Both the position numbers and the translations under genes were made by a program. From Halobacteria archaeon AArc-dxtr1 (GTDB lineage: Archaea > Halobacteriota > Halobacteria > Halobacteriales > Natrialbaceae), in assembly GCA_025517425.1 (NCBI GenBank), contig JAOPJY010000002.1, positions 372,001 to 436,000 of the forward strand: DNA of 64,000 nucleotides, written 5' to 3'. The notes beneath the pieces are model-generated. The model saw nothing but the letters and a program-made list of their open reading frames with translations. It was not told the DNA's origin and did no database searches. This document shows, in pieces, positions 1 to 64,000 of the stretch. Numbering within the stretch: position 1 is the stretch's first letter; every line of letters starts with the position of its first letter.

Positions 1-1396
1 CCGGGTCCGCGTCGGGGCCAGTGCGGCTCACGGTCACGGGGTCGGCCGTTTCGAGGACGCGGCTGGTGACCGCATCGCAGTGGCCGGCATCGTCGGCCGT
101 CGCCTCGAAAAAACCGCCGTCCTCGCCGAAGCGAGCGAGAAGATCGGCCGGAGCGCGTCCGTGTGTGGAGCGCTGTGCGACCCAGGCGGCCGCGTAGCCG
201 TGTTCGTCGACGAGTAATCGGCAGATGCTGTCGGCGATCTCGCGTTCGGTCGAGGTCTCGAGGACGAGCCGGCGAATCGATTCCTTGCTGTCGCGCTCGC
301 GTTCGGCGCGCTCTCTGGTCCGCTGCAGGGAGTGGTGTTGGGCTTTCAGCACCGTGATCTCCGTGAGCGAAATGACGCTGCCGAGTGCAACTGGCTCGCC
401 CAGGCGACGCTGGCGTCGGAGATACCACGCCGCCGCGTCGCCGTCGCCGACGTGGATCTCCGATTCGGTTCCGCCATCGGGTTCGGCCCGGTCGTCCTGG
501 AGCGCCGGTGGAAACACCGTCTCCGTGCGGTCTCCGATCGCCCACGGCCCCGTCCCGTGTGCGTCGAGAAACGCCGCCCCCGCGTCGTTAACGTCGACGA
601 TGCGACGCTCGTCGTCCAGGACAAAGACGCAGTCGTCCATCTCGTCGACGACGCGTTCGCGGGCGACCGGAATCAGTCCGAGGAAGTTGAGCTTGAACGC
701 CGCGGTGCCGATGATCGCCATCCCGACCGCAAAGCCAACCGGCGTCGGATCGAGTTCGGGGTGGAGACGGACCCCTGCGAGGAACGTCCCGTTGACGACC
801 CAGGGAACGATCGCGCCAAGTAGCAGTGCAATCGTCTGACTCCGATAGATGTGCTTGGTGGTGAACGTGAACTGGACCAACAGCACCGTCGCGATGAGGT
901 ACAGCCCCCACGAGTACGGGATGTGGATCCCGTAGAACCACGCGCCGCCGCGGGAGGCGATCACCGGGGTCGCCTCGGCGGTGTAGAGCCAGACCGACTC
1001 GTAAAAGAGTCCGTGTGAGGCGTTCGTCAGTAACAGCACCTGGGTGAGGACGGGGACGACGAGCAACGCGCCGAGGCGCCGTCGTGAGAGCAGGTGTCCG
1101 CGTCCGGTAAAACACACCACGAACGCGAAGACGGCGACCGGGGCGACGGTCACGCCAACCCAGGAGAGCTGCGTCCAGAGCAGTTTTGCCTCCAGCCCCG
1201 GCGAGAGGAGCCGACCGACGTAGCCGATGGCCCACAGCGCAAGCGTCAGCGAGACGACCGCAAAGGCCCGCGCGACGGGCTGGCTCCAGCGTGTTCGGAA
1301 AATAGCGGCTGCGAACGCGGCCGAAATCACACCCGCGGCGAGATAGCCCGCGAGAAACACCAGCGGCGCGAGTTCGCCGGGGAGCGTCGGTTGCAT
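1..1396 (-). CDS. N-terminal 7TM sensor histidine kinase, 3' part cut off by window edge
   Basis: The frame runs from an ATG at 1394-1396 to the left edge without a stop, giving about 465 residues. The first roughly 220 residues hold six or seven hydrophobic segments, matching the haloarchaeal N-terminal 7TM domain of histidine kinases (HisKA_7TM). A PAS-like part follows (VFVLDDERRIVDVNDAGAAF, with the DVN motif). Next comes a basic and acidic helix (LQRTRERAERERDSKESIRR) and the start of a GAF-like domain. The kinase core with the H, N and G boxes would lie outside the window. It probably senses a membrane or light/redox cue and phosphorylates a partner not seen here. The family assignment is from recognition only. 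Confidence 0.85.
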   Translation of the reverse strand, partial: MQPTLPGELAPLVFLAGYLAAGVISAAFAAAIFRTRWSQPVARAFAVVSLTLALWAIGYVGRLLSPGLEAKLLWTQLSWVGVTVAPVAVFAFVVCFTGRGHLLSRRRLGALLVVPVLTQVLLLTNASHGLFYESVWLYTAEATPVIASRGGAWFYGIHIPYSWGLYLIATVLLVQFTFTTKHIYRSQTIALLLGAIVPWVVNGTFLAGVRLHPELDPTPVGFAVGMAIIGTAAFKLNFLGLIPVARERVVDEMDDCVFVLDDERRIVDVNDAGAAFLDAHGTGPWAIGDRTETVFPPALQDDRAEPDGGTESEIHVGDGDAAAWYLRRQRRLGEPVALGSVISLTEITVLKAQHHSLQRTRERAERERDSKESIRRLVLETSTEREIADSICRLLVDEHGYAAAWVAQRSTHGRAPADLLARFGEDGGFFEATADDAGHCDAVTSRVLETADPVTVSRTGPDADP

Positions 1397-2060
1397 TCAG
1401 TACGTCCAGGATGGGTTTGAACTCAAGTTAAGAGTTCGGGGTCGATTCGGGCACGGCTCCGATGAGGGGCGACAGACGCGTCTCGCGATGGCTGCCGCCG
1501 TCGCAGTCGGTGAAGCCCGTGTTCGCGACGCGCAGCGTCGAGGTCGTCCCCATGCACAGCAGTACGGCGACACAAGGAGTCGGAGGCAGCAACGAACCCA
1601 AATCGCGTCCCACCGGCCGGAAGCCGCGGTTACCAACCGGTGATGAGCGACACCACAACCCCTCGTCGGACAGATGTTCGTTCTGGAAAGCGATTTTTAG
1701 AATAGACGGTGTCTCGGTCGTGTTTGAACTGGGGCGAGGGCGGTGAGGCCCGCAATCTCGAGGCGAGACGGGAGGGGCAGTTCGTCGTCGGCGAACGCAC
1801 GATCGACGCCGAGACCGTCTTTTCGGAACCCCGATGTGCGCATCGGCCAGGCCCCCGAGACCGTCGACGACCATTCCACTCGCAGCTGGTCGCGAGAAAG
1901 GATGACTGGCGGTCTATGATCGGCAGTCGACTGTGGGCAGACGAGCGGAGTAGGTCTCGTAGAGATTCACTCGAGAGGTGGCCGACACCCGTGCTCTGGA
2001 TGTCAAAAGCACTATATCGGTATAGTGACGTTCATCTCCTATGTCTACAGTGGGGGCCCT
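1397..2060. other. Intergenic stretch, no supported gene
   Basis: About 660 bases between the divergent kinase and the DUF4330-like gene. Short open frames on both strands lack homology-like content, a good start context or domain signatures, so I call none. The right end carries the promoter palindrome at 2010-2027. Confidence 0.5.
2010..2027 (+). promoter_or_regulatory. Palindromic TATA element before the DUF4330-like gene
   Basis: CACTATA, four bases (TCGG), TATAGTG form a perfect 7-bp inverted repeat that includes a TATA-like core about 35-50 bases before the ATG at 2061. The TATA core suggests promoter use and the dyad suggests a dimeric regulator could bind over it. Both are inference. 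Confidence 0.45.
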
Positions 2061-4463
2061 ATGGAACTGATCGACGACGAGGGGAACCTCTTCGGCGTCG
2101 TCAACGTAATCGACGCCATCGCAGTCGTGTTGTTGCTCGTCGTTGTCGTCGCCGGCGTCGCAGCCGTCGGCGTCCTCTCCGGTGACGACGGCGAAACAGG
2201 GACGCAGTACGCGACGATCGAACTCGGCGAGCAACCCGCGTACGTCGTCTCCCAGCTCGAGGCGGGTGACGAGATGTCGCCCGACGGGTTCGACGACAAC
2301 CTCACCGTGACCGACGTCTACGCGACGCCGAGTGCGTCGGGTGATGGCGATACCCGGCTGACGATTCGGGCGGAACTGCAGGGCACGGTCCTCGACGTCG
2401 GCGAGAGCGACGATCCGATCTTCGAGTTCGGCGGCGACCGCCTCCGCAGCGGCGACGGGCTCGAGCTCGACACGGCCGAGTACAGCGCGAGCGGCCAGAT
2501 TTCCAGCCTCGACGCCGAGGGCGAGACGCTGAACACCGAACCCGAGGAGGTGCTCCTTGAGGGGACGATGTCGGCGACCGCCGCCAACGAACTCGCCGTC
2601 GGCGATACGTTCGAGGAAGGCCCCCACACGGTCGCGACCGTTGAAAACATCGACACGTACGCCATCGGCGACGAACAGTACCGCGTCCATCTCGGTATCG
2701 AACTCGACGGGCTGCGCGAGGGCGGCTCGCTCACCTTCGCTGGCCAGCCGTTGCGCCTGGGCACCGATCTGTCGTTGACCAGTGACGCGTACACGTTCGA
2801 TGGCGAGGTTATCCAGCGTGGCGCCACCGAGATTGACAGCGAACCCGAGACCCGGTATGGCACCCTCGATCTCGGCGAGCAGCCCGAGTACGTCATCGAC
2901 GAACTCGACACGGGCGACACGATGGCCGTCGGCGACGATACGGTCACCATTACCGACGTCCACGTCTCGCCGGCGTCGGGTGACAGCGGGTACGTCGCCG
3001 TCCGCACGGAGCTCGCAGGCCAGCTGGTCGAGCGCCCCGATCGCAGCGATCCCGTCTACTGGTTCGGCGGTGACCGCCTCCGCGGTGGCGACGAACTCAC
3101 GCTCGATACGGCAGAGTACAGCGCGACCGGGGCGCTCTCGGGTCTCGACGCCGAGGACGAGACGCTGAACACCGAACCCGAAGACGTGCTGCTTGAGGGG
3201 ACGATGTCGGCGACCGCCGCCAACGAACTCGCCGTCGGCGATACGTTCGAGGAAGGCCCCCACACGGTCGCGACCGTCGAAAATATCGACACGTACGCCA
3301 TCGGCGACGAACAGTACCGCGTCCATCTCGGCATCGAACTCGACGGGCTGCGCGCGGGCGGCTCGCTCACCGTTGGCGGAGAGCCGTTGCGCCTGGGCAC
3401 CGATCTGTCGTTGACCAGTGACGCGTACACGTTCGATGGCGAGGTTATCCAGCGTGGCGCCACCGAGATTGACAGCGAACCCGAGACCCGCTACGGCACG
3501 GTCGATCTTGGCGAACAGCCCGAGTACGTCATCGATCAGATCGATGCAGGCGATACGATGGCCGTCGGCGACGATACGGTCACCATTACCGACGTCCACG
3601 TCTCGCCGTCCGCCCGAGACGCGGGCCACGTCGTCGTCCGCACAGAGTTCGCGGGCCAGCTGGTCGAACGCCCCGACCGAAGCGATCCCATCTACTGGTT
3701 CGGCGGCGAGCACCTCCGCACTGGCGACGACCTTGAGCTCGACCTTGGTGAGTATACGGCCGGTGGCGAGGTCACGAGCCTTGACGACGACACCGACACG
3801 CTCGCCGAGACAGAGACACAGACGCTGCTCGAGGCGACGGTCTCCGACCGAGTCGTCGACGAGATCGAAGCCGGCGATACGTTCGAACTCGGCGAGCATA
3901 CGGTCGCGACCGTCGAGACGGTCCAGACGTATCCGATCGGGGGTGACGAGTACCGCGTCCACCTCGGCGTCTCTCTCGACGCCCTTGAGCGCGGGTCGAC
4001 GACGCTGTTTGCCGGCGAGGCGATCACCGTCGACCGGACGCTGCGTCTGAGCACCGATACGTACGATCTCGACGCCGACGTGATCCGGACCGGTGCGATG
4101 GAGCCCCGCGGTGAGGCGGCGACGACGACGGTCGATCTCAAACTCGAGAATATCGATCCGGACGTCGCCGACGGGCTCGAAGCCGGGCTCACGGAGGTCG
4201 AACGCGGAGAGACGCTTGCGACGCTCGAGTCGGTCGAGAGCGAGGCCGCCGAGGTCGTCCTCGAGAGCGACGACGGCGATATCCACCTGCGCGAGCATCC
4301 CACGAACAAGGACGTCCGGCTGACGGCGTCGCTCGAAACGATCGAGACCGACTCCGGGCTCGCGTTCCACGGCGAATCACTCCGCGAAGACGAGACGATC
4401 GTCCTCGACTTCGGGACGAAACAGATCGAGCCGACCGTCGTCGAGATCGACCCCGGTGAGTGA
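2061..4463 (+). CDS. DUF4330-family-like membrane-anchored repeat protein
   Basis: About 800 residues from the ATG at 2061. An in-frame upstream start at 2025 adds 12 residues that do not look like the family N-terminus. The start reads MELIDDEGNLFGVVNVIDAI, followed by one strong membrane segment (about residues 14-38, rich in V and L), as in haloarchaeal DUF4330 proteins. Those are usually only a few hundred residues long. Here three long extracytoplasmic repeat units follow. Each starts near LGEQPxYVxxxLxxGD, contains FGGDRLR or FGGEHLR, and ends with TFEEGPHTVATVENIDTY-type blocks. Two units are nearly identical at DNA level. The next gene starts 4 bases downstream, so they form an operon. 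The neighbouring glycan genes suggest a role at the envelope. The biochemical role is unknown. Confidence 0.8.
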   Translation: MELIDDEGNLFGVVNVIDAIAVVLLLVVVVAGVAAVGVLSGDDGETGTQYATIELGEQPAYVVSQLEAGDEMSPDGFDDNLTVTDVYATPSASGDGDTRLTIRAELQGTVLDVGESDDPIFEFGGDRLRSGDGLELDTAEYSASGQISSLDAEGETLNTEPEEVLLEGTMSATAANELAVGDTFEEGPHTVATVENIDTYAIGDEQYRVHLGIELDGLREGGSLTFAGQPLRLGTDLSLTSDAYTFDGEVIQRGATEIDSEPETRYGTLDLGEQPEYVIDELDTGDTMAVGDDTVTITDVHVSPASGDSGYVAVRTELAGQLVERPDRSDPVYWFGGDRLRGGDELTLDTAEYSATGALSGLDAEDETLNTEPEDVLLEGTMSATAANELAVGDTFEEGPHTVATVENIDTYAIGDEQYRVHLGIELDGLRAGGSLTVGGEPLRLGTDLSLTSDAYTFDGEVIQRGATEIDSEPETRYGTVDLGEQPEYVIDQIDAGDTMAVGDDTVTITDVHVSPSARDAGHVVVRTEFAGQLVERPDRSDPIYWFGGEHLRTGDDLELDLGEYTAGGEVTSLDDDTDTLAETETQTLLEATVSDRVVDEIEAGDTFELGEHTVATVETVQTYPIGGDEYRVHLGVSLDALERGSTTLFAGEAITVDRTLRLSTDTYDLDADVIRTGAMEPRGEAATTTVDLKLENIDPDVADGLEAGLTEVERGETLATLESVESEAAEVVLESDDGDIHLREHPTNKDVRLTASLETIETDSGLAFHGESLREDETIVLDFGTKQIEPTVVEIDPGE
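2522..2852 (+). repeat. Intragenic direct repeat, copy 1
   Basis: About 330 bases nearly identical to 3158-3488 at an offset of 636 bases, with only scattered substitutions. It encodes the repeat block from ETLNTEPE through EIDSEPETRYG. The identity at silent positions points to a recent duplication or gene conversion inside the gene. Confidence 0.85.
3158..3488 (+). repeat. Intragenic direct repeat, copy 2
   Basis: Second copy of the 2522-2852 unit, offset 636 bases. The third unit of the protein (about 3780-4100) is clearly diverged, so the duplication of the first two is younger. Confidence 0.85.
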
Positions 4464-4466
4464 GGC

Positions 4467-5291
4467 ATGCTCGATCGTGCCCGCGCCGAGTCGGCGACCG
4501 TTTGCCTGCTGCGACGGAGCGGCGAGCGAGCGCGGACGGCGCTCGAACGCTCACGGCTCGCGACCACGGTCGGTGGCGCCTGGCGTCGGCTCACCGGCGC
4601 GAGCGATCGAGCGGGAGACACTGAGGCGGGCGAGGCCGACGCGTCGAGCGCCAGCTCCCAGCGGGCCCGGATGCGCGACGTGGGCTCCGCCTCGAAAGTG
4701 GGGGGTGTGCTGGCGGCCGGCGGCGCCATTGCAGGGCGGGTTGGTGCCACCGCCGACGGCGCTCGGCTCGTCGCCGCCGGCCTTGCGGTCCGGTGGTGGG
4801 CGTTTGGCTCGCGGGCCTATCGCTGGCTGACGCGCGAGCCCGATCCCGAGGTGATCGTCATCGACCTGCGGGAGACGCGGACGGTCGGTCCCGTCCTCTC
4901 GCTGGTGGATCGCACAGTCGCGGCCGTCACCGCGAGCGCGCCCGCCTCGCGACTCGGCGAGGCTGGAGCCGCGTTCGCAGCGACCGTGCGGGCGCGCCCG
5001 ATCCGAGTCGTGGGGCTGATCGGGATCACAGCGGCGGTATCGGTTCTCTTGCTGGCGATCGCCGCCGGAAGCCTCACGCAATCGGTGGTCGTGGGCTCGC
5101 TTTCGCTGGTCGGGCTCTCAGCACTCGGACTCCGGTCGCGACGCACCCTCACAGGGGTCCGCTCGTCGCGGACGTTCCGGGCCGTAGAAGCCGCTTTCAA
5201 GCCGCCTGCGTTGCCGGAGCGAGAGCCGGCCGATGCGAGGAATGGTAGCCCAACCGAAACCGAGTCCGACAGCGAGCGCGAGACTACCTGA
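4467..5291 (+). CDS. Membrane protein of the glycan cluster, function unknown
   Basis: 274 residues, starting 4 bases after the stop of the DUF4330-like gene, so the two are probably co-transcribed. The first 60 residues are basic and alanine-rich. A central block reads SRAYRWLTREPDPEVIVIDL followed by RETRTVGPVLSLVDR. Two adjacent hydrophobic helices lie at about residues 185-225. The C-terminus is charged (PTETESDSERETT). I have a general recollection of similar proteins with the EVIVIDLRETxTVGP block in haloarchaeal exopolysaccharide loci. The small membrane protein at 31139-31510 has a weakly similar SRLYAWF block. No enzymatic motif is visible. Confidence 0.75.
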   Translation: MLDRARAESATVCLLRRSGERARTALERSRLATTVGGAWRRLTGASDRAGDTEAGEADASSASSQRARMRDVGSASKVGGVLAAGGAIAGRVGATADGARLVAAGLAVRWWAFGSRAYRWLTREPDPEVIVIDLRETRTVGPVLSLVDRTVAAVTASAPASRLGEAGAAFAATVRARPIRVVGLIGITAAVSVLLLAIAAGSLTQSVVVGSLSLVGLSALGLRSRRTLTGVRSSRTFRAVEAAFKPPALPEREPADARNGSPTETESDSERETT

Positions 5292-5350
5292 GCCAAACGA
5301 AATGATGAGACGCCTGCGATTGGCTTCTTCGAGTCTGTCGACCTCGGTTG

Positions 5351-5704
5351 CTACTGGAGTGTTTCGACGAGCACAGCAACCGCCTCGTCAATGAGGTCGC
5401 TGTCAAGCCGACCCTGCCAGAAATCGATGTCCTCGTGATCGATCGATTGAACGCCCCACGGGACGATCCGACTCTGGTTCGGCGTCCCACCACGAAGCCA
5501 CTGCTCCTCGGAAATCTCGATGAGACCGTCCATCCACGATTTCGACGTTAGCGTCAGCGCGATATATTGGTCACCGTGAAATGGATGTCCCTCGTTGTTC
5601 GAGAGAACGAGCCACGGCCGCGCAGCTTCCGGGCCTTTGAACGGGTCGTCACCGTAGACGACATCACCTCGCTCAAAGAGCGGGATGGCCTCCTCGTCGG
5701 TCAC
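5351..5704 (-). CDS. PemK/MazF-like toxin of a type II toxin-antitoxin pair
   Basis: 117 residues from a GTG start at 5702-5704. The fold signature of the PemK/MazF family is recognisable: an early GDVVYGDDP strand, ARPWLVLSNNEGHPFHGDQY corresponding to the R-P-x-L-V-x-S core, and IALTLTSKS. Family members are ribosome-independent mRNA endonucleases whose activity is blocked by the partner protein. The start overlaps the stop of the upstream winged-helix gene by four bases (GTGA), which fits translational coupling of antitoxin then toxin. It could instead be a non-toxic MazF-like regulator. Toxicity is inferred, not shown. Confidence 0.8.
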   Translation of the reverse strand: MTDEEAIPLFERGDVVYGDDPFKGPEAARPWLVLSNNEGHPFHGDQYIALTLTSKSWMDGLIEISEEQWLRGGTPNQSRIVPWGVQSIDHEDIDFWQGRLDSDLIDEAVAVLVETLQ

Positions 5705-6072
5705 TGTTCGTTCTCCACGCTCGGATGTGGCGCGTCAGGGGCGCGTTCACGCCAGGACTCTTTGTTCTCCGCTCCAAGTTGGTCGTTGAACAGGATGGTC
5801 GCCCGCTCGTAGCCGCTGTACCCCTCAAGTCGCTCCGTATCGTCGGTTATCGCCCAGTACGTTGCTTTGTGCTCAACCAGCCCACGGTTCTTCAACCGCG
5901 AGAGGGCAGTGCTAACCGCGCCCTCGTCGATACCGATCCGCGAAGCCACCTCGTGGGCCTTAAACGCCTGGTCGTGGTGAGCAGCCAGAAATCCGAGGAC
6001 TTGATCCGGCCCCGAAAGATCCGCGAGTTCTTCCTCGCTCGTGTTTTCGAAGGTGTCTCGATCGATGGACAT
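5701..6072 (-). CDS. Winged-helix (MarR-like) regulator, likely antitoxin
   Basis: 123 residues from the ATG at 6070-6072 (MSIDRDTFENTSEEELADLS). A start at 6096 would add eight residues with no family support. Residues about 25-75 form a winged helix (VLGFLAAHHDQAFKAHEVAS followed by RIGIDEGAVSTALSRLKNRG). The C-terminal tail is charged and could wrap the toxin. It precedes and overlaps the MazF-like gene, the usual order for antitoxin and toxin. The winged helix would bind its own promoter, giving autoregulation by the complex (inference from other type II systems). Confidence 0.78.
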   Translation of the reverse strand: MSIDRDTFENTSEEELADLSGPDQVLGFLAAHHDQAFKAHEVASRIGIDEGAVSTALSRLKNRGLVEHKATYWAITDDTERLEGYSGYERATILFNDQLGAENKESWRERAPDAPHPSVENEQ

Positions 6073-6398
6073 CAGTAAACGGAGGTATGCTCCCAACTGT
6101 GAAGAGTGTTAGGAGTGAAATCTATGTGAACGCTGAGAGTACTGATATTGCTGTTCAACAGAGCCCAAACAGCTCAGTGAACCGCCTCGGAGTCACGTGG
6201 TTCGAGACGCCAGAGGCGTCTCGTCACGAAGCGGGATCGAAACTCCTGCCAGGTCTGCGAACCCGGTGAGCTCGCTTGATCACGAGAGAGCATTGCTCTC
6301 TCGAACGATCCTGAGGCACTCGGCCTGCTTCACCTGTCGAGACTCGCCACGAAGATTTGGAGGAATCGGAAAAGCGGACCTCTCCTACGTTCAACAGG
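6073..6398. other. Intergenic stretch, no supported gene
   Basis: About 325 bases between the antitoxin-like gene and the sugar transferase promoter. Open frames here are short and without recognisable content. It should hold the divergent promoters for both flanking transcripts. Confidence 0.45.
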
Positions 6399-6405
6399 TT
6401 TATAT
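6399..6405 (+). promoter_or_regulatory. TATA box of the sugar transferase gene
   Basis: The motif TTTATAT lies 26-32 bases before the ATG at 6431, the spacing expected for an archaeal TATA box driving a leaderless or nearly leaderless transcript. Confidence 0.55.
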
Positions 6406-6430
6406 CAGTTCCATTCACCTTCTGAAGTGA

Positions 6431-7900
6431 ATGCTTACTGGGTGGCGGTACCGGGGGGCCAGCGTCCTCGGCGTGGTCGGGCTGACGATACTTGCCGTCC
6501 TGACCGCCAACCACGCGGTTACACAATCGCTGTTTACCACCTACGTTCCGCTGTTCAATCGGTTAGACGTGACCGTCCTCTCGGGCGAGTCGCTGTACTG
6601 GGCGTTGCTGTTGGGCGTCCTCGCGGTCGGTGGGTGTCTGGTGCCGCTGTACCAGCCGCGCCCGCGCCGGCTTCTGGATACGGTGTTTCTCGTCCAGAAA
6701 CGGGTGCTCGTGGCCGGCCTCGCGCTGGCGACGCTGGGCTATTTCAACTGGTCGTACCGGTTGCCCCGGGCGACGCTGACGATGACGATCGGCCTGCTCT
6801 CCGTTGCGCTTCCGGCGTGGTTCGTCTGGATCCGCCGGCGCCCGAACGGGGCAGAGGGGCGAACCCTGATCGTCGGCGACGACCTCCGCCAGCTCGAACG
6901 CGTCGTCCCCGCGGTGAACGCTCCCGTGTTGGGCTATCTGTGTCCGACGGGGCTTGGCTACGAGACGCCGGGCACCCCGGGTCCAGTGGCCGACGGCGGC
7001 GTCAGCCTCGGCCAGCCGGATGTCGCCGACATCGAGGAAGCGATCGACGAGCACGGCCGGCTGGGCGCGTTAAACCGGCTGGGTGGCCTCTCGCGACTCG
7101 AGGATACGCTCGTCGAGTACGACGTCGACACCGTCGTGTTGGCGTTCGCCCAGCCCGATCGCGCGGAGTTTTTCGGCGCGCTCGACGCCTGCCACGATCA
7201 CGGCGTCGCAGCGAAAGTCCACCGGGAGTACGCCGATAGCGTCCTGGTCTCGGAGGGAGACGTCGGCGACCTCGTTGACGTCGACGTCGAGCCGTGGGAT
7301 CCGGTGGATCATCTCTACAAGCGGGCGTTCGACATTGCCTTCGCGACGGTCGGACTCGTCGTCTTCGCGCCGTTTTTGCTGGTGATCGCCGCAGCGATCA
7401 AACTCGACAGTCCGGGGCCGGTTCTCTACACCCAGGATCGGACCGCCGGCTTCGGCGAGACCTTCCCAGTGTATAAGTTCCGGACGATGATCCCGGAGGG
7501 AGAGTCGACGACGCCGACCGAAGACGAAGCGAACGATCGGATCACCCGTGTCGGACGCGTGTTGCGCCGAACCCACCTCGATGAGTTGCCCCAGCTGTGG
7601 TCGATCTTCGTCGGCGATATGAGCGTCGTCGGGCCCCGAGCCACCTGGACCGACGAAGAGCCGCTGCTCGAAGCCGACGCCCCCGCCTGGCGCAAGCGCT
7701 GGTTCGTCAAACCCGGGCTGACCGGCCTCGCCCAGATCAACGACGCCAAGAGCACGAACCCGAATCTGAAGCTGCGCTACGATCTGGCGTACATCCGCCG
7801 GCAGTCGTTCTGGTTCGACGTCAAGATCGTGATCCGCCAAGTGTGGACCGTCGTCGAGGACGTGTGGGCGATGGTCGGTCGAGCGGGTCGGTCTGAGTGA
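6431..7900 (+). CDS. Polyprenyl-phosphate sugar-1-phosphate transferase (bacterial sugar transferase family)
   Basis: 489 residues. The first about 140 residues carry four hydrophobic helices, followed by a CoA-binding/Rossmann-like middle part (RTLIVGDDLRQLERVVPAVN). From about residue 296 the catalytic domain begins with YKRAFDIAFATVGLVVFAPF and continues with SPGPVLYTQDR, KFRTM (about 346), RRTHLDELPQLWSI, VGPRATW and KPGLTGLAQIN (about 427). These are the hallmarks of the WbaP/exopolysaccharide glycosylphosphotransferase family. The enzyme moves a sugar-1-phosphate from an NDP-sugar to a membrane polyprenyl phosphate (dolichyl phosphate in archaea), starting glycan synthesis on the inner membrane face. 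It is the initiating enzyme of the island and is flanked by toxin-antitoxin pairs. Confidence 0.92.
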   Translation: MLTGWRYRGASVLGVVGLTILAVLTANHAVTQSLFTTYVPLFNRLDVTVLSGESLYWALLLGVLAVGGCLVPLYQPRPRRLLDTVFLVQKRVLVAGLALATLGYFNWSYRLPRATLTMTIGLLSVALPAWFVWIRRRPNGAEGRTLIVGDDLRQLERVVPAVNAPVLGYLCPTGLGYETPGTPGPVADGGVSLGQPDVADIEEAIDEHGRLGALNRLGGLSRLEDTLVEYDVDTVVLAFAQPDRAEFFGALDACHDHGVAAKVHREYADSVLVSEGDVGDLVDVDVEPWDPVDHLYKRAFDIAFATVGLVVFAPFLLVIAAAIKLDSPGPVLYTQDRTAGFGETFPVYKFRTMIPEGESTTPTEDEANDRITRVGRVLRRTHLDELPQLWSIFVGDMSVVGPRATWTDEEPLLEADAPAWRKRWFVKPGLTGLAQINDAKSTNPNLKLRYDLAYIRRQSFWFDVKIVIRQVWTVVEDVWAMVGRAGRSE

Positions 7901-7927
7901 GCGAGCGAAAAACCGTGAGAGCGAACG

Positions 7928-8038
7928 CTACCGAAGTTGGAAATGGCCACGGGTGTAGAAGAATTGCGAGATGAGGAACGCAAGCGCGGCGGAAAAGAAG
8001 ATTGCCATTGTCTCAAGGATTTCAACAGAGCTACTCAT
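7928..8038 (-). CDS. Possible 36-residue single-pass membrane peptide
   Basis: An open frame from ATG 8036-8038 to TAG encodes MSSSVEILETMAIFFSAALA and 16 more residues ending HFQLR. One hydrophobic segment spans about residues 10-28 and is followed by a basic tail, giving inside-out topology. No family is recognised. The size and composition resemble single-pass microproteins, but the evidence is only the frame and its hydrophobic pattern. Confidence 0.35.
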   Translation of the reverse strand: MSSSVEILETMAIFFSAALAFLISQFFYTRGHFQLR

Positions 8039-8093
8039 ATTGTTCTAGAGACCAATGGGCTTATCGTATTGGCCTGTGTACCAATAGGTGAGG

Positions 8094-8432
8094 ATGGCCT
8101 CACTGACCGACGATGACCTCGATGGCGTGAGCGAGGGGAGGAAGTACCCCGACGGGACCGTCATCCGCGCGTTCTGCATGCGGACAGACCGCGATGCGTA
8201 CCCGTCTGGGTGGGCCTACAAACTCCACTACGGCACAACGGAGCCAGACCCACCCCGTACACTTGACGATGGGACGATTCGTCGATACGATAACTCGCAC
8301 GAGGACACCAAAGGACACGAACTGCACGTCGCACCGGATCCCGTCCCAGAGATAATTACGTTCCCTGGGATGGTCGAACTCTGGGAACGCTTCTGGAGCG
8401 AGATCCCAAAATCTGAGTTCGAGATCACGTGA
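8094..8432 (+). CDS. DUF6516-like putative toxin
   Basis: 112 residues from the ATG at 8094; a GTG at 8088 is less likely. The content YPDGTVIRAFCMRTDRDAYPSGWAYKLHYGTTEP, RYDNSHEDTKGHELH and PGMVELWERFWSEI matches my memory of the haloarchaeal DUF6516 family. That family is regularly encoded just upstream of an HVO_A0114-type DNA-binding protein, as here (21-base gap). The pairing suggests a toxin-antitoxin-like module with the small protein as effector. The catalytic mechanism is not known to me. Conserved R, D and H residues are visible but no textbook nuclease motif. Confidence 0.72.
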   Translation: MASLTDDDLDGVSEGRKYPDGTVIRAFCMRTDRDAYPSGWAYKLHYGTTEPDPPRTLDDGTIRRYDNSHEDTKGHELHVAPDPVPEIITFPGMVELWERFWSEIPKSEFEIT

Positions 8433-8453
8433 GGCCATCACAAGGTAAGACCC

Positions 8454-8903
8454 ATGACCGATACTACGCCGCCGCTGCACCCGATGGAGCGCGAACAGCT
8501 TCGGACCGAATCCACGCTAGTCGTAACCGTGAAGTCGTCTAACGAGTTCCACGACGACGTCGCTGACGGCATCGAGACACTCGAACGGGGCGACACGGTG
8601 GATGCCAGGCCGACGCTCTCGTTTACGAGTTACGACGAGCTGCTGAAGACGTTAACGCCGCGCGTCCTCGATCTCGTCGAGGCTATCCGTCGAGACGAGC
8701 CAGTCAGCATCAACGAAACTGCACGAGTTGTCAACCGGGACGTAAAGAACGTCCACGAAGAACTCAACCGGCTCGCTCAGCTGGGCATCATCTTCTTCGA
8801 GGAAGAGGGGCAGCGTAAGCGTCCGGTTGTCTGGTTCGACGAACTCGTCATCACCCTCCCGTTCGATGGGGAGGGTGGCGACATGGCTACCGCTGCACCT
8901 TGA
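8454..8903 (+). CDS. HVO_A0114-type winged-helix DNA-binding protein, likely antitoxin
   Basis: 149 residues. Residues about 60-125 make a winged helix (PRVLDLVEAIRRDEPVSINE, then TARVVNRDVKNVHEELNRLA and a wing FEEEGQRKRPVVWFDEL). The N-terminus has a strand-rich part (TLVVTVKSSNEFHDDVADGI). This is the architecture of the haloarchaeal HVO_A0114 putative DNA-binding family, found next to DUF6516. The stop TGA at 8901-8903 lies at the first bases of the palindrome-ended element that follows. The last residues (ATAAP) may therefore have been set by that insertion rather than inherited. Confidence 0.8.
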   Translation: MTDTTPPLHPMEREQLRTESTLVVTVKSSNEFHDDVADGIETLERGDTVDARPTLSFTSYDELLKTLTPRVLDLVEAIRRDEPVSINETARVVNRDVKNVHEELNRLAQLGIIFFEEEGQRKRPVVWFDELVITLPFDGEGGDMATAAP

Positions 8904-9115
8904 CTTCCTCCCACGGTTTCAGCCGTGGGATTCCTCTGCTGGGATTTCAGGCTATGCTGAATCCACAGAGGCAATGTTTCCCTACAGCGTAGGTACTCTG
9001 GTTCGTGTGAGCTTCTTTGGGACGTACCCTGACGGGAGAGTATGATACCTCCGACCATTCGTACAGTCGTTCCCAAGCAGAACAGAAATCCCACGACTGA
9101 AGTCGTGGGACCTGA
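8899..9115. mobile_element. Non-autonomous IS200/IS605-type element (PATE/MITE) with palindromic ends
   Basis: The left end carries TCCCACGG-TTTCAG-CCGTGGGA (8909-8930) and the right end TCCCACGAC-TGAA-GTCGTGGGA (9089-9110). These subterminal hairpins are the kind recognised by Y1 (TnpA) transposases at haloarchaeal IS605/IS1341 ends. The about 160 bases between hold no open frame resembling TnpA or TnpB, so it is a non-autonomous derivative. Similar elements were described in haloarchaea as palindrome-associated elements. Exact outer borders are uncertain by several bases. Confidence 0.7.
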
Positions 9116-9211
9116 CTCCGAAACCGATACCGTGGCCCGTTGCTCACAGTTTTCCTCCGTGTCTCGAAGAATGGAAACCCATTACCGCAACGGGTGTGAA
9201 CCTGCTGACGA

Positions 9212-10306
9212 ATGCGAATTCTTCGTGTTGCACAGAAGGTCTATCCCGATATCAAGGGGGGTGGGCCGTACCACGTCCACGCGATGAGCCGCGATCAGGC
9301 CGCGATGGGCCACGACGTGACCGTGCTGACGGTGCGCCACGACCAGTCGCTGCCCGCAATCGAGGAGCGAGCCGGCTATACAGTCGTGCGGTACGATCCC
9401 GTTGCGAAGCCTCTCGGCAACGAGCTCAGCCCCGGCCTGGCACAGTATCTGCGGCGTATCGGCGACGTCGACGTCGTCCACGCTCACTCGCATCTGTACT
9501 TCGCGACGAATCTGGCCGCGCTGAAGCGGCGATTGGGGACGATCCCGCTCGCGATCACGAACCACGGGCTCTACTCCCAGAACGCTCCCGAGTGGGTGTT
9601 CGATCTCTATCTGCGGACAGTCGGCCGGTGGACGTTCAACCAGGCCGACGTCGTCTTCTGTTACACTGACGAGGACCGCGAGCGCGTCCGGGAGTTCGGC
9701 GTCTCGAGCCCGATCGAGGTGGTGGCCAACGGGATCGACACCGAGCGCTTCTCGCCGGCCGGCCCGACGAGTGAGCGGGTGACGGGTGAGAGACCGGTCG
9801 TGGTGTTTGTCGGGCGGCTGGTCGAGGGGAAGCGGCCGTCGGTCGCAGTTGAGGCGTTTGCGTCGGTTGTCGAGGACCATCCAACTGCCCAGTTGTACTT
9901 CTGTGGCGAGGGGCCGCTTCGTGGGGAGTTAGAAGAGCGCGCTCGCGAGCTGGGCGTCCGGGAGGCAGTGACTTTTCTCGGGCAGATTCCGTACGAGGAG
10001 ATGCCCGCCGTCTACCGCAGCGCGGATGCGTTCGTCCTCTCGAGTCGCGCCGAGGGGGTCCCGCGGACGATCATGGAGGCGCTGTCGACCGGCGTCCCCG
10101 TCGTGAGTTCGGCGCTCCCACAGGTCCGGTCGGCGTTTGGCGACGCGGTGGCCTACGCGCCGATCGGCGACGTCGACGCGTTTGCGGACCGGATCCGTGA
10201 AGCGGTCTCTGGTGGGGAGGGTGGCGAGCTGGGCGCCGCGTTCCGCTGGGAGCGAACAGTGGCGGAGACGACGGCGGCGTTGGAAGCTATCGCGGAGAGT
10301 CGGTGA
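9212..10306 (+). CDS. Glycosyltransferase family 4 (GT-B) protein
   Basis: 364 residues, starting MRILRVAQKVYPDIKGGGPY, a typical GT4 N-terminal Rossmann start with the GG loop. DVVHAHSHLYFAT is the usual acceptor-domain motif. VVANGIDTERFSP leads to the second domain, which starts with VVFVGRLVEGKRP (about residue 200). EGVPRTIMEALSTGVPVVSS (about 280) is the donor-binding E-x7-E region. It should transfer a sugar from an NDP-sugar to the lipid-linked glycan on the cytoplasmic side. Two broken relatives occur at 24345-24473 and 30625-30950, almost identical over stretches, so this gene is the intact parent or sister copy. Confidence 0.9.
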   Translation: MRILRVAQKVYPDIKGGGPYHVHAMSRDQAAMGHDVTVLTVRHDQSLPAIEERAGYTVVRYDPVAKPLGNELSPGLAQYLRRIGDVDVVHAHSHLYFATNLAALKRRLGTIPLAITNHGLYSQNAPEWVFDLYLRTVGRWTFNQADVVFCYTDEDRERVREFGVSSPIEVVANGIDTERFSPAGPTSERVTGERPVVVFVGRLVEGKRPSVAVEAFASVVEDHPTAQLYFCGEGPLRGELEERARELGVREAVTFLGQIPYEEMPAVYRSADAFVLSSRAEGVPRTIMEALSTGVPVVSSALPQVRSAFGDAVAYAPIGDVDAFADRIREAVSGGEGGELGAAFRWERTVAETTAALEAIAESR

Positions 10307-10684
10307 TCCATCGCGGTGGGCGAACCGCGGCGGCCCCACACTCCCGCCTGCCGTCCGTGGCCAGCGTGTGTCGGGCATTGCCAGACGTTGACGGCGTAGC
10401 GCCAAGTGGCAGCGATGGCTGGTGGGAAGCGCTCGGTGACGTGTGCGAGAACACTGGAGTGGAACCGTGACTGAGAAAACGGATTCGGTCTGAGTGCACG
10501 GCCGACTCCGTGATCGCCTTGCGGACGTATTGGATGGCGAGTCCGGCATACCGTGCTTGAGACGCACCCCTTGATCTCGACAACGATCTCCTCGAGGGGA
10601 TGTTTATATGTTGTTGCATAAGCTGAGACAGTGTCTGAAATGGCGGGACAAGATGTCACCGTATGTATGGATCTTAATCCGGCT
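10307..10684. other. Intergenic stretch, no supported gene
   Basis: About 380 bases downstream of the GT4 gene, up to the IS6 end. The minus-strand open frames have basic, serine-rich translations typical of shadow frames. I see no RNA gene or clear repeat. Confidence 0.45.
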
Positions 10685-11091
10685 GGCACTGTCTAGTTGA
10701 GCCAGTTTGAGAAGTGATCAGGTCGTTGAGAGAATTGGTTAGATGCTCGCAGACCTGCTCAGTGAGAGCTTCGATGCGGATTTCGAAGAGGCTTGGGAGA
10801 ACGAGCGGACGGCGACGTTCACAAGAGCGCAGCTCTTGTGCAGTATGGAAGACGCATATCGTCTTCATGCCCACCAGAAGGCTCTGCATTCTGGAGACAA
10901 CCCATCAGAACGCTTCGCGTTCTGAGGAGCCGTTAGGGCGCTCGCCGTCCGGCTCCACGCCACCGGTTGTTCGCTTCGGGAGACAGCAGCAATTCTGGCT
11001 GAAATAGGCGTTGAACCCTCTCACAGAGGGTTTGGAACTGGATGAATCGGCTGGCTGACAGCGTTCCCGACCCGCCGACGGCGACGTCGTA
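10685..11091 (+). mobile_element. IS6-family insertion sequence remnant
   Basis: It begins with an end sequence GGCACTGTCTAGTT at 10685, which resembles the inverse complement of the end at 42436 on the other strand. A transposase N-terminus follows (ATG 10743, MLADLLSESFDADFEEAWEN, then ERTAT). After a 112-base interruption it resumes as ALAVRLHATGCSLRETAAIL, then shifts frame once more into VWNWMNRLADSVPDPPTAT before a stop. The DDE catalytic part and the right end are missing. This pattern matches haloarchaeal IS6 transposases (ISH14/ISH15-like, from memory). It is an inactive 5' fragment. Confidence 0.8.
10818..10929. repeat. 112-base insertion made of four consecutive hairpins inside the IS6 remnant
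   Basis: The insertion separates the codons for ERTAT from those for PVRALAVRL. It contains ACAAGAGC-GCA-GCTCTTGT (10821-10839), GAAGACG-CATAT-CGTCTTC (10848-10866), a 6-bp CCAGAA/TTCTGG stem, and CAGAACGC-TTC-GCGTTCTG (10906-10924). The density of perfect stems is unusual and suggests a small structured or mobile unit. No known element is recognised. Confidence 0.6.
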
Positions 11092-11238
11092 GCGTTCGAG
11101 AGGGCGAGAAGTAGCCATACACGACTCGTGTACCGACCCGAAGATAGTGATTGGGGTTGCATGTCCCGAAACCGGCTGCGTCGGAGCCGCGAGCGCTGTT
11201 GCGTTCCGCAGAGAAGACGATCTAGTCAGGACCCACCG

Positions 11239-12045
11239 TCAGTACTCGAGATCCTCGAAGACGTCGGGAATCGTCTGCGATCGGTCGCGATAGTGGGCGA
11301 ACACGTCCGCCGCCCACTGCATCGCGTTCTCGTCTTCGGTTTCGATGTAGACGGCGGGGTGGCCGGTCTGTTGGTCGTACGAGAGAATAACGAGGCAGGT
11401 GTCGAACAGGCTGAAGTCGATAGGGAGCGACTCATCGGAGATGTACACCCCGAGTTCGGGATTTTTCCGTCTGATCTCGTTGACGACCGGATGGACCTGC
11501 ATGAACCGCTCTGCGGTCGCTCGAGACCAGATCCCCTCGGCGTCGAACGTCCTGTCGAGCAGTGTAGGCGTTATCGCGTCGACGACGGCTGGTGGGGTGA
11601 TGCCTTCGTTTCGGAGCGCTCGAAGGCGTGTTGCGTCCTCGAAGGCGTCGACGTATCGGTCGTACAGTCCGTAGGGGTCCTCTGATGTCGACCGGATCAC
11701 GGTCGAGTCGGCGAGCCAGGAGACGTCGAACGGCTTCGGTGCGTCCGCCACGTGTGAGAGAAATCGTGAGCCGGCTATCGTCTCGAGGACGGAGAGTTGG
11801 TGAGCGGTGGTCTCGATTCTCCGTAACGCGGCGTCTCCCAGCTCCGTCAGAGCGTAGGTCGTCTCCGTTTTCTCGACGAGTCCGTGCTCTCGAAGCGTCC
11901 CGAGGTGGCGGTTGACCGTCGCCAGCGAACAGCCGAGTTCGTCCTCGAGGCTACGGCTGGTCAGCGGACCGGTGGACTCCAGAAGCGAGAGGGTGTCGCG
12001 GTGTTCGACCACCGTTTCGGTGAGTGAAACCCCCCCGTCCCTCAT
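11239..12045 (-). CDS. Winged-helix transcriptional regulator with FilR1-type C-terminal domain
   Basis: 268 residues from the ATG at 12043-12045 (MRDGGVSLTETVVEHRDTLS). A start at 12108 would add 21 basic residues with no support. The N-terminal 75 residues are a winged helix (RSLEDELGCSLATVNRHLGT, then LREHGLVEKTETTYALTELG). The rest matches the layout of archaeal FilR1/HTH regulators, with VHPVVNEIRRKNPELGVYIS and SYDQQTGHPAVYIETEDENA near the end. It is transcribed divergently from the giant surface protein gene with 139 bases between starts. A local role controlling that gene is plausible but unproven. Confidence 0.82.
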   Translation of the reverse strand: MRDGGVSLTETVVEHRDTLSLLESTGPLTSRSLEDELGCSLATVNRHLGTLREHGLVEKTETTYALTELGDAALRRIETTAHQLSVLETIAGSRFLSHVADAPKPFDVSWLADSTVIRSTSEDPYGLYDRYVDAFEDATRLRALRNEGITPPAVVDAITPTLLDRTFDAEGIWSRATAERFMQVHPVVNEIRRKNPELGVYISDESLPIDFSLFDTCLVILSYDQQTGHPAVYIETEDENAMQWAADVFAHYRDRSQTIPDVFEDLEY

Positions 12046-12184
12046 TACAGTACCGTTACTGGTCGCCGACAAATACCTTTTGGTGAAATTGCATCTTTTG
12101 CGTTTCACTCAACCGATGAGTGGATTTTAATTCCTATAGTTTCTGTTTGGAAAGTTTAAAGGAACGGCGAGCAATTATTCGGAC

Positions 12185-15100
12185 ATGAATCAGCCGGATC
12201 GTTTTTCATCGGGTCGGATGCCCCGATGGGTGCTCATCTGCGTGGTGAGTCTGGGGGGCGTGTTATTGGTGGCGATGGGGGGCGTCGCCGCGGAGACGGA
12301 GCCAGCAGACTGTAGTGGGGTCGGCTTCGAACAGGACACCGACGAATACTACGAGGTCGAGAACCTGAGTCAGTTACAGTGTATCGAAGAGCACGGACTC
12401 GAGAAGGACTACGTGCTCGTCAACGACATCGACGCGAGTGAGACCGAAGAGTGGAATGAAGATGACGGCTTCGAGCCGATTGGCGACGGTGACGTGAGCG
12501 AATTCGTCGAGGGTGACGCATTCAACGGCACGTTCGACGGCAACGACCGGACGATTGCCGATCTGACCATTGATCGTGGTGGAGAGGACTTCGTTGGGCT
12601 GTTCGAAGTCATCGGCTCCGAAGGAACGGTTTCGAACCTGACACTCGAGTCTGTGACGGTTACAGGGGACGACGATGTAGGCAGTCTCAGTGGCCAGAAT
12701 TATGGAACGGTTTCGGACGTTTCCATGAGCACCGATGTAACTGGTTCAGGGACGACCGGTGGTGTTATCGGATGGAATGACGGGGGTACCATCACTGGGG
12801 CAACCGTCGAGGGAGCAGTCTTTTCTGAGCAAGATGGGGTAAACACTCATGTTGGCGGCATTGTTGGTGACCACCAAAGAGGCGCCAGCATCGATTCGAG
12901 TTCGTTTACGAACGGAACGGTTGATGGGGAAGACGAGAAAATCGGCGGTATCGCTGGCCAACTTACCAGTACGTTTGATGATACTAGTTCGATTACGAAC
13001 TCGAGTGCGCACGGAACGATTGGAAACGAGGATGCAGATTCTGTCGGTGGACTAGTCGGAGAAGGGCGCGGGGATTTCTTTGATTCGTACTCCACGGCGA
13101 CCGTCCGCGGGAACGACACGGTTGGTGGTGTCATCGGCAACGCCCATAATAGTGACATCGAGCGAACGTACGCAGTCGGGGAAGTCGACGGGGACGGAGA
13201 CGCTGTTGGCGGTCTCGTCGGGGTTGGTGCGAGCGGTATCGGTTCCGATTTCAACATCGAGAACTCGTACTGGGACATCGAAACGACCGGGGTGAACGAA
13301 TCCTTTGACAGCGAAGAGGACGGACTCACCACCAGCGAGGGCGGACTCACCACCGACGAGATGACCGGCGTGAACGCCACCGAGCACATGAACGGCTTCG
13401 GATTCCCAGACGGCGACGGTCACTGGCACGCCGTTGAAGATGACTATCCCGTCCTCTCGTATGAGGACACCGACCCCGTCTACGGCGTGGAGATCACCGG
13501 CACGAACTCTGCTATCGACGAAGGTGAGACACTCGAGGTCGACGCCACCGTCACCAACGTTGGTTCTGACGGCGGCGAACAATCTATCGAACTACTGGAT
13601 TTTGACGACGGCGAGGTGGACACCGAGGAGGTGACTCTCGAGAGTGGTGAATCAACCGCGCTCACACTCGAGTGGGAGACCGCGGAGGATGAGGGTGGTC
13701 TCGACGACGTGACGGTTGCGAGTGAGAACGACACAGACACCCGGGCTGTTTCTGTCGGAGAAGGTGAGGTGATTCCACAGTGCCAGACCATCGATACTTC
13801 GGGAGCATACGACCTGACCGACGACATCGAAGCGAGCGGGGAATGTCTCGGAATCGAGGCTGATGACGTCTCCATCGACGGCAACGATCACACCATATCG
13901 GGCAGCGGAACGGGCATGGTTGTGGATAAACAATCCAACGTCACCATCACGAACGTCACGCTCAGCGGACTGGACGTCGGCATCGAGATGACCGATATCG
14001 AGAACGCGACCGTCGAACACAACACCGTCGAGGAGAGCCACGAGAACGGACTCGTATTCGATGACGTTCAGGACTCCACCATCGCCAATAATACGGTAAC
14101 TGAAGGTGCCACCAGCGGTATCCACCTCGCTGACGTTACAGGCACAGCCGTCAAGAACAACACGCTCAGGGAAAACGACGAAAGCGGGATGTACGTCGTT
14201 GACTCCGAGGAACTCGTCGTTTCGGGGAACGAAGTCGTCGACAATGGGGATGATGAGAAAGAACCGTCAGATGATGTCGAGGATGCGGGTATCTACTTCT
14301 CGGGAACCTCGGACAGCTACCTCGAAGCTAACAATCTCACAGCCAACGCCCAGGCCGCACTGTTCCTCGAAGAAGCAAGTACGGATAATGACCTTGTGAA
14401 GAATAGTATTAACAGCTCACCCATTGGAGATGGTAAACATTGGAATGCGGTCCGAATTGACGATTCTTCGGGGAACACAATTTCCGATTCGGTGATAAGC
14501 ACGGGTGAGGTGGACAGGCACTCTGACCGCCCTGAGTATTTCATCTACGTTGACAGCGCAGAGACAGTCGTCAAGGATAACGAAATCGACGGACACGCAC
14601 GCGCTGGCATCGATATTCGTGGTGAGTCGAATACTGTCGACAATAATACCATCGCTGGTTCGTTTTTTCGCAGCGATGCTCAAAATGGCCACGCAATACG
14701 AGTTTTCGGTGGTGATGATGACAGTTTGGTGACGAACAACTCGCTCACCAACGCGGAAATTTTACACCCCGAACGCGCAGGAATAGCCATCATCGAGGAT
14801 CAAGCTGTCGAGATTCAGAACAACACCGGGACACAATCGGGTCCTGATCTAAAACTCACAAACGAAGAGCAGTCCGTCGAGAACCAGCAGATCACGACAC
14901 CGGCAGGCGATACAACGGTGACATTCACTGGAGCCGAACTGCGTCTCGATGGCGTCGATGAATCGCCTGCAGACCATGACACCCTCGAATCAACCGGCTA
15001 CTACTTCGAGGTCGACAATACCTCAGACGAGTTCACCTTCGAGAACTTCGAGCTCGACTACAACGAAACGCGGCTCACGACAGGAGACACGATCGACCCC

Positions 15101-18100
15101 GAGACGCTCTCGCTCTGGCGACTCGACAGCGGCGAGTGGGAAGAGATCGACGACTCCAGTGTCGATACCGACGAAGAGGTCGTCACCGGCAACGTCACGG
15201 AGGACGGGACAATCGGCGTCTTCGGCGAGGAACCAGTCCTCACCGACCTCGCCGTCGACGACGTGACCATCGAGCAAGGCGAACCACTTGAGGTCGACCT
15301 CGAGGACGCCGAAGACTCGATCGGGGACCCCTACGACGACGAGAGCGAAGTTATGTTCGAGTCAGACATCTTTGACGCTGATCTCTTGGACGAGCCACTC
15401 ATGAAGAACGTCACGTTCGAGGATGGAGGCGCAAGCGATGTGGAGCTCCTCGATGCAAATAAGACGGCGGACCTCTCCGCAGCGAGCCCCGAAGTCTACA
15501 TCGAGGGACAGGACGCCGCAGACTCGTTTCACCTCACCGTCGAGGCCGTCCTCGCTGAGTTCGACGTCGCCGACGACGTGGGAATCGATCAAGGAGAGCC
15601 ACTCGCAGTCGACCTCGAGAACGCTACGGACAAGGCTGGTGATCCCTACATAGACACGGTCGATCTGACAGGTGACGAGATCGACGGACAGGAACTTTCA
15701 GCCGAGGAGGTCGAGTTCGACGAAGGCGAGGCAACTGGTGTCGAGCTACTCGAGGCAGAGACCACAGAAGAGATTTCGGCGGAAGCGTACGAGAACGTCA
15801 CTCTCGAAGCCGCCGAAACCGACGCGACAGCCCAGTTCGACGCGACGCTCGAGATAGTGCTCGGAGACTTCACCGTCGAAGACGAGGAGATCGAGCAAGG
15901 CGAGTCACTCACCATGACAGTCTCGGACGCAGTCGACCTGGCGGGAGATGACTTCTACGGTGAAGAGCAGATCAAGATCTCGACCGGCGACCTCGAAGGA
16001 AATGACACCGATGTCGAGAAGATCGTCGACTTCGCGGGCACTGACGAGGTGGAACTTGAGCTCTTCGAGGCAGACGAGACGGCTGCTCTCGGCGCACAGG
16101 AGACGAGCATCGATCTCGAGTGGGCCGACGACACCGACGTGGGAGCCACGTCCGAAGTGGACCTCACCGCAGTACTGAACGAATTCGCCGTCGAACCGAC
16201 GAACGAGACGATCGAGCAGGGAGATGCGTTGACACTCGAGATAACCGACGCCGAAGACGTGGCTGGCGACACGTTCACTGGCACGGTCGACCTGACAGTT
16301 GACGAGATCGGTGGAGAAGACGCTACCACGACGGACGTCGGGTTTACTGACGGCTCGGCCACCGGCGTTGAGCTGTTCGACGGCGAGACACCAACGCTCG
16401 CTGCTGATTCGTACGACGATCTCGAAGTCACGGCCCAAGAGGCAGACAGCGAGTTCGACGTGACCGTCGCCCCCGTTCTCACAACGCTGGATGTCGAGGA
16501 CGCGACGATCACTCGGGGTGACCCATTGAGCGTGACGATAACGGGAGCGTTCGACTTGGCTGGCGATCCGTTCGAAGAAGAACGCGAGACCACCGTCGGA
16601 ATGGACGCCCTCGAAGGTATCGATGACGAGACCGAGACGGTCGTATTCGACGGTGAGGACACTGTCGAACTCACGGAGATTCTCGACGCCGAGACGACAC
16701 TCGACATCGATGCTGACACGTACACGCTCGATATGGCCGCCGAATCGGCTGCAGAGGAGTTCGAACTCTCCGTGGAAGACCTCTTTGCCGACGGCGACGG
16801 GAGCGCGGACGACCCGTACATCATCGAAGACTGGGAGCACCTCGACAACGCTCGATTCGCCCTGGACGCGAACGTCACCCTGGCGAACGACCTCGATGCC
16901 GACACACCAGGCTACAGCGAGGTTGCCAGCGAAGACGCCAACGATGGCAACGGGTTCGAGCCGATTGGTAATTTCGAGAACGCCTTCGAGGGATTGTTCG
17001 ACGGGGATGGAGCGACAATTTCGGATCTGTACATCAATCGTACTGAAGAGTCCGGCACTGAAGAGTCCGACCTCGTGGGCCTCTTCGGCCAGACGGACGG
17101 GACGGCCATCATCGAGGACGTCCGCCTCGAGAACGCGACTGTTCGAGGCACATCGAACGTCGGCGGGCTCGTCGGCGCTGCAGATGGCACGATCGCGAAC
17201 GTCAGTGTGGCAGTCGACGTCGAGGGAGACGCCGGCGCTGAACCCGGCGGTCCGTTCGAAATCGGCGGCCTCGTCGGGACCAACAGTGGCCAGGTCGAAA
17301 ACGCCACGGTTGAGGGATCGGTCACCGTCGAAGGCGGAAGCGAGGTCGGCGGCCTCGCCGGATACAGTGGAGAACTCGGCGGCGGAATCGGCGACATCAC
17401 GGATTCCCACGCCACTGTCACCGTCGACGCCGAGGACAGCACGAACGTCGGCGGCCTGCTCGGAAACGCGGGTCCGGGTGGCACCGTGAGCACCTCGTCT
17501 GCGACAGGCACCGTCGCGGGCGAAGAGAACGTTGGCGGGCTCGTTGGCATGAGCCAAAGCGACATCGAACGTTCGTTCGCCACAGGGGAAGTGAGCGGAA
17601 CCCAGAACGTCGGTGGACTTCTCGGGTCGAACAATAACGGTATCGTACGGAACGCAACAGCCAGCAGTCCCGTCGACGGAGATGAGAACGTTGGCGGCTT
17701 GGTCGGAGAAAACAGCGGTGACCTCTCACACGCGTTTGCCACCGGTAACGTCGACGGTGACACGGATGTCGGTGGCCTCGTCGGGTTCAAGGACGACGGT
17801 TCCGTCGAGGACTCCTACTGGGATCTCACTGCGACCACCCAGGACGGCTCCGCTAGCGGTGAGCCACTCACGACCGACGAGATGCAGGGGGCGTCTGCCA
17901 ACTACACCATGGACGCACTCGAGTTCGGACACGCGTTCGTCGCCCTCGAGTCGGCGTACCCCGAACTCGTCTCGAACAGAGAGACGGCGACAGCCCCGGC
18001 GGGCATCGACACCGCTGACTCGAGTGTCGAGGCGACCTCACCACACGAACCGGATGGGGAGGACGCCGCAACCGTCACAGTGTGGGTCACCGACACCGCA

Positions 18101-21100
18101 GGCGACCCGGTGACTGGACTCGAGGGGAGCGATTTCGACGTCGAGAGAGGGAGCGCCGAGTTCGACGCCGAATCAGCAGAACTTGAGGGAGAGCCCGGGG
18201 TCTACGAGTTTACACTCATCAACGAGAAGAGCGAGACGAGTGAGGTGGCGGTGACGGTCGATGGACAGGAACTGGAGTCACAGGCAGTAATTGACTTCGA
18301 AGAACCTGCGTTCTTCGAGGTCGACATCGGAGAGACGAACGCACCGGTCTTGGAAGGTGAGTCACTCGAGGTAACGGCAACCGTGACCAACACCGGCGAT
18401 CAGAAAGACACGCAAACGGTGAACCTGACGACGGATTCGGCATCGACCGAGCTAGACGAGACGAATGTGACACTCGAGGGTGGTGAGCACAACGACTCAG
18501 TCACGCTCACGTGGAATACCGAAGACGGTGATGCCGGGGCGTACGACGTCATCGCCTCGAGTGTGAACGATACCGACACCACATCGGTGACCGTCGAAAC
18601 ACCACCAGAAGCCGATCTAACGGCGCTCGATATCGCAGGCCACGGAGATGAGGCGACGATCCTCGAAGGGGACGCGGAGAACGTAACCACCACGGTCGAA
18701 AATAGTGGAGAGCGGGAAGGATCGTTTGAGCTGTCACTCGAGACCGGTGATGGCGTCGTCAAGGCCACCGAAGAAACCCAGACGCTTGAGGGAGGTGCTG
18801 AAGAGACCGTCAAGTTCGAGAACGTGACCGATGGGCTGGATCCAGATGAGTACGTGGTTGTAGTTTCGACAGACGCTCAGTCGCTCTCCGGTAACCTGTC
18901 CGTCGAAGCGCCTGCAAATCCCGTTCTCTCGTCCCTCGACATTGCTGGTGATGGTTCGGAGGCCGCGATTACGCAGAGAGACGACGTAGACGTCGGTGTG
19001 AGCGTCACGAACGTCGGCGACCGAGACGGTGTGTTCGACGTCGACCTCGAGATCGGAGACGAAGTGACTGCAATCGAAGACGGAGTGTCAGTTGATGCGG
19101 GAGAGACCGTCCCTCTCGCCTTCGAGGAGGTGACTGGCGATCTCGGCGGCGGTACGTACGCGGTAACCGTCTCGAGTGACGATGTCGAAGTACACGGTGA
19201 CCTGATGGTCGAGACACCAGCGCAAGCTGACCTGACGGATCTCGACATCGCTGAGGAGGGTGCAGAGGCGACAACGCTTGAGGGTGACGAGGAACCAATT
19301 ACCACGACTGTCGAAAATGTCGGTGACAGAGAGGGGTCGTTCGAGGTCGCTCTCGAGATTGGTGACGACGTTGTCGAAGAAACGATGGAAACCGGAACGG
19401 TCGCCGGGGGTGGCGAGGAAACAGTTCGCTTCGAGAACGTGACCGATGATCTCGGGGCCGGCGAGTATGAGATCACCGTGGAGGCAGAAGGTGGGACGCT
19501 CACTGGAACGTTGCAGGTAGAAGCGCCGGGAGTCTTTGAGATGGCCATCGAGGAGACAACCACGCCGGTCGTCGAAGGCGATCCACTCGAAGTGAGCGCG
19601 AACGTGAGTAATACGGGTGACGTCGAGACTACCCAGACTGTGAATCTTACCACGGATTCGACGTCGACCGAGCTGGACGAGACAGACGTCACACTCGCAG
19701 GTGGAGAGAGCAACGACTCGGTTATCCTCACCTGGGAGACCGAACACGGTGATGGTGGTGAGCATGCCGCTACGGTTTCAAGTGCGAACGACACTGATAC
19801 GGTTCCGGTAGTTGTCGAGAGACCGGCGTCCTTTAGCATGAGTGAGCTCGAGCCCGGTGACGTGGTAGCCGAGACGGGCGACTCCATCGACGTTTCGGCA
19901 ACCGTAACCAACACTGGTGACGTGAGTGATGACCAGCAAATCGACCTCCGAATCGACGGTGAGAATGTTGCAAGCGAGTCCGTAGCACTTGACGGCAGTG
20001 AAGCGACAACAGTCGAGTTCACGGACGTCTCGACGGACGAGTTAGATCCAGGGGCGCACGAATACGGCGTTTTCATCGAGGGAGAGAGCGCAACCGGGAC
20101 GCTGACGCTCGAGGAACCCGCGTTCTTCGAGATGTCCATTGAGGAGACGAACGCCCCAGTTGTGGAAGGTGACTCACTCGAGGTGAGTGCGAGCGTGACC
20201 AATACGGGTGACGTAACAGCGACTCAGACCGTGAACCTCACAACGGATTCGACGTCGACCGAACTGGACGGGACAGACGTCACGCTCGAGGGTGGCGAAA
20301 GTGACGAGTCGGTCACCCTGGCCTGGGAAACCGAGGAAGGTGATGCCGATGGGTACGACGTTATCGCCTCGAGTGCGAACGACACCGATACAGCGTCGAT
20401 CACGATCGAGACACCACCGGAGGCCGAGGTGACTGAGCTCGACATCGCCGAAGATGGGGCGGAGGCGACGATTCTCGAGGGCGACGATGAGACCGTTACC
20501 ACGACGGTCGAAAACATCGGTGACAGAGAAGGGTCGTTCGACGTCACCCTCGAGATAGAACACGTCGAAGAGTCGGTGTCGACGTCCGAAACCGAAGACG
20601 TCTCGGTTGATGCTGGTGAGACGGCTTCTCTTAGCTTCGAGAGCGTAACCAGCGACCTCGAGGCCGGAACGTACACGGTGACCGTCTCGACCGACGACGA
20701 CGGGATCAGTGGTGATCTTACCGTCGAGAAGTCGCCCGAGTTTACGATGATCTACGTCGACCCAGCGTATGGAATGCTCGAGCCCGGCGAGGAAGAGCAC
20801 GTGCTCGTCACCGTCGCAAACGAAGGTGACAGCGCGGGTGACGCAGCCGTCGTGCTCGACTTCGAGGGCGAAGAGTCGACCGAAACGCTCGAACTCGACG
20901 CTGGAAGCGCAGCGGACGTCGAGTTCTCGCCAATCGCGCCCGAGGAAGAAGGTGAGTACGAGTACACGATTAGCGTCGGTGACGAAGAGACAACCGAGAC
21001 GATGGTCGTCGAACCAATAGAACCACTGAACCCAGAGTGGAATATTGACGACTTCGCGTTCTCACCGGACGCCGTCGAACCCGGAGCGGACGTCGACGTG

Positions 21101-21550
21101 GCCGCCATCGTCGAGAACACTGGCGGGGACGGAGTACATGATGATGATATTCGTGTTCATGCGAGTTTCTACATCGGAGACGAGGAAGAAGAGGTAGAGG
21201 CGCTGGATGTAGACGGCGGCGACTCCGAAACCGCAGAAGCAACCCTCACCGCACCCGAAGAAGATGGCGAATACGAGATCGGTGTTTCGCTCTCTACCGA
21301 CCAGGGGATCCACGACGAGCAAGCGGACGAACTCGTGGTTGGAGATTCTGGTGCGGACGAGACAGACGATGGGGACGAGAGTGACGACGAAATGCCCGGG
21401 TTTGGATTGCTCACGGCACTCCTTGCGCTTGCCTTCCTCGGAGTTGGCCTCAGTCGTCGTCGTTACCGAGCTACGAACTGCGTACGGAATACAGAGCACG
21501 AATGTGACGCAGACGGTGAACTGATCTGCGAAGGCGTGATCGGTCAGTAG
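12185..21550 (+). CDS. Giant secreted surface protein: GLUG, beta-helix, CARDB repeats, PGF-CTERM anchor
   Basis: 3121 residues. A signal peptide spans about residues 12-37 (RMPRWVLICVVSLGGVLLVA and on to GVAAE). Residues about 60-430 hold GLUG-type repeats (GGLVG, GGVIG). A CARDB-like domain follows, then a right-handed beta-helix of NosD type at about 555-890 (repeated NNTV, SGNEV and DNEIDG turns). Five about 102-residue repeats (IEQGEPLEV-like) fill about 1018-1530. A second GLUG block lies at about 1536-1880. About ten CARDB-like units of about 100 residues (VTATVTNTGD-like) fill 2039-3050. A low-complexity acidic linker and MPGFGLLTALLALAFLGVGL (from 3070), then SRRR, form a PGF-CTERM signal, normally cleaved and lipid-linked by archaeosortase ArtA. 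A 27-residue cysteine-containing tail after RRR is unusual. The role is probably adhesion or cell-surface architecture. Confidence 0.9.
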   Translation: MNQPDRFSSGRMPRWVLICVVSLGGVLLVAMGGVAAETEPADCSGVGFEQDTDEYYEVENLSQLQCIEEHGLEKDYVLVNDIDASETEEWNEDDGFEPIGDGDVSEFVEGDAFNGTFDGNDRTIADLTIDRGGEDFVGLFEVIGSEGTVSNLTLESVTVTGDDDVGSLSGQNYGTVSDVSMSTDVTGSGTTGGVIGWNDGGTITGATVEGAVFSEQDGVNTHVGGIVGDHQRGASIDSSSFTNGTVDGEDEKIGGIAGQLTSTFDDTSSITNSSAHGTIGNEDADSVGGLVGEGRGDFFDSYSTATVRGNDTVGGVIGNAHNSDIERTYAVGEVDGDGDAVGGLVGVGASGIGSDFNIENSYWDIETTGVNESFDSEEDGLTTSEGGLTTDEMTGVNATEHMNGFGFPDGDGHWHAVEDDYPVLSYEDTDPVYGVEITGTNSAIDEGETLEVDATVTNVGSDGGEQSIELLDFDDGEVDTEEVTLESGESTALTLEWETAEDEGGLDDVTVASENDTDTRAVSVGEGEVIPQCQTIDTSGAYDLTDDIEASGECLGIEADDVSIDGNDHTISGSGTGMVVDKQSNVTITNVTLSGLDVGIEMTDIENATVEHNTVEESHENGLVFDDVQDSTIANNTVTEGATSGIHLADVTGTAVKNNTLRENDESGMYVVDSEELVVSGNEVVDNGDDEKEPSDDVEDAGIYFSGTSDSYLEANNLTANAQAALFLEEASTDNDLVKNSINSSPIGDGKHWNAVRIDDSSGNTISDSVISTGEVDRHSDRPEYFIYVDSAETVVKDNEIDGHARAGIDIRGESNTVDNNTIAGSFFRSDAQNGHAIRVFGGDDDSLVTNNSLTNAEILHPERAGIAIIEDQAVEIQNNTGTQSGPDLKLTNEEQSVENQQITTPAGDTTVTFTGAELRLDGVDESPADHDTLESTGYYFEVDNTSDEFTFENFELDYNETRLTTGDTIDPETLSLWRLDSGEWEEIDDSSVDTDEEVVTGNVTEDGTIGVFGEEPVLTDLAVDDVTIEQGEPLEVDLEDAEDSIGDPYDDESEVMFESDIFDADLLDEPLMKNVTFEDGGASDVELLDANKTADLSAASPEVYIEGQDAADSFHLTVEAVLAEFDVADDVGIDQGEPLAVDLENATDKAGDPYIDTVDLTGDEIDGQELSAEEVEFDEGEATGVELLEAETTEEISAEAYENVTLEAAETDATAQFDATLEIVLGDFTVEDEEIEQGESLTMTVSDAVDLAGDDFYGEEQIKISTGDLEGNDTDVEKIVDFAGTDEVELELFEADETAALGAQETSIDLEWADDTDVGATSEVDLTAVLNEFAVEPTNETIEQGDALTLEITDAEDVAGDTFTGTVDLTVDEIGGEDATTTDVGFTDGSATGVELFDGETPTLAADSYDDLEVTAQEADSEFDVTVAPVLTTLDVEDATITRGDPLSVTITGAFDLAGDPFEEERETTVGMDALEGIDDETETVVFDGEDTVELTEILDAETTLDIDADTYTLDMAAESAAEEFELSVEDLFADGDGSADDPYIIEDWEHLDNARFALDANVTLANDLDADTPGYSEVASEDANDGNGFEPIGNFENAFEGLFDGDGATISDLYINRTEESGTEESDLVGLFGQTDGTAIIEDVRLENATVRGTSNVGGLVGAADGTIANVSVAVDVEGDAGAEPGGPFEIGGLVGTNSGQVENATVEGSVTVEGGSEVGGLAGYSGELGGGIGDITDSHATVTVDAEDSTNVGGLLGNAGPGGTVSTSSATGTVAGEENVGGLVGMSQSDIERSFATGEVSGTQNVGGLLGSNNNGIVRNATASSPVDGDENVGGLVGENSGDLSHAFATGNVDGDTDVGGLVGFKDDGSVEDSYWDLTATTQDGSASGEPLTTDEMQGASANYTMDALEFGHAFVALESAYPELVSNRETATAPAGIDTADSSVEATSPHEPDGEDAATVTVWVTDTAGDPVTGLEGSDFDVERGSAEFDAESAELEGEPGVYEFTLINEKSETSEVAVTVDGQELESQAVIDFEEPAFFEVDIGETNAPVLEGESLEVTATVTNTGDQKDTQTVNLTTDSASTELDETNVTLEGGEHNDSVTLTWNTEDGDAGAYDVIASSVNDTDTTSVTVETPPEADLTALDIAGHGDEATILEGDAENVTTTVENSGEREGSFELSLETGDGVVKATEETQTLEGGAEETVKFENVTDGLDPDEYVVVVSTDAQSLSGNLSVEAPANPVLSSLDIAGDGSEAAITQRDDVDVGVSVTNVGDRDGVFDVDLEIGDEVTAIEDGVSVDAGETVPLAFEEVTGDLGGGTYAVTVSSDDVEVHGDLMVETPAQADLTDLDIAEEGAEATTLEGDEEPITTTVENVGDREGSFEVALEIGDDVVEETMETGTVAGGGEETVRFENVTDDLGAGEYEITVEAEGGTLTGTLQVEAPGVFEMAIEETTTPVVEGDPLEVSANVSNTGDVETTQTVNLTTDSTSTELDETDVTLAGGESNDSVILTWETEHGDGGEHAATVSSANDTDTVPVVVERPASFSMSELEPGDVVAETGDSIDVSATVTNTGDVSDDQQIDLRIDGENVASESVALDGSEATTVEFTDVSTDELDPGAHEYGVFIEGESATGTLTLEEPAFFEMSIEETNAPVVEGDSLEVSASVTNTGDVTATQTVNLTTDSTSTELDGTDVTLEGGESDESVTLAWETEEGDADGYDVIASSANDTDTASITIETPPEAEVTELDIAEDGAEATILEGDDETVTTTVENIGDREGSFDVTLEIEHVEESVSTSETEDVSVDAGETASLSFESVTSDLEAGTYTVTVSTDDDGISGDLTVEKSPEFTMIYVDPAYGMLEPGEEEHVLVTVANEGDSAGDAAVVLDFEGEESTETLELDAGSAADVEFSPIAPEEEGEYEYTISVGDEETTETMVVEPIEPLNPEWNIDDFAFSPDAVEPGADVDVAAIVENTGGDGVHDDDIRVHASFYIGDEEEEVEALDVDGGDSETAEATLTAPEEDGEYEIGVSLSTDQGIHDEQADELVVGDSGADETDDGDESDDEMPGFGLLTALLALAFLGVGLSRRRYRATNCVRNTEHECDADGELICEGVIGQ

Positions 21551-21574
21551 AGGGTGAGCAGTTATCGCTTGATA

Positions 21575-21871
21575 CTATCCAACCAGAGACCAAATCCCAG
21601 CTATAACACCGATGATGGCCATAGCTACTGTAAACCACACCACTCTATCATCTGGAACAGTCTCGATAGATTGAGACGAGATGAATACTTCGTAGACTAC
21701 TCCTGCAATCATGCCGATCCCGCCAATTGAGAGAAGCACTGGGACGAGAGCTAAGCTCCCAGACACGACACTGGAGAGGCCCATCCCTCCAAGAATAGCA
21801 CCACAGGCGGCTAACGATGCATAATAGAGGCATGTTTTAATCATATCCATAAAATTCGTTCCTGTCGACAT
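21575..21871 (-). CDS. Small three-helix membrane protein, function unknown
   Basis: 98 residues with three hydrophobic segments (about 13-36, 38-63 and 77-97). The reading is MSTGTNFMDMIKTCLYYASL, then AACGAILGGMGLSSVVSG and on to a C-terminal AIIGVIAGIWSLVG. Internal starts at M8 and M10 are possible. It is convergent with the giant surface protein gene, ending 24 bases from it. No family is recognised. The regular hydrophobic pattern with polar loops (SSQSIETVPDDR) supports a real gene. Confidence 0.6.
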   Translation of the reverse strand: MSTGTNFMDMIKTCLYYASLAACGAILGGMGLSSVVSGSLALVPVLLSIGGIGMIAGVVYEVFISSQSIETVPDDRVVWFTVAMAIIGVIAGIWSLVG

Positions 21872-22082
21872 ATCCTTTTCCCAATGGAAGATTCGTCCCT
21901 ACAGACACCGATACATTCGCATGTGTAGTGTGCAGTAGATTCACGCGAATACAGGTCTAAAGAGTAGGGATTCAACAGAGCCGTCGCTTCATTTTTGTCC
22001 CCACTGAGTCCGGATTTCCCACGATCCAGTTGGGGGGAGATGTAACGAAAAGCTTGATTTTATATCCGGGCGATGAGTGGTT

Positions 22083-23630
22083 ATGGACGCTGCGACGTAT
22101 CGGGCTCAGATCTACGATATTTTCACATCACCTACCGAAGATCTCGAACGACAAATCCACCGTGCACTCGAACTCGGGACCGAGTATCTCGACCTCTCGC
22201 TCGGATTTCTTACGCGTATTACCGCCGACAGACAGGAGATTCTTCAGACAGTCGGGGACCATCGGTTAATCCAACCTGGGGAAAGCTGTCCGCTTGAGCA
22301 GGCTTACTGTCGGCGAACCATCGATCTGGAAAGCCCACTCGCCATCCAAAACGCCACCATCTCGTCTGCCGTTTCCGAAGTGGCCGTTCAGACGTTCAAT
22401 CTCGGGGCGTACATCGGAGCAAAGGTCATTGTTGATGGGGAGACCTACGGAACCGCCTGTTTTGCCGATGACAACCCACGGGACGAGTCATTTACTGATG
22501 GCGAACAGTTTTTCGTCGAACTCATCGCCAGGCTCTCCGGGCAGGCACTCGAACAACAATCGTACGAAAACCGCCTCACAGAGCGTGAAAAGCAGCTAAA
22601 CGAACAGGAGGAAATCTATCGGGCCGTTGTTGATTCGAGCTTCGATTCGGTGTTCCGGACGGACACGGACGGATCGTTTACGTATGTCTCAAAAAGCGTC
22701 CGAGAGCTCCTTGGCTACTCGCCTGCGGAACTGGAGGGGCGACCGATCACAGTGACACATCCCGATGCAGAAACGACGGACTGGGCGTGGGAGAAGATTT
22801 CACAGGTGCTAGACGGGGAGCCGGCCGAAGCTCGTGATTTCCCGTTAGAGACGAAGTCCAGAGAGATCGTCTATACGGATATTCGTGGCGTTCCGATCTA
22901 CGACGGGGGCGTGCCCGAGTCGGAGCGAACGCCCGACGATATTGTCGAGATCCAACTCATGGTCCGCGACGCGAGCCGCCGCCGCCAGCGAGAAGGGCTG
23001 ATCAGCGTGATTAACCGCGTTCTTCGGCACAACGTTCGAACCGAGATGAGCGTTATCCGAGGGTACGCAGACATACTCTCCGATCAGCTGGATGATGAGC
23101 GGGCTGAACGGGCCGCTCTCATCTACGGCGCCGCGAGTCGGTTACACAATTTGGCTGAATCGGCCCAGCAGATCGAACAGAACCGCAATCTCTCCGTCGA
23201 GTTGGAGCCCCTGGACCTCGTTCCGGTCGTCGATCGGATCGCCGCAGAGTATCGACTCCGGCATCCGGACGGATCGATCACCGTCACTACACCAGAGACA
23301 GCCGTCGCAAAGACGCACTCGCGTGTCGAAGCGGCGCTATTCGAACTCGTCGGCAACGCCGCAAAACACGGCGGGGATCCTGCAGCGATCGATCTCGAAG
23401 TCCAGGTTACCGACGTGCAGGTTGTTATTCGTGTGAGCGACGACGGGCCTGGCCTTCCCGAGTCCGAGCGAGCCGTCTTGGAGAGCGGAGAAGAGACGCC
23501 GATGATCCACGGAGAGGGACTCGGTCTGTGGTTGAGCTACTGGCTCGTGACGACGGCAGACGGCAAAATCGAGGTCGTGGAATCCGAGACCGGGACGACG
23601 ATCGAGGTTCGGTTACCGACCCCACGCTGA
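22083..23630 (+). CDS. Cytoplasmic GAF-PAS sensor histidine kinase
   Basis: 515 residues from the ATG at 22083, with a TATA-like TTTTATAT about 20 bases upstream that suggests a leaderless message. A GAF domain covers about residues 20-165 (including QPGESCPLEQAYCRRTIDLE). A PAS domain covers about 180-305 (YRAVVDSSFDSVFRTDTDGS, then LLGYSPAELEG). The dimerisation/phosphoacceptor helix reads NRVLRHNVRTEMSVIRGYAD, with the histidine in the haloarchaeal RHNxRxxM context. The ATPase domain has FELVGNAAKHGG (N box), VSDDGPGLPESE (G1) and GEGLGLWLSYW (G2). It has no membrane segment, so it likely senses a soluble or redox signal through GAF/PAS. No response regulator is adjacent. Confidence 0.92.
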   Translation: MDAATYRAQIYDIFTSPTEDLERQIHRALELGTEYLDLSLGFLTRITADRQEILQTVGDHRLIQPGESCPLEQAYCRRTIDLESPLAIQNATISSAVSEVAVQTFNLGAYIGAKVIVDGETYGTACFADDNPRDESFTDGEQFFVELIARLSGQALEQQSYENRLTEREKQLNEQEEIYRAVVDSSFDSVFRTDTDGSFTYVSKSVRELLGYSPAELEGRPITVTHPDAETTDWAWEKISQVLDGEPAEARDFPLETKSREIVYTDIRGVPIYDGGVPESERTPDDIVEIQLMVRDASRRRQREGLISVINRVLRHNVRTEMSVIRGYADILSDQLDDERAERAALIYGAASRLHNLAESAQQIEQNRNLSVELEPLDLVPVVDRIAAEYRLRHPDGSITVTTPETAVAKTHSRVEAALFELVGNAAKHGGDPAAIDLEVQVTDVQVVIRVSDDGPGLPESERAVLESGEETPMIHGEGLGLWLSYWLVTTADGKIEVVESETGTTIEVRLPTPR

Positions 23631-23871
23631 GTCTATCCCCGAACTGGTCAAAATCCGTGAGGAGGGTGGTTGAGAGCTGTGTGTGCAGAGACGTTGGGAA
23701 CACTCTCCGTCCACCCGACGCTCGACAGAGTCCGCAAGCAGCCAGAGCACCCGCTCACCGCTCTCGTCGGCACACGTTCTGATTCCAGACGGCAGCGGGA
23801 CAATTCTAGTGTCAGCAGCGACCGGCCGCTCGCTACTCCAAGAACGTCCGCGATGTGTCAGACGAGGGCGA

Positions 23872-24078
23872 TCAGGGGCGATCTGACAGTCGACGGCGGG
23901 TGACGACCCGTTCACACTCGGGACATCGGTACGCGAGCCACGCGTCTTTCGGGCACTCGTGGACGAACAGCACCCAGTCGCCGGTTGTCGGACTCGCGTG
24001 GTCGCACTCCGGACAGAACAGCCAGTTCTTCGCAGGCCGTGTGCCCATTTCCGACTCCTGGTCGGGGTTCGCGGACAT
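23872..24078 (-). CDS. Small zinc-ribbon protein with two CPEC knuckles
   Basis: 68 residues. LFCPECDHASPTTGDWVLFV and YRCPECERVVTRRR provide two CPxC knuckles about 27 residues apart, enough for one zinc ribbon. The layout resembles the short haloarchaeal zinc-finger proteins (DUF8106-like, from memory, not certain). A TATA-like GTATAT lies upstream on the minus strand near 24110. Such proteins are often regulatory or RNA-binding microproteins; the function here is unknown. Confidence 0.7.
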   Translation of the reverse strand: MSANPDQESEMGTRPAKNWLFCPECDHASPTTGDWVLFVHECPKDAWLAYRCPECERVVTRRRLSDRP

Positions 24079-24344
24079 ACACGCGGCTTTCGAGCCCAGG
24101 CATAAGTGTCATACCCATATACAATATTACGCCCTAATATTTGTTCATAGGAATGTGGTCGGCCTAAGTCAGTAGAATCCGGTGTCGAAGCTGACCAGCG
24201 CATCGGCGGCGCGCCTCGAGGTGGTACCTGATGACGGCGCTGAAACTGGGGCCTGCCGTGGACCTGACTTCTGCAAAACACGGGTCCGTGTATACTGGTG
24301 GGTTGTGTGTCGAATGTCGTCTCTCCGGTGGTGGGCGAGGTCCT

Positions 24345-24473
24345 GTCGGTACGCTAGCAGCGGCTCGACTGCGTGAAGCGCTCTCCGGTGGCGAGCTGGG
24401 CGCCGCGTTCCGCTGGGAGCGGACGGTGGCGGAGACGACGGCGGCGTTAGAAGCCATCGCGGAGCGGCGGTGA
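24345..24473 (+). pseudogene. 3' fragment of a GT4 glycosyltransferase gene
   Basis: The translation LREALSGGELGAAFRWERTV then AETTAALEAIAERR is almost identical to the C-terminus of the GT4 protein encoded at 9212-10306 (REAVSGGEGGELGAAFRWER and so on), and the DNA is nearly identical. Nothing upstream of about 24345 matches the rest of that gene. It is a decapitated copy that marks an old duplication or recombination border at the left of the Orc1/Cdc6 module. Confidence 0.85.
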
Positions 24474-24612
24474 CGCCTGTGAGCCGGTGGAGTGGTAGCT
24501 AGTGAGGGGCCGACGACACGTACGAGCGGCAAGACCGACCGACGAGTTGCATCCATCTGGCCGGCTAGTCTCGCCCGAGCCATGCACCCGTCCGGCCCCC
24601 AAGGGTTATCAC

Positions 24613-24640
24613 GACCTCTGTAAATACCCACACAGAGGTC
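24613..24640. promoter_or_regulatory. Inverted repeat before the orc1/cdc6 gene
   Basis: GACCTCTGT, ten bases, ACAGAGGTC is a perfect 9-bp inverted repeat 27 bases before the ATG at 24667. It could be an autoregulatory operator or an origin-linked initiator site. The sequence does not match the chromosomal ORB consensus I remember. Confidence 0.4.
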
Positions 24641-24666
24641 CGCTCGCACGCGCGACCCCGACGCCC

Positions 24667-25878
24667 ATGGACCGCTACGACGAACTGTTCGACGAGACCG
24701 CCCCCGAGGGCGGGATCTTCCGCGAGAAGGGGGCACTCGACCCGCTGGCCGCGCCGACGGAGGTCATCGCCCGCGAGGCCCAAGAGCGCGAGCTGGCGAC
24801 GGTTCTGAATGGCGTCGAGGAAGGGTATCTCCCGCCGACGGTCTCGGTCTACGGCCCGCCCGGCACCGGAAAGACGCTCACAACCCGGCGACTCTGCGAG
24901 GCGTTTGCCGCCCGCCACGACGCGGTGGCCGTCGAGTACGTCAATCTCAAAGAGTGTCGGAGCATCTTCAGTGCCGCCAACGAGATCTGTCTCGAGGTCA
25001 GCGGAGCGAAGGTGGGCTCCTATGCCGGGTTGGATGGCGCCTTCGAGGCGATCTGGGAGGCCCTCGAGAGCTATCCCGAGTGGACGATCCTCATCCTGGA
25101 TGAGATCGACCAGATCCGCCAGGATACGAACTACGAGCCAAGCGAGTTTCTCTATCGGCTACTGCGCGGCGAGGGGAAGCTCAAACGCGAGATTGCGCTG
25201 TCGGCGTGGCTGGTGAGCAACGAGCTGTTGGAGGTCAAGCTCCGGGTGGATAGCCGCGTCGAAAGTGCGATGAGCGATGAGGACGTCTTCTTCTCGCCGT
25301 ACGGCGTCGACGAGCTTACGGCAATCTGCGAACCGCGCGTCGAGCGGGCGTTTCACGAGGGGGTCGTCCCCGCGGCCGTCTTCGAGACGGGCGTCCGCGA
25401 GGCCGCCCGCCGGTGGGGCGATGCCCGCAAGGCGTTGCAGCTGTTCCGTCAGGCCGGCGAGACTGCCCGCGAGCGCGGCCTCGAGCAGGTGACGCAGGCG
25501 TGTCTTGAGGAGAACGTCGAGGCGACCGAACGCGAGGCGACGATCGAGAAACTGCTCGCGTTGCCGGAGAATCACTTTTTCGTGTTGACGGCGATCACCG
25601 GCCAAAATCGCGACGGCGAGATCAAACAGCCCGTGACGACAGCCGAGGTCCGCGAGCTGCTGCAAGCCGACGTCTATCCGACCGAGCTAAGCGGGCGGGC
25701 GATCCGGACGGTCGTCTCCGATCTCGAAACGATGGGGCTGCTCGAGACGTGGATCGAGTCCCGAGGCCGCGACGGCCGGGTCAAACAGCTGCAGACGACG
25801 TGCGACCCCCAGTGGGTGCGGGCGGCGATCGAGCTACACGCCGAGCGCACAGCCGCCGACGAGGACGCAGATATATAA
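24667..25878 (+). CDS. Orc1/Cdc6-family replication initiator
   Basis: 403 residues from the ATG at 24667 (MDRYDELFDETAPEGGIFRE). The longer frame to 24502 adds a proline/arginine-rich stretch across the inverted repeat and is unlikely. An AAA+ domain carries Walker A VYGPPGTGKT (about 60-69), Walker B ILILDEIDQI (about 140-149), and sensor/arginine parts (LSAWLVSNELLEVKLRVDSR). A C-terminal winged helix starts near 300 (FFVLTAITGQNRDGEIKQPV, VTTAEVRELL). It binds origin repeats and loads the MCM helicase. Divergent Orc proteins like this are frequent on haloarchaeal plasmids and integrated elements. Neighbours downstream are small plasmid-type genes, so it likely served or still serves a mobile replicon. 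Confidence 0.92.
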   Translation: MDRYDELFDETAPEGGIFREKGALDPLAAPTEVIAREAQERELATVLNGVEEGYLPPTVSVYGPPGTGKTLTTRRLCEAFAARHDAVAVEYVNLKECRSIFSAANEICLEVSGAKVGSYAGLDGAFEAIWEALESYPEWTILILDEIDQIRQDTNYEPSEFLYRLLRGEGKLKREIALSAWLVSNELLEVKLRVDSRVESAMSDEDVFFSPYGVDELTAICEPRVERAFHEGVVPAAVFETGVREAARRWGDARKALQLFRQAGETARERGLEQVTQACLEENVEATEREATIEKLLALPENHFFVLTAITGQNRDGEIKQPVTTAEVRELLQADVYPTELSGRAIRTVVSDLETMGLLETWIESRGRDGRVKQLQTTCDPQWVRAAIELHAERTAADEDADI

Positions 25879-26019
25879 TTCCCTCGGCCCCAGACCGACC
25901 CATGTATATACCTTGTGTAACCGGAAATTTATGTGGCCAGAGTACGAACGGAGGGATAGCAGGGCGAGATGGACCGGGACCCGTGGTGTACCGGGTTGGC
26001 GGCCACTCCCTGTATACGT

Positions 26020-26283
26020 ATGTCGCTATCGACTACCGCATCCGACCGAACCGATCGCGAGGAGGTGCTTGCCCTCCTCGGCGAGACCATCCAGACAACC
26101 CACAGCCGGATCCAGCAGTTCGAGGTGGATGCTGATGCGGACGAAGAGCTGGTGATCAAGTGGATCCGCGCACAGGGTTATCTCGCCGGCCAGTATCGGA
26201 AACTGCTCAAAGACGAAGATCTCGACGAGATGGCCGACGAGCTCGAGATGCTCAAAGTCGCCGAGAAAACCAAGAAGGCGTGA
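26020..26283 (+). CDS. Small helical protein of the replicon module, unknown function
   Basis: 87 residues from the ATG at 26020 (MSLSTTASDRTDREEVLALL). The frame extends upstream to 25969, but that part overlaps promoter-like AT-rich DNA. The protein is highly acidic and helical (GETIQTTHSRIQQFEVDADA, then EELVIKWIRAQGYLAGQYRK), without a recognised domain. It ends 3 bases before the next gene, so the two form an operon downstream of orc1/cdc6. The conserved-looking linkage to a replication initiator suggests a plasmid maintenance or partition accessory role (inference). Confidence 0.65.
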   Translation: MSLSTTASDRTDREEVLALLGETIQTTHSRIQQFEVDADADEELVIKWIRAQGYLAGQYRKLLKDEDLDEMADELEMLKVAEKTKKA

Positions 26284-26286
26284 CCG

Positions 26287-27000
26287 ATGAGTAAACGCTC
26301 CACCAAACGCGAGATCGACAAGCTCACCGCCGAGCGCCTCGAAGCGCTCGAGCCACTGGAACGGGTCCAGATCGCCTTACGCGCACACACCCGTGGTCGC
26401 CCGGGGTGGCTCGATCGGTTAGCCGAGAGCCGACCGGCCGAGCAATCCGAGCAGGTGTTTCGTTACGGAGTGGCCGCATTGGAGCTGTGCCACTATGTCG
26501 CATACGACCTACAGACGCTGGCGCTGGAGTATGAACGCGAGCACAGGCAGTGGGCGGTCATCCTAAGTCAGATCGACGACCCGTCCGACGAGGTGATCGC
26601 ATTAGCGGTCGAGGCACGGACCGCTGCGACGCAGAGCTTTGCGGTGTTGGCTGCCCAGGCGCGGGCCGCCGACCGCTTTGCCGAGGAGGTACTCGGGACC
26701 GATCTCGAGACGTGGTTCGTCCTCCACCCCCACCAGGAACGACTCGTCGAGACCGTTGGGCAGACGCTCGACAACGAAGGCGAGCGGGCAATAGCCGACC
26801 GTAAGCTGGCCGAAGGAACACTGTTCGCGGCTGAAGCGGATTCGGGGGGTGAAGATGAGGCGGCTGTCGACGGCGACGCCGAGGCGCTTACGCTGGAGGA
26901 ACTCGCCGACAGCGAGTACGAGCGACTCGTCGCGATGTGGGACCAGCTCACGGACGTCGAAGACGCGGAGAGCGCTTCAACGGCTAGATGGGAGCGTTAG
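26287..27000 (+). CDS. Hypothetical helical protein of the replicon module
   Basis: 237 residues, starting 3 bases after the preceding gene. The sequence is almost entirely helical and acidic, with blocks ERVQIALRAHTRGRPGWLDR, FRYGVAALELCHYVAYDLQT and EVLGTDLETWFVLHPHQERL. The C-terminal 50 residues are a low-complexity acidic linker followed by a short helix (ELADSEYERLVAMWDQLTDV). No domain is recognised. The translation keeps normal haloarchaeal codon bias. Position after orc1/cdc6 and the small gene suggests a shared mobile-element function. Confidence 0.7.
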   Translation: MSKRSTKREIDKLTAERLEALEPLERVQIALRAHTRGRPGWLDRLAESRPAEQSEQVFRYGVAALELCHYVAYDLQTLALEYEREHRQWAVILSQIDDPSDEVIALAVEARTAATQSFAVLAAQARAADRFAEEVLGTDLETWFVLHPHQERLVETVGQTLDNEGERAIADRKLAEGTLFAAEADSGGEDEAAVDGDAEALTLEELADSEYERLVAMWDQLTDVEDAESASTARWER

Positions 27001-27031
27001 ATGAGAGACCGACTGTGACGAGTGAGACCGA

Positions 27032-27271
27032 TCACTGCTCTCGTGGGTCTTCGACGAACTCGTAGAGACCCCCTTTGTTTAGTCTGCGAATCCATCCTGC
27101 TGCGGTGAGATTCCGAAGGGCGTACTCTACTTGGCCTTTTTCGAGATTGGTCTCCTCGCGAAAGAACTGAGGATTTGCACGCCCCCATGGCTCATCGTTC
27201 TCTCTACCTTGCTTAATTAACTCGAGAACGATCCTCTCACGATCGTTTGGTTCGTAGTTCCGGTTTACCAT
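27032..27271 (-). CDS. Small winged-helix (MarR-like) regulator
   Basis: 79 residues from the ATG at 27269-27271 (MVNRNYEPNDRERIVLELIK). The upstream extension to 27310 is unlikely. Nearly the whole protein is one winged helix: RERIVLELIKQGRENDEPWG, FREETNLEKGQVEYALRNLT as recognition helix, and AGWIRRLNKGGLYEFVEDPR as wing. Such single-domain regulators are common in haloarchaeal plasmids and viruses. It points toward the orc operon tail and away from the zinc-finger operon, so it may control the latter divergently. Confidence 0.75.
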   Translation of the reverse strand: MVNRNYEPNDRERIVLELIKQGRENDEPWGRANPQFFREETNLEKGQVEYALRNLTAAGWIRRLNKGGLYEFVEDPREQ

Positions 27272-27393
27272 TGGGCTTAATCTCTGTTGGCAAGGCATAA
27301 TTCTCATCATTGGACAGGCAATTCACTAGGCAGTTTGCTTAGCAAAACATTAAGTGAATGAGGGGCAATAGCTCACCTGGGAAGTGCGTGTGT

Positions 27394-27452
27394 CACAGAA
27401 TTCTGTGGCCCGGTGTTCCAGCACCGGACCGTACTTCTCGAGGTGTGAGAAG
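27394..27452 (+). promoter_or_regulatory. Three adjacent hairpins before the zinc-finger operon
   Basis: In 59 bases there are CACAGAA/TTCTGTG (27394-27407, no loop), CCGGTG-TTCCAG-CACCGG (27410-27427) and CTTCTC-GAGGTGT-GAGAAG (27434-27452), the last ending 2 bases before the ATG at 27455. The third could hide or present the start region of the first gene. The second has a TTC-type loop a little like a tRNA T-arm, but a full tRNA cannot be folded. Confidence 0.45.
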
Positions 27453-27454
27453 CA

Positions 27455-27601
27455 ATGTCTGCTACGAAGTCAACCGGTAAAAAGGATAGTGGAGAGGAAC
27501 CGTGCGACTACGACTGGTGTGACGGCCCGAGGAGCAGTTCACTCCCCTGTTTCGACTGCTTCGAATGGTTTCGAAGCGGCGAAGAGGAGGATGCGAGATG
27601 A
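27455..27601 (+). CDS. 48-residue four-cysteine microprotein
   Basis: The frame MSATKSTGKKDSGEEPCDYD, WCDGPRSSSLPCFDCFEWFR, SGEEEDAR ends in a TGA that overlaps the ATG of the next gene (ATGA at 27598-27601). Cys17, Cys22, Cys32 and Cys35 are spaced C-x4-C...C-x2-C, enough for a small zinc knuckle. The ATGA coupling to a second cysteine-rich gene, and that gene's own ATGA coupling to a third, make this a believable gene. Function unknown. Confidence 0.65.
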   Translation: MSATKSTGKKDSGEEPCDYDWCDGPRSSSLPCFDCFEWFRSGEEEDAR

Positions 27602-27981
27602 GCGACGCTGGTTGCATACACGCAGAACGGGCACCCTCTCAGTTGTGCTCGACGCCAGAGCAGTTGTTGTTCGGACTCGTCGTCGGCTTGCCGACGAACC
27701 GCGTCGTCTGTACCGGCTGTAACGACGAACTGGGAGAGGGGGAACCCGTGACCGTTTACGGCTATCGCCCAGCCGAGTGTACGCGGTGGGATCTTCGCCG
27801 GTGTTACTGTCCAGACTGTGCGCCGGCATCGGTTCGGAGTCCGACGTTGGGTGTGGCAGAGTTGGTAGTCCGAGCGTGGCTCGGAACCATTGCGCTCCCG
27901 CGGACGCGCACCCACCGGCTGTGTCTGACCGAGATCACGATGGTGGCGTATAGCCCGTCCGAGGAGGGTACAAAGCCATGA
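27598..27981 (+). CDS. Cysteine-rich zinc-binding protein of a mobile module
   Basis: 127 residues from ATG 27598, overlapping the stop of the upstream microprotein. VVCTGCNDELGEGEPVTVYG and RRCYCPDCAPASVRS supply a CxxC...CxxC zinc ribbon; an additional CIH and a C-terminal RTHRLCL may contribute. Overlap with the next gene is again ATGA (27978-27981). This type of protein occurs in haloarchaeal proviruses and plasmids (general recollection). It is probably a DNA- or protein-binding accessory factor. Confidence 0.75.
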   Translation: MSDAGCIHAERAPSQLCSTPEQLLFGLVVGLPTNRVVCTGCNDELGEGEPVTVYGYRPAECTRWDLRRCYCPDCAPASVRSPTLGVAELVVRAWLGTIALPRTRTHRLCLTEITMVAYSPSEEGTKP

Positions 27982-28598
27982 CCGACGGCACGGAGTCGTG
28001 CGCAGATCGCGTGGTAGCGCTCGAGACGACCGTCACCGAACTAGAGGCACAACTCGAGACGGCGACTAATCGGGATATCCCACTGCTGAAGGGGACCATT
28101 CGGGCGCTGGTCGGCGCCGAAATCGACGAGATCGGCGAACTGCCCGAATCCGGGCGGACGTTCAACCGCCAGGTAGAGACCCACGCCGAGCGCCTCGATG
28201 CCGTCGAAAAGCGGTTGGCGGCGCTGGGCGAGATCGATCGCGAGAAGACGACGAAAGAACAGAAGATCGCGGCCATCTGTACGTTCGCACAGAACAAACG
28301 CGGTGGGCGATCGTCGACGGTGGCCGTGACTGCCAAAGAGATTCAGGGCTGTGTCGGGGTTTCGCGACGGTATGCGTACGATCTGATCGGAGAGGTGGCC
28401 GAGGTGGTCGAGGGGGCGCGGGTGCGGGACGCTCGAGAGGTGCCGACGGCGACCGGCGTCGAACACAAAAAGAAGGCGTTGTTGATCGACTGTGAAGCGG
28501 TTCACGTCGAGAACGGTGGTGTGAACCAGTTCACCACAAGAAGTAGGGCTACTGGGGAAGCGTACGGAGGGACTGAGGAGGCAAACGTAACCGAGTAA
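27978..28598 (+). CDS. Coiled-coil plus winged-helix DNA-binding protein
   Basis: 206 residues, third gene of the ATGA-coupled operon. Residues about 10-40 form a coiled coil (ALETTVTELEAQLETATNRD). A linker follows, and residues about 85-165 form a DNA-binding winged helix (EQKIAAICTFAQNKRGGRSS, VTAKEIQGCVGVSRRYAYDL, IGEVAEVVEGARVRD). The tail is low complexity. Similar helical-wHTH proteins occur in haloarchaeal plasmids and viruses, where they may act in replication or regulation. A precise role cannot be given. Confidence 0.72.
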   Translation: MTDGTESCADRVVALETTVTELEAQLETATNRDIPLLKGTIRALVGAEIDEIGELPESGRTFNRQVETHAERLDAVEKRLAALGEIDREKTTKEQKIAAICTFAQNKRGGRSSTVAVTAKEIQGCVGVSRRYAYDLIGEVAEVVEGARVRDAREVPTATGVEHKKKALLIDCEAVHVENGGVNQFTTRSRATGEAYGGTEEANVTE

Positions 28599-28961
28599 GC
28601 AAGACGGAGCTTTCATTCAAGGATACGGCGGTGAACGCATTCGGCGGCTAGCTGTGGATGCGCTCGGTACGGCGCTCGACGGCGCTAGATGGGCTGTGTA
28701 GGCTGGGTGGTCAGCGGGAGAGAATGGTGTGGTGAACGAGTTCACAGGTTGTGCGGTACGGCCCTGAATCTCGCGGGTCTGGAGCGTGTTCGGTTTCTTT
28801 TCGCGCTTAATGGGGTACTCGAGAGACTCGCAGTCTAGTAGGGCAACTGTTTCGAGTTTTTATTCCGTCGCTTTCGGGTGTGAGAGTTCTGCGACATGTA
28901 AGTTAGGACTGCACGTTAGTCCATGGAAATGATTACGTTCCGTGACTGTATCGGCGTCTGT
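28599..28961. other. Intergenic stretch, no supported gene
   Basis: About 360 bases. A TTTTTATT run near 28856-28863 may be a promoter or terminator element. No coding or RNA signal is seen. Confidence 0.4.
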
Positions 28962-29882
28962 ATGAACGCTGAGCGGATCAAGCGTGGGCTCAAAACACCC
29001 TCGCTGTTCGGTAGGGAGGTAAACAGAAAGGTCCATACTCGTTTCGGCCAACGGCTTTACAACACCGACGGGGTCGATGTTTTCAGCGAAGACTGGGACA
29101 ACCTGGTCGTCCTCGATGCCTGTCGCCTCGATATGTTCGACGACCAGGTGTCTCCCCACATCGACGGCAGTCTCGAGACGCGCACTTCACGTGGATCGAG
29201 CACGGTCGAGTGGCTTGAGTCGAACGTATTCAACCGCGACCTGTCCGACACAGTATACATCACTGCAAACCCGCAGTACTACCGAAACGCGACCGATTGC
29301 GATGAGTTTCATGCCGTGATTGAGGTGTGGGATTCCGAAAGGTGGGATGACGATAGGCATACAGTTCCACCTGATGCGATGACTGACGCCATTCTGGAGG
29401 GCGCTACGGAATACCCACACAAACGTCTCCTATGTCACTATATCCAACCCCACTTCCCGTTCCTTGGCCCGACAACCCGCGATCACCCTGAACTCAACAA
29501 TATACAGAATCTCGCCATCTGGAGAGATGTATTCAGTGGCGATATCAACGTCTCCGATGATGTCCTCCGTCAAGCGTTCCGCGAGACACTCGATGTGGCT
29601 GTCCCTGCGATTGTCCGTGCTGTTGATTCCCTTGAGGGAAAAACCGTATTGACAGCCGATCACGGTCAGATGATCGGAGAGCGATCAGCCCCAGTCCCAA
29701 TCCGCGAGTATGGCCATCCCCGACAAACGTATACAGATAAACTCGTGACGGTGCCCTGGTTCATCTGTGAAACCGAAGCAAGACGAGAGATACACTCCGA
29801 CAATTCCGAGAACGTAACTGGAATTGATAGTAAAACCGCCACCAACGTTGAAGAACGACTTGCTGACCTCGGATACGTGTGA
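28962..29882 (+). CDS. Alkaline phosphatase/sulfatase superfamily protein of a glycan locus
   Basis: 306 residues from the ATG at 28962 (MNAERIKRGLKTPSLFGREV), chosen over 28923 because it matches the family start I recall. DWDNLVVLDACRLDMFDDQV gives the first metal-ligand aspartate and the C in the position of the catalytic T/S/C. HYIQPHFPFLGP and LTADHGQMIGER give later metal-binding His/Asp residues, followed by REYGHPRQTYTDKLVTVPWF. It likely hydrolyses or transfers phosphate or sulfate esters on glycans. It has no signal peptide, suggesting cytoplasmic action. It lies between the mobile module and the decayed minus-strand genes. Confidence 0.82.
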   Translation: MNAERIKRGLKTPSLFGREVNRKVHTRFGQRLYNTDGVDVFSEDWDNLVVLDACRLDMFDDQVSPHIDGSLETRTSRGSSTVEWLESNVFNRDLSDTVYITANPQYYRNATDCDEFHAVIEVWDSERWDDDRHTVPPDAMTDAILEGATEYPHKRLLCHYIQPHFPFLGPTTRDHPELNNIQNLAIWRDVFSGDINVSDDVLRQAFRETLDVAVPAIVRAVDSLEGKTVLTADHGQMIGERSAPVPIREYGHPRQTYTDKLVTVPWFICETEARREIHSDNSENVTGIDSKTATNVEERLADLGYV

Positions 29883-29891
29883 GAAATATAG

Positions 29892-30155
29892 TTATTTTCG
29901 GTGTGAGGTTACCGAGTCATTATTCTTTCGCTCACGGCGTTCGATTTGTTCACAAGCCATGTCGGCCAACAGTTGTTGATTGTAGGCCGACGGTTGCGAA
30001 CCATCCAAATTCTTATATTCGATTTCTTTCACCCCCTCCGGATACCCCGATGAGGGGGTAGTTTTCCACCACTCGGTATTTTCGGCTACCTTATTGTCGT
30101 TGTGGTCCCATACGCCAAGTCCGCCATCGTCATTGATGTCCCCGTTCCATGTCAT
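29892..30155 (-). CDS. Hypothetical protein, second gene of a decaying minus-strand unit
   Basis: 87 residues from ATG 30153-30155 (MTWNGDINDDGGLGVWDHND). The start overlaps by ATGA the TGA of the upstream, broken gene, which supports real translation in the past. The protein is hydrophilic, ending ACEQIERRERKNNDSVTSHR. AT content is higher than in neighbours. No domain is recognised. The style (short, tryptophan-rich, coupled genes) resembles structural genes of haloviruses, but that is only an impression. Confidence 0.5.
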   Translation of the reverse strand: MTWNGDINDDGGLGVWDHNDNKVAENTEWWKTTPSSGYPEGVKEIEYKNLDGSQPSAYNQQLLADMACEQIERRERKNNDSVTSHRK

Positions 30156-30600
30156 TGTTCTTCCCTCTGATAACTCACGATGAAACATGCCCTATCTTCA
30201 ACGACGCCGATGGTCCCGGTAGACCACATCTGTAACTTATCAAAGAAAAACCACGACGCATCTAGATTGAGTTCAATCCAGCCCGTATCTCAGGTGTGAC
30301 TTGAAAACATACTAGTCCCCGTCGTGAAGTCGTCGCGGATCGATTCAATAACCTCGAAATCATCATCTCTAACCAATGGCCTTATCTCGTAATCGTCTCC
30401 TCCGTCCCCTCCGGATGTCTCCACATCTGCGATTAGACGCCCGTAAAAGGTGATATCGTCAGTGTCTGGAATAGTGACTATTATCGGAATAAAGCGCCCT
30501 GCCTTTGCCAGTTATCATCTGACACATCGTTTACCTCCCCCACGCCAACTGACTGGTAGACAATTCGGTGACTGTCATTGATCAGTAGACGCTCTGTACT
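30152..30600 (-). pseudogene. Broken gene upstream of the 87-residue protein, unknown family
   Basis: Reading the minus strand gives RIVYQSVGVGEVNDVSDDNW in one frame. After a shift it continues GRFIPIIVTIPDTDDITFYG and EIRPLVRDDDFEVIESIRDD, then TSMFSSHT and an in-frame TGA near 30299. The same frame continues DTGWIELNLDASWFFFDKLQ to VEDRACFIVSYQREEQ and a stop at 30152-30154. One frameshift and one nonsense codon (CGA to TGA would explain it) therefore interrupt an otherwise coherent protein. The upstream end is unclear. Confidence 0.55.
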
Positions 30601-30624
30601 TACCGAAGTAGTTTATCTCGAGAT

Positions 30625-30950
30625 ATCCACGCGATGAGCCGCGATCAGGCCGCGATGGGCCACGACGTGACCGTGCTGACAGTGCGCCACGACCAGTTGC
30701 TGCCCGCGATCGAGGCGCGAGCCGGTTATAGGGTGGTGCGACCCCGTTGCGAAGCCCCCCGGAAACGATCTCAGCTCCGACCTGACACAGTATCTGCGAC
30801 GGATCGATGACGTTGACGCATTTGTGCCCGACTGCACACGATTCAGTGTCCGAGAGTGGAACCGTCCAGCTGAGAAGGGCGTTCAGTTGGGAGGAGAAAG
30901 TGATGGAGACGACAGCGGCGTTAGGCGAGATCGCGGTCCGAGCGAGGATC
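30625..30950 (+). pseudogene. Internally deleted copy of the GT4 gene
   Basis: IHAMSRDQAAMGHDVTVLTV and RHDQLLPAIEARAGY match residues about 22-58 of the intact GT4 protein at 9212 nearly base for base. A frameshift follows (GTGCGACCCC lacking the TAC codon context). Then comes DNA for the SSDLTQYLRRIDDV part, and after a deletion the C-terminal part RRAFSWEEKVMETTAALGEI. Most of both Rossmann domains is gone. It mirrors the 3' fragment at 24345 across the Orc1/Cdc6 module, in the same orientation. Confidence 0.82.
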
Positions 30951-31138
30951 GGTTGTTACGGCTGGCGAGTAAGTTTCGTCGCTCCCTCGGCACTCTCTCA
31001 GGGCCCCGAGACAGCGGGGATGAACCGATTCATCCAATAAGTATGTCCTGCTTCCCATCAATTCCTGCATTAGCGTGACTCCCCCCTTCGATCGTATTGG
31101 ACCGCAATCGATAAGATCACTCTCCGGTAGCTAGGGAT

Positions 31139-31510
31139 ATGAGTCAGGATTCCGGTCTGGATCGTGCCTTGCGAAACTCCCGCCTGTACGGGCGTCTCAG
31201 CGACGCCAGCGAGGAGTCCGGGACGGAATCCGAGACCGACCCGTCGACCGTGCGATCGTTGCTCACCAGCTCGCGGCTCTACGCGTGGTTCTCGGCGGCG
31301 TGGCAGTTCGGTGCCTCGAGCACTGTTGCCGGCTTCCTCAATGACAAACGTGTGTTGCTAGCGAGTACACTCGTGTTCGTCCTGATTAGTCTCGTGCGCA
31401 TTCTCACGTCGGGGCTACACGTGACCGTCCGCTTCCTGAGTTTCGCGTTGCTGGCGGTCGCGTTGCTCGTACTCGTCTGGCCATACACCAAGCCGTTGGC
31501 GTACGACTAG
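31139..31510 (+). CDS. Small two-helix membrane protein of the glycan island
   Basis: 123 residues. The N-terminal half is polar (LRNSRLYGRLSDASEESGTE, LLTSSRLYAWFSAAWQFG). Two close hydrophobic helices follow at about 72-90 and 95-115, and it ends WPYTKPLAYD. A truncated copy lies at 34025-34210. Its last 95 bases are antisense to the 3' end of the polymerase-like remnant, and the whole overlap is repeated exactly 2700 bases to the right. The function is unknown; the SRLY blocks recall the membrane protein at 4467-5291. Confidence 0.65.
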   Translation: MSQDSGLDRALRNSRLYGRLSDASEESGTESETDPSTVRSLLTSSRLYAWFSAAWQFGASSTVAGFLNDKRVLLASTLVFVLISLVRILTSGLHVTVRFLSFALLAVALLVLVWPYTKPLAYD

Positions 31511-31795
31511 CTCCCAGCGCTGGAGCACCGGGGCGGCGAAGACGAGCAAGAGGAGGACGAACGGGATTCTGTGGCGGACATTCGTCCCGAAGTTCGAGTT
31601 GATGAGTCCGTAGCCGGTAATGCCCGCGAGGTAGACGACGAGTAGTGTAACCAAGGCGACCTCGTCGGTCTCGCAGGCGGAGAGGCTCGAGACGAACGCG
31701 AGGAGGTGAAGGGCGGACTCGACGGGCAAGGGAAACGTGGCATACGTTCTGGAGAGGGACACGTTCGGGGGAGTGATGAGAAGGCGGTCGTAGAG
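31415..31795 (-). pseudogene. 3' fragment of a polymerase-like membrane protein gene
   Basis: The translation ends LAGITGYGLINSNFGTNVRH, RIPFVLLLLVFAAPVLQRWE and WPDEYEQRDRQQRETQEADG, identical to the C-terminus of the protein encoded at 34115-35332. The upstream part is shortened (HLLAFVSSLSACETDEVALV versus a longer segment in the intact copy) and nothing before about FPLPVES matches. It is a truncated duplicate left of asnB. Confidence 0.8.
31416..31618 (+). repeat. 203-bp perfect direct repeat, left copy
   Basis: Identical base for base to 34116-34318, an offset of exactly 2700. It spans the 3' end of the small membrane protein on the plus strand and the 3' end of the polymerase-like gene on the minus strand. 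Sequence beyond it diverges on both sides. The perfect identity implies very recent duplication or conversion. Confidence 0.92.
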
Positions 31796-31806
31796 ACAGA
31801 GCGAAC

Positions 31807-33705
31807 CTAATTACGCTCAAAAACCCCATCAGAACGCATTTTCTGTTCCCATTTGGCGAACACGAACGCGTTCCATAGAAATTGTTCGTAATCTCGTGAA
31901 CCTGTATCATGCTCCTCGTAGACGTCAAGAATCTGTTGTGAGTCGAGTAACTCGGTTTCAAGCCCAGCAATCGATGTTTCGAACTCGTCCGCGAGATCAC
32001 TCTTAAACCATTCACCGATAGGCATGTCGAATCCTTGCTTTTCCCTGTTGAGAATCGGATCCGGCAGTAAATCGTTAAATGCCGCTTTCAGCACCCGTTT
32101 CCTCGATTGGCGGGTGATTTTGTATTCGACGGGCAGTCCGAGTGCGTAGTCGACCATGGATTGATCGAGGAATGGGACCCTCACTTCCAGTGAATTCAAC
32201 ATGCTCGCCGTGTCGACCTTCTGTAACATCTGGTTTGGGAGGCCAAAACGGGTATCAACGGCGAGGATCTGACTAAGCGAGTCGCGCCGTTCTTCCGGAA
32301 GGGTGGCATGAGCGTCTTCGTGTGCCTCACGAAATGCTGACACACCGCTTTTTTCGGGATCATGTCCGGTGTATACGTCACTGACACTATCATCTGAGCG
32401 CCGAACCAGTTGGAAGTGACGTTTGGCGGTTTCGTCGGCGTTCGTCGCGACGAATCGCTGTCCCTTCCGGATCAGTTCGCCGAATTCGTTCGACCGGGTC
32501 GCAGGGAGCGATTCGATCGCTGGTTTGATCAAAGATGTCCGGAGTGATCGAGGGAGCTTGCGATAGTACGACGAATAGTACTCGCCGACGTATCGGTTGT
32601 ATCCGGCGAAGAGTTCGTCGGCACCATCGCCGGAGAGAGTGACAGTCACTTCGTTGCTCGCTCGGTTGGACACGACGTAGGTCGGGAGCAGGGAGGGATC
32701 CCCGAACGGTTGCCCCAGTTTGGACAGGACCTCGGGGATTGACTCGCGAATCGTTTCCGGTGAGACCGTGAATTCGTGGTGGTCGGTGTCGTGGTACTCT
32801 GCTACCGTACGGGCGAACGAGGACTCATCGAAGAGGCCCTTATCGAACCGAACCGAGAACGTCTGAACGGGATCAGCTGAGAGTTCCGACATTAGCCCCA
32901 CGATTATCGACGAATCGATGCCTCCGCTCAGGAACGCCCCTAATGGGACATCACTCATCAATCGCTTTTCGACGGCTTCAGTCATCCGCTTCCGGAGTTC
33001 TGACGTTGCGGTGTCGAACGACACGTTCCGCGACTGCACCGACGTGTTCGTGAATCGTCGCGTCTCGAACTCTCCGTCCTCGAGCGTGAGCAACTCACCA
33101 GGGCGGAGACTTCGAACGTTCTCGAACACCGTGTTCGGTGCCGGAACGTACCCCAGCGCAAAATACTGCGATACGGCGGTTTCGTCGAGTGAACCCGGAT
33201 CGATCGACGACGAGAGGAGCGCCGGGAGCTCCGATCCAAACGCAACGTGTTCACCGTCATCACCGACGAACAGCGGTTTGATTCCCATCGAATCACGCGC
33301 GAGCAACAAGCGTTCATCGTCGCGGTCCCAGAGGGCGAAAGCGAACATTCCCTCGAGTCGGTCGACGAACGCTTCTCCCTCTTCCTCGTACAGATGAACG
33401 AGGACTTCGGTGTCCGTATCAGTGCTGAATTGATGTCCGTCGCGGACGAGGGATTCTCGAAGTTCGGAGTAGTTGTACATCTCGCCGTTAAAGATGACGA
33501 CGATGGACTCGTCTTCGTTGTAGATCGGCTGTTGGCCCGACTCGATTCCGATAATGCTGAGTCGGCGATGTGCGAGGCCGACCGGTCCCTCCCGAAAGTA
33601 CCCTTCTTCGTCGGGACCTCGGTGCTCAACGCACTCGTTCATTCGAGTTAGCATCGAAGAAGATGGGGGATCAGTTGCCGAATATACGCCCGAGATTCCA
33701 CACAT
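31807..33705 (-). CDS. asnB: Glutamine-hydrolysing asparagine synthase (AsnB-type amidotransferase)
   Basis: 632 residues. It starts MCGISGVYSA, so Cys2 is the nucleophile of the class II glutaminase domain. RGPDEEGYF, GEMYNYSELR and the domain end follow. The synthetase domain has the PP-loop FLSGGIDSSIIVGL (near residue 260), LSGDGADELFAGYNRY and RVPFLDQSMVDYALGLP. The enzyme takes ammonia from glutamine and amidates an adenylated carboxylate, aspartate in the classical case. In glycan clusters the same family often amidates sugar acids or peptides attached to glycans. It sits between the two copies of the 203-bp repeat, so it may have been carried in or trapped by that recombination. Confidence 0.93.
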   Translation of the reverse strand: MCGISGVYSATDPPSSSMLTRMNECVEHRGPDEEGYFREGPVGLAHRRLSIIGIESGQQPIYNEDESIVVIFNGEMYNYSELRESLVRDGHQFSTDTDTEVLVHLYEEEGEAFVDRLEGMFAFALWDRDDERLLLARDSMGIKPLFVGDDGEHVAFGSELPALLSSSIDPGSLDETAVSQYFALGYVPAPNTVFENVRSLRPGELLTLEDGEFETRRFTNTSVQSRNVSFDTATSELRKRMTEAVEKRLMSDVPLGAFLSGGIDSSIIVGLMSELSADPVQTFSVRFDKGLFDESSFARTVAEYHDTDHHEFTVSPETIRESIPEVLSKLGQPFGDPSLLPTYVVSNRASNEVTVTLSGDGADELFAGYNRYVGEYYSSYYRKLPRSLRTSLIKPAIESLPATRSNEFGELIRKGQRFVATNADETAKRHFQLVRRSDDSVSDVYTGHDPEKSGVSAFREAHEDAHATLPEERRDSLSQILAVDTRFGLPNQMLQKVDTASMLNSLEVRVPFLDQSMVDYALGLPVEYKITRQSRKRVLKAAFNDLLPDPILNREKQGFDMPIGEWFKSDLADEFETSIAGLETELLDSQQILDVYEEHDTGSRDYEQFLWNAFVFAKWEQKMRSDGVFERN

Positions 33706-33732
33706 GTACGTATGTCTCGGATTCGGCTGCTG

Positions 33733-33742
33733 ATATATAAAC
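33733..33742 (-). promoter_or_regulatory. TATA box of asnB
   Basis: On the minus strand the motif GTTTATATAT lies about 28-37 bases before the ATG at 33703-33705, a suitable place for an archaeal promoter. Confidence 0.5.
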
Positions 33743-34024
33743 CACTTGTTGGAACCGCTCTAGGTCCGGCATAGATCTGAGCGGGTGCTCGTCATCGAGC
33801 GACTGATGACCGGAAGATAAATCGAATCTGGAATGGGAACCAGTACAGATCGCGATTCGGATAGTAACGGCGTCTCGAAAAACTCCTGACTCTATTGACG
33901 GTTGACTATGTGATGATACAGGTCCGGTGGAGAGGGAGAACGGACGGTACTACGGGAGACCATCGAGGGATCGCGACTATTTCAGGGATTAAACACGGTA
34001 TGGTGATAGTAGGCGCCCAGTACG
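33743..34024. other. Intergenic stretch, no supported gene
   Basis: Between the asnB promoter and the truncated membrane protein copy. A few short frames occur, without recognisable content. It may contain decayed 5' sequence of the small membrane protein gene, but I could not align it. Confidence 0.4.
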
Positions 34025-34210
34025 ATGATGCGGCTGTTGAACGACCAGCGCGTACTGTTGGCCAGCGTGGTGGTGTTTACGCTAGTGAGTCTCGGACGGG
34101 TGCTCTTTTCGGGATTACACGTGACCGTCCGCTTCCTGAGTTTCGCGTTGCTGGCGGTCGCGTTGCTCGTACTCGTCTGGCCATACACCAAGCCGTTGGC
34201 GTACGACTAG
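34025..34210 (+). pseudogene. 5'-truncated copy of the small two-helix membrane protein
   Basis: 61 residues: MMRLLNDQRVLLASVVVFTL, then VSLGRVLFSGLHVTVRFLSF, ending WPYTKPLAYD. It matches residues about 66-123 of the protein at 31139-31510; the polar N-terminal half is missing. It retains an ATG and could still make a two-helix peptide, but loss of half the protein favours a pseudogene. The last 95 bases are antisense to the polymerase-like gene. Confidence 0.65.
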
Positions 34211-35332
34211 CTCCCAGCGCTGGAGCACCGGGGCGGCGAAGACGAGCAAGAGGAGGACGAACGGGATTCTGTGGCGGACATTCGTCCCGAAGTTCGAGTT
34301 GATGAGTCCGTAGCCGGTGATTCCCGCAAGGAAGACGACAAGTAGTGTGACCAAGACGACCTCATCCGTCTCACACTCGTACAATGATCGGGCGGCTGCG
34401 ACGACGAAGACGATGATGTAGACGCTCGAGACGAACGCCAGCAGGTGGAAGGTAGTTTCGACGTGTAGCGGGAAGGGGGCAAACAGAAAGTAGATCGCGC
34501 GACCCGGTGCAGCGACGATGAAGTCGAGCCAGGATCTGTACTGCATGCCTTCGAGGTAGGCCGCACCACCACTCGTTCTGTACGAGAGTTCGGCGTTGAC
34601 GCGATCGAAGGAGTACATGTACTCGGCGAAGAGGGCGAAGGCGAGGGCGCCGAGAGCGCCGGCTGTGGCGATCAGCGAAGCGAAGCTCGCCTCAATGTCG
34701 AGAGCGTCGTAGAGGAGGAGTGTGACTCCGGCGAGCAAGCCAAGCAGAAGAACCATTCCCCACTCCGGTCGGAGGAGGTAGGTTGCGGCGAGAAAACAGA
34801 TGAGAGGTGCACCCATCCAGTAATCGCATTCAGTTAACACGTGGACGATGAGTGCGAGCGAATAGAAGACGGCGAACACCGTGAGAGCGTCTCGCATCGG
34901 GATCGTCAGAAAGAGAAATGGCAGGGGCAAGAAAAGAATGAGGGCTGTGAGTCCGTGGGTGCTTCGCAACTGGTCACCATACAGTTTGGCTGCGAGATAC
35001 ACTGCTGGAAGTGGGAGTAGTACTGCGAGAAGGCTGTTGACGACCGAGACAACCCTTGTGTCGACGCCGAACAACAGATACAGGAAGCCTTGGAACGTCC
35101 CAAATGCGGTAACCGTCACTGAGGCGTCCGGAAGCCCGCCATCTTGCAACGCGAGCGCGGCACCATGAAAATTACCAATATCCCATCTGTACGGAACAAC
35201 TGGAAGCACAAAATAGGTGACGAGGAGGTGACCACACAGTGCAAGGAGAGCCACATAGAAATAGAATCGACTTACGCGTAACAAACGCGCAAAAAAGAGG
35301 AAGAGGAGGAATACAACAACTACGCTAAGCAC
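34115..35332 (-). CDS. Multi-pass membrane protein, Wzy-like glycan polymerase candidate
   Basis: 405 residues from a GTG at 35330-35332; a TATA-like element (about 35356-35363) fits this start. I count ten to twelve hydrophobic segments. The features are LLVTYFVLPVVPYRWDIGNF near residue 40, a large loop LSYRTSGGAAYLEGMQYRSW around 245, and RHRIPFVLLLLVFAAPVLQR near the C-terminus with a charged tail. The topology, and an RHR.P motif before the last helix, resemble O-antigen polymerases and haloarchaeal membrane proteins of exopolysaccharide loci. I would expect polymerisation of lipid-linked repeat units outside the membrane. A GT-C transferase is the alternative. Confidence 0.7.
   Translation of the reverse strand: MLSVVVVFLLFLFFARLLRVSRFYFYVALLALCGHLLVTYFVLPVVPYRWDIGNFHGAALALQDGGLPDASVTVTAFGTFQGFLYLLFGVDTRVVSVVNSLLAVLLPLPAVYLAAKLYGDQLRSTHGLTALILFLPLPFLFLTIPMRDALTVFAVFYSLALIVHVLTECDYWMGAPLICFLAATYLLRPEWGMVLLLGLLAGVTLLLYDALDIEASFASLIATAGALGALAFALFAEYMYSFDRVNAELSYRTSGGAAYLEGMQYRSWLDFIVAAPGRAIYFLFAPFPLHVETTFHLLAFVSSVYIIVFVVAAARSLYECETDEVVLVTLLVVFLAGITGYGLINSNFGTNVRHRIPFVLLLLVFAAPVLQRWELVVRQRLGVWPDEYEQRDRQQRETQEADGHV
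34116..34318 (+). repeat. 203-bp perfect direct repeat, right copy
   Basis: Second copy of 31416-31618, offset exactly 2700 bases, spanning the overlapping 3' ends of the truncated small membrane protein and the intact polymerase-like gene. Confidence 0.92.
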
Positions 35333-35744
35333 AAGTCCTAGCTATCATATTCGAATATATAGTGTTCGTGGTTTCTCTTGAATAGGACCTGCCATCTACT
35401 CAATCCATGGGAAAGTCAATTAATTTAAAACTGGCGAGTGTTTTTGCAGTCGATTTTCTCTAATGATACTATTCCAGGAAATGATTTCATGATCAAAGGT
35501 AAGACTGTCGACTTCTTGATATTCTGACAGCAGTCGGCGGGTTAAAATACCATCTCAAAGTCACAACTATGATATGAGATAGGCAACAAACACGAATAAA
35601 TGTTGATCCAGAACGATACTATTCTGAGGCGTATTTGTAATAGATCGCCACCAAAGTTACAATCTGCCGCAATTTCCTTAATTGGATGTGAAATTAAGCG
35701 CGAGAGATATATTATCAGTGGATTGATTCAGTAGTTATTCGGAG
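35333..35744. other. AT-rich intergenic stretch
   Basis: About 410 bases with clearly lower GC than the flanks and no coding signal. It holds the divergent promoters for the polymerase-like gene and the GT4 gene. The composition suggests foreign origin, continuing into the next gene. Confidence 0.5.
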
Positions 35745-35762
35745 TGTTATATTAATATAACA
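35745..35762 (+). promoter_or_regulatory. 18-bp perfect palindrome before the AT-rich GT4 gene
   Basis: TGTTATATTAATATAACA is fully self-complementary and ends 7 bases before the ATG at 35770. It contains TATA-like DNA but sits too close to the start for a normal leaderless promoter, so an operator role is possible. Confidence 0.45.
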
Positions 35763-35769
35763 ATTCAAC

Positions 35770-36885
35770 ATGATGCGTATTGGAAATAGCTCTCAAGCAA
35801 ATTATAGTGAAGATAGCCAAGCAAACGCACCCACTGATTTAGCATACATAATTAATGCACTTTATGTGGGTGGTGCCGAGGTCGGGATGTGTCGGCTGCT
35901 TAATGGTCTTGAGGCAGACAAATACAATGTGACGGTAATAGCGCTTAATGGGCATAGCGAGGATTTGACCGATCGTATTCCTTCATGGGTGACGGTTTAT
36001 GATCTACAAATCACTGACAATCCAAGTATATCTGCCATTCGAAAACTGTGGTCAACTGCACGGAGCGCAGATGTGATTGTTGGTTCTCTTTACCACTCTG
36101 TGATGATTGCTCGCCTTTCTGGACTGTTAAATCAAAAGTCCACCATCGCCACTTGGCAACATATTGAGGAGTTTAAGACAGATAACAGGCGGAAAATTAT
36201 TGGCCTGACAAACAGATTGAGTGATACAGTAATCGCCGATTCGGAACCTGTTGCAGAGATGTACCGAAGCGAGTTCGAAGTGGATGAGGAGTTTGTAAAA
36301 ACAGTACCGATTGCTGGAGTACGACTCGACAACTACACCCCGCGACAGCACCAAAGCAGGGAGACAGTGGTTGTTGGCAGTGTTGGACGACTAGTTCCTC
36401 AGAAGAATTACGAGGCTCTAGTCAAAATAGCCGAAGAGTTATCCACGGAGGATATTGTGTTCCGGATAGCGGGCGACGGTCCAAAACGAACTGAGTTCGA
36501 GACGATGATCGAGGACAGAAACCTCGAAAATATTGAGTTTGTCGGTGAAGTCACAGACGTACCAGAATTCCTCTCTGAAGTTGACATCTACGTCCAGCCA
36601 TCTCGGTGGGAGGGGCTCTGCATGACTGTGATCGAAGCAATGGCTGCTGGGCTACCAGTAGTGGGGAGTACTGTCGGTGGAATAGAACGAAACGTCGAAG
36701 AGGGTGCATCTGGATTTTTGTATGAACCACACGACACAACAGGGTTTAGATCCGGGATCGAAACGCTTGCAGCTGATCCAGATCTCAGAACACAGTTTGG
36801 GGAGCGTGGGCGATCGATCGTCGCAGAATCGTTCACACAGGAAGTGCTTGTAGCTGAATTTGAAAACGCTATTCAACAGGCATAG
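35770..36885 (+). CDS. Glycosyltransferase family 4 protein, AT-rich
   Basis: 371 residues. YIINALYVGGAEVGMCRLLN is the usual GT4 start with the GGAE loop. ATWQHIEEF and DTVIADSEPVAEMY lie in the first domain. VVVGSVGRLVPQKNYEALVK opens the second domain, and SRWEGLCMTVIEAMAAGLPV with VGSTVGGIER is the donor-binding region with the E-x7-E pair. A retaining transfer of a sugar to the lipid-linked glycan is expected. Codon use is richer in A and T than in neighbours, so the gene was probably acquired recently from a lower-GC haloarchaeon. It is convergent with the GT2 gene that follows. Confidence 0.9.
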   Translation: MMRIGNSSQANYSEDSQANAPTDLAYIINALYVGGAEVGMCRLLNGLEADKYNVTVIALNGHSEDLTDRIPSWVTVYDLQITDNPSISAIRKLWSTARSADVIVGSLYHSVMIARLSGLLNQKSTIATWQHIEEFKTDNRRKIIGLTNRLSDTVIADSEPVAEMYRSEFEVDEEFVKTVPIAGVRLDNYTPRQHQSRETVVVGSVGRLVPQKNYEALVKIAEELSTEDIVFRIAGDGPKRTEFETMIEDRNLENIEFVGEVTDVPEFLSEVDIYVQPSRWEGLCMTVIEAMAAGLPVVGSTVGGIERNVEEGASGFLYEPHDTTGFRSGIETLAADPDLRTQFGERGRSIVAESFTQEVLVAEFENAIQQA

Positions 36886-36972
36886 TAGATGGAATTTGAC
36901 CTCGAGATTGCATCTGAAGCGTGGAGAGAGTCAGTAACCAAGGACTGGAAAATCTTTGTACAACCGGATAGT

Positions 36973-37890
36973 CTAGTTAATTAGCCGGAAAAGAGCCCGT
37001 TTTAGTGATCTAGCATATTCGTACTGTGGGCCAGAACAGAGAAGATAGACATAATATTTCCGAACAAATGGATTGTACACAATAGCTCGCATAAACGACC
37101 TCCTCGCTTGTGCGTAGTATCCGTTAACCAGCGCCGAATAGCCGAGTTGGAAACGAAGGCCTGCTAAGCCCGCTCGCGTCTCCATCGTCGATGCTGCTCG
37201 GTTGGTAATCTGCTCACGAACTACAGGGAACGAGACGTTCCGCTTTGGTTCGAACGAAGAACTAATCTGTCCACCTTCGTTGTGACGAACCACCAGTGGC
37301 TTCTGAAGCGTCGTAAAATCGGCTTCTTCAGAGACCCGGAGATACCATTCCCAGTCTTGCCACGCAGGTAATTCGGGATCTGGCAACCCAACCGAAGAGA
37401 GTAGTTCTTGTGCAACGACGACTGAAGAGAAGGTTCCAATCAGATTTTTTCGGAGCAATCCCGACTTAATCTGCTCAGCATCTGGCGCCTCTCTGATTGC
37501 GTTTATACGACCATCGCCGTCGACTTGCTGGACACCCGTGGAGGAAAACGTTGCTCCCGTCCGTTGCAACTGTTCTATTTGCAGTTCGAGCTTCTTCGGA
37601 CGCCACTCGTCATCGGAATCAAGAAATGCAACATACTCACCGGACGAAGCTTCGATCCCCGAAATCCGGGCTGCATTTCCGCCTTGGTTTGTAGCGTGGC
37701 GTACAGTCTCCACCGTATCTAACTCGTTTGGAAACGAAACCTGCGTCTGTAGTGGCGGTTCTGACCCGTCGTCGACCAACACTAGCTCGACATTATCGTA
37801 AGTTTGAGCGGAGACTGAATCAATAGCTCTCTGCACGAGCTCATGACGATTGTATGCTGGAATAATGACTGAGACGAGTGGACCGCACAT
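36973..37890 (-). CDS. Glycosyltransferase family 2 protein
   Basis: 305 residues. The N-terminal GT-A nucleotide-binding start is PLVSVIIPAYNRHELVQRAI, with ELVLVDDGS, then GNAARISGIEASSGEYVAFL and DSDDEW (about residue 94), the metal-binding DxD. WQDWEWYLRVSEEADF holds the acidic catalytic region. The C-terminal about 70 residues contain a hydrophobic/aromatic stretch (ALVNGYYAQARRSFMRAIVY) but no clear membrane helix. It would add one sugar by inversion on the cytoplasmic face. Composition is moderately AT-rich. Confidence 0.9.
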   Translation of the reverse strand: MCGPLVSVIIPAYNRHELVQRAIDSVSAQTYDNVELVLVDDGSEPPLQTQVSFPNELDTVETVRHATNQGGNAARISGIEASSGEYVAFLDSDDEWRPKKLELQIEQLQRTGATFSSTGVQQVDGDGRINAIREAPDAEQIKSGLLRKNLIGTFSSVVVAQELLSSVGLPDPELPAWQDWEWYLRVSEEADFTTLQKPLVVRHNEGGQISSSFEPKRNVSFPVVREQITNRAASTMETRAGLAGLRFQLGYSALVNGYYAQARRSFMRAIVYNPFVRKYYVYLLCSGPQYEYARSLKRALFRLIN

Positions 37891-38127
37891 ATTTCAGTTA
37901 ACCATAGAGATCAACCTGAATCTATCGGAGTTGTTTATACAACAGGCTATAGACTTCATGCATATTTATACACTGAATATAAGGACTACTTGTCTCGAAC
38001 CCGGAACAATAGCTATGCAGTAGCCGTAAAGTTGTGACCTTCCACGAGAGTTCACTACCAACCGAGAGGACCGTACCGATTAGATTTTAACAGATTATCG
38101 ATAAACGCTGGGTAGTACGGTATCGAT
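37891..38127. other. Intergenic promoter region between divergent genes
   Basis: About 240 bases between the GT2 gene (minus) and the ABC transporter gene (plus). It is AT-rich with several TATA-like runs (for example TTTATAC and ATATTTATAC near 37935-37970). It likely contains both promoters. Confidence 0.4.
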
Positions 38128-39927
38128 ATGTCTACTACTGATTCAGGATCTACCTCGCGAAGCGAGAAAATCGAGGCCATACGCGAGGTCGCCCGATACA
38201 ATCCAAAGCTCACCGCACTCGTCATCGTTCTCAGTCTGATCGCCGCCGCTCTCGAGGGCGTTGGACTGAGTTTTATTCTACCGATTATCGAGATCGTCCA
38301 GCTCGATGATCCAACAGCGGAAGCAGACGGTCTACTAGGTGCGTTTGTCACTGTATATTCGGCGCTTGGCGTCCCGTTCTCGCTCGGATACGTCGTCATT
38401 GGTGTCGCGGCCGTAATGACGATACGGTATACCACGAGTTTCATCGTCGCGTGGTTCAGTTACGCGCTTCGGTACGACTACATTCGGGACAAGCAATCCC
38501 AGGCATACGAGAGCGCGCTGGATGCACGAATCTCGTACTTCGACGACGAGGGCTCTGACGAGATCCTAAACACGATTATCACGGAGACGAAGTATGGGGG
38601 AAAAGCGATTCAGAACCTCATCCGGTTCGTCGAGAAATTGTTCCTCTCGCTCGTCTACTTGCTGATTGCCCTGGTGATCTCTCCGGTTCTGACGCTCGTT
38701 GCAATTCTGATCCTTGGCTTTTTGACGGTGTTTCTCCGGTACGTCGTCGAACCAGGGTACGAACTCGGTGAACAGGTAGCTGAGGGGAATGAACGGCGTC
38801 ACGAGGCGGCCCAAGCGGGAACGCAGGGCATTCGTGATGTTCGTATTTTTGGGCTCGCAAGCGAATTTCGTCAGAACTTCACTGACGCAATCGACCAGTT
38901 TACGAACTCGAAAGTCTCCCTCAAGCGAAACGAAGCGGCGATCGACAACTTCTACCAGCTCGGCGTTGCCGTCTCCGTCTTCGTGCTCATCTATCTAGCA
39001 CTCACGTTCGCGGACCTCACCGTCGGTGCCCTCGGAGTCTTTCTCTTTGCGATGTACCAGCTCGGACCGAAAGTGAGCCAGCTGAATAGTTATTACTACA
39101 AACTCGAGAACACCCTCCCACACCTCGTCCGCACTGAACGATTCATTGCCGAACTCGAGTCCCGCAAAGAGATCAACGATCCCACTCGAGAGGTTCCAGA
39201 AACGATCGACCGCGTTGAGTGCGAAGAGATCCGGTTTTCGTATAATGGCGACGAAGACGTGATTCGTGGACTCGATTTCGAGGTCGAAAAAGGGGAGTTC
39301 GTCGCCTTCGTCGGCCAGTCGGGAGCCGGGAAATCGACGCTCGTCTCGCTGTTCTTGCGAATGTACGAACTCGACGGCGGCGAGATTCGAGCGGACGGCG
39401 TCCCCATCAGTGAGATGGATGTCGACGAGTGGCGGGAGCGAGTTGCGGTCGTTCGGCAAAACCCGTTCATTTTCAACGATACGCTCGAGTACAACCTGAC
39501 GATCGGAAACCGCGACGCGACGCGAACCGAAATCGATCGGGCAGTCGAAATCGCGAAAGTGGACGAGTTCCTCGACGATATGCCAAAGGGGTACGACACG
39601 GTGCTCGGTGATGAGGGGGTTCGCCTGTCCGGCGGACAGAAACAGCGTGTCTCTCTTGCGCGGGCCTTGCTCGAAGAGGCCGAACTGTTGGTCTTGGACG
39701 AGGCAACCAGTGACTTGGATTCGAACCTCGAACAAGAGGTGCAGGCTGCAATCGAAGCGATGGAACGGGACTATGCAATGATCGCGATTGCACACAGGTT
39801 GTCGACGGTGGAGAACGCTGATCGAATCTACACGATGGAAGACGGCGAAGTCGTCGAGGTTGGGACCCATAGCGAGTTGATCGAGAGTGGTGGCCAATAT
39901 TCGACGTTGTATGGGATTCAGTCGTAG
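38128..39927 (+). CDS. ABC transporter with fused membrane and ATPase domains (glycolipid flippase type)
   Basis: 599 residues. Six membrane helices lie within about residues 30-320. The nucleotide-binding domain follows: Walker A FVGQSGAGKST (about 395), Q-loop VVRQNPFIFN, signature RLSGGQKQRVSLARALL (about 500), Walker B ELLVLDEATSDLD and an H-loop IAHRLSTVENAD. A half-transporter of this kind works as a homodimer. The family includes MsbA and PglK, which flip lipid-linked oligosaccharides. Its place among glycosyltransferases makes flipping of a dolichyl-linked glycan the best guess. It is followed by the epimerase gene in the same direction after 174 bases. Confidence 0.92.
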   Translation: MSTTDSGSTSRSEKIEAIREVARYNPKLTALVIVLSLIAAALEGVGLSFILPIIEIVQLDDPTAEADGLLGAFVTVYSALGVPFSLGYVVIGVAAVMTIRYTTSFIVAWFSYALRYDYIRDKQSQAYESALDARISYFDDEGSDEILNTIITETKYGGKAIQNLIRFVEKLFLSLVYLLIALVISPVLTLVAILILGFLTVFLRYVVEPGYELGEQVAEGNERRHEAAQAGTQGIRDVRIFGLASEFRQNFTDAIDQFTNSKVSLKRNEAAIDNFYQLGVAVSVFVLIYLALTFADLTVGALGVFLFAMYQLGPKVSQLNSYYYKLENTLPHLVRTERFIAELESRKEINDPTREVPETIDRVECEEIRFSYNGDEDVIRGLDFEVEKGEFVAFVGQSGAGKSTLVSLFLRMYELDGGEIRADGVPISEMDVDEWRERVAVVRQNPFIFNDTLEYNLTIGNRDATRTEIDRAVEIAKVDEFLDDMPKGYDTVLGDEGVRLSGGQKQRVSLARALLEEAELLVLDEATSDLDSNLEQEVQAAIEAMERDYAMIAIAHRLSTVENADRIYTMEDGEVVEVGTHSELIESGGQYSTLYGIQS

Positions 39928-40101
39928 GCGACTATGAAGGGGGCAAGCACATCCATTATTGGTACAGCATAGATGAAGAAACCGTAAGAGATGGAAACGG
40001 TGAAGCCGTAACGAAACCTGTGACACCAAAATGTAAATTAAACCATAAGTTCTCGCAGGCATGACCGATAGAATTTCATCATTCACACCCCGTGAGTGGT
40101 T

Positions 40102-41046
40102 ATGGAGCTAACTGGACGCCGCTTCCTTGTTACCGGTGGGCAAGGTTTCATCGGGTCTCGTCTCACAGAAGTGTTGCTCGAGCACGGAAATTCAGTTGTT
40201 GTTGCTGACGATCTCTCGAATAGTACCTCAGCGCAGCTCCCGGACGAAGCGGTGTTTCAAAAGATAGATCTCACCGACTCCAAGGCCGTGGAAGCGCTCT
40301 TCGACGACGAGTTCGACGGCGTGTTTCACTTCGCGGCACGAAAGGATCCGAACGACGACGCCCCACGCGAGCAGTTCGCCGAAAACACGACGATGACGCA
40401 CCTGCTGCTCGAACAGTGTCGTCAGTCGGGCGTCGAGAACTTCGTGTACGCATCTTCGTCGACAGTCTACGGCGAGGCACCGAGACCGACACCGGAAGAT
40501 TACGCGCCACTGGAGCCGATCAGCGTCTACGGGGCCAGCAAACTTGGAGACGAGGGGTTGGTGTCGACGTACGCCCACTCGCACGGACTGACGACGTGGG
40601 CGTTTCGGTTTGCGAACGTCGTTGGGCCAGGTCTTCGAGGCGCGGTGATCCCTGACTTCATTGAGAAATTACGCGACGATCCGGTGACACTGACGATCCT
40701 CGGAGACGGTCGCCAGGAGAAGTCCTATCTTCACCGCAGCGATTGCGTTGACGCGATGTGCTACGCGGTCGAGCACGCAGATGAAGCAGCTCCGAATCGG
40801 GCACACCACACGTTCAATCTCGGGACGCGAACGACGACCTCCGTAGATCGAATCGCCAAGATCGTCGCGGACGTTCTCGGACTGGATCCCGAGTATGAGT
40901 ACACCGGTGGTGATCGCGGTTGGACCGGTGACGTTCCGAAGATGCGTCTTTCAGTGGAAAAATTGGCGGCATTGGGGTGGGAACCGAAGTTAGAGAGTGA
41001 TGAAGCTGTAAGGGTTGCAGCTGGAGAACTCGCTGAGGAGATCTGA
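40102..41046 (+). CDS. NAD-dependent sugar epimerase/dehydratase (extended SDR)
   Basis: 314 residues from the ATG at 40102 (MELTGRRFLVTGGQGFIGSR). GGQGFIG is the Rossmann NAD-binding loop (residues 12-18). Catalytic YGASK (about 143-147) follows the serine-rich VYASSSTVYGE. TWAFRFANVVGPG and LGDGRQEKSYLHRSDCVDAM are typical of UDP-glucose 4-epimerase-like and related SDRs. It makes or interconverts an NDP-sugar for the glycan. The exact substrate is not decidable from the sequence. Confidence 0.9.
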   Translation: MELTGRRFLVTGGQGFIGSRLTEVLLEHGNSVVVADDLSNSTSAQLPDEAVFQKIDLTDSKAVEALFDDEFDGVFHFAARKDPNDDAPREQFAENTTMTHLLLEQCRQSGVENFVYASSSTVYGEAPRPTPEDYAPLEPISVYGASKLGDEGLVSTYAHSHGLTTWAFRFANVVGPGLRGAVIPDFIEKLRDDPVTLTILGDGRQEKSYLHRSDCVDAMCYAVEHADEAAPNRAHHTFNLGTRTTTSVDRIAKIVADVLGLDPEYEYTGGDRGWTGDVPKMRLSVEKLAALGWEPKLESDEAVRVAAGELAEEI

Positions 41047-41101
41047 GCTTAAACGCCTCCAACCGCTACTGCCAAAATGAGATTCGAGACGACATTACGT
41101 T

Positions 41102-42292
41102 TCAGCTAGTCTTTTGAAGCCGTTCGAAGACTGCTTCCAGTTTCGTCGCTTCATGTGTGATATTGAAGTCCTGACTTACAGTCTGACGTCCGTTTGCGCC
41201 GTACTTCGCTTGCTGGTCCTCAGATTGAAGCAAGTCAACTAACGCATCCGCGATCAAATTTGGATTCCGCGGTTCGACCAGGAGCCCATTCTCCTCGTGA
41301 GTAATTAACTCAGGAATTCCAGATACGCTCGTCGAAATCGGCGGGGTTTCCATCGCCATCGCCTCCATAAGTGCGACCGGAATTCCATCACGATCGCCAG
41401 AATCAGCAATCACGCATGGGAGCAGGAAGCAGTTTGCCTCGTCGATCTCGTTGAGCAAACGCTGGTCACTGACGTTCTCCAGGAACGAGACGGTGTCTTC
41501 GAGTCCCAGTTCAGTGACCTGCTGTCGTAACTCGTCTTCTAAACGACCGGAGCCGATAATGTGATACTCGATATCGGGAATTCGCTCCGTGGCCAGCGCA
41601 ACCCCTTCCAAAGCGTACTGCAACCCCTTCTTCTCGACGAACCGGGACACAGTCACGATCCGGTTCTCTGCTGTATTGCCGGCTGGTGAGAACTTCTCGG
41701 GTCTAATACCCGCTCGAACGATGTCGATTGGGACGTCCGCAGTGAACCGGTTTCGGATGTAGCGTCGGTTGTACTCGGAGATCGTAATGATTCGATCAGC
41801 GCTTTGGAGAAGTTTACCTGCGGATGGATCGATCGGTTCTCTGTAGAGATCGTATGCGTGTGTCGTGATTGTAAACGGTACGTCGAAGTACGAGGCGACG
41901 TACCGGGCGGGAAATCGCGTCTTCGACGCGAAGTGAGTGTGGACGTGATCGAGACCCCAACCCAGTTGCTGGATGAATTCGATGCACCGTTTTGCGTGGA
42001 ATAAGTTCGCCGCATGGTGTTTTATTGGTGCCCGATATCCGGCGTGTTTGAGGATTGCAGGATGGAAACACTTCGTGGAGAGGAGTTCTATCCCGTCTGT
42101 TACGGACGGCCGATCAACGTAGTAGAGTGGAAGTTCAAGCTCGTCCAGTTCGTCGTGTGTGATGCTGGACGTGGGTCGATTCCTCGCACAGACCGCTACG
42201 TCGTGGCCGTTTTGGTCGAGTTCATAAATCTCGTTGAGGACGAAGCTCTGGGAGAGTTTTGGGAATGAGTGGAGGTAATATAGAATCTTCAT
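41102..42292 (-). CDS. Glycosyltransferase family 4 protein (colanic-acid type)
   Basis: 396 residues. MKILYYLHSFPKLSQSFVLN is the start typical of WcaL/AmsK-like GT4 enzymes. DHVHTHFASKTRFPARYVAS and FTITTHAYDLYREPIDPSAG are in the first domain. DIVRAGIRPEKFSP and RIVTVSRFVEKKGLQYALEG open the second. GDRDGIPVALMEAMAMETPP is the donor site with the E-x7-E region. A degenerate relative occurs immediately upstream at 42516-43179, so this is one of a pair made by tandem duplication, the other having decayed. Confidence 0.9.
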   Translation of the reverse strand: MKILYYLHSFPKLSQSFVLNEIYELDQNGHDVAVCARNRPTSSITHDELDELELPLYYVDRPSVTDGIELLSTKCFHPAILKHAGYRAPIKHHAANLFHAKRCIEFIQQLGWGLDHVHTHFASKTRFPARYVASYFDVPFTITTHAYDLYREPIDPSAGKLLQSADRIITISEYNRRYIRNRFTADVPIDIVRAGIRPEKFSPAGNTAENRIVTVSRFVEKKGLQYALEGVALATERIPDIEYHIIGSGRLEDELRQQVTELGLEDTVSFLENVSDQRLLNEIDEANCFLLPCVIADSGDRDGIPVALMEAMAMETPPISTSVSGIPELITHEENGLLVEPRNPNLIADALVDLLQSEDQQAKYGANGRQTVSQDFNITHEATKLEAVFERLQKTS

Positions 42293-42435
42293 TTGTGAAC
42301 GGGAAGAAATCCACGGGTTTTTAGGTGTTGAATGAACTTACAGCAATATTTTTTGAAGTGTCCTTTTGAGAATGTATGGCCGTGATCACACATGTCTGCC
42401 TAATTATCAAGTAGATATGGTTAAAAGGTTATGAA

Positions 42436-42500
42436 GGTACTGTCTAGTTTAGCACCTCCTCAACGGGTATTCGTCTATCGAGTGCTTGATCAGGTCTGAG
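42436..42500 (-). mobile_element. 3' tip of an IS6-family transposase gene and its end repeat
   Basis: GGTACTGTCTAGTTT at 42436 resembles the IS6 end at 10685. Read on the minus strand the adjoining DNA gives RPDQALDRRIPVEEVLN and a TAG stop. This is close to the usual C-terminus of haloarchaeal IS6 transposases (RPHQSLDGKTPAEEVLN, from memory). The rest of the element is absent. Only the last about 17 codons and one end survive, abutting a broken glycosyltransferase gene. Confidence 0.75.
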
Positions 42501-42515
42501 ATGGTTTTAATAAGA

Positions 42516-43179
42516 TACAAAACCGCAAGCTCTTCTTCTCGACGAACCGGGAGACGGTCAGAATCCGATCATCCACGGTCACGTCGGTGGGGACGAACTT
42601 CTCCGGGCGAACCCCACCTCATGATACCGACTAGCCTGGTGGGGGCGAAATTCTCGCGCAATTATCTCTCGTTGTACTCCGGAATCGTGACGACCCGATG
42701 GGCGCTTCTAAACAACTGATCGATGTAGCGACCGATCGGCTCTCGAAAAATGTCGTAGGCGTGCGTCGTGATCGTGAACGAAGGCTCGTAGTAGGCCACC
42801 ACGTACTTCAACGGGAACGAATCGAGCGTCTCGAATGCGAGTGTACATGCTCAATGTCGAACGGAAGGCGCTCAACGAACTCGATGCACTGTTTTGCCAG
42901 AAGAGATTGGGGCGTGGTCCTTGGGACCGGCTCGATAGATCGCATTCCGCACTATCCGGGATAGATCGCCTGTCGAGAGAGTAGTTCAGGTACGTCCGAA
43001 TAGACTGGGCGGCCGAGATAGTGGACCGGGATGTCGAGTTGGTCCAGCTCGTCGTGTGTGACATTCGGGTCGGGATTATGTCTGGCACACACCGCAACGT
43101 TGTGTTCAGAATTGTTGAGTTCGTAGAGCCCGTTTAGCATGAAGCTCTCGGAGAATTTGGAGAAGTAGAGGAGATTCAT
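42516..43179 (-). pseudogene. Degenerate GT4 glycosyltransferase, truncated at an IS6 remnant
   Basis: It starts MNLLYFSKFSESFMLNGLYE and ELNNSEHNVAVCARHNPDPN, VTHDELDQLDIPVHYLGRPV, parallel to the intact gene at 41102-42292. After a stop near 42952 it continues in shifted frames with CIEFVERLPFDIEHVH and VRPEKFVPTDVTVDDRILTV, SRFVEKKSL. It is cut off where the IS6 piece begins. Multiple stops and frameshifts, plus a missing C-terminal domain, show it is dead. Confidence 0.82.
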
Positions 43180-43229
43180 CGAATAGCCGTTACAATAATG
43201 TGCCAAAGGATATTGCGGTTTCCTACGAG

Positions 43230-44102
43230 CTATCCTTGTCCGCGGAAGAATCGTTGGACGCTATTGCAGGCTGCCTGGAGAAGTGCGCCTGTCCCGTCCT
43301 TTTGTCGTTTCCGTTTTGCAGACTCCACGAGCGAGGCAATCTTCTCTTTATCGCACTGTCCCAGCCGGTACCGTCGACTCTTATAGGTGTTTGGTACGAC
43401 GCGGCATGGATTCCGCTCCCATGTAGTGACCTTCTTTCCCTTCACATCATTCAGAAGCTCTGCCCACTGTGCCAAATCCTCATCCGAACTTCCTTGGTGG
43501 AGGATCTTGACGTCTCCTGATGCGAATCCGATAGTGTGAGTCATGAAATTGTACTCCGGGGGAAGCGTTGCGAGGTTGACGTCCGATTCGAACAATGCAA
43601 CGCGGAGTGCCGGCTGGTTACGTTCGTATCCGAACGTCTCGTAGTATTTTTGCCAAGATTCGAACAGTGATCGGACACGTTTGGTATCTCTGAAGGCAAT
43701 GACCCCGCTGTTGTACTCAGGGAACGCTTCGGGAACGTTGATACCCTTTGATTCATAGAACTCCTGATGGTACCAGGCTCGCGCTTCATTGTGAGCCATT
43801 GCGATCTCGGCACGGTCAAGCACCTCAAAAACGTCCGTAATATCTCGACACACGTAGGTGTCTGCATCGAGAAAAAGAGTTTCGTCGAACAATATTTCCT
43901 CCGGCGTGAGGATCGAGTCGCCCTTGTCCTGTATGGGTCGGTCTAGTTTCACCACCTGATCGAAGGCAGATCTATCGACCTCCTCGTCAGAAATAAGAGC
44001 GACGGGAAGCTCGGGATTATGGGTCCTAACACTCTCAGCCGATCGGGTGGCGGCCTCAATAAATGGCTCCCCGGAAGCAACATACACGACCCCGTGCGAC
44101 AT
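43230..44102 (-). CDS. GT8-like glycosyltransferase / nucleotide-diphospho-sugar transferase
   Basis: 290 residues from the ATG at 44100-44102 (MSHGVVYVASGEPFIEAATR); an upstream ATG at 44129 is also open. EILFDETLFLDADTYVCRDI contains the D-x-D that binds metal and nucleotide. PEYNSGVIAFRDTKRVRSLF with FESWQKYYE is the acceptor-side motif of this group. NFMTHTIGFASGDVKILHQG is the later histidine region. The basic C-terminus (SAKRKRQKDG) may touch the membrane. It would transfer one sugar with retention. Confidence 0.82.
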   Translation of the reverse strand: MSHGVVYVASGEPFIEAATRSAESVRTHNPELPVALISDEEVDRSAFDQVVKLDRPIQDKGDSILTPEEILFDETLFLDADTYVCRDITDVFEVLDRAEIAMAHNEARAWYHQEFYESKGINVPEAFPEYNSGVIAFRDTKRVRSLFESWQKYYETFGYERNQPALRVALFESDVNLATLPPEYNFMTHTIGFASGDVKILHQGSSDEDLAQWAELLNDVKGKKVTTWERNPCRVVPNTYKSRRYRLGQCDKEKIASLVESAKRKRQKDGTGALLQAACNSVQRFFRGQG

Positions 44103-44284
44103 AACTGAAGGATATTCAGTCAGGTTCATCAGTCTTGTGAAAGATTAGGCGGCTTTGTCTCGTACGAAGACTGGCATACTTCGTTGCTGACCGGACGTCT
44201 CTTCCCGAGGAGTCGGGGTCAGCGAGTTGTAGTGGTCCGACCAGAATTGATTAATAGGTCCGTGATCAACACATTCGATACCGA

Positions 44285-45088
44285 ATGCCCAAGCTCCTCT
44301 CGCTGCCTAGTATGATCTACAAATCTCTCACTCGAATGGCTTGCGTCGGTCAAGATTTGTTCCGTCGACTCAAGCACTTGTTATACTATGGACGAGCGGC
44401 GCCTAGCCCCTACCGTATTCTCTGGGTGGATCCCAACGATGTGGAGCACAAGATCGTCCCCCGCTTCTACCGTAACATTGGAGAGTGCGGGACGTACGTC
44501 ATTAGTGGTGATTGGGATCGTCGTATTACCGACGACCCGCTCTACTACCACATGGATGCCTCAGCGAAATACGAAAAGCCCCATCTGTTCAACTTCGAAA
44601 ACTACGATCTGTACCAGTGTCTTTTGGAACACTTTCGAGATGGGAATCCATGGAAGCAGACGGCGTTTTACGCACGAGTCAAGAAGGAACGGTGTAAAGG
44701 ACGGAGGCCGTCAGGTCGGTACAGTGCCGAAAGAATCGACAGTACTCTCAAGCGACTTGATGAACTCTACGATCACATTCTGAACGGTGGTTATCGCACC
44801 CAACGCGACATGAACCGTGGTCGGTTGATACTTAACCCCCCAGAACTAGGCGAGATCACCGTCGCGATCGGTCGTACAGGCGAGATTATTGAGTGTGGCG
44901 GCGGACAGCATCGTTTAATGATCGCGAAGATTCTCGACTTGGATTCTGTTCCCGTCCGCGTTTTCGTCCGTCACTCCATGTGGCAGAAAGTACGGTGTGA
45001 GGTAGAAGCTGCATCTGATTACTCAGAACTATCTGATATAGCCTCGTCAAAATTAGAACATCCCGATATGGTCCCTATGACTGGTTAA
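44285..45088 (+). CDS. ParB/sulfiredoxin-fold-like protein of the glycan island, paralogue A
   Basis: 267 residues. The ordered motifs shared with three other proteins in this window are YRILWVDPNDVEHKIVP, VISGDWDRR, PWKQTAFYARV, NGGYRTQRDM, EITVAIGRTGEIIECGGGQH, RLMIAKIL, VRVFVRHSMWQKV and LEHPDMV. The IGRxGxx...G/D-x-H/N-R-x-x-x-A-K block resembles the ParB-type fold in which GxHR-like residues bind a nucleotide. Known relatives of that fold include ParB CTPases, sulfiredoxin and small-molecule kinases. A nuclease or partition role is unlikely in this context. I infer a cytoplasmic enzyme or regulator for glycan or lipid intermediates. Confidence 0.7.
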   Translation: MPKLLSLPSMIYKSLTRMACVGQDLFRRLKHLLYYGRAAPSPYRILWVDPNDVEHKIVPRFYRNIGECGTYVISGDWDRRITDDPLYYHMDASAKYEKPHLFNFENYDLYQCLLEHFRDGNPWKQTAFYARVKKERCKGRRPSGRYSAERIDSTLKRLDELYDHILNGGYRTQRDMNRGRLILNPPELGEITVAIGRTGEIIECGGGQHRLMIAKILDLDSVPVRVFVRHSMWQKVRCEVEAASDYSELSDIASSKLEHPDMVPMTG

Positions 45089-45401
45089 TCTGTGGCCGAT
45101 CTATTTGACCTTCTGTATAGTATTGGAAATAGCATATTAAGGCGATGTCGTGGCGGTGTTTAGCTACGCGAAGCCCAACAGGTTACCCGCTAACAGGTGG
45201 GAATCGAAAGGGAACAAGGATCGTGGGGCGAACCGATGCAAGGACGGCCGTAGGCCGCGCGCAGCGAGGTGCAGGCCACTGGCGCGAGGGGCTTTCGGAA
45301 ACGTTGGACTCGTTCCTTCATCGCACCGAATCTGTTTAACCAAACACGACCGATGCGGTAGACGCAATATAGATAAGTGTTGCAACCAACGGTTCTCGCG
45401 A
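45089..45401. other. Intergenic stretch with a GC-rich, structured core
   Basis: About 310 bases. The part 45165-45330 is GC-rich between AT-rich flanks and has small dyads (for example GGCCGTAGGCC). An open frame runs through into the next gene, but its translation is basic and low quality, so I start that gene at 45402. It may be an IS scar or an RNA; neither can be shown. Confidence 0.35.
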
Positions 45402-46322
45402 ATGAGGATTCTTCGTAACGCTTGGAATCTCTACCGAACTGACGGGCTTGAGGCTGTATTCGATCGAGCGCATCACAAACTCACCCGTGGTGACTGGGGC
45501 CCCACATTTCGCGGACTGGTCGGTGATACTCTGCACCAACAACTCCTAATGTACAAACGCTTGGGATACTGGCCCAAAGTTAGGAACCCCCGCACGTTCA
45601 ACGAGAAGGTCATTCATCGGAAGCTCTACACTGACGACGACCGCTTCGCGAGGGTTGAGGACAAGTGGGCTGTGCGTGATTACGTTGCAGAACGAATCGG
45701 AGATCACGTGTTGCCCGATGTGCATCACGTCACCGATGATCCGGAGACGATTCCCTTCGACTCACTCCCTGAGGAGTTTGTAGTGAAGCCAACACACCTC
45801 AGTGGACCAGTGATTATCATTGATGAGGATGACACCCCGGACCATCAGAGGATCAAACAGGAATGTCTTAATTGGCTTGATCAGGTCCACGGTGAGCTGA
45901 AACACGAATACTGGTATCAGGAGATAGAGCCTCGGATCCTCGTAGAGGAGCGGCTACACGGAACTGACGGGGTCGTCCCTCGTGATTTCAAGTTCTTCGT
46001 ATTTCACGGTCGGGTGGAGTTCGTCGAGGTCGATTCCGACAGGCACGAAAACCACACCCGGCGATTCTACAACAGGGACTGGACGCCCCAAGAGTTCGAA
46101 CTCTTATACCCGCTTGGACCTGAGATCAAGGCCCCCGATCATCTTGAGGACATGATCGCTATTGCAGAAACCCTCGGAAGTGGGTTCGATTTCATCCGGG
46201 TTGACCTCTATGACGCTGTTGGAAGAGGGATTGTATTCGGAGAACTGACCGTTGCACCAGGATCCGGAGGCGAGGAATTCCGTCCACGGGAATACGATTT
46301 TGAATTTGGCGAGCTATGGTGA
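45402..46322 (+). CDS. TupA-like ATP-grasp protein of polysaccharide biosynthesis
   Basis: 306 residues from the ATG at 45402 (MRILRNAWNLYRTDGLEAVF). YKRLGYWPKVRNPRTFNEKV with IHRKLYTDDD is the characteristic start of the ATP-grasp TupA domain. EEFVVKPTHLSGPVIIIDED is the nucleotide-binding lysine region. PRILVEERL and PRDFKFFVFHGRVEFVEVDS, then the acidic FDFIRVDLYDAVGRGIVFGE with ELTVAPGSGGEEF, are the later ATP/metal ligands. The family is named after a Bacillus teichuronopeptide gene and ligates carboxylates to amines. Attachment of an amino acid or peptide to the glycan is the natural inference. Confidence 0.88.
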   Translation: MRILRNAWNLYRTDGLEAVFDRAHHKLTRGDWGPTFRGLVGDTLHQQLLMYKRLGYWPKVRNPRTFNEKVIHRKLYTDDDRFARVEDKWAVRDYVAERIGDHVLPDVHHVTDDPETIPFDSLPEEFVVKPTHLSGPVIIIDEDDTPDHQRIKQECLNWLDQVHGELKHEYWYQEIEPRILVEERLHGTDGVVPRDFKFFVFHGRVEFVEVDSDRHENHTRRFYNRDWTPQEFELLYPLGPEIKAPDHLEDMIAIAETLGSGFDFIRVDLYDAVGRGIVFGELTVAPGSGGEEFRPREYDFEFGELW

Positions 46323-46415
46323 CATTGGACAACATTCGATAACTTAATTCGGATCTTTACAGACTCAACCAACACAATTTTGCTAGTTGATCTCTTGACT
46401 GGACAGCGACCGACC

Positions 46416-46641
46416 AAGACTCAGCACCTTACAAAGTATCCTCATCGAACTGTCGCTGAAGCGTGAGTTACTGACGAACAGAACTGAAATTGTCCTCTCC
46501 ATATTGATCTCGACATCAAGAGACAGGAAGCCGTCGCAGTCGGCGGAATGGATCTTCAAAACACAAATCCGGCTTTGGTTCGTCGGTAATTCACGGTCCA
46601 GCGTCAGTTAGCTTCGGATGCTTTGTGAGGTGCTGAGACTT
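46416..46641. mobile_element. 226-bp foldback (MITE-like) element
   Basis: The first 64 bases (from AAGACTCAGCACC) align without gaps to the reverse complement of the last 64 bases (AAGTCTCAGCACC) with 12 mismatches, about 81% identity. Weaker complementarity continues toward the centre. No open frame is present. Long imperfect inverted arms and small size are typical of a foldback MITE. No target duplication could be confirmed. Confidence 0.6.
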
Positions 46642-46712
46642 GATGACCAACAATTTCATAGTAGCCCCATTGACTCGCAAGACATCAAGGGTGTCCCACA
46701 TCTATTAATTAT

Positions 46713-47497
46713 CTACCCCATTCCAGACGTGTCAATCAGTTCTTGTAGGTCTGGATGATCTAGATGCTGTCTTACCTTTTTATCAAGTTGTGATATATCG
46801 TCGGCCTTTGCGACCGAATCTCGAACGTCCTGCCATTTTTGATGTCGGACAAGGACCCGCACCGGTATCTCATTCAGCCCTAGTTCATTCGACAGTTCAG
46901 GGTAATTGGTCCGCAAAGTTTTAATGATTGAAAAACGGTGTTTTCCATCGTCGAAGATGATCCGTCCGCTTCGTCCGATATTCACTTCAATTTCAAATTT
47001 TTCAGGAGGAGACAACCAGTTAAAGTTAGACCCACTCTCTCTCTCTCTCTCTCTCTCTCCAAATCTGAGATATGGTGTTGTGAAAGATATCCGTTATTCT
47101 TTATACTGGCTAGCAGGTCTCTAAGTTTTTGTTTTCTGTTTTCCGCCTTCCATTGACCTTTTGTATCGAGATCATATGTGTATCGAGGAGTGTCATCCCA
47201 GGAACATTCATTCAGTATCCAATCTCTTACACAAGTATAAAACCTGTAATTTTTCACTTTATAAATACCGCGATCTCTACCGGTGAGTTTCGTAACGTTG
47301 ATTGACTTTTCGTGACATTCTTGATCCCATTCACCGCCAATTATATGTGTACCCCGATTTGAAATTTCATTGTGGAATTTTGGAAGACAAACCCACTTAA
47401 TGTCGGCAGGATCCACATATAGTAGTTTGTATGGTTGAGGTGCTGAACGGCCGTATTTGGCAACGTGTTTACCATATCTCAACAGAGACCGTACCAT
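46713..47497 (-). pseudogene. ParB-fold-like paralogue B, frameshifted at a (GA)12 tract (candidate phase-OFF allele)
   Basis: From the ATG at 47495-47497 the frame gives MVRSLLRYGKHVAKYGRSAP, QPYKLLYVDPADIKW, IIGGEWDQE, SWDDTPRYTYD and NNGYLSQHHI. It then runs through ERERERER and ends at a stop 20 codons later. The remaining domain lies in another frame: SPPEKFEIEVNIGRSGRIIF, DDGKHRFSIIKTL, VRVLVRHQKWQDV, LDHPDLQEL, ending at 46713. With one GA unit fewer the two parts join to 260 residues, the same length as paralogue D (260) and close to A (267). The gene is therefore intact apart from the repeat count. It is AT-rich and lies 15 bases downstream of the PP-loop gene, in the same direction. 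Confidence 0.85.
47035..47058 (-). repeat. Dinucleotide tract, 12 CT (coding-strand GA) units
   Basis: Twelve uninterrupted units lie inside the coding region of paralogue B. Eleven or fourteen units restore the reading frame; twelve or thirteen break it. Simple repeats this long are rare in haloarchaeal genes. Confidence 0.95.
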
Positions 47498-47512
47498 TAT
47501 AATTGATATTTT

Positions 47513-48820
47513 TCACAACAGCAACCTTGTATATATCGACTTGACGTAAAACGCTAATAGGGGCGATTTCTGTAAAAGGTGACGATAGACCTCCTGTTTT
47601 GAGGAATAGTTGGGCATGGATGGATTCTGTTCCAATCTTGATAGTTCTTCCGTATTGAGCCAGTTGTAAAAATCTAATTCTTTGGCAGATAGCCCATTAA
47701 TTGATTCATTTGGTTTCCTAGGCAAACTGTTTTGAATATCTTCCCAGAATTGTCGGTTTACTTCGTCCATCTCCCATTCTCCCGACAATATTTTCAATCG
47801 TATATCGTTCAGTTCAAGTTTGGGATTCCTGTACCCATAGTGCTTTGGTTGAATTCCTTCAAGAAGCATGGCTGCTAAGTTCCTCGCACAATGGAAGCAC
47901 TCACCACAGGGATACGGTTCACAGGACTGAATGTACAATTCTGGATTTCGGTTTGACAAGAAGTCTGATATCAGTTTCCACTTTTTTTGCCTTCCTGTTT
48001 GGGAGAGATCATGTTTGGCCGTCCCACTCGTCCAAGCTAATTGATTTATTAGTTCTGGTGCTGTCGCCCATCGGATTGAACACTGATCGGTGAATGATGA
48101 TGGAACATACAATTTCCCATATCCTTCCTGATAACATATTGGGATTGAGATCGCTGTGAACCAAAGCCCGTGATTGACCTTCTGCCACCAACTATAGCCA
48201 TTTAACACTCTTCTGTACAATAAATTGACGGAGTTGTAGTCTACAACTCTTTTATTCGTCGCATCTATGCTATTAAAATCTACTTCCTCAAACTCCGCGA
48301 ACGATCTGGCGTTATCCTTCAGGCGTTTATATTCCAGATCCTCGTCGTAGTCAGTGCTCTTGTACTCGACGAAAATCAGTCCAGGGCTCTCGTCTCTGTG
48401 TTCGATGTATGAGGCGAGTCCGTCGACGCCACCACTGAACAGTGTCGCCGACGATGTGGAGTTCGCCCGTCGCTCCTTGACAGCGGCCTCGTACTCGCAG
48501 GTGATGTTATTACCTCCCGTTCCGAAGTTTAATTCGGGGTAGAGCTCGTCTAGAATTTCGCGTGCAGTCTGCAGGGACTCCCCGAAAGTCGGGTCGAGTG
48601 TGGGTACGACGATTTCGATATCCTCGGTCCAGGCGATCGGAGCGACGCTAGCCACGAAGGGAATCGTAGCGATGCCAATGGGGATGTCCTCGACATCCCT
48701 ATCGTAGCCGATGACGTAGTCGGTCCCCCTGAAAAGGTGGTGAAGTCGTCTGTCGTACTCATACTTGTATCGAATCTCAGTGCCCTTGAGTTCGACGTCT
48801 GTGAGGTGTATAGATGGCAT
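47513..48820 (-). CDS. QueC-like PP-loop ATPase with zinc site, in glycan island
   Basis: 435 residues. SSATLFSGGVDGLASYIEHR is the PP-loop (SGGxD-type) that binds ATP and adenylates a substrate. The later ELYIQSCEPYPCGECFHCAR is a four-cysteine zinc site of the CG-x-C-x2-C type seen in QueC. An extra N-terminal about 100 residues (HLTDVELKGTEIRYKYEYDR) and a helical C-terminus are not part of normal QueC (about 220-240 residues). So it is not the queuosine/archaeosine enzyme itself but a specialised relative. By analogy it could activate a carboxylate and add nitrogen, making a nitrile or amide on a glycan precursor. The 3' half is AT-rich and the 5' part has higher GC, suggesting a composite history. 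Confidence 0.78.
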   Translation of the reverse strand: MPSIHLTDVELKGTEIRYKYEYDRRLHHLFRGTDYVIGYDRDVEDIPIGIATIPFVASVAPIAWTEDIEIVVPTLDPTFGESLQTAREILDELYPELNFGTGGNNITCEYEAAVKERRANSTSSATLFSGGVDGLASYIEHRDESPGLIFVEYKSTDYDEDLEYKRLKDNARSFAEFEEVDFNSIDATNKRVVDYNSVNLLYRRVLNGYSWWQKVNHGLWFTAISIPICYQEGYGKLYVPSSFTDQCSIRWATAPELINQLAWTSGTAKHDLSQTGRQKKWKLISDFLSNRNPELYIQSCEPYPCGECFHCARNLAAMLLEGIQPKHYGYRNPKLELNDIRLKILSGEWEMDEVNRQFWEDIQNSLPRKPNESINGLSAKELDFYNWLNTEELSRLEQNPSMPNYSSKQEVYRHLLQKSPLLAFYVKSIYTRLLL

Positions 48821-48886
48821 TTATTGATCCAAAGAGGAGCACGACGCACCATCAAGTTACTGGATTGATGATGAATCCGTTGGATC

Positions 48887-49445
48887 GATACCGTCTATTT
48901 AGTGCAGTTTGAGAAGCAAGCAGGTCGTAGAGGTGGGTTTGGTCATGCGGCTCGCAGACCTGCTCAACGAGTCATATGCGGCGGAATTTAATGAAGCTTG
49001 GAAGCGTGAGCGAGCAGCGACGCCCGTCAAGGTGTTCACCGCAGGCACCATTCGACCGGGTGTTCGCTCCGAGAGGTACAACCGATTGTCCGCTTGTTCG
49101 GCATCGAACTCCGTCATCAAGCGGTCTGGAACTTCATCCGTCGTTATTTTAATATCATTCCAGACCCGGCGAGGGCGAAGCCTTCGCGGGTCGAAGTTAG
49201 TAAGACTGCTGTCAAGATCAACGACGATTGGTCTTGTGTGTACGCTGCAGCCGACCTCAAATCGTGGCTGATTCACGGTGTGGCAGTGTTCGAACGGTGA
49301 GGCACCGATCCAGCTGCTGCATTCTTGCACCGACTCATCGAGAAACACAGCTTCGGAGAGATCGTATTTCTCGCGGAGTCCATGCAGGAACGCAGCTGCT
49401 GGATCAGTGCCGTGGCAGCCAAACAACTGGGATCGAGAATGCACG
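48887..49445 (+). mobile_element. IS6-family remnant with frameshifts and an internal palindrome
   Basis: An IS6-like end (about 48887, continuing GTGCAGTTTGAGAAGC as at 10685) is followed by ATG 48944, MRLADLLNESYAAEFNEAWK and RERAATPVKVFTAG. Then, in other frames, come LRHQAVWNFIRRYF and TAVKINDDWSCVYAAADLKS, and after a stop GTDPAAAFLHRLIEKHSFGE. The first catalytic aspartate region reads VSKTAVKI instead of the usual VDETAVKI, so it is also catalytically dead. The C-terminal third is missing. Confidence 0.8.
49301..49411. repeat. 111-bp imperfect palindrome inside the IS6 remnant
   Basis: The segment starts GGCACCGATCCAGCTGCTGC and its reverse complement starts GGCACTGATCCAGCAGCTGC. The match continues across the whole length with scattered differences. 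As a result both strands encode a GTDPAAAFLH-like IS6 peptide. It looks like a template-switch or inverted duplication around the natural small hairpin of the IS6 sequence. Confidence 0.75.
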
Positions 49446-49502
49446 AATTTACAACAAAGTACCATATTCACAATCTCCTACGCAAGAGCGAAGCGTATAT
49501 TC

Positions 49503-50213
49503 TCACTCATGGAGATCCTGTAAGTCGGGATGGTCACGTAGCTCTGTATGCTCCTCAGAGAGGCCATTATTATAGATTTCAGCTCGAAGTTCTTGCCATT
49601 GTTTGTGTCTATACTTGATTTTTATGGGTATTTCTTCTACGTCAGCAATCTCTGCCATTACTGAACGATGGTTTCCTTGATGTACCATCCATTCTCCATC
49701 TCTGCTAATGCTGGCAGTTATCGTGGAATTCATATTATAGCCATTCGATTTAATATCTTCATAGATGATATCAAGCTCATTGAGATAATCTTCAAAATTG
49801 GATACGGTTTGGGGACCATCTAATCTACCCAACTCTCCGCCCGATTCTAATACCCTAATACCACTCTGGTAATATACAGTATCCTCCCAATCCTTCCCTT
49901 CATTAAATCTTTCAAATAGGCCATAAAAATGACCCTCGACATAATGTGACTTGTTTAAGTCCCATCCCCCATCAAGAATTCCGTAGGGAAGAGCATCATC
50001 GGGTATACACGAACTTCCAATGTGGTGGTTTATATTCTCCGGTTGGACAAGCAATGGTTCGCTTGGTATTCGTCTTCTACCTGGGTATTTGAGGTTATAT
50101 ATAAGCCTATAAAATATTCTATGAATTATAAATTGGTTTGACTTGTTCAATAGTTCAATCACTCCCTCTTGACGGAGTATCTTAAGAGATCTCTTTGCGT
50201 AGTGAGTTGCCAT
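49503..50213 (-). CDS. ParB-fold-like paralogue C, AT-rich
   Basis: 236 residues from the ATG at 50211-50213 (MATHYAKRSLKILRQEGVIE); the frame is open to 50336, but the family-like start is here. The shared motifs are SEPLLVQPENI, ILDGGWDLN, DWEDTVYYQSGIRV, SNGYNMN, ISRDGEWMVHQGNHRSVMAE, IKIKYRHKQWQEL and LRDHPDLQDL. It is the most diverged member (HQGNHR in place of DDGKHR-type). It is transcribed divergently from paralogue D with about 180 bases between starts. Strong A+T bias suggests separate acquisition from D, despite being its neighbour. Confidence 0.72.
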   Translation of the reverse strand: MATHYAKRSLKILRQEGVIELLNKSNQFIIHRIFYRLIYNLKYPGRRRIPSEPLLVQPENINHHIGSSCIPDDALPYGILDGGWDLNKSHYVEGHFYGLFERFNEGKDWEDTVYYQSGIRVLESGGELGRLDGPQTVSNFEDYLNELDIIYEDIKSNGYNMNSTITASISRDGEWMVHQGNHRSVMAEIADVEEIPIKIKYRHKQWQELRAEIYNNGLSEEHTELRDHPDLQDLHE

Positions 50214-50389
50214 ATTTGAGTACCTAAATGATGTTTTGTAGCTCTCTATTATTTTTCGCCCCGGAATTAAATGATCGTAGCTCAGGAAAAATTCCGGCCG
50301 CGTCGCAATATAGAGTTTGCCTGATGGTTGGATCACGCCATTTAAATTTGTTCGGATTCAGATTCTGGTACTGAGTCACGAACGACAAC

Positions 50390-51172
50390 ATGACGTTCGA
50401 TATTCTCCACAACCTGATCCGGAAGGCCCGAGGTAGAATTCACCGGCGTTCGCTCTCTCAACGGTTCGGGGCGAGCGCCGCACGTCCCGACCGGTTGGTC
50501 TGGATCGATCCCTCTGATGTCGAGTATAAGGTACTCCCATTCTTTACGCAGTCAGTTCCCAACGATAGTGAAACATACGTATTCGATGGGGACTGGGACA
50601 GCCGTTTCGCCGATTCAGACCGAATGTATCCGCAAGACTTTGATGGGCTTCCGGATCAGCGATTGTTGTTACCGGTCGAAAACCTCGACTGGTATCGCTC
50701 GTTCGAGGCGCACTTTGATCGAGGCGTCCCTTGGGAGGAGACGATTGTTTACAAACGTCGAATCGACGAGGGGTTCCAGACGAGCCGGTACGACTCTGTC
50801 GACGGAATGCTTGAGCGCCTTTCGGATCTTGACCAGTTATACGACCACTTGGCCTCCAAGGGATATCTAACCCAGGAAGAGCTCGCACAGCGTGAGGAGG
50901 GTCCGATCTCGCCGCGGGGCTGGCAACACGAGGTAGAGATTGACATCGGTCGTCACGGTGATTTATTCCTCGACGACGGTCGGAACCGTCTGATGATCGC
51001 GAAGCTTCTAAGCCTCCGCGAGATACCCGTTCGAATCCTCGTTCGGCATGAGGGATGGCAACGCGTCAGGGAGGCATACGCCGACGCCTCATCTCCCGAA
51101 GATCTTTCTGAGGACCTGTGGGAGTACCGAAACCACCCCGACCTGACAGACGTCATCGATACTGCGGACTGA
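50390..51172 (+). CDS. ParB-fold-like paralogue D
   Basis: 260 residues with the same order of motifs as A: DRLVWIDPSDVEYKVLP, YVFDGDWDSRF, PWEETIVYKRRID, SKGYLTQEEL, EVEIDIGRHGDLFLDDGRNR, LMIAKLL, VRILVRHEGWQRV and YRNHPDLTDV. GC content and codon use match the host, unlike B and C. No membrane segment or signal peptide is present, so it is cytoplasmic. Function by family inference only. Confidence 0.75.
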   Translation: MTFDILHNLIRKARGRIHRRSLSQRFGASAARPDRLVWIDPSDVEYKVLPFFTQSVPNDSETYVFDGDWDSRFADSDRMYPQDFDGLPDQRLLLPVENLDWYRSFEAHFDRGVPWEETIVYKRRIDEGFQTSRYDSVDGMLERLSDLDQLYDHLASKGYLTQEELAQREEGPISPRGWQHEVEIDIGRHGDLFLDDGRNRLMIAKLLSLREIPVRILVRHEGWQRVREAYADASSPEDLSEDLWEYRNHPDLTDVIDTAD

Positions 51173-51218
51173 TCGCCGTTATCACCGCGGTCGTGACGGC
51201 CACCCGCTGGCATTTCTA

Positions 51219-51760
51219 AGGAGACAACCACACGCCGTCGTCGCCCAGCACCGGCTCGGGACCGATCGGCAGTTGGTCCAAGAACTCGTCTACACGCACG
51301 ATTTCACAGCCGCGCTTGACGTCCACTCAGGTCACGTCTCGGTCAGCGATCAGTTCTCCACCGTTGCCTATCCACCGCGCGAGTCGGGCGGCACAGCCTC
51401 GCCAGGTTGACGAAGAAATCTGCGGTCAGGTCGCTAGCGCTCGTGTGGAGGATGTGCCACGTGCCATTGCAAATTCCAGTAGCCCCGCCGAGACTCATGA
51501 CATCGCCTGATTTCGAAACAGTCGAGCCTTCCCACACTCTACATGGGACACCTCCTGTCTGGTTAGTTGGTTGGCCCCGAACGCCGTACTTCCGCCACAG
51601 TCGTGTGGTCGGTACGCCCCGGTACCGAGCGAGACCACCTGGGGCAGTTGCAGCGACGTCCGGTATGTCGCGTGGGGCTCGAGGTCAGCAAGCGCGTCCG
51701 GCCCGACAATCTCGACGTCGGCACCGTCTCTGCCCCTTGGTTTTACTGTCGACCTACGTG
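51219..51760 (-). pseudogene. Decayed protein-coding remnant, unknown family
   Basis: Minus-strand frames read GADVEIVGPDALADLEPHAT and YRTSLQLPQVVSLGTGAYRP. Across shifts they continue as GTWHILHTSASDLTADFFVN, RLARWIGNGGELIADRDVT, and after a stop VDVKRGCEIVRVDEFLDQLP and GDDGVWLSP. The pieces are coherent protein-like sequence with host-like GC, interrupted by several frameshifts and stops. I do not recognise the family. Flanking bases 51173-51218 and 51761-51928 show nothing further. Confidence 0.5.
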
Positions 51761-51928
51761 ACCGTGGTTGAGACGGTGTTGGTCAACACATCGAACATTT
51801 TGATCACAGCCACAATCCCATCGAACGTCTTGGCTCACAGCCAGAAGACGACTGAATCGCCCCGTAGCACCTCGTTCCCCTTGTTGGCAGCGAACGACGG
51901 TATCGGGGTTCACGTATCAAACGCTCAC

Positions 51929-54328
51929 TTACTCGCTCCCCACGGTTTCACCTACAAGCACGTCCTCCTCGGATACTGTCACCTGCTGCCCGCCAACATC
52001 GTACTCCCCAGCGTACGGCACTGTCACCGAGAACTCCCCATCCGCGTCGGCCGTCACGACGCGTTCGTCGGTGAACGACGCGCCATCTGCCTCGACGTCG
52101 GTCTCGACGACCAGCGTCTCGTCGGGCTCTGCCTCGCCGGTGATCGTCGCCCCCTCGACGATCGCAAACGCCGCCACGGACTCGTCCTCGCTCAGCGAGA
52201 GCAACTGATAGTGCGACAGGGTGCGCTCCCCGTCGGCGCCGAGGAGCTCGGGGTGGAGCCCCTCGTCTGCGTCGGCGATCACGTACCCGAACCGGCCATC
52301 CAGCTGGTCCGTCCAGCCGTCAGGATCGTTGTCATGAACGTAGTCGCCGTACCAGCTATCGACGTACCGGTACTGTCGTGACTCCCCGCTGACGAAGTAG
52401 TTGTACATCCGGTTGTCTCCCATTGTGCTGAAGACGGCGTTCTCGCGCCACTCCCGGTCAGTCTCTTCGGCGTGATCCTCAATCGCCAGCGCTGCATCGA
52501 GCTGGGCGTCGTCGTAGGCGACCTGGGCGGTCAGCGACGGGACGAAGATGAGACTCAGCCCACAGACGAGGAGTACAACGCCAAGCATCACCCCCACTTT
52601 GGCGCGTTCGTCGGGGAAGACGAGACTCGGCTCAGCCTCGCCCCCGTCGGCGGCCACCGACCGCGACGGTTCCACTTCGCGAAACGGCCGTGGCACCCGC
52701 GCGAGGTCGACCCACGCGAGCAGGTGGACGAAGCCGAGGCCGCCGAGGACGGAGAGTGGCAACACCAACTGGGCGGCAAACCGCACCTGGTAGGCGGCCA
52801 AGATCAGCCAGAAGCCGGTGTAGACGACGAGCAACAGCCACGCGGGTTCGTAGCGGCGGTACGCAACCACGCAGGCCCAGCCAAGCACCGCAATCCCGAG
52901 ATAAAACCCAACACCGATCTGGCTCAGCGGGCCGAAGATGATCCCCTGCTCGACCGTAAACAACGAGATAGACTCCAGATACCCCTCGCGAGCCAGCAGA
53001 TCGTCCGCTCGGCTGTACAACCGACTCCACACCTCGGGCTGCAAGCCTCGGAACGCGACCAGCCCGCCGGCTCCCAACACCCCCTGCGCGCCGACCAGCC
53101 AACCGACGGGCCACCCGAGGCGCCGCCAGGCCGCACCGAGTGCGATCACGCCGACGGTGCCGACGGCGACAAGCAGCGGGACGAAGCCCGCGTACGGCTC
53201 GTGCCACCCCCACGCGAGGTGAGCCGCCGCGGCGAGGGCGCCACCAAGGGCGACGCCGACCGCCAGCGGACCGTTCGCCGCGATCGGTGAGAGTCCCGCC
53301 CGCACGTCGACGGCGACTTTCAGCGCAATGTACGCCGCCAACGGGATGAACACGAGCACGGAGCCACTCCAGGTGTGTGCAGAGGCCGCAAGCGAGAGGC
53401 CGAGGCCGGCGACGGCCAGCCACGTCCGACCAGAGCGAAGGTAGCCACGGACGGCGGCCTCGTCTGAAGAGGCGCGATCACGGCGGCGGGCGAGATCAGC
53501 CGCCAGCCAGGCCAGCGTCAACAGCGTCACGCCGAGCCAGAGATACTGGTGGAGCCGATGTTCGAGAAAGCCCAGACCGGCATAAACCGCGTGAACCGGG
53601 GCAAGCGCCAGCAAGACGACCGCGGCGAGGCCGACCCGGACGTCGTCGGTGACGACGACGGCAAGCCAGAAGAGGACGACGCCCAGCGCGAGCGTCGCGA
53701 CAACCGGGAGCCACGCGGCGACCATCTCGGCTGCCCACTGATCGCCACCCAGTAACTCCGCGACAACCCAGTTCGTCGCATGGGTCAGGGGCCGTGTATC
53801 GGGCCCGCTTGGGAGATCGGTGATGACCCCGTAATCTGTGATTCCCTCAGAGTCTGCAAGAAGCGTCTCCATCCAGTAGCGGTAGTGGTAGGGGTCGTTC
53901 GCCGGCGAGACGACGTGCCCATCTTGAAACACCGAGCGATAGTTCAGGATTCGCAACACGAACAGAACCGCGAGGGCGCCGAGGAGGCCGGCCATCGCTC
54001 GCCGATCGCCCCAGCGACCGAGATCGAATGACGACCCTCCGAACAGCGAGCCGCCGTCGCTGGCCGACGCCGATTCGATCTCCTCGCCGGCGACCACCGC
54101 CGCCACCACCTCCGGCTCGACGAGCCGGTACGCGCCAGCGTGTTTTTCGACCAGGTCCCGCGAGACAATCTCGCCGAACGTGCCCGAATCCAAGGCAACG
54201 TCGTCGAACGTCCACGTCTCGTGTTCCGCGTCGACCGCGAGGACAGCCTCGAGGACGGCCTCCCCGTCGTCGCGCTCCTCGAGGAACCGCGTCGCCGCCT
54301 CGGCGACCCGCCCCGCGTCGTCAGTCAT
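51929..54328 (-). CDS. STT3/AglB-like oligosaccharyltransferase paralogue with N-terminal winged-helix-like domain
   Basis: 799 residues. The first about 80 residues look like a winged helix (DDVALDSGTFGEIVSRDLVE, KHAGAYRLVEPEVVAAVVAG). About thirteen membrane helices follow (about 120-560). Between the first two lies VSPANDPYHYRYWMETLLAD, matching the metal-binding D-containing loop of AglB. GLGFLEHRLHQY matches another conserved external loop. The soluble C-terminal part ends with a beta-rich domain (VVETDVEADGASFTDERVVT) like AglB. Where AglB has the WWDYG acceptor motif, this protein has VFSTMGDNRMYNYFVSG. It likely transfers a glycan from dolichyl phosphate outside the cell, but to a different acceptor or by a changed mechanism. 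Confidence 0.78.
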   Translation of the reverse strand: MTDDAGRVAEAATRFLEERDDGEAVLEAVLAVDAEHETWTFDDVALDSGTFGEIVSRDLVEKHAGAYRLVEPEVVAAVVAGEEIESASASDGGSLFGGSSFDLGRWGDRRAMAGLLGALAVLFVLRILNYRSVFQDGHVVSPANDPYHYRYWMETLLADSEGITDYGVITDLPSGPDTRPLTHATNWVVAELLGGDQWAAEMVAAWLPVVATLALGVVLFWLAVVVTDDVRVGLAAVVLLALAPVHAVYAGLGFLEHRLHQYLWLGVTLLTLAWLAADLARRRDRASSDEAAVRGYLRSGRTWLAVAGLGLSLAASAHTWSGSVLVFIPLAAYIALKVAVDVRAGLSPIAANGPLAVGVALGGALAAAAHLAWGWHEPYAGFVPLLVAVGTVGVIALGAAWRRLGWPVGWLVGAQGVLGAGGLVAFRGLQPEVWSRLYSRADDLLAREGYLESISLFTVEQGIIFGPLSQIGVGFYLGIAVLGWACVVAYRRYEPAWLLLVVYTGFWLILAAYQVRFAAQLVLPLSVLGGLGFVHLLAWVDLARVPRPFREVEPSRSVAADGGEAEPSLVFPDERAKVGVMLGVVLLVCGLSLIFVPSLTAQVAYDDAQLDAALAIEDHAEETDREWRENAVFSTMGDNRMYNYFVSGESRQYRYVDSWYGDYVHDNDPDGWTDQLDGRFGYVIADADEGLHPELLGADGERTLSHYQLLSLSEDESVAAFAIVEGATITGEAEPDETLVVETDVEADGASFTDERVVTADADGEFSVTVPYAGEYDVGGQQVTVSEEDVLVGETVGSE

Positions 54329-54450
54329 TGCACTGTGTGTGACAGTCTGCGCCTATCACGGTTTCGTTCCGACTCGCCACCTTGACGGCCGCTCACAGAC
54401 CACAGCTGTCGAACCACGAGCCCGATCGGGACTGCCGGTCGCACACCTGC

Positions 54451-55194
54451 TCAGTCGGAGGCCGCCTCGGCGACGGCCCCAGATGCCTCACGGAGGCGCT
54501 GTTCGGCCCGCTCGCGATCCTCGGGATAGCCGACGTCGATGCGCCACCCCTCGAGCCCGATTGCGTCGATCGTCCGCCCCGACTGCAAGAGGAGGTCGAC
54601 GGCCTCGCTGAGCTCGTACTCGCCGCGATCGGAGGGCTGGACGAGCTGGCAGGCGTGGAAGATCGCCGGGGAAAACGTATAGAAGCCGGTCATGACGAGA
54701 TTCGACGGCGGGTCGTCGGGCTTTTCGACGACGTCCGTGATCTCGCCGTACTGGTTCGTATCACAGACCCCGTACCGGGAGGCTTCCTCCCACGGGACGT
54801 CCTCGACGAGGAAGGCGGCATCGGCGCGCGCTTCGCGCTGGCGCCGGACGACGTCGCCCAGATTTGCCTGGAAGATGTTGTCCCCCAGGATGAGCATGAA
54901 GTCGTCGTCGATGTGCTCTTCGACGGTCAACAGCGCGTGGGCGAGCCCCCGCTGTTCGCGCTGGTGGGTGTACGTGATCGGGACGTCGCGATAGGCGTCA
55001 CCGTAGTGGTCGATGATCTGCTCTTTGCGGTAGCCGACGACCACGACGAGTTCGCTCGCACCAAGCTCGACGAGTTCGTCGAAACAGTGGGTAAGAATCG
55101 GCTGTCCGTCGACCTCGACGAGCCCCTTCGGTTTCTCGTCGGTCAACGGCCGGAGCCGGGTCCCCTCCCCGGCTGCGAGAACGACTGCTTGCAT
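54451..55194 (-). CDS. aglF: UTP--glucose-1-phosphate uridylyltransferase (AglF-like)
   Basis: 247 residues from the ATG at 55192-55194 (MQAVVLAAGEGTRLRPLTDE); the 28-residue upstream extension is not family-like. GEGTRLRPLT with EKPKGLVEV is the nucleotidyltransferase signature. LILGDNIF, YGVCDTNQYGEITDVVEKPD, VMTGFYTFSPAIFHACQLVQ and GYPEDRERAEQ follow the Haloferax AglF pattern closely in my memory. AglF makes UDP-glucose for S-layer N-glycan synthesis. Adjacent OST-like and other nucleotidyltransferase genes support a glycosylation role. Confidence 0.88.
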   Translation of the reverse strand: MQAVVLAAGEGTRLRPLTDEKPKGLVEVDGQPILTHCFDELVELGASELVVVVGYRKEQIIDHYGDAYRDVPITYTHQREQRGLAHALLTVEEHIDDDFMLILGDNIFQANLGDVVRRQREARADAAFLVEDVPWEEASRYGVCDTNQYGEITDVVEKPDDPPSNLVMTGFYTFSPAIFHACQLVQPSDRGEYELSEAVDLLLQSGRTIDAIGLEGWRIDVGYPEDRERAEQRLREASGAVAEAASD

Positions 55195-55366
55195 TGGGCA
55201 GAATTGATCAGTAGAGATGCAATAACGTTCTGGTTGCGAGATTGCCAGTCGTCGAGACCACCACGGACAGCCAACCATCGCTGAGGACGTCTCCCGTCAA
55301 CAACCCCGAGACTGGCATCGTCCACAAAAGCGAAGCCACAGGAGGCAAGAGCATGGCACAGCCTCA

Positions 55367-55795
55367 ATGCGACTCCCGCTCCCCCTGCTCCCGACACCGG
55401 TCCGCTGGCTCGGCGTCGCCGCCGTAGCCGGCTTCATTCTCTACGCCTCGCTCATCACGTCGCCACCGGAAACCGCCGTCGACACCGCCCAGCCCGCGTT
55501 TGCTCCGCTCTCGTACTGGCGCCACTTCGTCGCCTACGCCGCGCTCTCGGGGGCCCTCGCCTACGCGATCGACGACTGGGAGCGCCGCCGCTGGCAGCAG
55601 GCACTTCTCGTCATCGCCGTCGCCACCCTCTACGGCGCCGGCATCGAAGTCGCCCAGTACGCCGACCCCGAGCGCCACTTCGACGTGCTCGATATCCTCG
55701 TCAACGCCCTCGGCGCGAGCACCGTCCTCGGCTGGTACGCCGTCCGGCCCTCGCTCGAGGCGCGTTCGCTCGGCGAGCGGTCTACCGCCGACTGA
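55367..55795 (+). CDS. VanZ-like small membrane protein
   Basis: 142 residues with about four hydrophobic helices. TPVRWLGVAAVAGFILYASL, SYWRHFVAYAALSGALAYAI, YGAGIEVAQYADPERHFDVL and DILVNALGASTVLGWY match the VanZ family pattern. The E-x-x-Q and D-x-x-x-N residues there are typical. The role is unknown in archaea. It lies between two sugar-nucleotide genes transcribed in the opposite direction. Confidence 0.82.
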   Translation: MRLPLPLLPTPVRWLGVAAVAGFILYASLITSPPETAVDTAQPAFAPLSYWRHFVAYAALSGALAYAIDDWERRRWQQALLVIAVATLYGAGIEVAQYADPERHFDVLDILVNALGASTVLGWYAVRPSLEARSLGERSTAD

Positions 55796-55888
55796 GCCAA
55801 ACCGTTCGACGGCCCACCTCGCGCCCGGTTCGAACACGATGCACAACGCCGACAGCGATAGCGCCCGCGTTTCGAGGCGCGCCAGCCA

Positions 55889-56845
55889 CTACCTGATGAC
55901 GGAGTAAGAGGCGACGACGCTATCGGCGATCGAGACCCCCTCGACGACGCTACACTGGTCGAGGACGGTATCCGAAATCGTCGCGTCGGTAACTTCCGCA
56001 TCCGGAAAGACGACGGCGCGCTCGAGCGTCGAGTCGACGAGCTCGGCGCCGGCCATAACGTGGACGTTGGTCCCAAACGAACAGTTTTCGACCGTCGCGG
56101 AGGCCGCAATAGAGGTCGCCCCGTCTAAGTGGTGGGAGATCGCATCGAGATACGAGCCGGGCGTCTCGACGTCGAACCAGGCGCCGTCGACGGGAAACGC
56201 AGAGACGGGGCGGCGCTCGAGCAGCCAGCCGATGAACGCGCCCAGCTCTTCGGGATCGTTGCCCGCCTCGAGGTAGGGCTCGAGCGAGGCGAGGGCGTCG
56301 GCGGGCAGGCCGTAGCAGGCGATCGAGATCAGCGAGCTGTCGGGCTCGGCGGGTTTTTCCCGGAAAGCGGTGACGCGGCCGTCGTCGACGTCGATGACGC
56401 CGTAGTTCGAGGCGCGGTCGGTCGTCCCGCGGTCGTAGGCGGCGATCGTCGGCCCCGCTCGGTCCTGGTAGGCGTCGAGGAAGTCACTGATCGCGAAGCT
56501 GACGTAGTTGTCGCCCGCGATCACGAGGGCGTCGTCGAGCGACTCGCGTGCCGTCAGCTGTGCGAGCGCCCCGATAACGCCGAGTCGGCTGCCATCCGAG
56601 GCTGCCGTCTCGACGACGACGGTCGGCTTCTCGTAGGGCGCATCTGCGAGATGGGCGTCGATCTCGGGGGCGAACTCGCGGTTCGTGAGTACGTACACCG
56701 TCTCGATGCGCGGGTCGCGCTCGAGTTCGCCGAAGATGCGATCGATGATCGTCGTGCCGTCGATCGGGAGAAACATCTTCGGCCGGTGGTCCGTCCCCGG
56801 CCACATTCGCGAGAAATCGCCACCCGCCAGCACGACAGCGTCCAT
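55889..56845 (-). CDS. Sugar-phosphate nucleotidyltransferase with left-handed beta-helix tail
   Basis: 318 residues. MDAVVLAGGDFSRMWPGTDH and RPKMFLPIDGTTIIDRIFGE correspond to the nucleotidyltransferase start. The usual G-x-x-TR is changed to GGDFSR, a noticeable variation. DDALVIAGDNYVSFAISDFL has the catalytic D, and NYGVIDVDDGRVTAFREKP binds the sugar. The last 80 residues carry hexapeptide-like repeats (IAASATVENCSFGTNVHVMA, VVFPDAEVTDATISDTVLDQ) of a left-handed beta-helix. It makes an NDP-sugar; the exact sugar is undetermined. It ends convergent with the VanZ-like gene. Confidence 0.87.
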   Translation of the reverse strand: MDAVVLAGGDFSRMWPGTDHRPKMFLPIDGTTIIDRIFGELERDPRIETVYVLTNREFAPEIDAHLADAPYEKPTVVVETAASDGSRLGVIGALAQLTARESLDDALVIAGDNYVSFAISDFLDAYQDRAGPTIAAYDRGTTDRASNYGVIDVDDGRVTAFREKPAEPDSSLISIACYGLPADALASLEPYLEAGNDPEELGAFIGWLLERRPVSAFPVDGAWFDVETPGSYLDAISHHLDGATSIAASATVENCSFGTNVHVMAGAELVDSTLERAVVFPDAEVTDATISDTVLDQCSVVEGVSIADSVVASYSVIR

Positions 56846-56940
56846 ATGTGCGTCCGTTTCAACGAATCAGTATAAGTGTTGTCTCACGGACCGAACGTGC
56901 CAGTGAAACCCTTATTCGCACACGCCCGCAGTACCGAGAT

Positions 56941-57504
56941 ATGACATCGGATCCGACCCGCCGCCGCGTACTCGCAGCGACCGGCGCCGGGACGACCGCG
57001 GCACTGGCCGGCTGTCTGGACCTCCTCAACGACGGCGGAAACGGACTCGAGGTCGGCACGGAGCCGGAGCTCGAGGACGACGAGGGGATCACGGCCGCGA
57101 TCCAGCCGTCCGAAGAGCGGATGATGGAGATTCAACAGGAGGTGATGGCCGAGGCCGAAGACGAAGATCTCAGCCAGGAAGAGGTCGAAGCGGCGTTCCA
57201 GGAACGCCAGCAAGAGGTGGTGCTCGGACTGGCCATCGAGTTCGAAGCCGCCCACAGCGGCGCCGAAGACATCTCGATCGAAGCCGGCATCGGCGAACAG
57301 GGGGTGTTCGTCCTCACCGGCGACTCAGAGCGCCTGCTCGAACTGCTCGAGACGGGCGAGGTCGACGCCTTACTCCCCCGCGAGCAGTACGACGAGATCC
57401 GCGCGGCACAGGACGCCGGTGGCCCGGAACCGGCGCCCGAACCCGACGAAACGGAAGACGACGAAACGGAACCCGACGAAACGGAAGACGACGACGGCGA
57501 CTGA
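56941..57504 (+). CDS. Tat-exported lipoprotein, unknown function
   Basis: 187 residues from the ATG at 56941. TRRRVLAATGAGTTAALAGC contains the twin-arginine motif followed by a hydrophobic core and a lipobox with Cys, so it should be exported folded by Tat and lipid-anchored. The mature part is acidic and helical (EERMMEIQQEVMAEAEDEDL, QEEVEAAFQERQQEVVLGLA). A short alpha/beta part (IGEQGVFVLTGDSERLLELL) and an E/P/D-rich tail follow. No binding fold is recognised. A fragment of its 3' part recurs at 58184-58222. Confidence 0.82.
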   Translation: MTSDPTRRRVLAATGAGTTAALAGCLDLLNDGGNGLEVGTEPELEDDEGITAAIQPSEERMMEIQQEVMAEAEDEDLSQEEVEAAFQERQQEVVLGLAIEFEAAHSGAEDISIEAGIGEQGVFVLTGDSERLLELLETGEVDALLPREQYDEIRAAQDAGGPEPAPEPDETEDDETEPDETEDDDGD

Positions 57505-57672
57505 AGCCCGCGTGGTGACCGGACAGTGCAATCAGCGCCCCGCGCGCCGGTGGACCGTAGTCGCGGGTGACCACACGTGCTCAGGCACGGGGAGCGAGAG
57601 ACGGCTCCGGCCGGTTGCCGCTGGTGCAAACGAGCAACTGCGTTTTAGACGGCGGTGAGGATGCCACTACCG

Positions 57673-58062
57673 ATGGCACAGACACAGTCCACAACAGAGC
57701 AACTCCTCACAGCGAGAGACGGCTGCTCGTGTACCTACTGCGAGGCGGGCGTGCTCGAACGGCGTCCCTACAACGGAAACGACGCCGCCGTCTGCAGCTC
57801 GTGTGGCGTCCCCAACGTACAGCTCTGGGGAGTCGACCGAACACACAGCGCCGAGACGGGTGTGAGAGCGTCGATGGGGAAGAATCGTGCTGTGGCCAGC
57901 CTGAGCGTCCCCAACGAGACAGACGGCGCTACGCACGACGTCGAGCGAAAAGTCGAAAGGGGGATGGGGAGTTGTGGGACGGCCCAGACGAGCGGAAGGG
58001 GCCCAGAGGGTGGGGGACGGCCCTGGGCCAGTCGGTGGTTCGGCCGACCCAGGCGGATATAG
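57673..58062 (+). CDS. HVO_A0556-type zinc-finger protein with read-through extension
   Basis: 129 residues from ATG 57673 (MAQTQSTTEQLLTARDGCSC). CSCTYCEAGVLERRPYNGND and AAVCSSCGVPNVQLW match the haloarchaeal HVO_A0556 zinc-finger family, with two CxxC knuckles. Members I remember end right after the tryptophan, about 60 residues. Here the next codon is GGA where a TGA would end the gene, and about 76 further residues of low-complexity sequence follow (GSCGTAQTSGRGPEGGGRPW). The extension is probably non-functional read-through. The zinc domain itself looks intact. Confidence 0.75.
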   Translation: MAQTQSTTEQLLTARDGCSCTYCEAGVLERRPYNGNDAAVCSSCGVPNVQLWGVDRTHSAETGVRASMGKNRAVASLSVPNETDGATHDVERKVERGMGSCGTAQTSGRGPEGGGRPWASRWFGRPRRI

Positions 58063-58083
58063 TCGGGACTAACAGATATATCT

Positions 58084-58275
58084 ATGACCAAGATGGTTTG
58101 GGACGGGCACCATCCGGCTGGGGTGGCGGTGACCACGCCGCCGAATACGGTGGTTCTGCAGGGAACCCGCAGGGGTGAGCCCGGGATCGGGGACGACGAG
58201 ATCCGTGCGGCACAGGAGACCAGTAGCCCGGGACACCCCCACCTGACGAGACGGATCCTTTCGAGCGTGCTCTAA
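58084..58275 (+). other. Weak open frame with a fragment of the lipoprotein gene
   Basis: A 63-residue frame starts MTKMVWDGHHPAGVAVTTPP just after an AGATATATCT run. Inside it, bases 58184-58222 (GDDEIRAAQETSSPG) closely match the lipoprotein gene (YDEIRAAQDAGGP). The match suggests duplicated debris rather than a gene. No other coding evidence exists between 58063 and 58349. Confidence 0.3.
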
Positions 58276-58349
58276 GACACCGGTCGATCGGCCATCCGAA
58301 GGGCGGTGTTGGGCCTGTGCGTTGGCGGCCAGCTGCCGAGCGCCACGAC

Positions 58350-59672
58350 CTACTCCGGACTCGACTCACCGGCCCGCTCGAGGGCGTCGGTCGCCGGGAA
58401 GAACTGCCCCGTCTCGTAACGCATCCCGCAGAGCAAGATTACACCCGCCAGCAGCGGCAAGGCCCCACAGGCGGCGTAGACGGGCCAGAAGCCGACGACC
58501 TCGACCAGCGGGAGCGCCACCAGCGGGCCGAGCCCCCCGCCGACGTCCCCGAGGACGTTCATCGTCCCGGCGGCCCGCCCCATCCGATCGGCGGGGGTGA
58601 GATCGGCGAGCAACGCAATGAGCGGGCCACTCGTCCCACCCTGGCCGGCGCCGATGAGGACGCAGGCCAGCGTGAGCGTCGCGACGGAGTCGGCGGTCGA
58701 AAGGAGGAGAAAGCCGACCGACGAGACGCCGATGAACGCCAGGAGGATCGCGACGCGCGAGCCACGCCGGTCGCTCAGGTAGCCACCCACCAGCATGCAG
58801 ACGGCGGCCGCGACGACCGTGACGGCCATGAAAATGCCTGAACTTCCCTGGGCGTCGAAGCCAAAGACGCCGACGTCGAGCGCGCCGAGAAAGAGCACGA
58901 GGGTGGCAAACAGGGCACCGATATACGCAAAGAGGACCGTGAAGTTGACGAGCCCGACGGTGAGCGTCGGGACGCTGCGGTCGATCTCCCACGGGCTGAC
59001 CGACCGGTTGGGCGCGCCCTCGACGTGGGTCTCGGGGACGGTGGCGTAGGCGAGCGCGACGGCGACCAGAGCGAAGGCGGTCGCCAGAACGAACGCAACC
59101 ACGTCACCCGGAAGGTCGGCGAGCACGCCGTCGGCCACCTCGCTGACGATACCCCCGAGGACGAGCCCGCTGGGAAAGCCGAAGATGATCCCCCCGCGGA
59201 TGAGCCCCATGCTCGTCCCGCGCGAGCCCCGCGGGCTCACGTCGGCGGCGATGGTGTACGCCGTCGCGAACACCAGCGCGCTGCCGAGCCCCCAGCCGAT
59301 CCGCGCGAGCAAGAACCACGCCTCCGGCAGGGGGGCGACGTATGCGACGACGTAGCCGAGGGTGGCCAGCGCCTGGACGAGCATCCCGACGACGAACGGC
59401 GTCCGGGTGCCGATGCGGTCGACGAGACTGCCGGCCGGCGCGTTTGCGAGCAGGCGCGAGAACCGATTCGCGCTCAGAATCAGTCCGACCATGAGCGGCG
59501 AGATGCCGAGGACGGCCCCGAGATTCGGCAAGATGGGGAAGATGACGCCGCCGCCGAAGCCGACGAAGAAGGTGCTCGCGATGACCGAGCCGATGACGAG
59601 ATACTCGGCGCGGCCGAGTCGGTCGGGCGTCTCGTGGGCAGTATCGGGAGCCGAGACTGACTCGTCGCTCAT
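58350..59672 (-). CDS. Major facilitator superfamily transporter
   Basis: 440 residues with twelve predicted helices. After a polar N-terminus the first helix reads YLVIGSVIASTFFVGFGGGV. LAGSLVD-type loop 2-3 appears as APAGSLVDRIGTRTPFVVGM (the G-x-x-x-D-R-x-G-R/T motif A). The second half repeats it as VGGYLSDRRGSRVAILLAFI. GRAAGTMNVLGDVGGGLGPL lies in helix 10-11. It resembles drug/metabolite exporters of the DHA1 group. Substrate unknown; it could export a sugar or metabolite. GC and codon bias match the host, unlike the glycan island core. Confidence 0.9.
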   Translation of the reverse strand: MSDESVSAPDTAHETPDRLGRAEYLVIGSVIASTFFVGFGGGVIFPILPNLGAVLGISPLMVGLILSANRFSRLLANAPAGSLVDRIGTRTPFVVGMLVQALATLGYVVAYVAPLPEAWFLLARIGWGLGSALVFATAYTIAADVSPRGSRGTSMGLIRGGIIFGFPSGLVLGGIVSEVADGVLADLPGDVVAFVLATAFALVAVALAYATVPETHVEGAPNRSVSPWEIDRSVPTLTVGLVNFTVLFAYIGALFATLVLFLGALDVGVFGFDAQGSSGIFMAVTVVAAAVCMLVGGYLSDRRGSRVAILLAFIGVSSVGFLLLSTADSVATLTLACVLIGAGQGGTSGPLIALLADLTPADRMGRAAGTMNVLGDVGGGLGPLVALPLVEVVGFWPVYAACGALPLLAGVILLCGMRYETGQFFPATDALERAGESSPE

Positions 59673-59808
59673 GTCCTGCTATCTGCCCGGACGGCCAACA
59701 CGCGTATGAGGATTGCTGTCGCGGACAGCAGGTGGTAGAGGAGTAGCTGCATAGTGCGACTGTCCAAAACGGGTGCGGTTTTCGTGCTGTGAGAATGCTT
59801 ACAAACCA

Positions 59809-59815
59809 TTATATA
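59809..59815 (+). promoter_or_regulatory. TATA box of the DUF7344-like gene
   Basis: TTATATA lies 27-33 bases before the ATG at 59842 in a locally AT-rich stretch, as expected for a haloarchaeal leaderless promoter. Confidence 0.55.
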
Positions 59816-59841
59816 CACGAGATATGTAATCAAAAGAGTAG

Positions 59842-60189
59842 ATGTCTGACGCCACACCCACCGGAGCCGACGTCCTACAGAAGCAGCCAGCGACCGACTT
59901 CGATCTGGTATTCGAGATCCTCTCGAATCGGCGCCGCCGCATCGTTCTACGAACGCTATTTCCGGTGGAAATGGAAGACGTAAAAACCCTTTCGAGCGAG
60001 GTCAGCAGGTACGTCGATGCCGATCGCCAGACGGTCGATATCTCACTTCGACACACACACTTACCGAAGCTCGACGACGCCGGGATCGTCGACTACGATC
60101 GCCAGTCGGAAGTGGTACAATACGACGGACACCAACTCATCGACGAAGCGCTAGCTCACACCGAAGCCGAGGATTTGGCCCCCGCGTAG
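59842..60189 (+). CDS. DUF7344-type winged-helix protein
   Basis: 115 residues. DFDLVFEILSNRRRRIVLRT starts the winged helix, with the LSNxRRRxVL motif typical of this haloarchaeal group. KTLSSEVSRYVDADRQTVDI and SLRHTHLPKLDDAGIVDYDR form the recognition helix and wing. These proteins are presumed DNA-binding regulators. It ends 22 bases from the convergent epimerase gene, so no operon partner is visible. Confidence 0.85.
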   Translation: MSDATPTGADVLQKQPATDFDLVFEILSNRRRRIVLRTLFPVEMEDVKTLSSEVSRYVDADRQTVDISLRHTHLPKLDDAGIVDYDRQSEVVQYDGHQLIDEALAHTEAEDLAPA

Positions 60190-60211
60190 CAACTGGCAGC
60201 TGGTGGGATAG

Positions 60212-61198
60212 CTACGAGCGCTGGACGAGGGGTTCGTACCAGTCGCGGTTCTCGCGGTACCACGCGATGAAGTCGTAGACGCCCGCGACGATCGAGGTCG
60301 ACGGTTCGTAGCCCAGCAGCGTTGCGGCTTTCGAGATATCCGAATGGGTGTGTTCGGCGTCGCCGGTCCGCCGTGACTCATAGACCGGGTCGAGATCGGG
60401 GTCGAGTTCCGCACAGACGGTCTCGGCGAGTTCCTGGATGGTGATCCGGTCCGTACTCCCGACGTTGAGGACCTCGCCGTCGGCGGCGTCGTCGGTGAGC
60501 AGCTGGCGGTTGACCCCGACGATATCGTCGACGTGGGTGAAATCACGGGTCTGTTGGCCGTCTCCGTAGATGACCGGCGGGTCGCCGTTGATCGCCCGGG
60601 AGACAAAGTTGCTGATCGCCATGTTCGGGCGCATCCGCGGCCCGTAGACGGTGAAGTACCGCAGCGCGACCGTCGGCAGGTCGTGGAGTTCGGAGTACAC
60701 GCGCGCGAGGTGTTCGCCCGAGAGCTTCGAGACGCCGTAGGGGCTGACCGGCGTCGTCGGATGGGCCTCGTCGTAGGGCAGTGACTCCGGCTTGCCGTAG
60801 ACCGACGACGAACTCGCGAGGACGACGCGCTCGACGTCGCCCGTGCGAGCCGCTTCGAGGACGTTCAGCGTGCCCATGACGTTGATCTCGGTCGTCTTGT
60901 GTGGATCGTCGACGCTCGCACGCACGCCGGCCTGGGCCGCCTGGTGGTAGACGACGTCGGCGTCGGCGACGAGGTCGGCGACCAACTCGCGGTCCCGGAC
61001 GTCGCCGTCGACGAACGCGTAGCTACCCTCGCCGTCGTCCGCGGCCGTCCGGGCGGCCTCGATCGTGTGGCGCTTGATATCCGTCTCGTAGAACGGGTCG
61101 AGATTGTCGAGTGCACAGACGTCGTGGCCGGCCGTGACGAACGCCTCGGCCAGGTGGCCCCCGATGAATCCCGCTCCGCCGGTCACTAAGATCTGCAT
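60212..61198 (-). CDS. UDP-sugar 4-epimerase-like NAD-dependent enzyme
   Basis: 328 residues. MQILVTGGAGFIGGHLAEAF has the Rossmann GGAGFIG loop. DLDPFYETDIKRHTIE-like residues follow the second strand (LDNLDPFYETDIKRH). VVLASSSSVYGKPESLPYDE and PYGVSKLSGEHLAR give the catalytic S and Y-x-x-x-K (near 152). LRYFTVYGPRMRPNMAISNF and IYGDGQQTRDFTHVDDIVGV are typical of UDP-glucuronate/UDP-GlcNAc 4-epimerases. It supplies an NDP-sugar such as UDP-GalNAc or UDP-galacturonate. The choice among substrates cannot be made from sequence alone. Confidence 0.9.
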   Translation of the reverse strand: MQILVTGGAGFIGGHLAEAFVTAGHDVCALDNLDPFYETDIKRHTIEAARTAADDGEGSYAFVDGDVRDRELVADLVADADVVYHQAAQAGVRASVDDPHKTTEINVMGTLNVLEAARTGDVERVVLASSSSVYGKPESLPYDEAHPTTPVSPYGVSKLSGEHLARVYSELHDLPTVALRYFTVYGPRMRPNMAISNFVSRAINGDPPVIYGDGQQTRDFTHVDDIVGVNRQLLTDDAADGEVLNVGSTDRITIQELAETVCAELDPDLDPVYESRRTGDAEHTHSDISKAATLLGYEPSTSIVAGVYDFIAWYRENRDWYEPLVQRS

Positions 61199-61324
61199 TG
61201 TTGGATAGCGGTTCGTTCTTGCAAGGCTACTTTTATATTCTCATTTTACAGACCGGCGCGAACGAGACACCCCGCCGAGCCCAAAGCCCGTATCGTTTTA
61301 TCGGTGGCCTGCGCGCCCCCCGGT

Positions 61325-62101
61325 ATGCAACGCGACCTCGGCGTCATGGTGAGCCTCCGGGAGACGCTGCCGTCGTGGCTCGTCGACCTGCTCGCCGTGG
61401 TCTCGCTCGCGGGCGATCTCGTGGTGATCCTCCCCCTTCTCGGGATGCTCGTCCTCGCCGACGGTGGCGTCACACTGCGGCGGGCGCGTGCTACCGGCCG
61501 CCACGACGGGGCGCTGTGGGCCGCCCGAACGATGACCCTCGTCGCGGTCGTCTTCGGCGGACTCGCGCTGATCGTCCTGGTGAAATCGCTGCTGGCGCTC
61601 CCGCGCCCACCCGCCACCTACCACGCCATCGAGCCCAGCGAACACGGCTTCCCGAGCGGGCATACGATGGCGGCGACGGTCTTCTGGGGGGCGCTGGCAT
61701 GGTGGTGGGCCGGCGGCGGGCTGTCGGGGGCGACAGCGTCCGGGCGCCTCGACTGGCGGGCGCGACTGCAGACCATCCGCTGGCCGGTCGCAGGCGCCAT
61801 CACACTCCTCGTCGCCCTCGTCGGGCTCTCGCGGCTCGCCCTCGGCGTCCACTACCTTCCGGACGTCCTCACGGCGGTCGTCCTCGGCGTCGCCTATTTG
61901 GCGGCGATGGCGTGGCTCGCCCGCGATCGTCCCGCGGTCGCGTTCGCGATCACGCTCGCCATTGCGGCCGGCGCCGTCCTGGCAAGCGGTGCGAGCAGCC
62001 GCGCGGTGCTCGCACTCGGCGGGACGGTCGTCACGATCGTCGGCTGGCAGCTCCTGGAGTCGCCGCCGGTGCGGGGGCGGCTGCTCGGTGTGGCTGCCTG
62101 A
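61325..62101 (+). CDS. PAP2-family membrane phosphatase
   Basis: 258 residues from the ATG at 61325 (MQRDLGVMVSLRETLPSWLV). Five to seven membrane helices are predicted. The three catalytic motifs are present: KSLLALPRPP (K-x6-RP), PSGHTMA and SRLALGVHYLPD (SR-x5-H-x3-D). The enzyme removes phosphate from lipid phosphates outside the membrane. In this context it could recycle dolichyl pyrophosphate to dolichyl phosphate for the glycan pathway, although phosphatidate-type substrates are equally possible. Confidence 0.9.
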   Translation: MQRDLGVMVSLRETLPSWLVDLLAVVSLAGDLVVILPLLGMLVLADGGVTLRRARATGRHDGALWAARTMTLVAVVFGGLALIVLVKSLLALPRPPATYHAIEPSEHGFPSGHTMAATVFWGALAWWWAGGGLSGATASGRLDWRARLQTIRWPVAGAITLLVALVGLSRLALGVHYLPDVLTAVVLGVAYLAAMAWLARDRPAVAFAITLAIAAGAVLASGASSRAVLALGGTVVTIVGWQLLESPPVRGRLLGVAA

Positions 62102-62110
62102 ATCCGTACG

Positions 62111-62734
62111 TTACTCGGGTGCGCGGGCGACGGTCGTGATCGCGACGTCGGGGCTGTACTCGGGCCCCATGAACTTGTGGCGGACGTCCTCGAAGCCGGC
62201 CGTTTTGAACATCCGGTCGGCCTCGTACTCGTCGTAAAAGAGCATGATCGCGTCGGCGAGCTTCTCGAGGAGGGTGTTCTCGGGGTTGTTGGGGCCGACG
62301 ACGAGCACCTGGCCGCCGGGGACGAGCACGCGGCGAAACTCCCGGAGCGCGCGCACGGGGTTGGGCCAGTACTCGATCGAGCCCGACGACCAGAGCACGT
62401 CGAAACTGTCCGTCGCAAACGGCAGGCGCTCGGCGTCGCCACGGTGGAAGTGCACCGGCGGCGCCCGTTTCCCGAACTTCTCGTAGGCGTGGCCGAGCTG
62501 GTGTTCGCTCTGGTCGAGTGCGTACACTTCGTCGACGTGCTCGAGCAGCCCCGCGGTCCCGAAGCCGGTGCCACAGCCGACGTCGAGGACTCGCATCTCG
62601 GGCTCTATGTCGAGGAGGTCGAGTGCCTCCGCGCGCATCTCCTCGTTCCAGATGAAGGGGTTGACCCGGTCGTAGACCGTCGAGAGGTACTTGTAGAACA
62701 GCCGCGCCCGCGTCTTGTTCTCGAGGACTCCCAT
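62111..62734 (-). CDS. SAM-dependent methyltransferase, quinone-methyltransferase-like
   Basis: 207 residues from the ATG at 62732-62734 (MGVLENKTRARLFYKYLSTV); upstream frame is open but lies over the divergent promoter. RVLDVGCGTGFGTAGLLEHV is motif I. DQSEHQLGHAY, GDAERLPFATDSFDVLWSSG and RRVLVPGGQVLVVGPNNPEN are later motifs. The start and overall look recall plant and archaeal MPBQ/MSBQ methyltransferases of menaquinone/plastoquinone type, so a role in menaquinone methylation is possible. It precedes, divergently, the ATP synthase operon. Confidence 0.85.
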   Translation of the reverse strand: MGVLENKTRARLFYKYLSTVYDRVNPFIWNEEMRAEALDLLDIEPEMRVLDVGCGTGFGTAGLLEHVDEVYALDQSEHQLGHAYEKFGKRAPPVHFHRGDAERLPFATDSFDVLWSSGSIEYWPNPVRALREFRRVLVPGGQVLVVGPNNPENTLLEKLADAIMLFYDEYEADRMFKTAGFEDVRHKFMGPEYSPDVAITTVARAPE

Positions 62735-62908
62735 TTCCAGTCCATTTCGGCCCTGGCCAAATATGTGTGCTGATCGCGGGTGTTCGCGGACAGGGCGGCA
62801 GCTGAGCCGCCACAGCGGAGCGATCTGATCGTCCGACCCGGGGCCGAGAACCGCCTGCGTTTCGCAACTACCATATACGCGCTCGAGCAAACGACGGCTG
62901 AGAAGAGT

Positions 62909-63241
62909 ATGCCGAGGCCAGAGGTTCTTAAACGACTCCAGTCGGCGGAGGAGGAAGCCGACGACATCGTCGCGACCGCAGAGAGCGACCGCGACGAGCG
63001 AATCGCCGAGGCCAGAGAGCGTGCCGAGGAGATTCGCACGAGCGCAGAGGCAGAGGCACGTGACCTGAAAGAACGTCGACTCGAGGAGGCACGCGAGGAG
63101 ATCGATGCGGAGGCAGCCCAAATCCTCGAGCAGGGCGAGCAAGAGCGCGCCGCGCTCGCCGAGCACGCCGACCAGCGTGTCGACGACGTCGTCGACCGCG
63201 TCGTCTCCCTGTTCCAGGAGGACGTCCATGCTCAGACCTGA
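62909..63241 (+). CDS. ahaH: A-type ATP synthase peripheral-stalk subunit H
   Basis: 110 residues from the ATG at 62909 (MPRPEVLKRLQSAEEEADDI). Nearly the whole protein is a charged coiled coil (TAESDRDERIAEARERAEEI, AEAEARDLKERRLEEAREEI). This fits subunit H, which pairs with E in the peripheral stalk linking the A1 head to subunit I. Its stop overlaps the start of atpI by 14 bases, so they are translationally coupled. It is the first gene of the operon in haloarchaea. Confidence 0.92.
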   Translation: MPRPEVLKRLQSAEEEADDIVATAESDRDERIAEARERAEEIRTSAEAEARDLKERRLEEAREEIDAEAAQILEQGEQERAALAEHADQRVDDVVDRVVSLFQEDVHAQT

Positions 63242-64000
63242 GCAGATGAGCAAGATCTCGGTGACCGGCTCCAAGGGCGTCATGCCCACGGTCATCGAGA
63301 CGATCCACGACCTGAACGTCGTCCACCTCTCGGATTACGACGGTTCCTGGGCGGGATTCGACAACGGCAACCCGATCGAGGGCGCCGAGGACGCCTCCGA
63401 GACGCTGGTGACGGTCCGGGCACTCGAGAGCACGCTCGACCTCGAGCCCGACGAGGCCGTCCCCGGCCGACTCGACGACGACTGGGAGGCCCACTTAGAG
63501 GAGATCCGCACCCGGATCAACGAGATCGACGACCGCCGCGGCGAACTCCGCGACCAGAAGCGGCTGGTCGAAGAGGATCTCGAACGGGTCGAACCGTTCG
63601 CCACACTCGGGATCGAGCTGGACTTGCTCTCTGGCTACGAGTCGGTCGACGTTCTCGTCGGCGAGGGCTCGCAGACCGAGGTCGAAGCCGCCCTCGACGC
63701 CGAGGACGCCATCCGCACGTACGAGACGTTCACCGGCGGCGACGTCGTCGCTATCGTGGCCGCCCCCGAGGGCGACGACCCCGAGGGCATCATCGACGAC
63801 GCCCTCGTCGGCCTCGAGTTCACCCGCTACGCCGTCCCCGAGACGGAGAAGGCCCCCGAGGCGTACGCCGAGGAGTTACAGTCACGCCTCGACGAGATCG
63901 ACGAGCAGCTCGCAGCGATCGACGACGAGCTCGAGACGATCAAAGCCGAGGAGGCGGGCTTCCTGCTGCGCATCGAAGAGGAGCTCACCATCGAGGTCCA
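63228..64000 (+). CDS. atpI: A-type ATP synthase subunit I, 3' part beyond window
   Basis: 257 codons from ATG 63228 (MLRPEQMSKISVTGSKGVMP) to the right edge, without a stop. The visible part is the cytoplasmic N-terminal half of the membrane subunit: TVIETIHDLNVVHLSDYDGS, long coiled coils (EDLERVEPFATLGIELDLLS, LDEIDEQLAAIDDELETIKA) and an alpha/beta part. The membrane half with the essential arginine lies outside. It anchors the peripheral stalks and forms the proton or sodium half-channels next to the c ring. Confidence 0.93.
   Translation, partial: MLRPEQMSKISVTGSKGVMPTVIETIHDLNVVHLSDYDGSWAGFDNGNPIEGAEDASETLVTVRALESTLDLEPDEAVPGRLDDDWEAHLEEIRTRINEIDDRRGELRDQKRLVEEDLERVEPFATLGIELDLLSGYESVDVLVGEGSQTEVEAALDAEDAIRTYETFTGGDVVAIVAAPEGDDPEGIIDDALVGLEFTRYAVPETEKAPEAYAEELQSRLDEIDEQLAAIDDELETIKAEEAGFLLRIEEELTIEV

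Follow-up and report, generated by a model that had tools for sequence, protein, structure and literature searches.

A 4.1-kb cassette built around an orc1/cdc6 gene recurs in the surface-glycan islands of several haloarchaeal families, at unrelated chromosomal or megaplasmid sites. On balance, it is best read as a virus-related, replicon-like resident of these islands, with the fragments of a GT4 glycosyltransferase gene that lie on both sides of it being independent debris. These fragments are the ordinary part of the locus and the cassette, as a regular resident of glycan islands, is the interesting one, for which we infer the mechanism discussed below.

The window, i.e. the whole 64,000-nucleotide stretch that was analysed (G000:C2:372001-436000), belongs to a Natrialbaceae genome of 2.8 Mb in five contigs, and the Orc block sits in an island that constitutes a recombining glycosylation region (Table 1). 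Several other features were observed there. Directly to the left of the studied region, positions 12185-21550 form a single open reading frame for a surface-protein-like product of 3121 aa with internal repeats, and a DUF4330 gene (2371-3942) contains three direct repeats of 300 bp each at a spacing of 636 bp. Positions 31340-31639 and 34040-34339, flanking asnB, are an 88% partial duplicate of a membrane protein gene and represent glycan-island debris. An AglB-type gene with an AglB_L1 domain is present at 51929-54328 and another AglB at C1:1086105; the main AglB locus is not at the cassette but elsewhere in the genome.

Table 1. Features of the cassette and of the GT4 gene and its fragments (positions are those of the window).
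Feature	Position	Strand	Remarks
Intact GT4 glycosyltransferase gene	9212..10306	+	364 aa; Glycos_transf_1 E = 1e-33
GT4 gene 3' end (fragment), outside cassette	24387..24473	+	81/87 (93%) to 10220-10306
Motif A, diverged copy, ATACACACTCGTAGTTCCGCTGGAAC, cassette left end	24624..24649	+	19/26 matches; 17 bp before orc ATG
orc1/cdc6	24667..25878	+	403 aa; Walker A GPPGTGKT and Walker B region LILDEID intact
c1, two-helix protein	26020..26283	+	87 aa; protein cluster in 18 loci
c4, all-helical protein	26287..27000	+	237 aa; homologues in 10 loci; occupies TerL place
Winged-helix protein	27032..27271	-	79 aa; longer form from start at 27310 possible
zn1, Cys-rich, Zn-binding-like	27455..27601	+	48 aa; ATGA overlap with next gene
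zn2, Zn-binding-like	27598..27981	+	127 aa; cassette homologues 41-60% identical
ccHTH, coiled-coil HTH protein	27978..28598	+	206 aa
Palindrome 1, GTGAACCAGTTCAC	28521..28534		within ccHTH 3' end, encodes VNQFT
Palindrome 2, GTGAACGAGTTCAC, cassette right end	28732..28745		non-coding; 211 bp beyond palindrome 1
GT4 copy with internal deletion, outside cassette	30626..30936	+	30626-30818 87%; 30879-30936 76%

The cassette (24,624-28,745) was delimited by DNA homology to relatives, which starts at 24622-24624 in three loci (L080, L056 and L053) and has its right limit among relatives at 28,691-28,747; that it is a discrete, conserved unit of Halobacteria is almost certain. An earlier sequence-only reading had described a block of 6 kb, which proved too wide, as the cassette does not extend to the alkaline-phosphatase-like gene at 28923-29882 or to the minus-strand region that follows. 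This gene stands in the interval that separates the cassette from the right GT4 fragment; its product gave a weak match to Metalloenzyme (alkaline phosphatase superfamily), and a homologue with 37% identity was found near another cassette (L075). The orc1/cdc6 gene, the ATGA-coupled small Zn-type genes and the winged-helix gene listed by that reading were all recovered.

Gene clustering and protein searches over the loci gave the order orc, c1, c4 or a 500-aa protein, the winged-helix gene on the minus strand, and zn2. A ccHTH gene also follows zn2 in Halorarius (L050, 73% protein identity), Halosegnis (L056, 63%) and Halorussus (L051, 54%), the Halosegnis locus being devoid of c1 and c4, and the full architecture including ccHTH was present in few loci. 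The orc1/cdc6 product belongs to the Orc1/Cdc6 family, with 213 bits to TIGR02928 (cut-off 181), Pfam Cdc6_lid above cut-off and Cdc6_C at 25.0 versus 25.1 bits; 2v1u and 2qby are solved relatives. The place and strand of the winged-helix gene were kept in many loci, with identities up to 84%, and zn2 homologues were also found on haloarchaeal megaplasmids. The AlphaFold model of c1 consists of two long helices (pLDDT 81), and small-terminase structures (9oox, 3txs) were among the best results of a fold search, with non-significant E-values and weak, generic two-helix matches; the predicted structure thus makes c1 a candidate small-terminase-like subunit. The model of c4 (pLDDT 84) had no fold match among PDB structures. 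No named family scored above cut-off for c1, c4, zn2 or ccHTH, and no sequence relatives of c1, zn2 or ccHTH were found in the phage collection. Capsid, portal and tail genes were absent among the cassette genes, and no partition ATPase was seen in the cassette.

Conserved sites mark both ends. No other site on either strand of the window matches as well as the copy of motif A at the left end, and Halosegnis, Haladaptatus, Halococcus and others have kept the motif upstream of orc; it is possibly an Orc-binding (ORB-like) box or an operator or promoter. Motif A was also considered as an end repeat of the element; it is present in one copy per cassette in most loci and is therefore not one of a pair of ends. 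No repeats of at least 9 bp were shared between the two ends of the cassette. At the right, two palindromes with the consensus GTGAAC-N2-GTTCAC form a pair about 210 bp apart, which occupies the same place in five other loci (L050, L051, L056, L184 and L185, with mismatches in some) and in one viral contig (L183), and was not found in 359 kb of background. Part of the conservation of palindrome 1 is due to its overlap with the conserved VNQFT codons of ccHTH. The L075 locus has a cut epimerase gene, with residues 1-109 missing, about 20 bp or less from the left motif of the cassette; as the N-terminal part does not reappear beyond the other end of the cassette, this is not a clean insertion.

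The cassette Orc forms a distinct family whose members are mostly 61-72% identical to it, ordinary plasmid Orcs being about 30% identical. It was found in 19 of the 125 Natrialbaceae genomes searched, including that of the window, as well as in other families, and was absent from the four other genomes of the window's genus. Natronococcus genomes had up to four matches each, made up of intact copies and truncated orc pieces. In the Orc tree, most Natrialbaceae grouped together while Natronococcus was split into several lines; the spread within the family may thus be partly vertical. Truncated orc pieces were located upstream of the intact orc in six loci (L047, L048, L049, L052, L054 and L081), often with small toxin-antitoxin-like pairs in between, as if cassettes had repeatedly been added at one spot. 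Beside one cassette (L076:2544-5065), genes for proteins that weakly resemble Csm3 and Cmr3 (PADLOC E ~1e-4) and for a third, unknown protein may represent an undescribed type III-like RAMP set, whose gene order is repeated in two Natronococcus loci (L049 and L058).

The 500-aa protein that stands in the c4 position in sister cassettes of other haloarchaea is a terminase large subunit (TerL), as indicated by Terminase_6N (E = 1e-12) and phrog_2 (E = 3e-32) matches and by the conservation of the P-loop region in the seven aligned copies. The virus-type packaging gene is thus present in sister cassettes and absent from the window copy, which has c4 instead, together with the weakly TerS-like c1. 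TerL C-terminal remnants follow c4 in two loci (L054 and L079), from which c4 appears to have taken the place of TerL. The cassette TerL is about 40% identical to the TerL of the tailed viruses HSTV-1, HRTV-28, HRTV-DL1 and BJ1. Among 125 genomes, its full-length close relatives all occurred in genomes and loci with the cassette Orc; truncated relatives were found in two genomes (G118 and G099), for neither of which the tally shows this Orc, and the more distant relatives, scoring below 380 bits, are probably TerL proteins of ordinary proviruses.

A second connection to tailed viruses came from the palindrome pair. A scan of 2.9 million viral contigs gave one match, the tailed-virus contig IMGVR_UViG_3300022777_000107, with the pair situated where a ccHTH homologue (29% identity, E = 1e-21) ends and palindrome 1 beginning 31 bp before the ccHTH stop, much like in the other copies. 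Next come genes for a winged-helix and a Zn-type protein, and then TerS, TerL, portal and head genes; the TerL of this contig is not close to that of the cassette (E = 0.05). Two Haladaptatus megaplasmids possessed the winged-helix gene, ccHTH and the palindromes with a different Orc (26-27% identical), at loci adjoining rfbB and, in one of them, also aglF and GT genes. Overall, the ancestry of the cassette is likely to be virus-related. The earlier description as a plasmid- or virus-like Orc module was supported and made more specific by the patchy distribution, the multiple copies and the virus-related parts.

The association with glycan islands was quantified at the genome level. In 12 Natrialbaceae genomes, 11 of the 13 cassette copies, corresponding to 10 of the 12 genomes and seven of seven genera, were located within 25 kb of a Glycos_transf_1 gene, and such stretches make up 8.7% of these genomes (P = 1.2e-9; this and the following P value assume independent genomes and are too small because the genomes are related). 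In other families, glycan genes within 8 kb of the cassettes were patchy, and the linkage was consequently retested with genome-wide GT4 positions. The 25-kb cut-off was picked after the first set was seen, with this second set as a check; four of its five genomes with usable contigs had the cassette within 25 kb (P = 5e-4), the exception being Halalkalicoccus. Near-GT4 stretches represented 9-12% of the genome across these tests. The linkage is thus very unlikely to be a product of chance.

Such linkage would also arise if glycan islands were permissive hot spots gathering all sorts of mobile elements, the cassette being one of many. The island does contain other duplicated and broken genes, and other orcs were slightly enriched near GT4 genes (21 of 138 within 25 kb, 15% versus 9%). 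However, these orcs are far less linked than the cassette, and no tyrosine integrase (PF00589) was found within 100 kb of any cassette in the 12 genomes, which together indicate that the linkage is specific to the cassette and leave the hot spot an unlikely account. A possible, if somewhat unlikely, explanation is that the cassette is itself immobile and is carried within whole islands exchanged between cells by homologous recombination, being kept perhaps because its Orc and HTH proteins regulate nearby genes. The strong linkage to glycan genes, the lack of an integrase and the many copies in which TerL has been lost or replaced are in line with a passenger, but the neighbouring glycan genes are hardly common to the sites, the same architecture holds different Orc types, and both the virus-type parts and the conservation of the non-coding ends point to replicon functions. 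The sites are non-syntenic, the flanks of any two genomes sharing at most four genes at 50% identity.

In the absence of an integrase nearby, no route is known by which the cassette would enter or leave a genome. Searches with Orc or TerL revealed no free form, either plasmid or virus, the phage collection contained no close relative of the Orc, and relatives had no free small circular form, the only plasmids with close Orc relatives being two megaplasmids of 0.9 and 1.6 Mb. The flanks of same-genus genomes were too different to reveal an empty site. The cassette has likely been mobilised over evolutionary time; present satellite-like mobility is doubtful, and the window copy, in which c4 replaces TerL and no integrase is available, amounts to no more than a partly equipped derivative. 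Contig C2 could instead be a separate replicon with the cassette as its working origin of replication, since among the matches listed its Orc is the only Cdc6_lid-positive one on C2 and two relatives reside on megaplasmids. This is very improbable, as C2 has tRNA genes (Met, Asn, Arg, Asp and Ser) and most relatives are on main chromosomes with other orcs elsewhere.

The GT4 fragments had been taken by the sequence-only reading as brackets left by a replicon that integrated by homologous recombination at the GT4 gene, or that invaded a tandem duplication of it. GT4 matches oriented as the intact gene do lie on both sides of orc1/cdc6 (E = 3e-32 and 2e-65, within the window), well beyond what chance would give, and are specific to the GT4 gene of the same genome, in which no further DNA derived from 9212-10306 was found. 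The left fragment, reported as 24345-24473, is GT4-like only from 24387, the preceding 42 positions (24345-24386) having 8/42 identities in register. Near identity to the intact gene holds for the first stretch of the right copy (64/65) but not for the following ones (27/30, 70/84 and 44/58), and this first stretch is unusually conserved across species, with 95% identity to the GT4 gene of another genome (G020) whose protein is only 58% identical.

Integration at the GT4 gene is nevertheless highly improbable, since the fragments miss the ends of the cassette, by 151 bp on the left (24473) and about 1.9 kb on the right (30626), and since the cassettes of relatives occupy unrelated sites that lack such fragments, the outcome that the earlier reading had itself named as speaking against it. 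Moreover, both fragments cover part of the C-terminal region and are 77.6% alike in this overlap, indicating duplicates of different age rather than halves of a single interrupted gene. In G021, a genome of the same genus without such an Orc, the glycan island likewise contains a GT4 copy with an internal deletion (L092:7487-7900), beside a second WbaP-type gene, showing that GT4 debris arises without an Orc block as well. An invaded tandem duplication, though conceivable, is a superfluous assumption, and the fragments are probably ordinary, independent debris of a recombining glycan island.

For the cassette itself, we propose descent from a replicon in which an Orc initiator came together with functions of a tailed virus. 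The site of action of Orc would be the motif directly before its own gene, c1 and TerL would form a packaging pair in the fuller cassettes, and ccHTH may bind the palindrome pair as an operator, partition or packaging site. If the cassette were replicated or packaged, for instance by a tailed virus acting as helper, it could take neighbouring glycan genes along; without replication or packaging, it would stay as an island resident.

Phage satellites of the PICI and cos types are small, encode a replication initiator and terminase genes without a full capsid set, and are patchily distributed. The cassette resembles them in size, in having an initiator gene, in the lack of a full capsid set and in its patchiness, and sister cassettes do so in their terminase gene, but it has an archaeal Orc initiator, lacks integrase and attachment sites, would depend on a hypothetical helper and particle, and in the window copy has c4 for TerL. 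Sister cassettes share TerL with haloarchaeal tailed viruses, and the cassette shares the ccHTH gene and palindrome pair with the single viral contig, but it possesses no head or tail genes and its Orc has no close phage-collection relative. As in the Orc-type megaplasmid replicons of haloarchaea, an Orc1/Cdc6 initiator is accompanied by conserved sites beside its gene, but the cassette Orc is distant from theirs, no partition ATPase was seen and the location is mostly chromosomal. An Orc1/Cdc6 homologue is reported to regulate the life cycle of virus SNJ2 (cited in PMC10544981).

No description of an Orc-terminase cassette was found in the literature searched. Alternative glycosylation clusters of Haloferax often contain orc1, and an origin from plasmid-like elements was suggested for them (PMC5867893, 2018). 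This remark anticipates part of the present finding, the likeness being an Orc1/Cdc6 gene within variable glycosylation gene clusters; the passages concerned name the orc gene only, and do not include the cassette architecture, the TerL variant, the palindromes, the virus link or cross-family statistics.

In haloarchaea, the islands for surface glycans differ strongly from strain to strain and are relevant to both virus sensitivity and mating. An Orc cassette with tailed-virus parts offers a concrete candidate carrier for these islands across families, with testable cis sites (motif A and the palindrome pair) and proteins (Orc, ccHTH, and c1 with TerL or c4). It is quite unlikely that Orc-terminase cassettes are archaeal satellite-like elements that replicate host glycan islands and package them in tailed-virus particles; if they were, viruses themselves would carry the genes that alter virus receptors and surface type.

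Follow-up and report, generated by a model that had tools for sequence, protein, structure and literature searches.

In the standard account, N-glycosylation is a single reaction that obeys a single acceptor rule, Asn-X-Ser/Thr (N-X-S/T), and the WWDYG motif of the oligosaccharyltransferase is the reader of the acceptor peptide. Two haloarchaeal cases break this rule. The glycan at Asn-2 of the S-layer glycoprotein of Hbt. salinarum is linked through GalNAc, is made on dolichyl pyrophosphate (Dol-PP), a lipid carrier different from that of the other N-glycan, and survives the loss of Ser-4 (PMC2952790, PMC8674786). This second reaction combines a Dol-PP donor, no need for the sequon Ser and an S-layer acceptor (PMC2952790, PMC3871713, PMC8674786), while only one oligosaccharyltransferase gene has been reported for the genome. 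The glycosylation of Asn-498 in Hfx. volcanii does not depend on AglB. In AfAglB, the AglB of A. fulgidus, D47, D161 and H163 are metal ligands, joined by E360 through water (PMC8342417).

An AglB-like enzyme without WWDYG

In the window, a stretch of 64,000 nucleotides from the haloarchaeon AArc-dxtr1, an exact open reading frame on the minus strand (P0001; 51929..54328) with an ATG start encodes a protein of 799 amino acids. Its AlphaFold2 model (pLDDT 90.2) has the GT-C fold of STT3 with an extracytoplasmic C-terminal domain, as judged by Foldseek and by VIA comparison with AfAglB 7e9s. The latter structure is the best PDB match (Foldseek E 5.6e-20), and the two superimpose over residues 106-799 of the model with Z 33.4 and an rmsd of 4.1 Å for 637 aligned residues. 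A profile match to AfAglB 3waj (E 3.3e-26) aligns the positions of D47, D161, E360 and R426. The peripheral beta domain AglB_L1 (PF18079; 35 bits, cut-off 23.6) is present at the C-terminus (residues 726-775, 52004..52153, minus strand).

The catalytic residues were followed through an alignment of 89 family members, which omits L063 (an incomplete sequence) and those loci from the search that were already among L029-L108; a second alignment, A2, holds 65 members. The first metal motif, PANDPYHYRYWME (residues 142-154; 53867..53905, minus strand), contains D145, the equivalent of D47 of AfAglB, and both N144 and D145 are present in 89/89. The second DXD position, D161-H162-H163 in AfAglB, reads E256-H257-R258 (53555..53563, minus strand); across the family it is DHH in 44 members, EHR in 25, DHQ in 16 and another sequence in 4, so that an acidic residue at 256 and H257 are kept in all 89 and the equivalent of H163 is a His in only 44. 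The Glu of the TIXE motif (E452, equivalent to E360; 52973..52975, minus strand) and the Arg close to the phosphate site (R516, equivalent to R426; 52781..52783, minus strand) are each invariant.

The acceptor side is different. Aligned profile against profile with 31 canonical haloarchaeal AglBs, the protein has VFSTMGDN opposite VLSWWDYG (probability 100, E 1.9e-41). The slot reads STMGDNRMYNYF (residues 634-645; 52394..52429, minus strand), for which the family consensus is S-x-W-G-D-N-R-M-Y-N-Y-F. The motif SxWGxNRxYN is conserved throughout, with R640 in 88/89, N643 in 89/89 and W636 in 86/89; the protein of the window has a Met at this last position, where most of its relatives retain the second Trp. 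As its closest relative, L029, carries the identical STMGDN, a sequencing error is ruled out. None of the 89 members contains a WWD or WWE at any point of its sequence, which rules out a canonical WWDYG at another place, the finding that the earlier note had named as speaking against its claim. WWDYG is carried by 31/31 canonical AglB loci, a control whose reading frames were chosen by a 'WW' filter although each locus yielded one. These AglBs also keep D639, K646 and F647 (L002 numbering) in the DK/MI region; no conserved Lys or Ile matching that motif was recognised in columns 680-710 of the family, but the motif is described as difficult to recognise by sequence (PMC3703281).

What the earlier note had read from the letters, namely an AglB/STT3 fold and catalytic core (seen in the AfAglB match and in D145, E452 and R516), the loss of WWDYG and a changed acceptor side, is therefore borne out, the last by the rebuilding of the acceptor pocket into SxWGxNRxYN across the whole family, as far as the aligned sequences tell. 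The protein is not filed as an AglB because WWDYG is lacking, and its score against TIGR04154 (archaeo_STT3) is 142.1 bits, below the curated cut-off of 450. A canonical AglB encoded on another contig of the same genome scores 819.6 bits, by which the WWDYG-less protein is ruled out as the sole AglB or house enzyme. In a tree of 25 family members and 16 of the 31 AglBs, the family forms a separate clade with support 100. It is found in about 215 of the 391 haloarchaeal genomes sampled, a hand count in which 62 matches weaker than 1e-40 were subtracted from 277 at E<=1e-10.

The N-terminal domain

The first 86 residues (54071..54328, minus strand) precede the part that matches AglB and are absent from AglB itself. 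In the AlphaFold2 model, the secondary-structure elements of this domain follow the winged-helix order, helix-helix-(strand)-helix-hairpin-helix, with pLDDT 92-95, and W39, F41, S48, G49, F51, G52, E53 and Y67 are conserved in 87-89 of the 89 members, which places the domain beyond chance; L071 is the one member whose reading frame is without it. With VIA, most of the matched structures are winged-helix domains by their titles, the best Z being 7.1, below the level of a safe match. Foldseek with the domain alone gave no PDB match at E<=0.001, and its profile gave only chance matches to repeat proteins among PDB sequences. The view that about 80 cytoplasmic residues resemble a winged helix is supported by the predicted fold, for a winged-helix-like domain.

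When five genomes were searched at E<=1e-5 with a profile of this domain, built without Ylp1 sequences, only the enzyme itself and Ylp1 were found, in 5/5. Six Ylp1 proteins matched at E 2.1e-6 to 2.2e-10, and the next matches had E >= 0.26. Haloarchaeal Ylp1 (DUF106; PF01956, EMC3_TMCO1) is encoded between adk and cmk near secY. In both proteins the homologous N-terminal domain precedes a membrane part, but that of Ylp1 is an insertase of the Oxa1 superfamily and not a glycosyltransferase. The homology suggests that the domain may dock the enzyme at the translocon, a suggestion that rests on this one shared domain. Of the 'regulatory or docking domain' proposed earlier, docking has accordingly gained ground; a DNA-binding regulator is unsupported, Ylp1 insertases being the only other carriers in the five genomes.

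The gene neighbourhood and the donor

Directly upstream, at 54451..55278 on the minus strand, lies a gene for an AglF-like UTP--glucose-1-phosphate uridylyltransferase (NF041313, 443.4 bits, cut-off 400). Its true start is probably 55194, because sequence homology begins at Met29. Members of this AglF-like family occur in 26 neighbourhoods of WWDYG-less genes. A second sugar-1-phosphate nucleotidylyltransferase, GlmU/AglF-like, is encoded at 55889..56845 (minus strand; PF00483, 96.4 bits). Profile matches further identified GT4 glycosyltransferases at 9212..10306 and 35770..36885 (both plus strand) and 41102..42292 (minus strand), a GT2 glycosyltransferase at 36973..37890 (minus strand) and an NAD-dependent sugar epimerase at 40096..41046 (plus strand). 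An ABC exporter with membrane and ATPase parts in one chain (38128..39927, plus strand; PF00005, PF00664) is a possible flippase for lipid-linked glycans of the PglK kind. The window, like most of the neighbourhoods, is a polysaccharide locus with glycosyltransferases, epimerases, UDP-glucose dehydrogenases and sulfatases.

A polyprenyl-phosphate phosphoglycosyl transferase (PF02397, 195.3 bits), the proposed maker of the Dol-PP-linked donor, is encoded at 6431..7900 on the plus strand, 44 kb from the WWDYG-less gene; the genome has no second match at E<=1e-5. Such a gene is present in 47 of the 65 long neighbourhoods of the family, 26 times within 800 bp, counts that are not independent of clustering since the profile was built from neighbours found that way, three of which were confirmed as PF02397. 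At the level of genomes, PF02397 is found in 18/18 family-positive and 7/23 family-negative ones (Fisher 2.6e-6), these seven having the phosphoglycosyl transferase without the WWDYG-less enzyme. That the family travels with this transferase, in which it differs from AglB, suggests a donor glycan linked to dolichol-PP.

The S-layer gene and the acceptor

A csg-type S-layer gene lies near the family copy in Hbt. salinarum, Halobacterium sp., two Halorubrum and on a Haloplanus plasmid. These are the only five clear cases among the neighbourhoods examined, most of which show no S-layer gene, and neither the window nor another 56 kb searched of the same genome contains a csg match. In Halobacterium sp. 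CBA1126, the csg protein beside the family copy is without Asn-2. GlmS, two GlmU-like enzymes and a phosphoglycosyl transferase, the set needed for a start on HexNAc-PP-Dol, are further members of the cluster of Hbt. salinarum.

Of the acceptors that had been envisaged, namely a lipid, a protein with a different sequon or a polysaccharide, neighbourhood and literature favour a protein with another sequon or none, because the phosphoglycosyl transferase and, in Halobacterium, Halorubrum and Haloplanus, an S-layer gene are close by; a polysaccharide keeps a smaller share. For Asn-2 of Hbt. salinarum, donor, independence of the sequon Ser and S-layer acceptor all fit the family. A role in the Asn-498 reaction of Hfx. 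volcanii is unsupported. The genus g55, Haloferax-like by a Csg probe (80-87 % identity, no genome reaching 100 %, Hfx. volcanii itself not being sampled), has no strong family match: three of its genomes (G098, G206, G256) gave weak ones (E 7e-23 to 6e-16), and G168 and G278 are absent from the 277 genomes with a match. The AglB-independent reaction at Asn-498 is therefore probably the work of another enzyme. Passages on Agl22 and Agl23 of Haloarcula hispanica, of which Agl23 is a putative flippase (PMC11182771), and on AepG (PMC9943897) gave no lead.

Proposed function and alternatives

We propose, with a probability of about 0.5, that the product of this gene is an oligosaccharyltransferase of a second and distinct type, with a Dol-PP donor, a secreted protein as sequon-independent acceptor and docking at the translocon. 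The fold and the donor side are well supported; the acceptor and the docking role we infer. Most confidently, the glycan would be carried on dolichyl pyrophosphate and begun by the co-travelling phosphoglycosyl transferase. With less confidence, the acceptor would be a secreted protein, for example the S-layer glycoprotein, modified at a site that does not need Asn-X-Ser/Thr. Least confidently, the N-terminal domain would hold the enzyme at SecY, Ylp1 or the ribosome exit, so that sites are modified as they emerge. The copy of Hbt. salinarum would then be the as yet missing enzyme that attaches the repeating-unit glycan to Asn-2. In its fullest form, a second haloarchaeal class tied to SecY/Ylp1 by its winged helix, which transfers polymeric glycans from Dol-PP to Asn without Ser/Thr and includes the Asn-2 enzyme, the proposal is tentative, with the odds clearly against all of its parts holding together.

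The polysaccharide loci in the window and in most neighbourhoods, the lack of an S-layer gene in most of them and the loss of the peptide-reading WWDYG would also suit a polymerase or ligase of surface polysaccharide, which passes a Dol-PP-linked glycan to another glycan or a lipid with no protein involved. We consider this unlikely, though deserving of serious attention: the C-terminal globular and P1 (AglB_L1) domains of the AglB type are retained, the gene of Hbt. salinarum lies close to csg, GlmS and the phosphoglycosyl transferase, and the N-terminal domain is common to the protein-insertion factor Ylp1. A catalytically dead scaffold, to which E-H-R in place of D-H-H in 25/89 members could point, is very improbable in the face of the invariant D145, E452 and R516.

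Transfer to a protein through another linkage, for instance to Thr/Ser or Trp, has its precedent in DPY19, which has the STT3 fold, takes Dol-P-Man as donor and Trp as acceptor, and works without WWDYG. Its structure (7zlh) is among the best matches of the model (VIA Z 25.0; only the fold was compared), but AglB fits much better over residues 106-799, and the gene travels with an initiator of the Dol-PP type whereas DPY19 and the PMTs use Dol-P-monosaccharides. Even though haloarchaeal S-layer proteins bear O-glycans (PMC2952790), we regard such a linkage as improbable. Quite improbable, too, is an ordinary AglB paralogue with a degenerate pocket that still uses N-X-S/T. Archaeal AglB paralogues are known, three of them in A. 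fulgidus (PMC3703281), and one Trp of WW is retained in most members, but the Asp of WWD is lost, the new motif is strictly conserved at R640 and N643, the TIGR04154 score is far below the cut-off and no Lys or Ile column of DK/MI was recognised.

Significance

For Hbt. salinarum, a concrete second gene can now be named. It lies near csg, combines the fold of an oligosaccharyltransferase with its active-site residues, is without the sequon reader and has a Dol-PP-type initiator close by. It is a good candidate for a glycan-attachment reaction that has lacked its enzyme for decades, and the kind of membrane enzyme to which it belongs is common in haloarchaea. If docking is true, the domain that the enzyme has in common with Ylp1 would offer a parallel in archaea to the eukaryotic oligosaccharyltransferase bound to Sec61.

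An AglB-like family without WWDYG

The AglB-like protein of the window (G000:C2:372001-436000, from a haloarchaeal genome of 2.8 Mb) is encoded by a single intact gene at 51929-54328 (-) and is 799 amino acids long. It scores 142 bits with the NCBIfam model of archaeal STT3 (TIGR04154), far below the cut-off of 450, and carries a C-terminal Pfam AglB_L1 match above that family's own cut-off. Because the canonical AglB of this genome, with WWDYG (L002, 819.6 bits), sits on a different contig, the enzyme is a second protein, different from AglB. Of 41 near genomes, 18 have full-length relatives (34-58 % identity), at 20 places when the window's own is counted. In named genomes, 106 relatives were confirmed by a scan; the 80 that were kept are all haloarchaeal, and none has WWDYG. 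A search across 391 genomes of the class returned 277 matches (E<=1e-10); about 215 are strong by hand count, and the remainder score like cross-matches to AglB. A tree that combined 25 members with 16 canonical AglBs splits the two groups with a support of 100. Existing records annotate members as "STT3 domain-containing protein"; a literature search of titles and shown abstracts, with papers represented by passages, returned no description of a haloarchaeal AglB family lacking WWDYG. The family is classed apart from AglB as a variant of the STT3/AglB kind with a putative oligosaccharyltransferase-like action. One relative, on a plasmid of Haladaptatus salinisoli (L193:5641-8589; 83 % query coverage, residues 133-796), is annotated as a LamG-like jellyroll protein and may be fused to a carbohydrate-binding domain.

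Fold, catalytic residues and the WWDYG slot

The AlphaFold2 model of the window protein, made with 65 family sequences (pLDDT 90.2, pTM 0.85), has A. fulgidus AglB as its best solved-structure match (Foldseek; VIA Z 33.4, 4.1 Å over 637 residues), which bears out the AglB/STT3 topology proposed in the earlier note; the same protein was matched by sequence profile (E 3.3e-26). The positions which that note gave for the metal loop and for the changed WWDYG slot likewise proved right. AfAglB residues D47, D161, E360, and R426 align in the sequence profile with D145, E256, E452, and R516; D145, an acid at 256, H257, E452, and R516 are kept in all 89 aligned members. Passages of PMC8342417 name H163 of AfAglB as the third metal ligand. 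Because this position is His in just 44/89 members and Arg in the window protein, the metal site is not identical to that of AglB, which counts against a plain AglB reading.

The slot has the consensus S-x-W-G-D-N-R-M-Y-N-Y-F among the 89 members, with N643 and V632 invariant (89/89) and R640 (88/89), W636 (86/89), and S634 (82/89) nearly so; in the window protein, and likewise in the relative nearest to it, W636 is replaced by Met. Profile-profile alignment against 31 AglBs puts STMGD opposite SWWDY. In AglB, the pocket for Ser/Thr at +2 is described, in passages of PMC3703281 and PMC8342417, as the Trp-Trp-Asp part plus a residue of the DK/MI motif. The family, in contrast, has lost the Asp of WWD, and a conserved residue corresponding to the DK Lys was not seen in it.

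The N-terminal domain and Ylp1

Modelled alone, residues 1-88 are predicted with confidence (pLDDT 92) in winged-helix order, and their structural neighbours are, by title, mostly winged-helix domains. Z values, however, reach only 7.1, and Foldseek gave no safe match among solved structures. The domain matches no Pfam family. The sequence comparison is more telling. When a profile of 27 such domains (A5) was run against five complete genomes, the enzyme came first in every one (107-125 bits), followed only by six proteins of about 300 amino acids (E 2.1e-6 to 2.2e-10), the next matches being at E 0.26 or weaker. These six proteins are the archaeal YidC-like Ylp1: all are 46-56 % identical to the Ylp1 of locus L154 over most of its length, and the three tested carry PF01956 (EMC3/TMCO1). 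For two of these three, the genes on either side are those of adenylate kinase and a cytidylate-kinase-like protein, and in Hbt. salinarum SecY lies close to this locus. The Ylp1 superfamily includes TMCO1, located at the ribosome-bound Sec61 translocon according to passages of PMC7505659. The shared N-terminal domain suggests a common docking site for the enzyme and Ylp1. Hbt. salinarum has a second Ylp1-type gene off the adk-cmk locus, on a different contig (L209:3564-4451, G054:C5; PF01956, 150.8 bits), directly downstream of apparent redox-enzyme operon genes.

Neighbourhood of the enzyme genes

A PF02397 phosphoglycosyl transferase, the proposed initiator of the Dol-PP donor, flanks the enzyme gene at 47/65 loci with at least 18 kb of sequence (52/81 at all lengths), and at 26 loci it lies within 800 bp; its identity was confirmed for three representatives. 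It occurs in 18/18 genomes with the enzyme versus 7/23 without (41 genomes; Fisher 2.6e-6, a generous p-value as the genomes are related). Canonical AglB was above the cut-off in 38 of the 41. AglF-type uridylyltransferases, epimerases, UDP-glucose dehydrogenases, GT4 and GT2 enzymes, and sulfatases also recur around the enzyme gene. Directly upstream of this gene, the window has an AglF-type gene (443 bits, cut-off 400); further along are the phosphoglycosyl transferase (6431-7900), three GT4 genes, one GT2 gene, an ABC exporter, and an epimerase.

The same glycan region encodes a 3121-amino-acid surface protein with beta-helix, GLUG, and CARDB domains (12185-21550 (+)), a possible large acceptor, and an asparagine-synthase-like amidotransferase (31807-33705 (-); Asn_synthase, 304 bits); such amidotransferases occur in amidated-sugar pathways. 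Four copies of a family of about 265 amino acids, with no clear Pfam match, lie near the enzyme gene at 44285-45088 (+), 46713-47497 (-), where a frameshift is apparent and the copy is in two frames, 49503-50336 (-), and 50390-51172 (+); another is found by the canonical AglB (L110:16276-16764 (-)). A 435-amino-acid protein (47513-48820 (-)) has only a weak match (17.3 bits, cut-off 280) to QatC, which is QueC-like and belongs to an anti-phage system.

The S-layer glycoprotein of Halobacterium

Full-length family members occur in 4/13 Halobacterium genomes. The Hbt. salinarum genome G054, which matches pNRC200 (NC_002608) at 100 % over 5,774 bases, encodes, alongside a canonical AglB (834 bits), a family member (116.5 bits) whose slot reads SRWSRNRLYNWF. 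Its neighbourhood L156 contains the S-layer gene csg (4147-6684; TIGR04216, 1181 bits) and the enzyme gene (10003-12321), and the DNA listed between them would, on a provisional reading, encode an export-type ABC system; GlmS, two GlmU-like enzymes, and a PF02397 enzyme are also present. Genes of the csg type lie near the enzyme gene in Halobacterium sp. CBA1126, two Halorubrum, and one Haloplanus plasmid as well.

In G054 csg, Ala-Asn-Ala-Asp directly follows the signal peptide, so that Asn-2, placed by the presumed cleavage site, is without Ser/Thr at +2. The csg of CBA1126 has no Asn-2, which is neutral for the reading of csg as acceptor. For the classical Hbt. salinarum strain, passages of PMC2952790 give Asn-Ala-Ser at the Asn-2 site. 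The family is apparently absent from Haloferax-like genomes, and the Asn-498 case of Hfx. volcanii is for that reason probably not solved by it. For Hbt. salinarum, a single oligosaccharyltransferase gene is reported; Asn-2 of its S-layer glycoprotein nevertheless receives a glycan carried on Dol-PP even after mutation of the sequon Ser. Later papers, in the passages available, refer to a novel, currently unidentified oligosaccharyltransferase (PMC3871713; PMC6591318). The family offers a candidate for it: its fold is the expected one, a canonical sequon reader is missing, and an initiator of the appropriate type travels with it.
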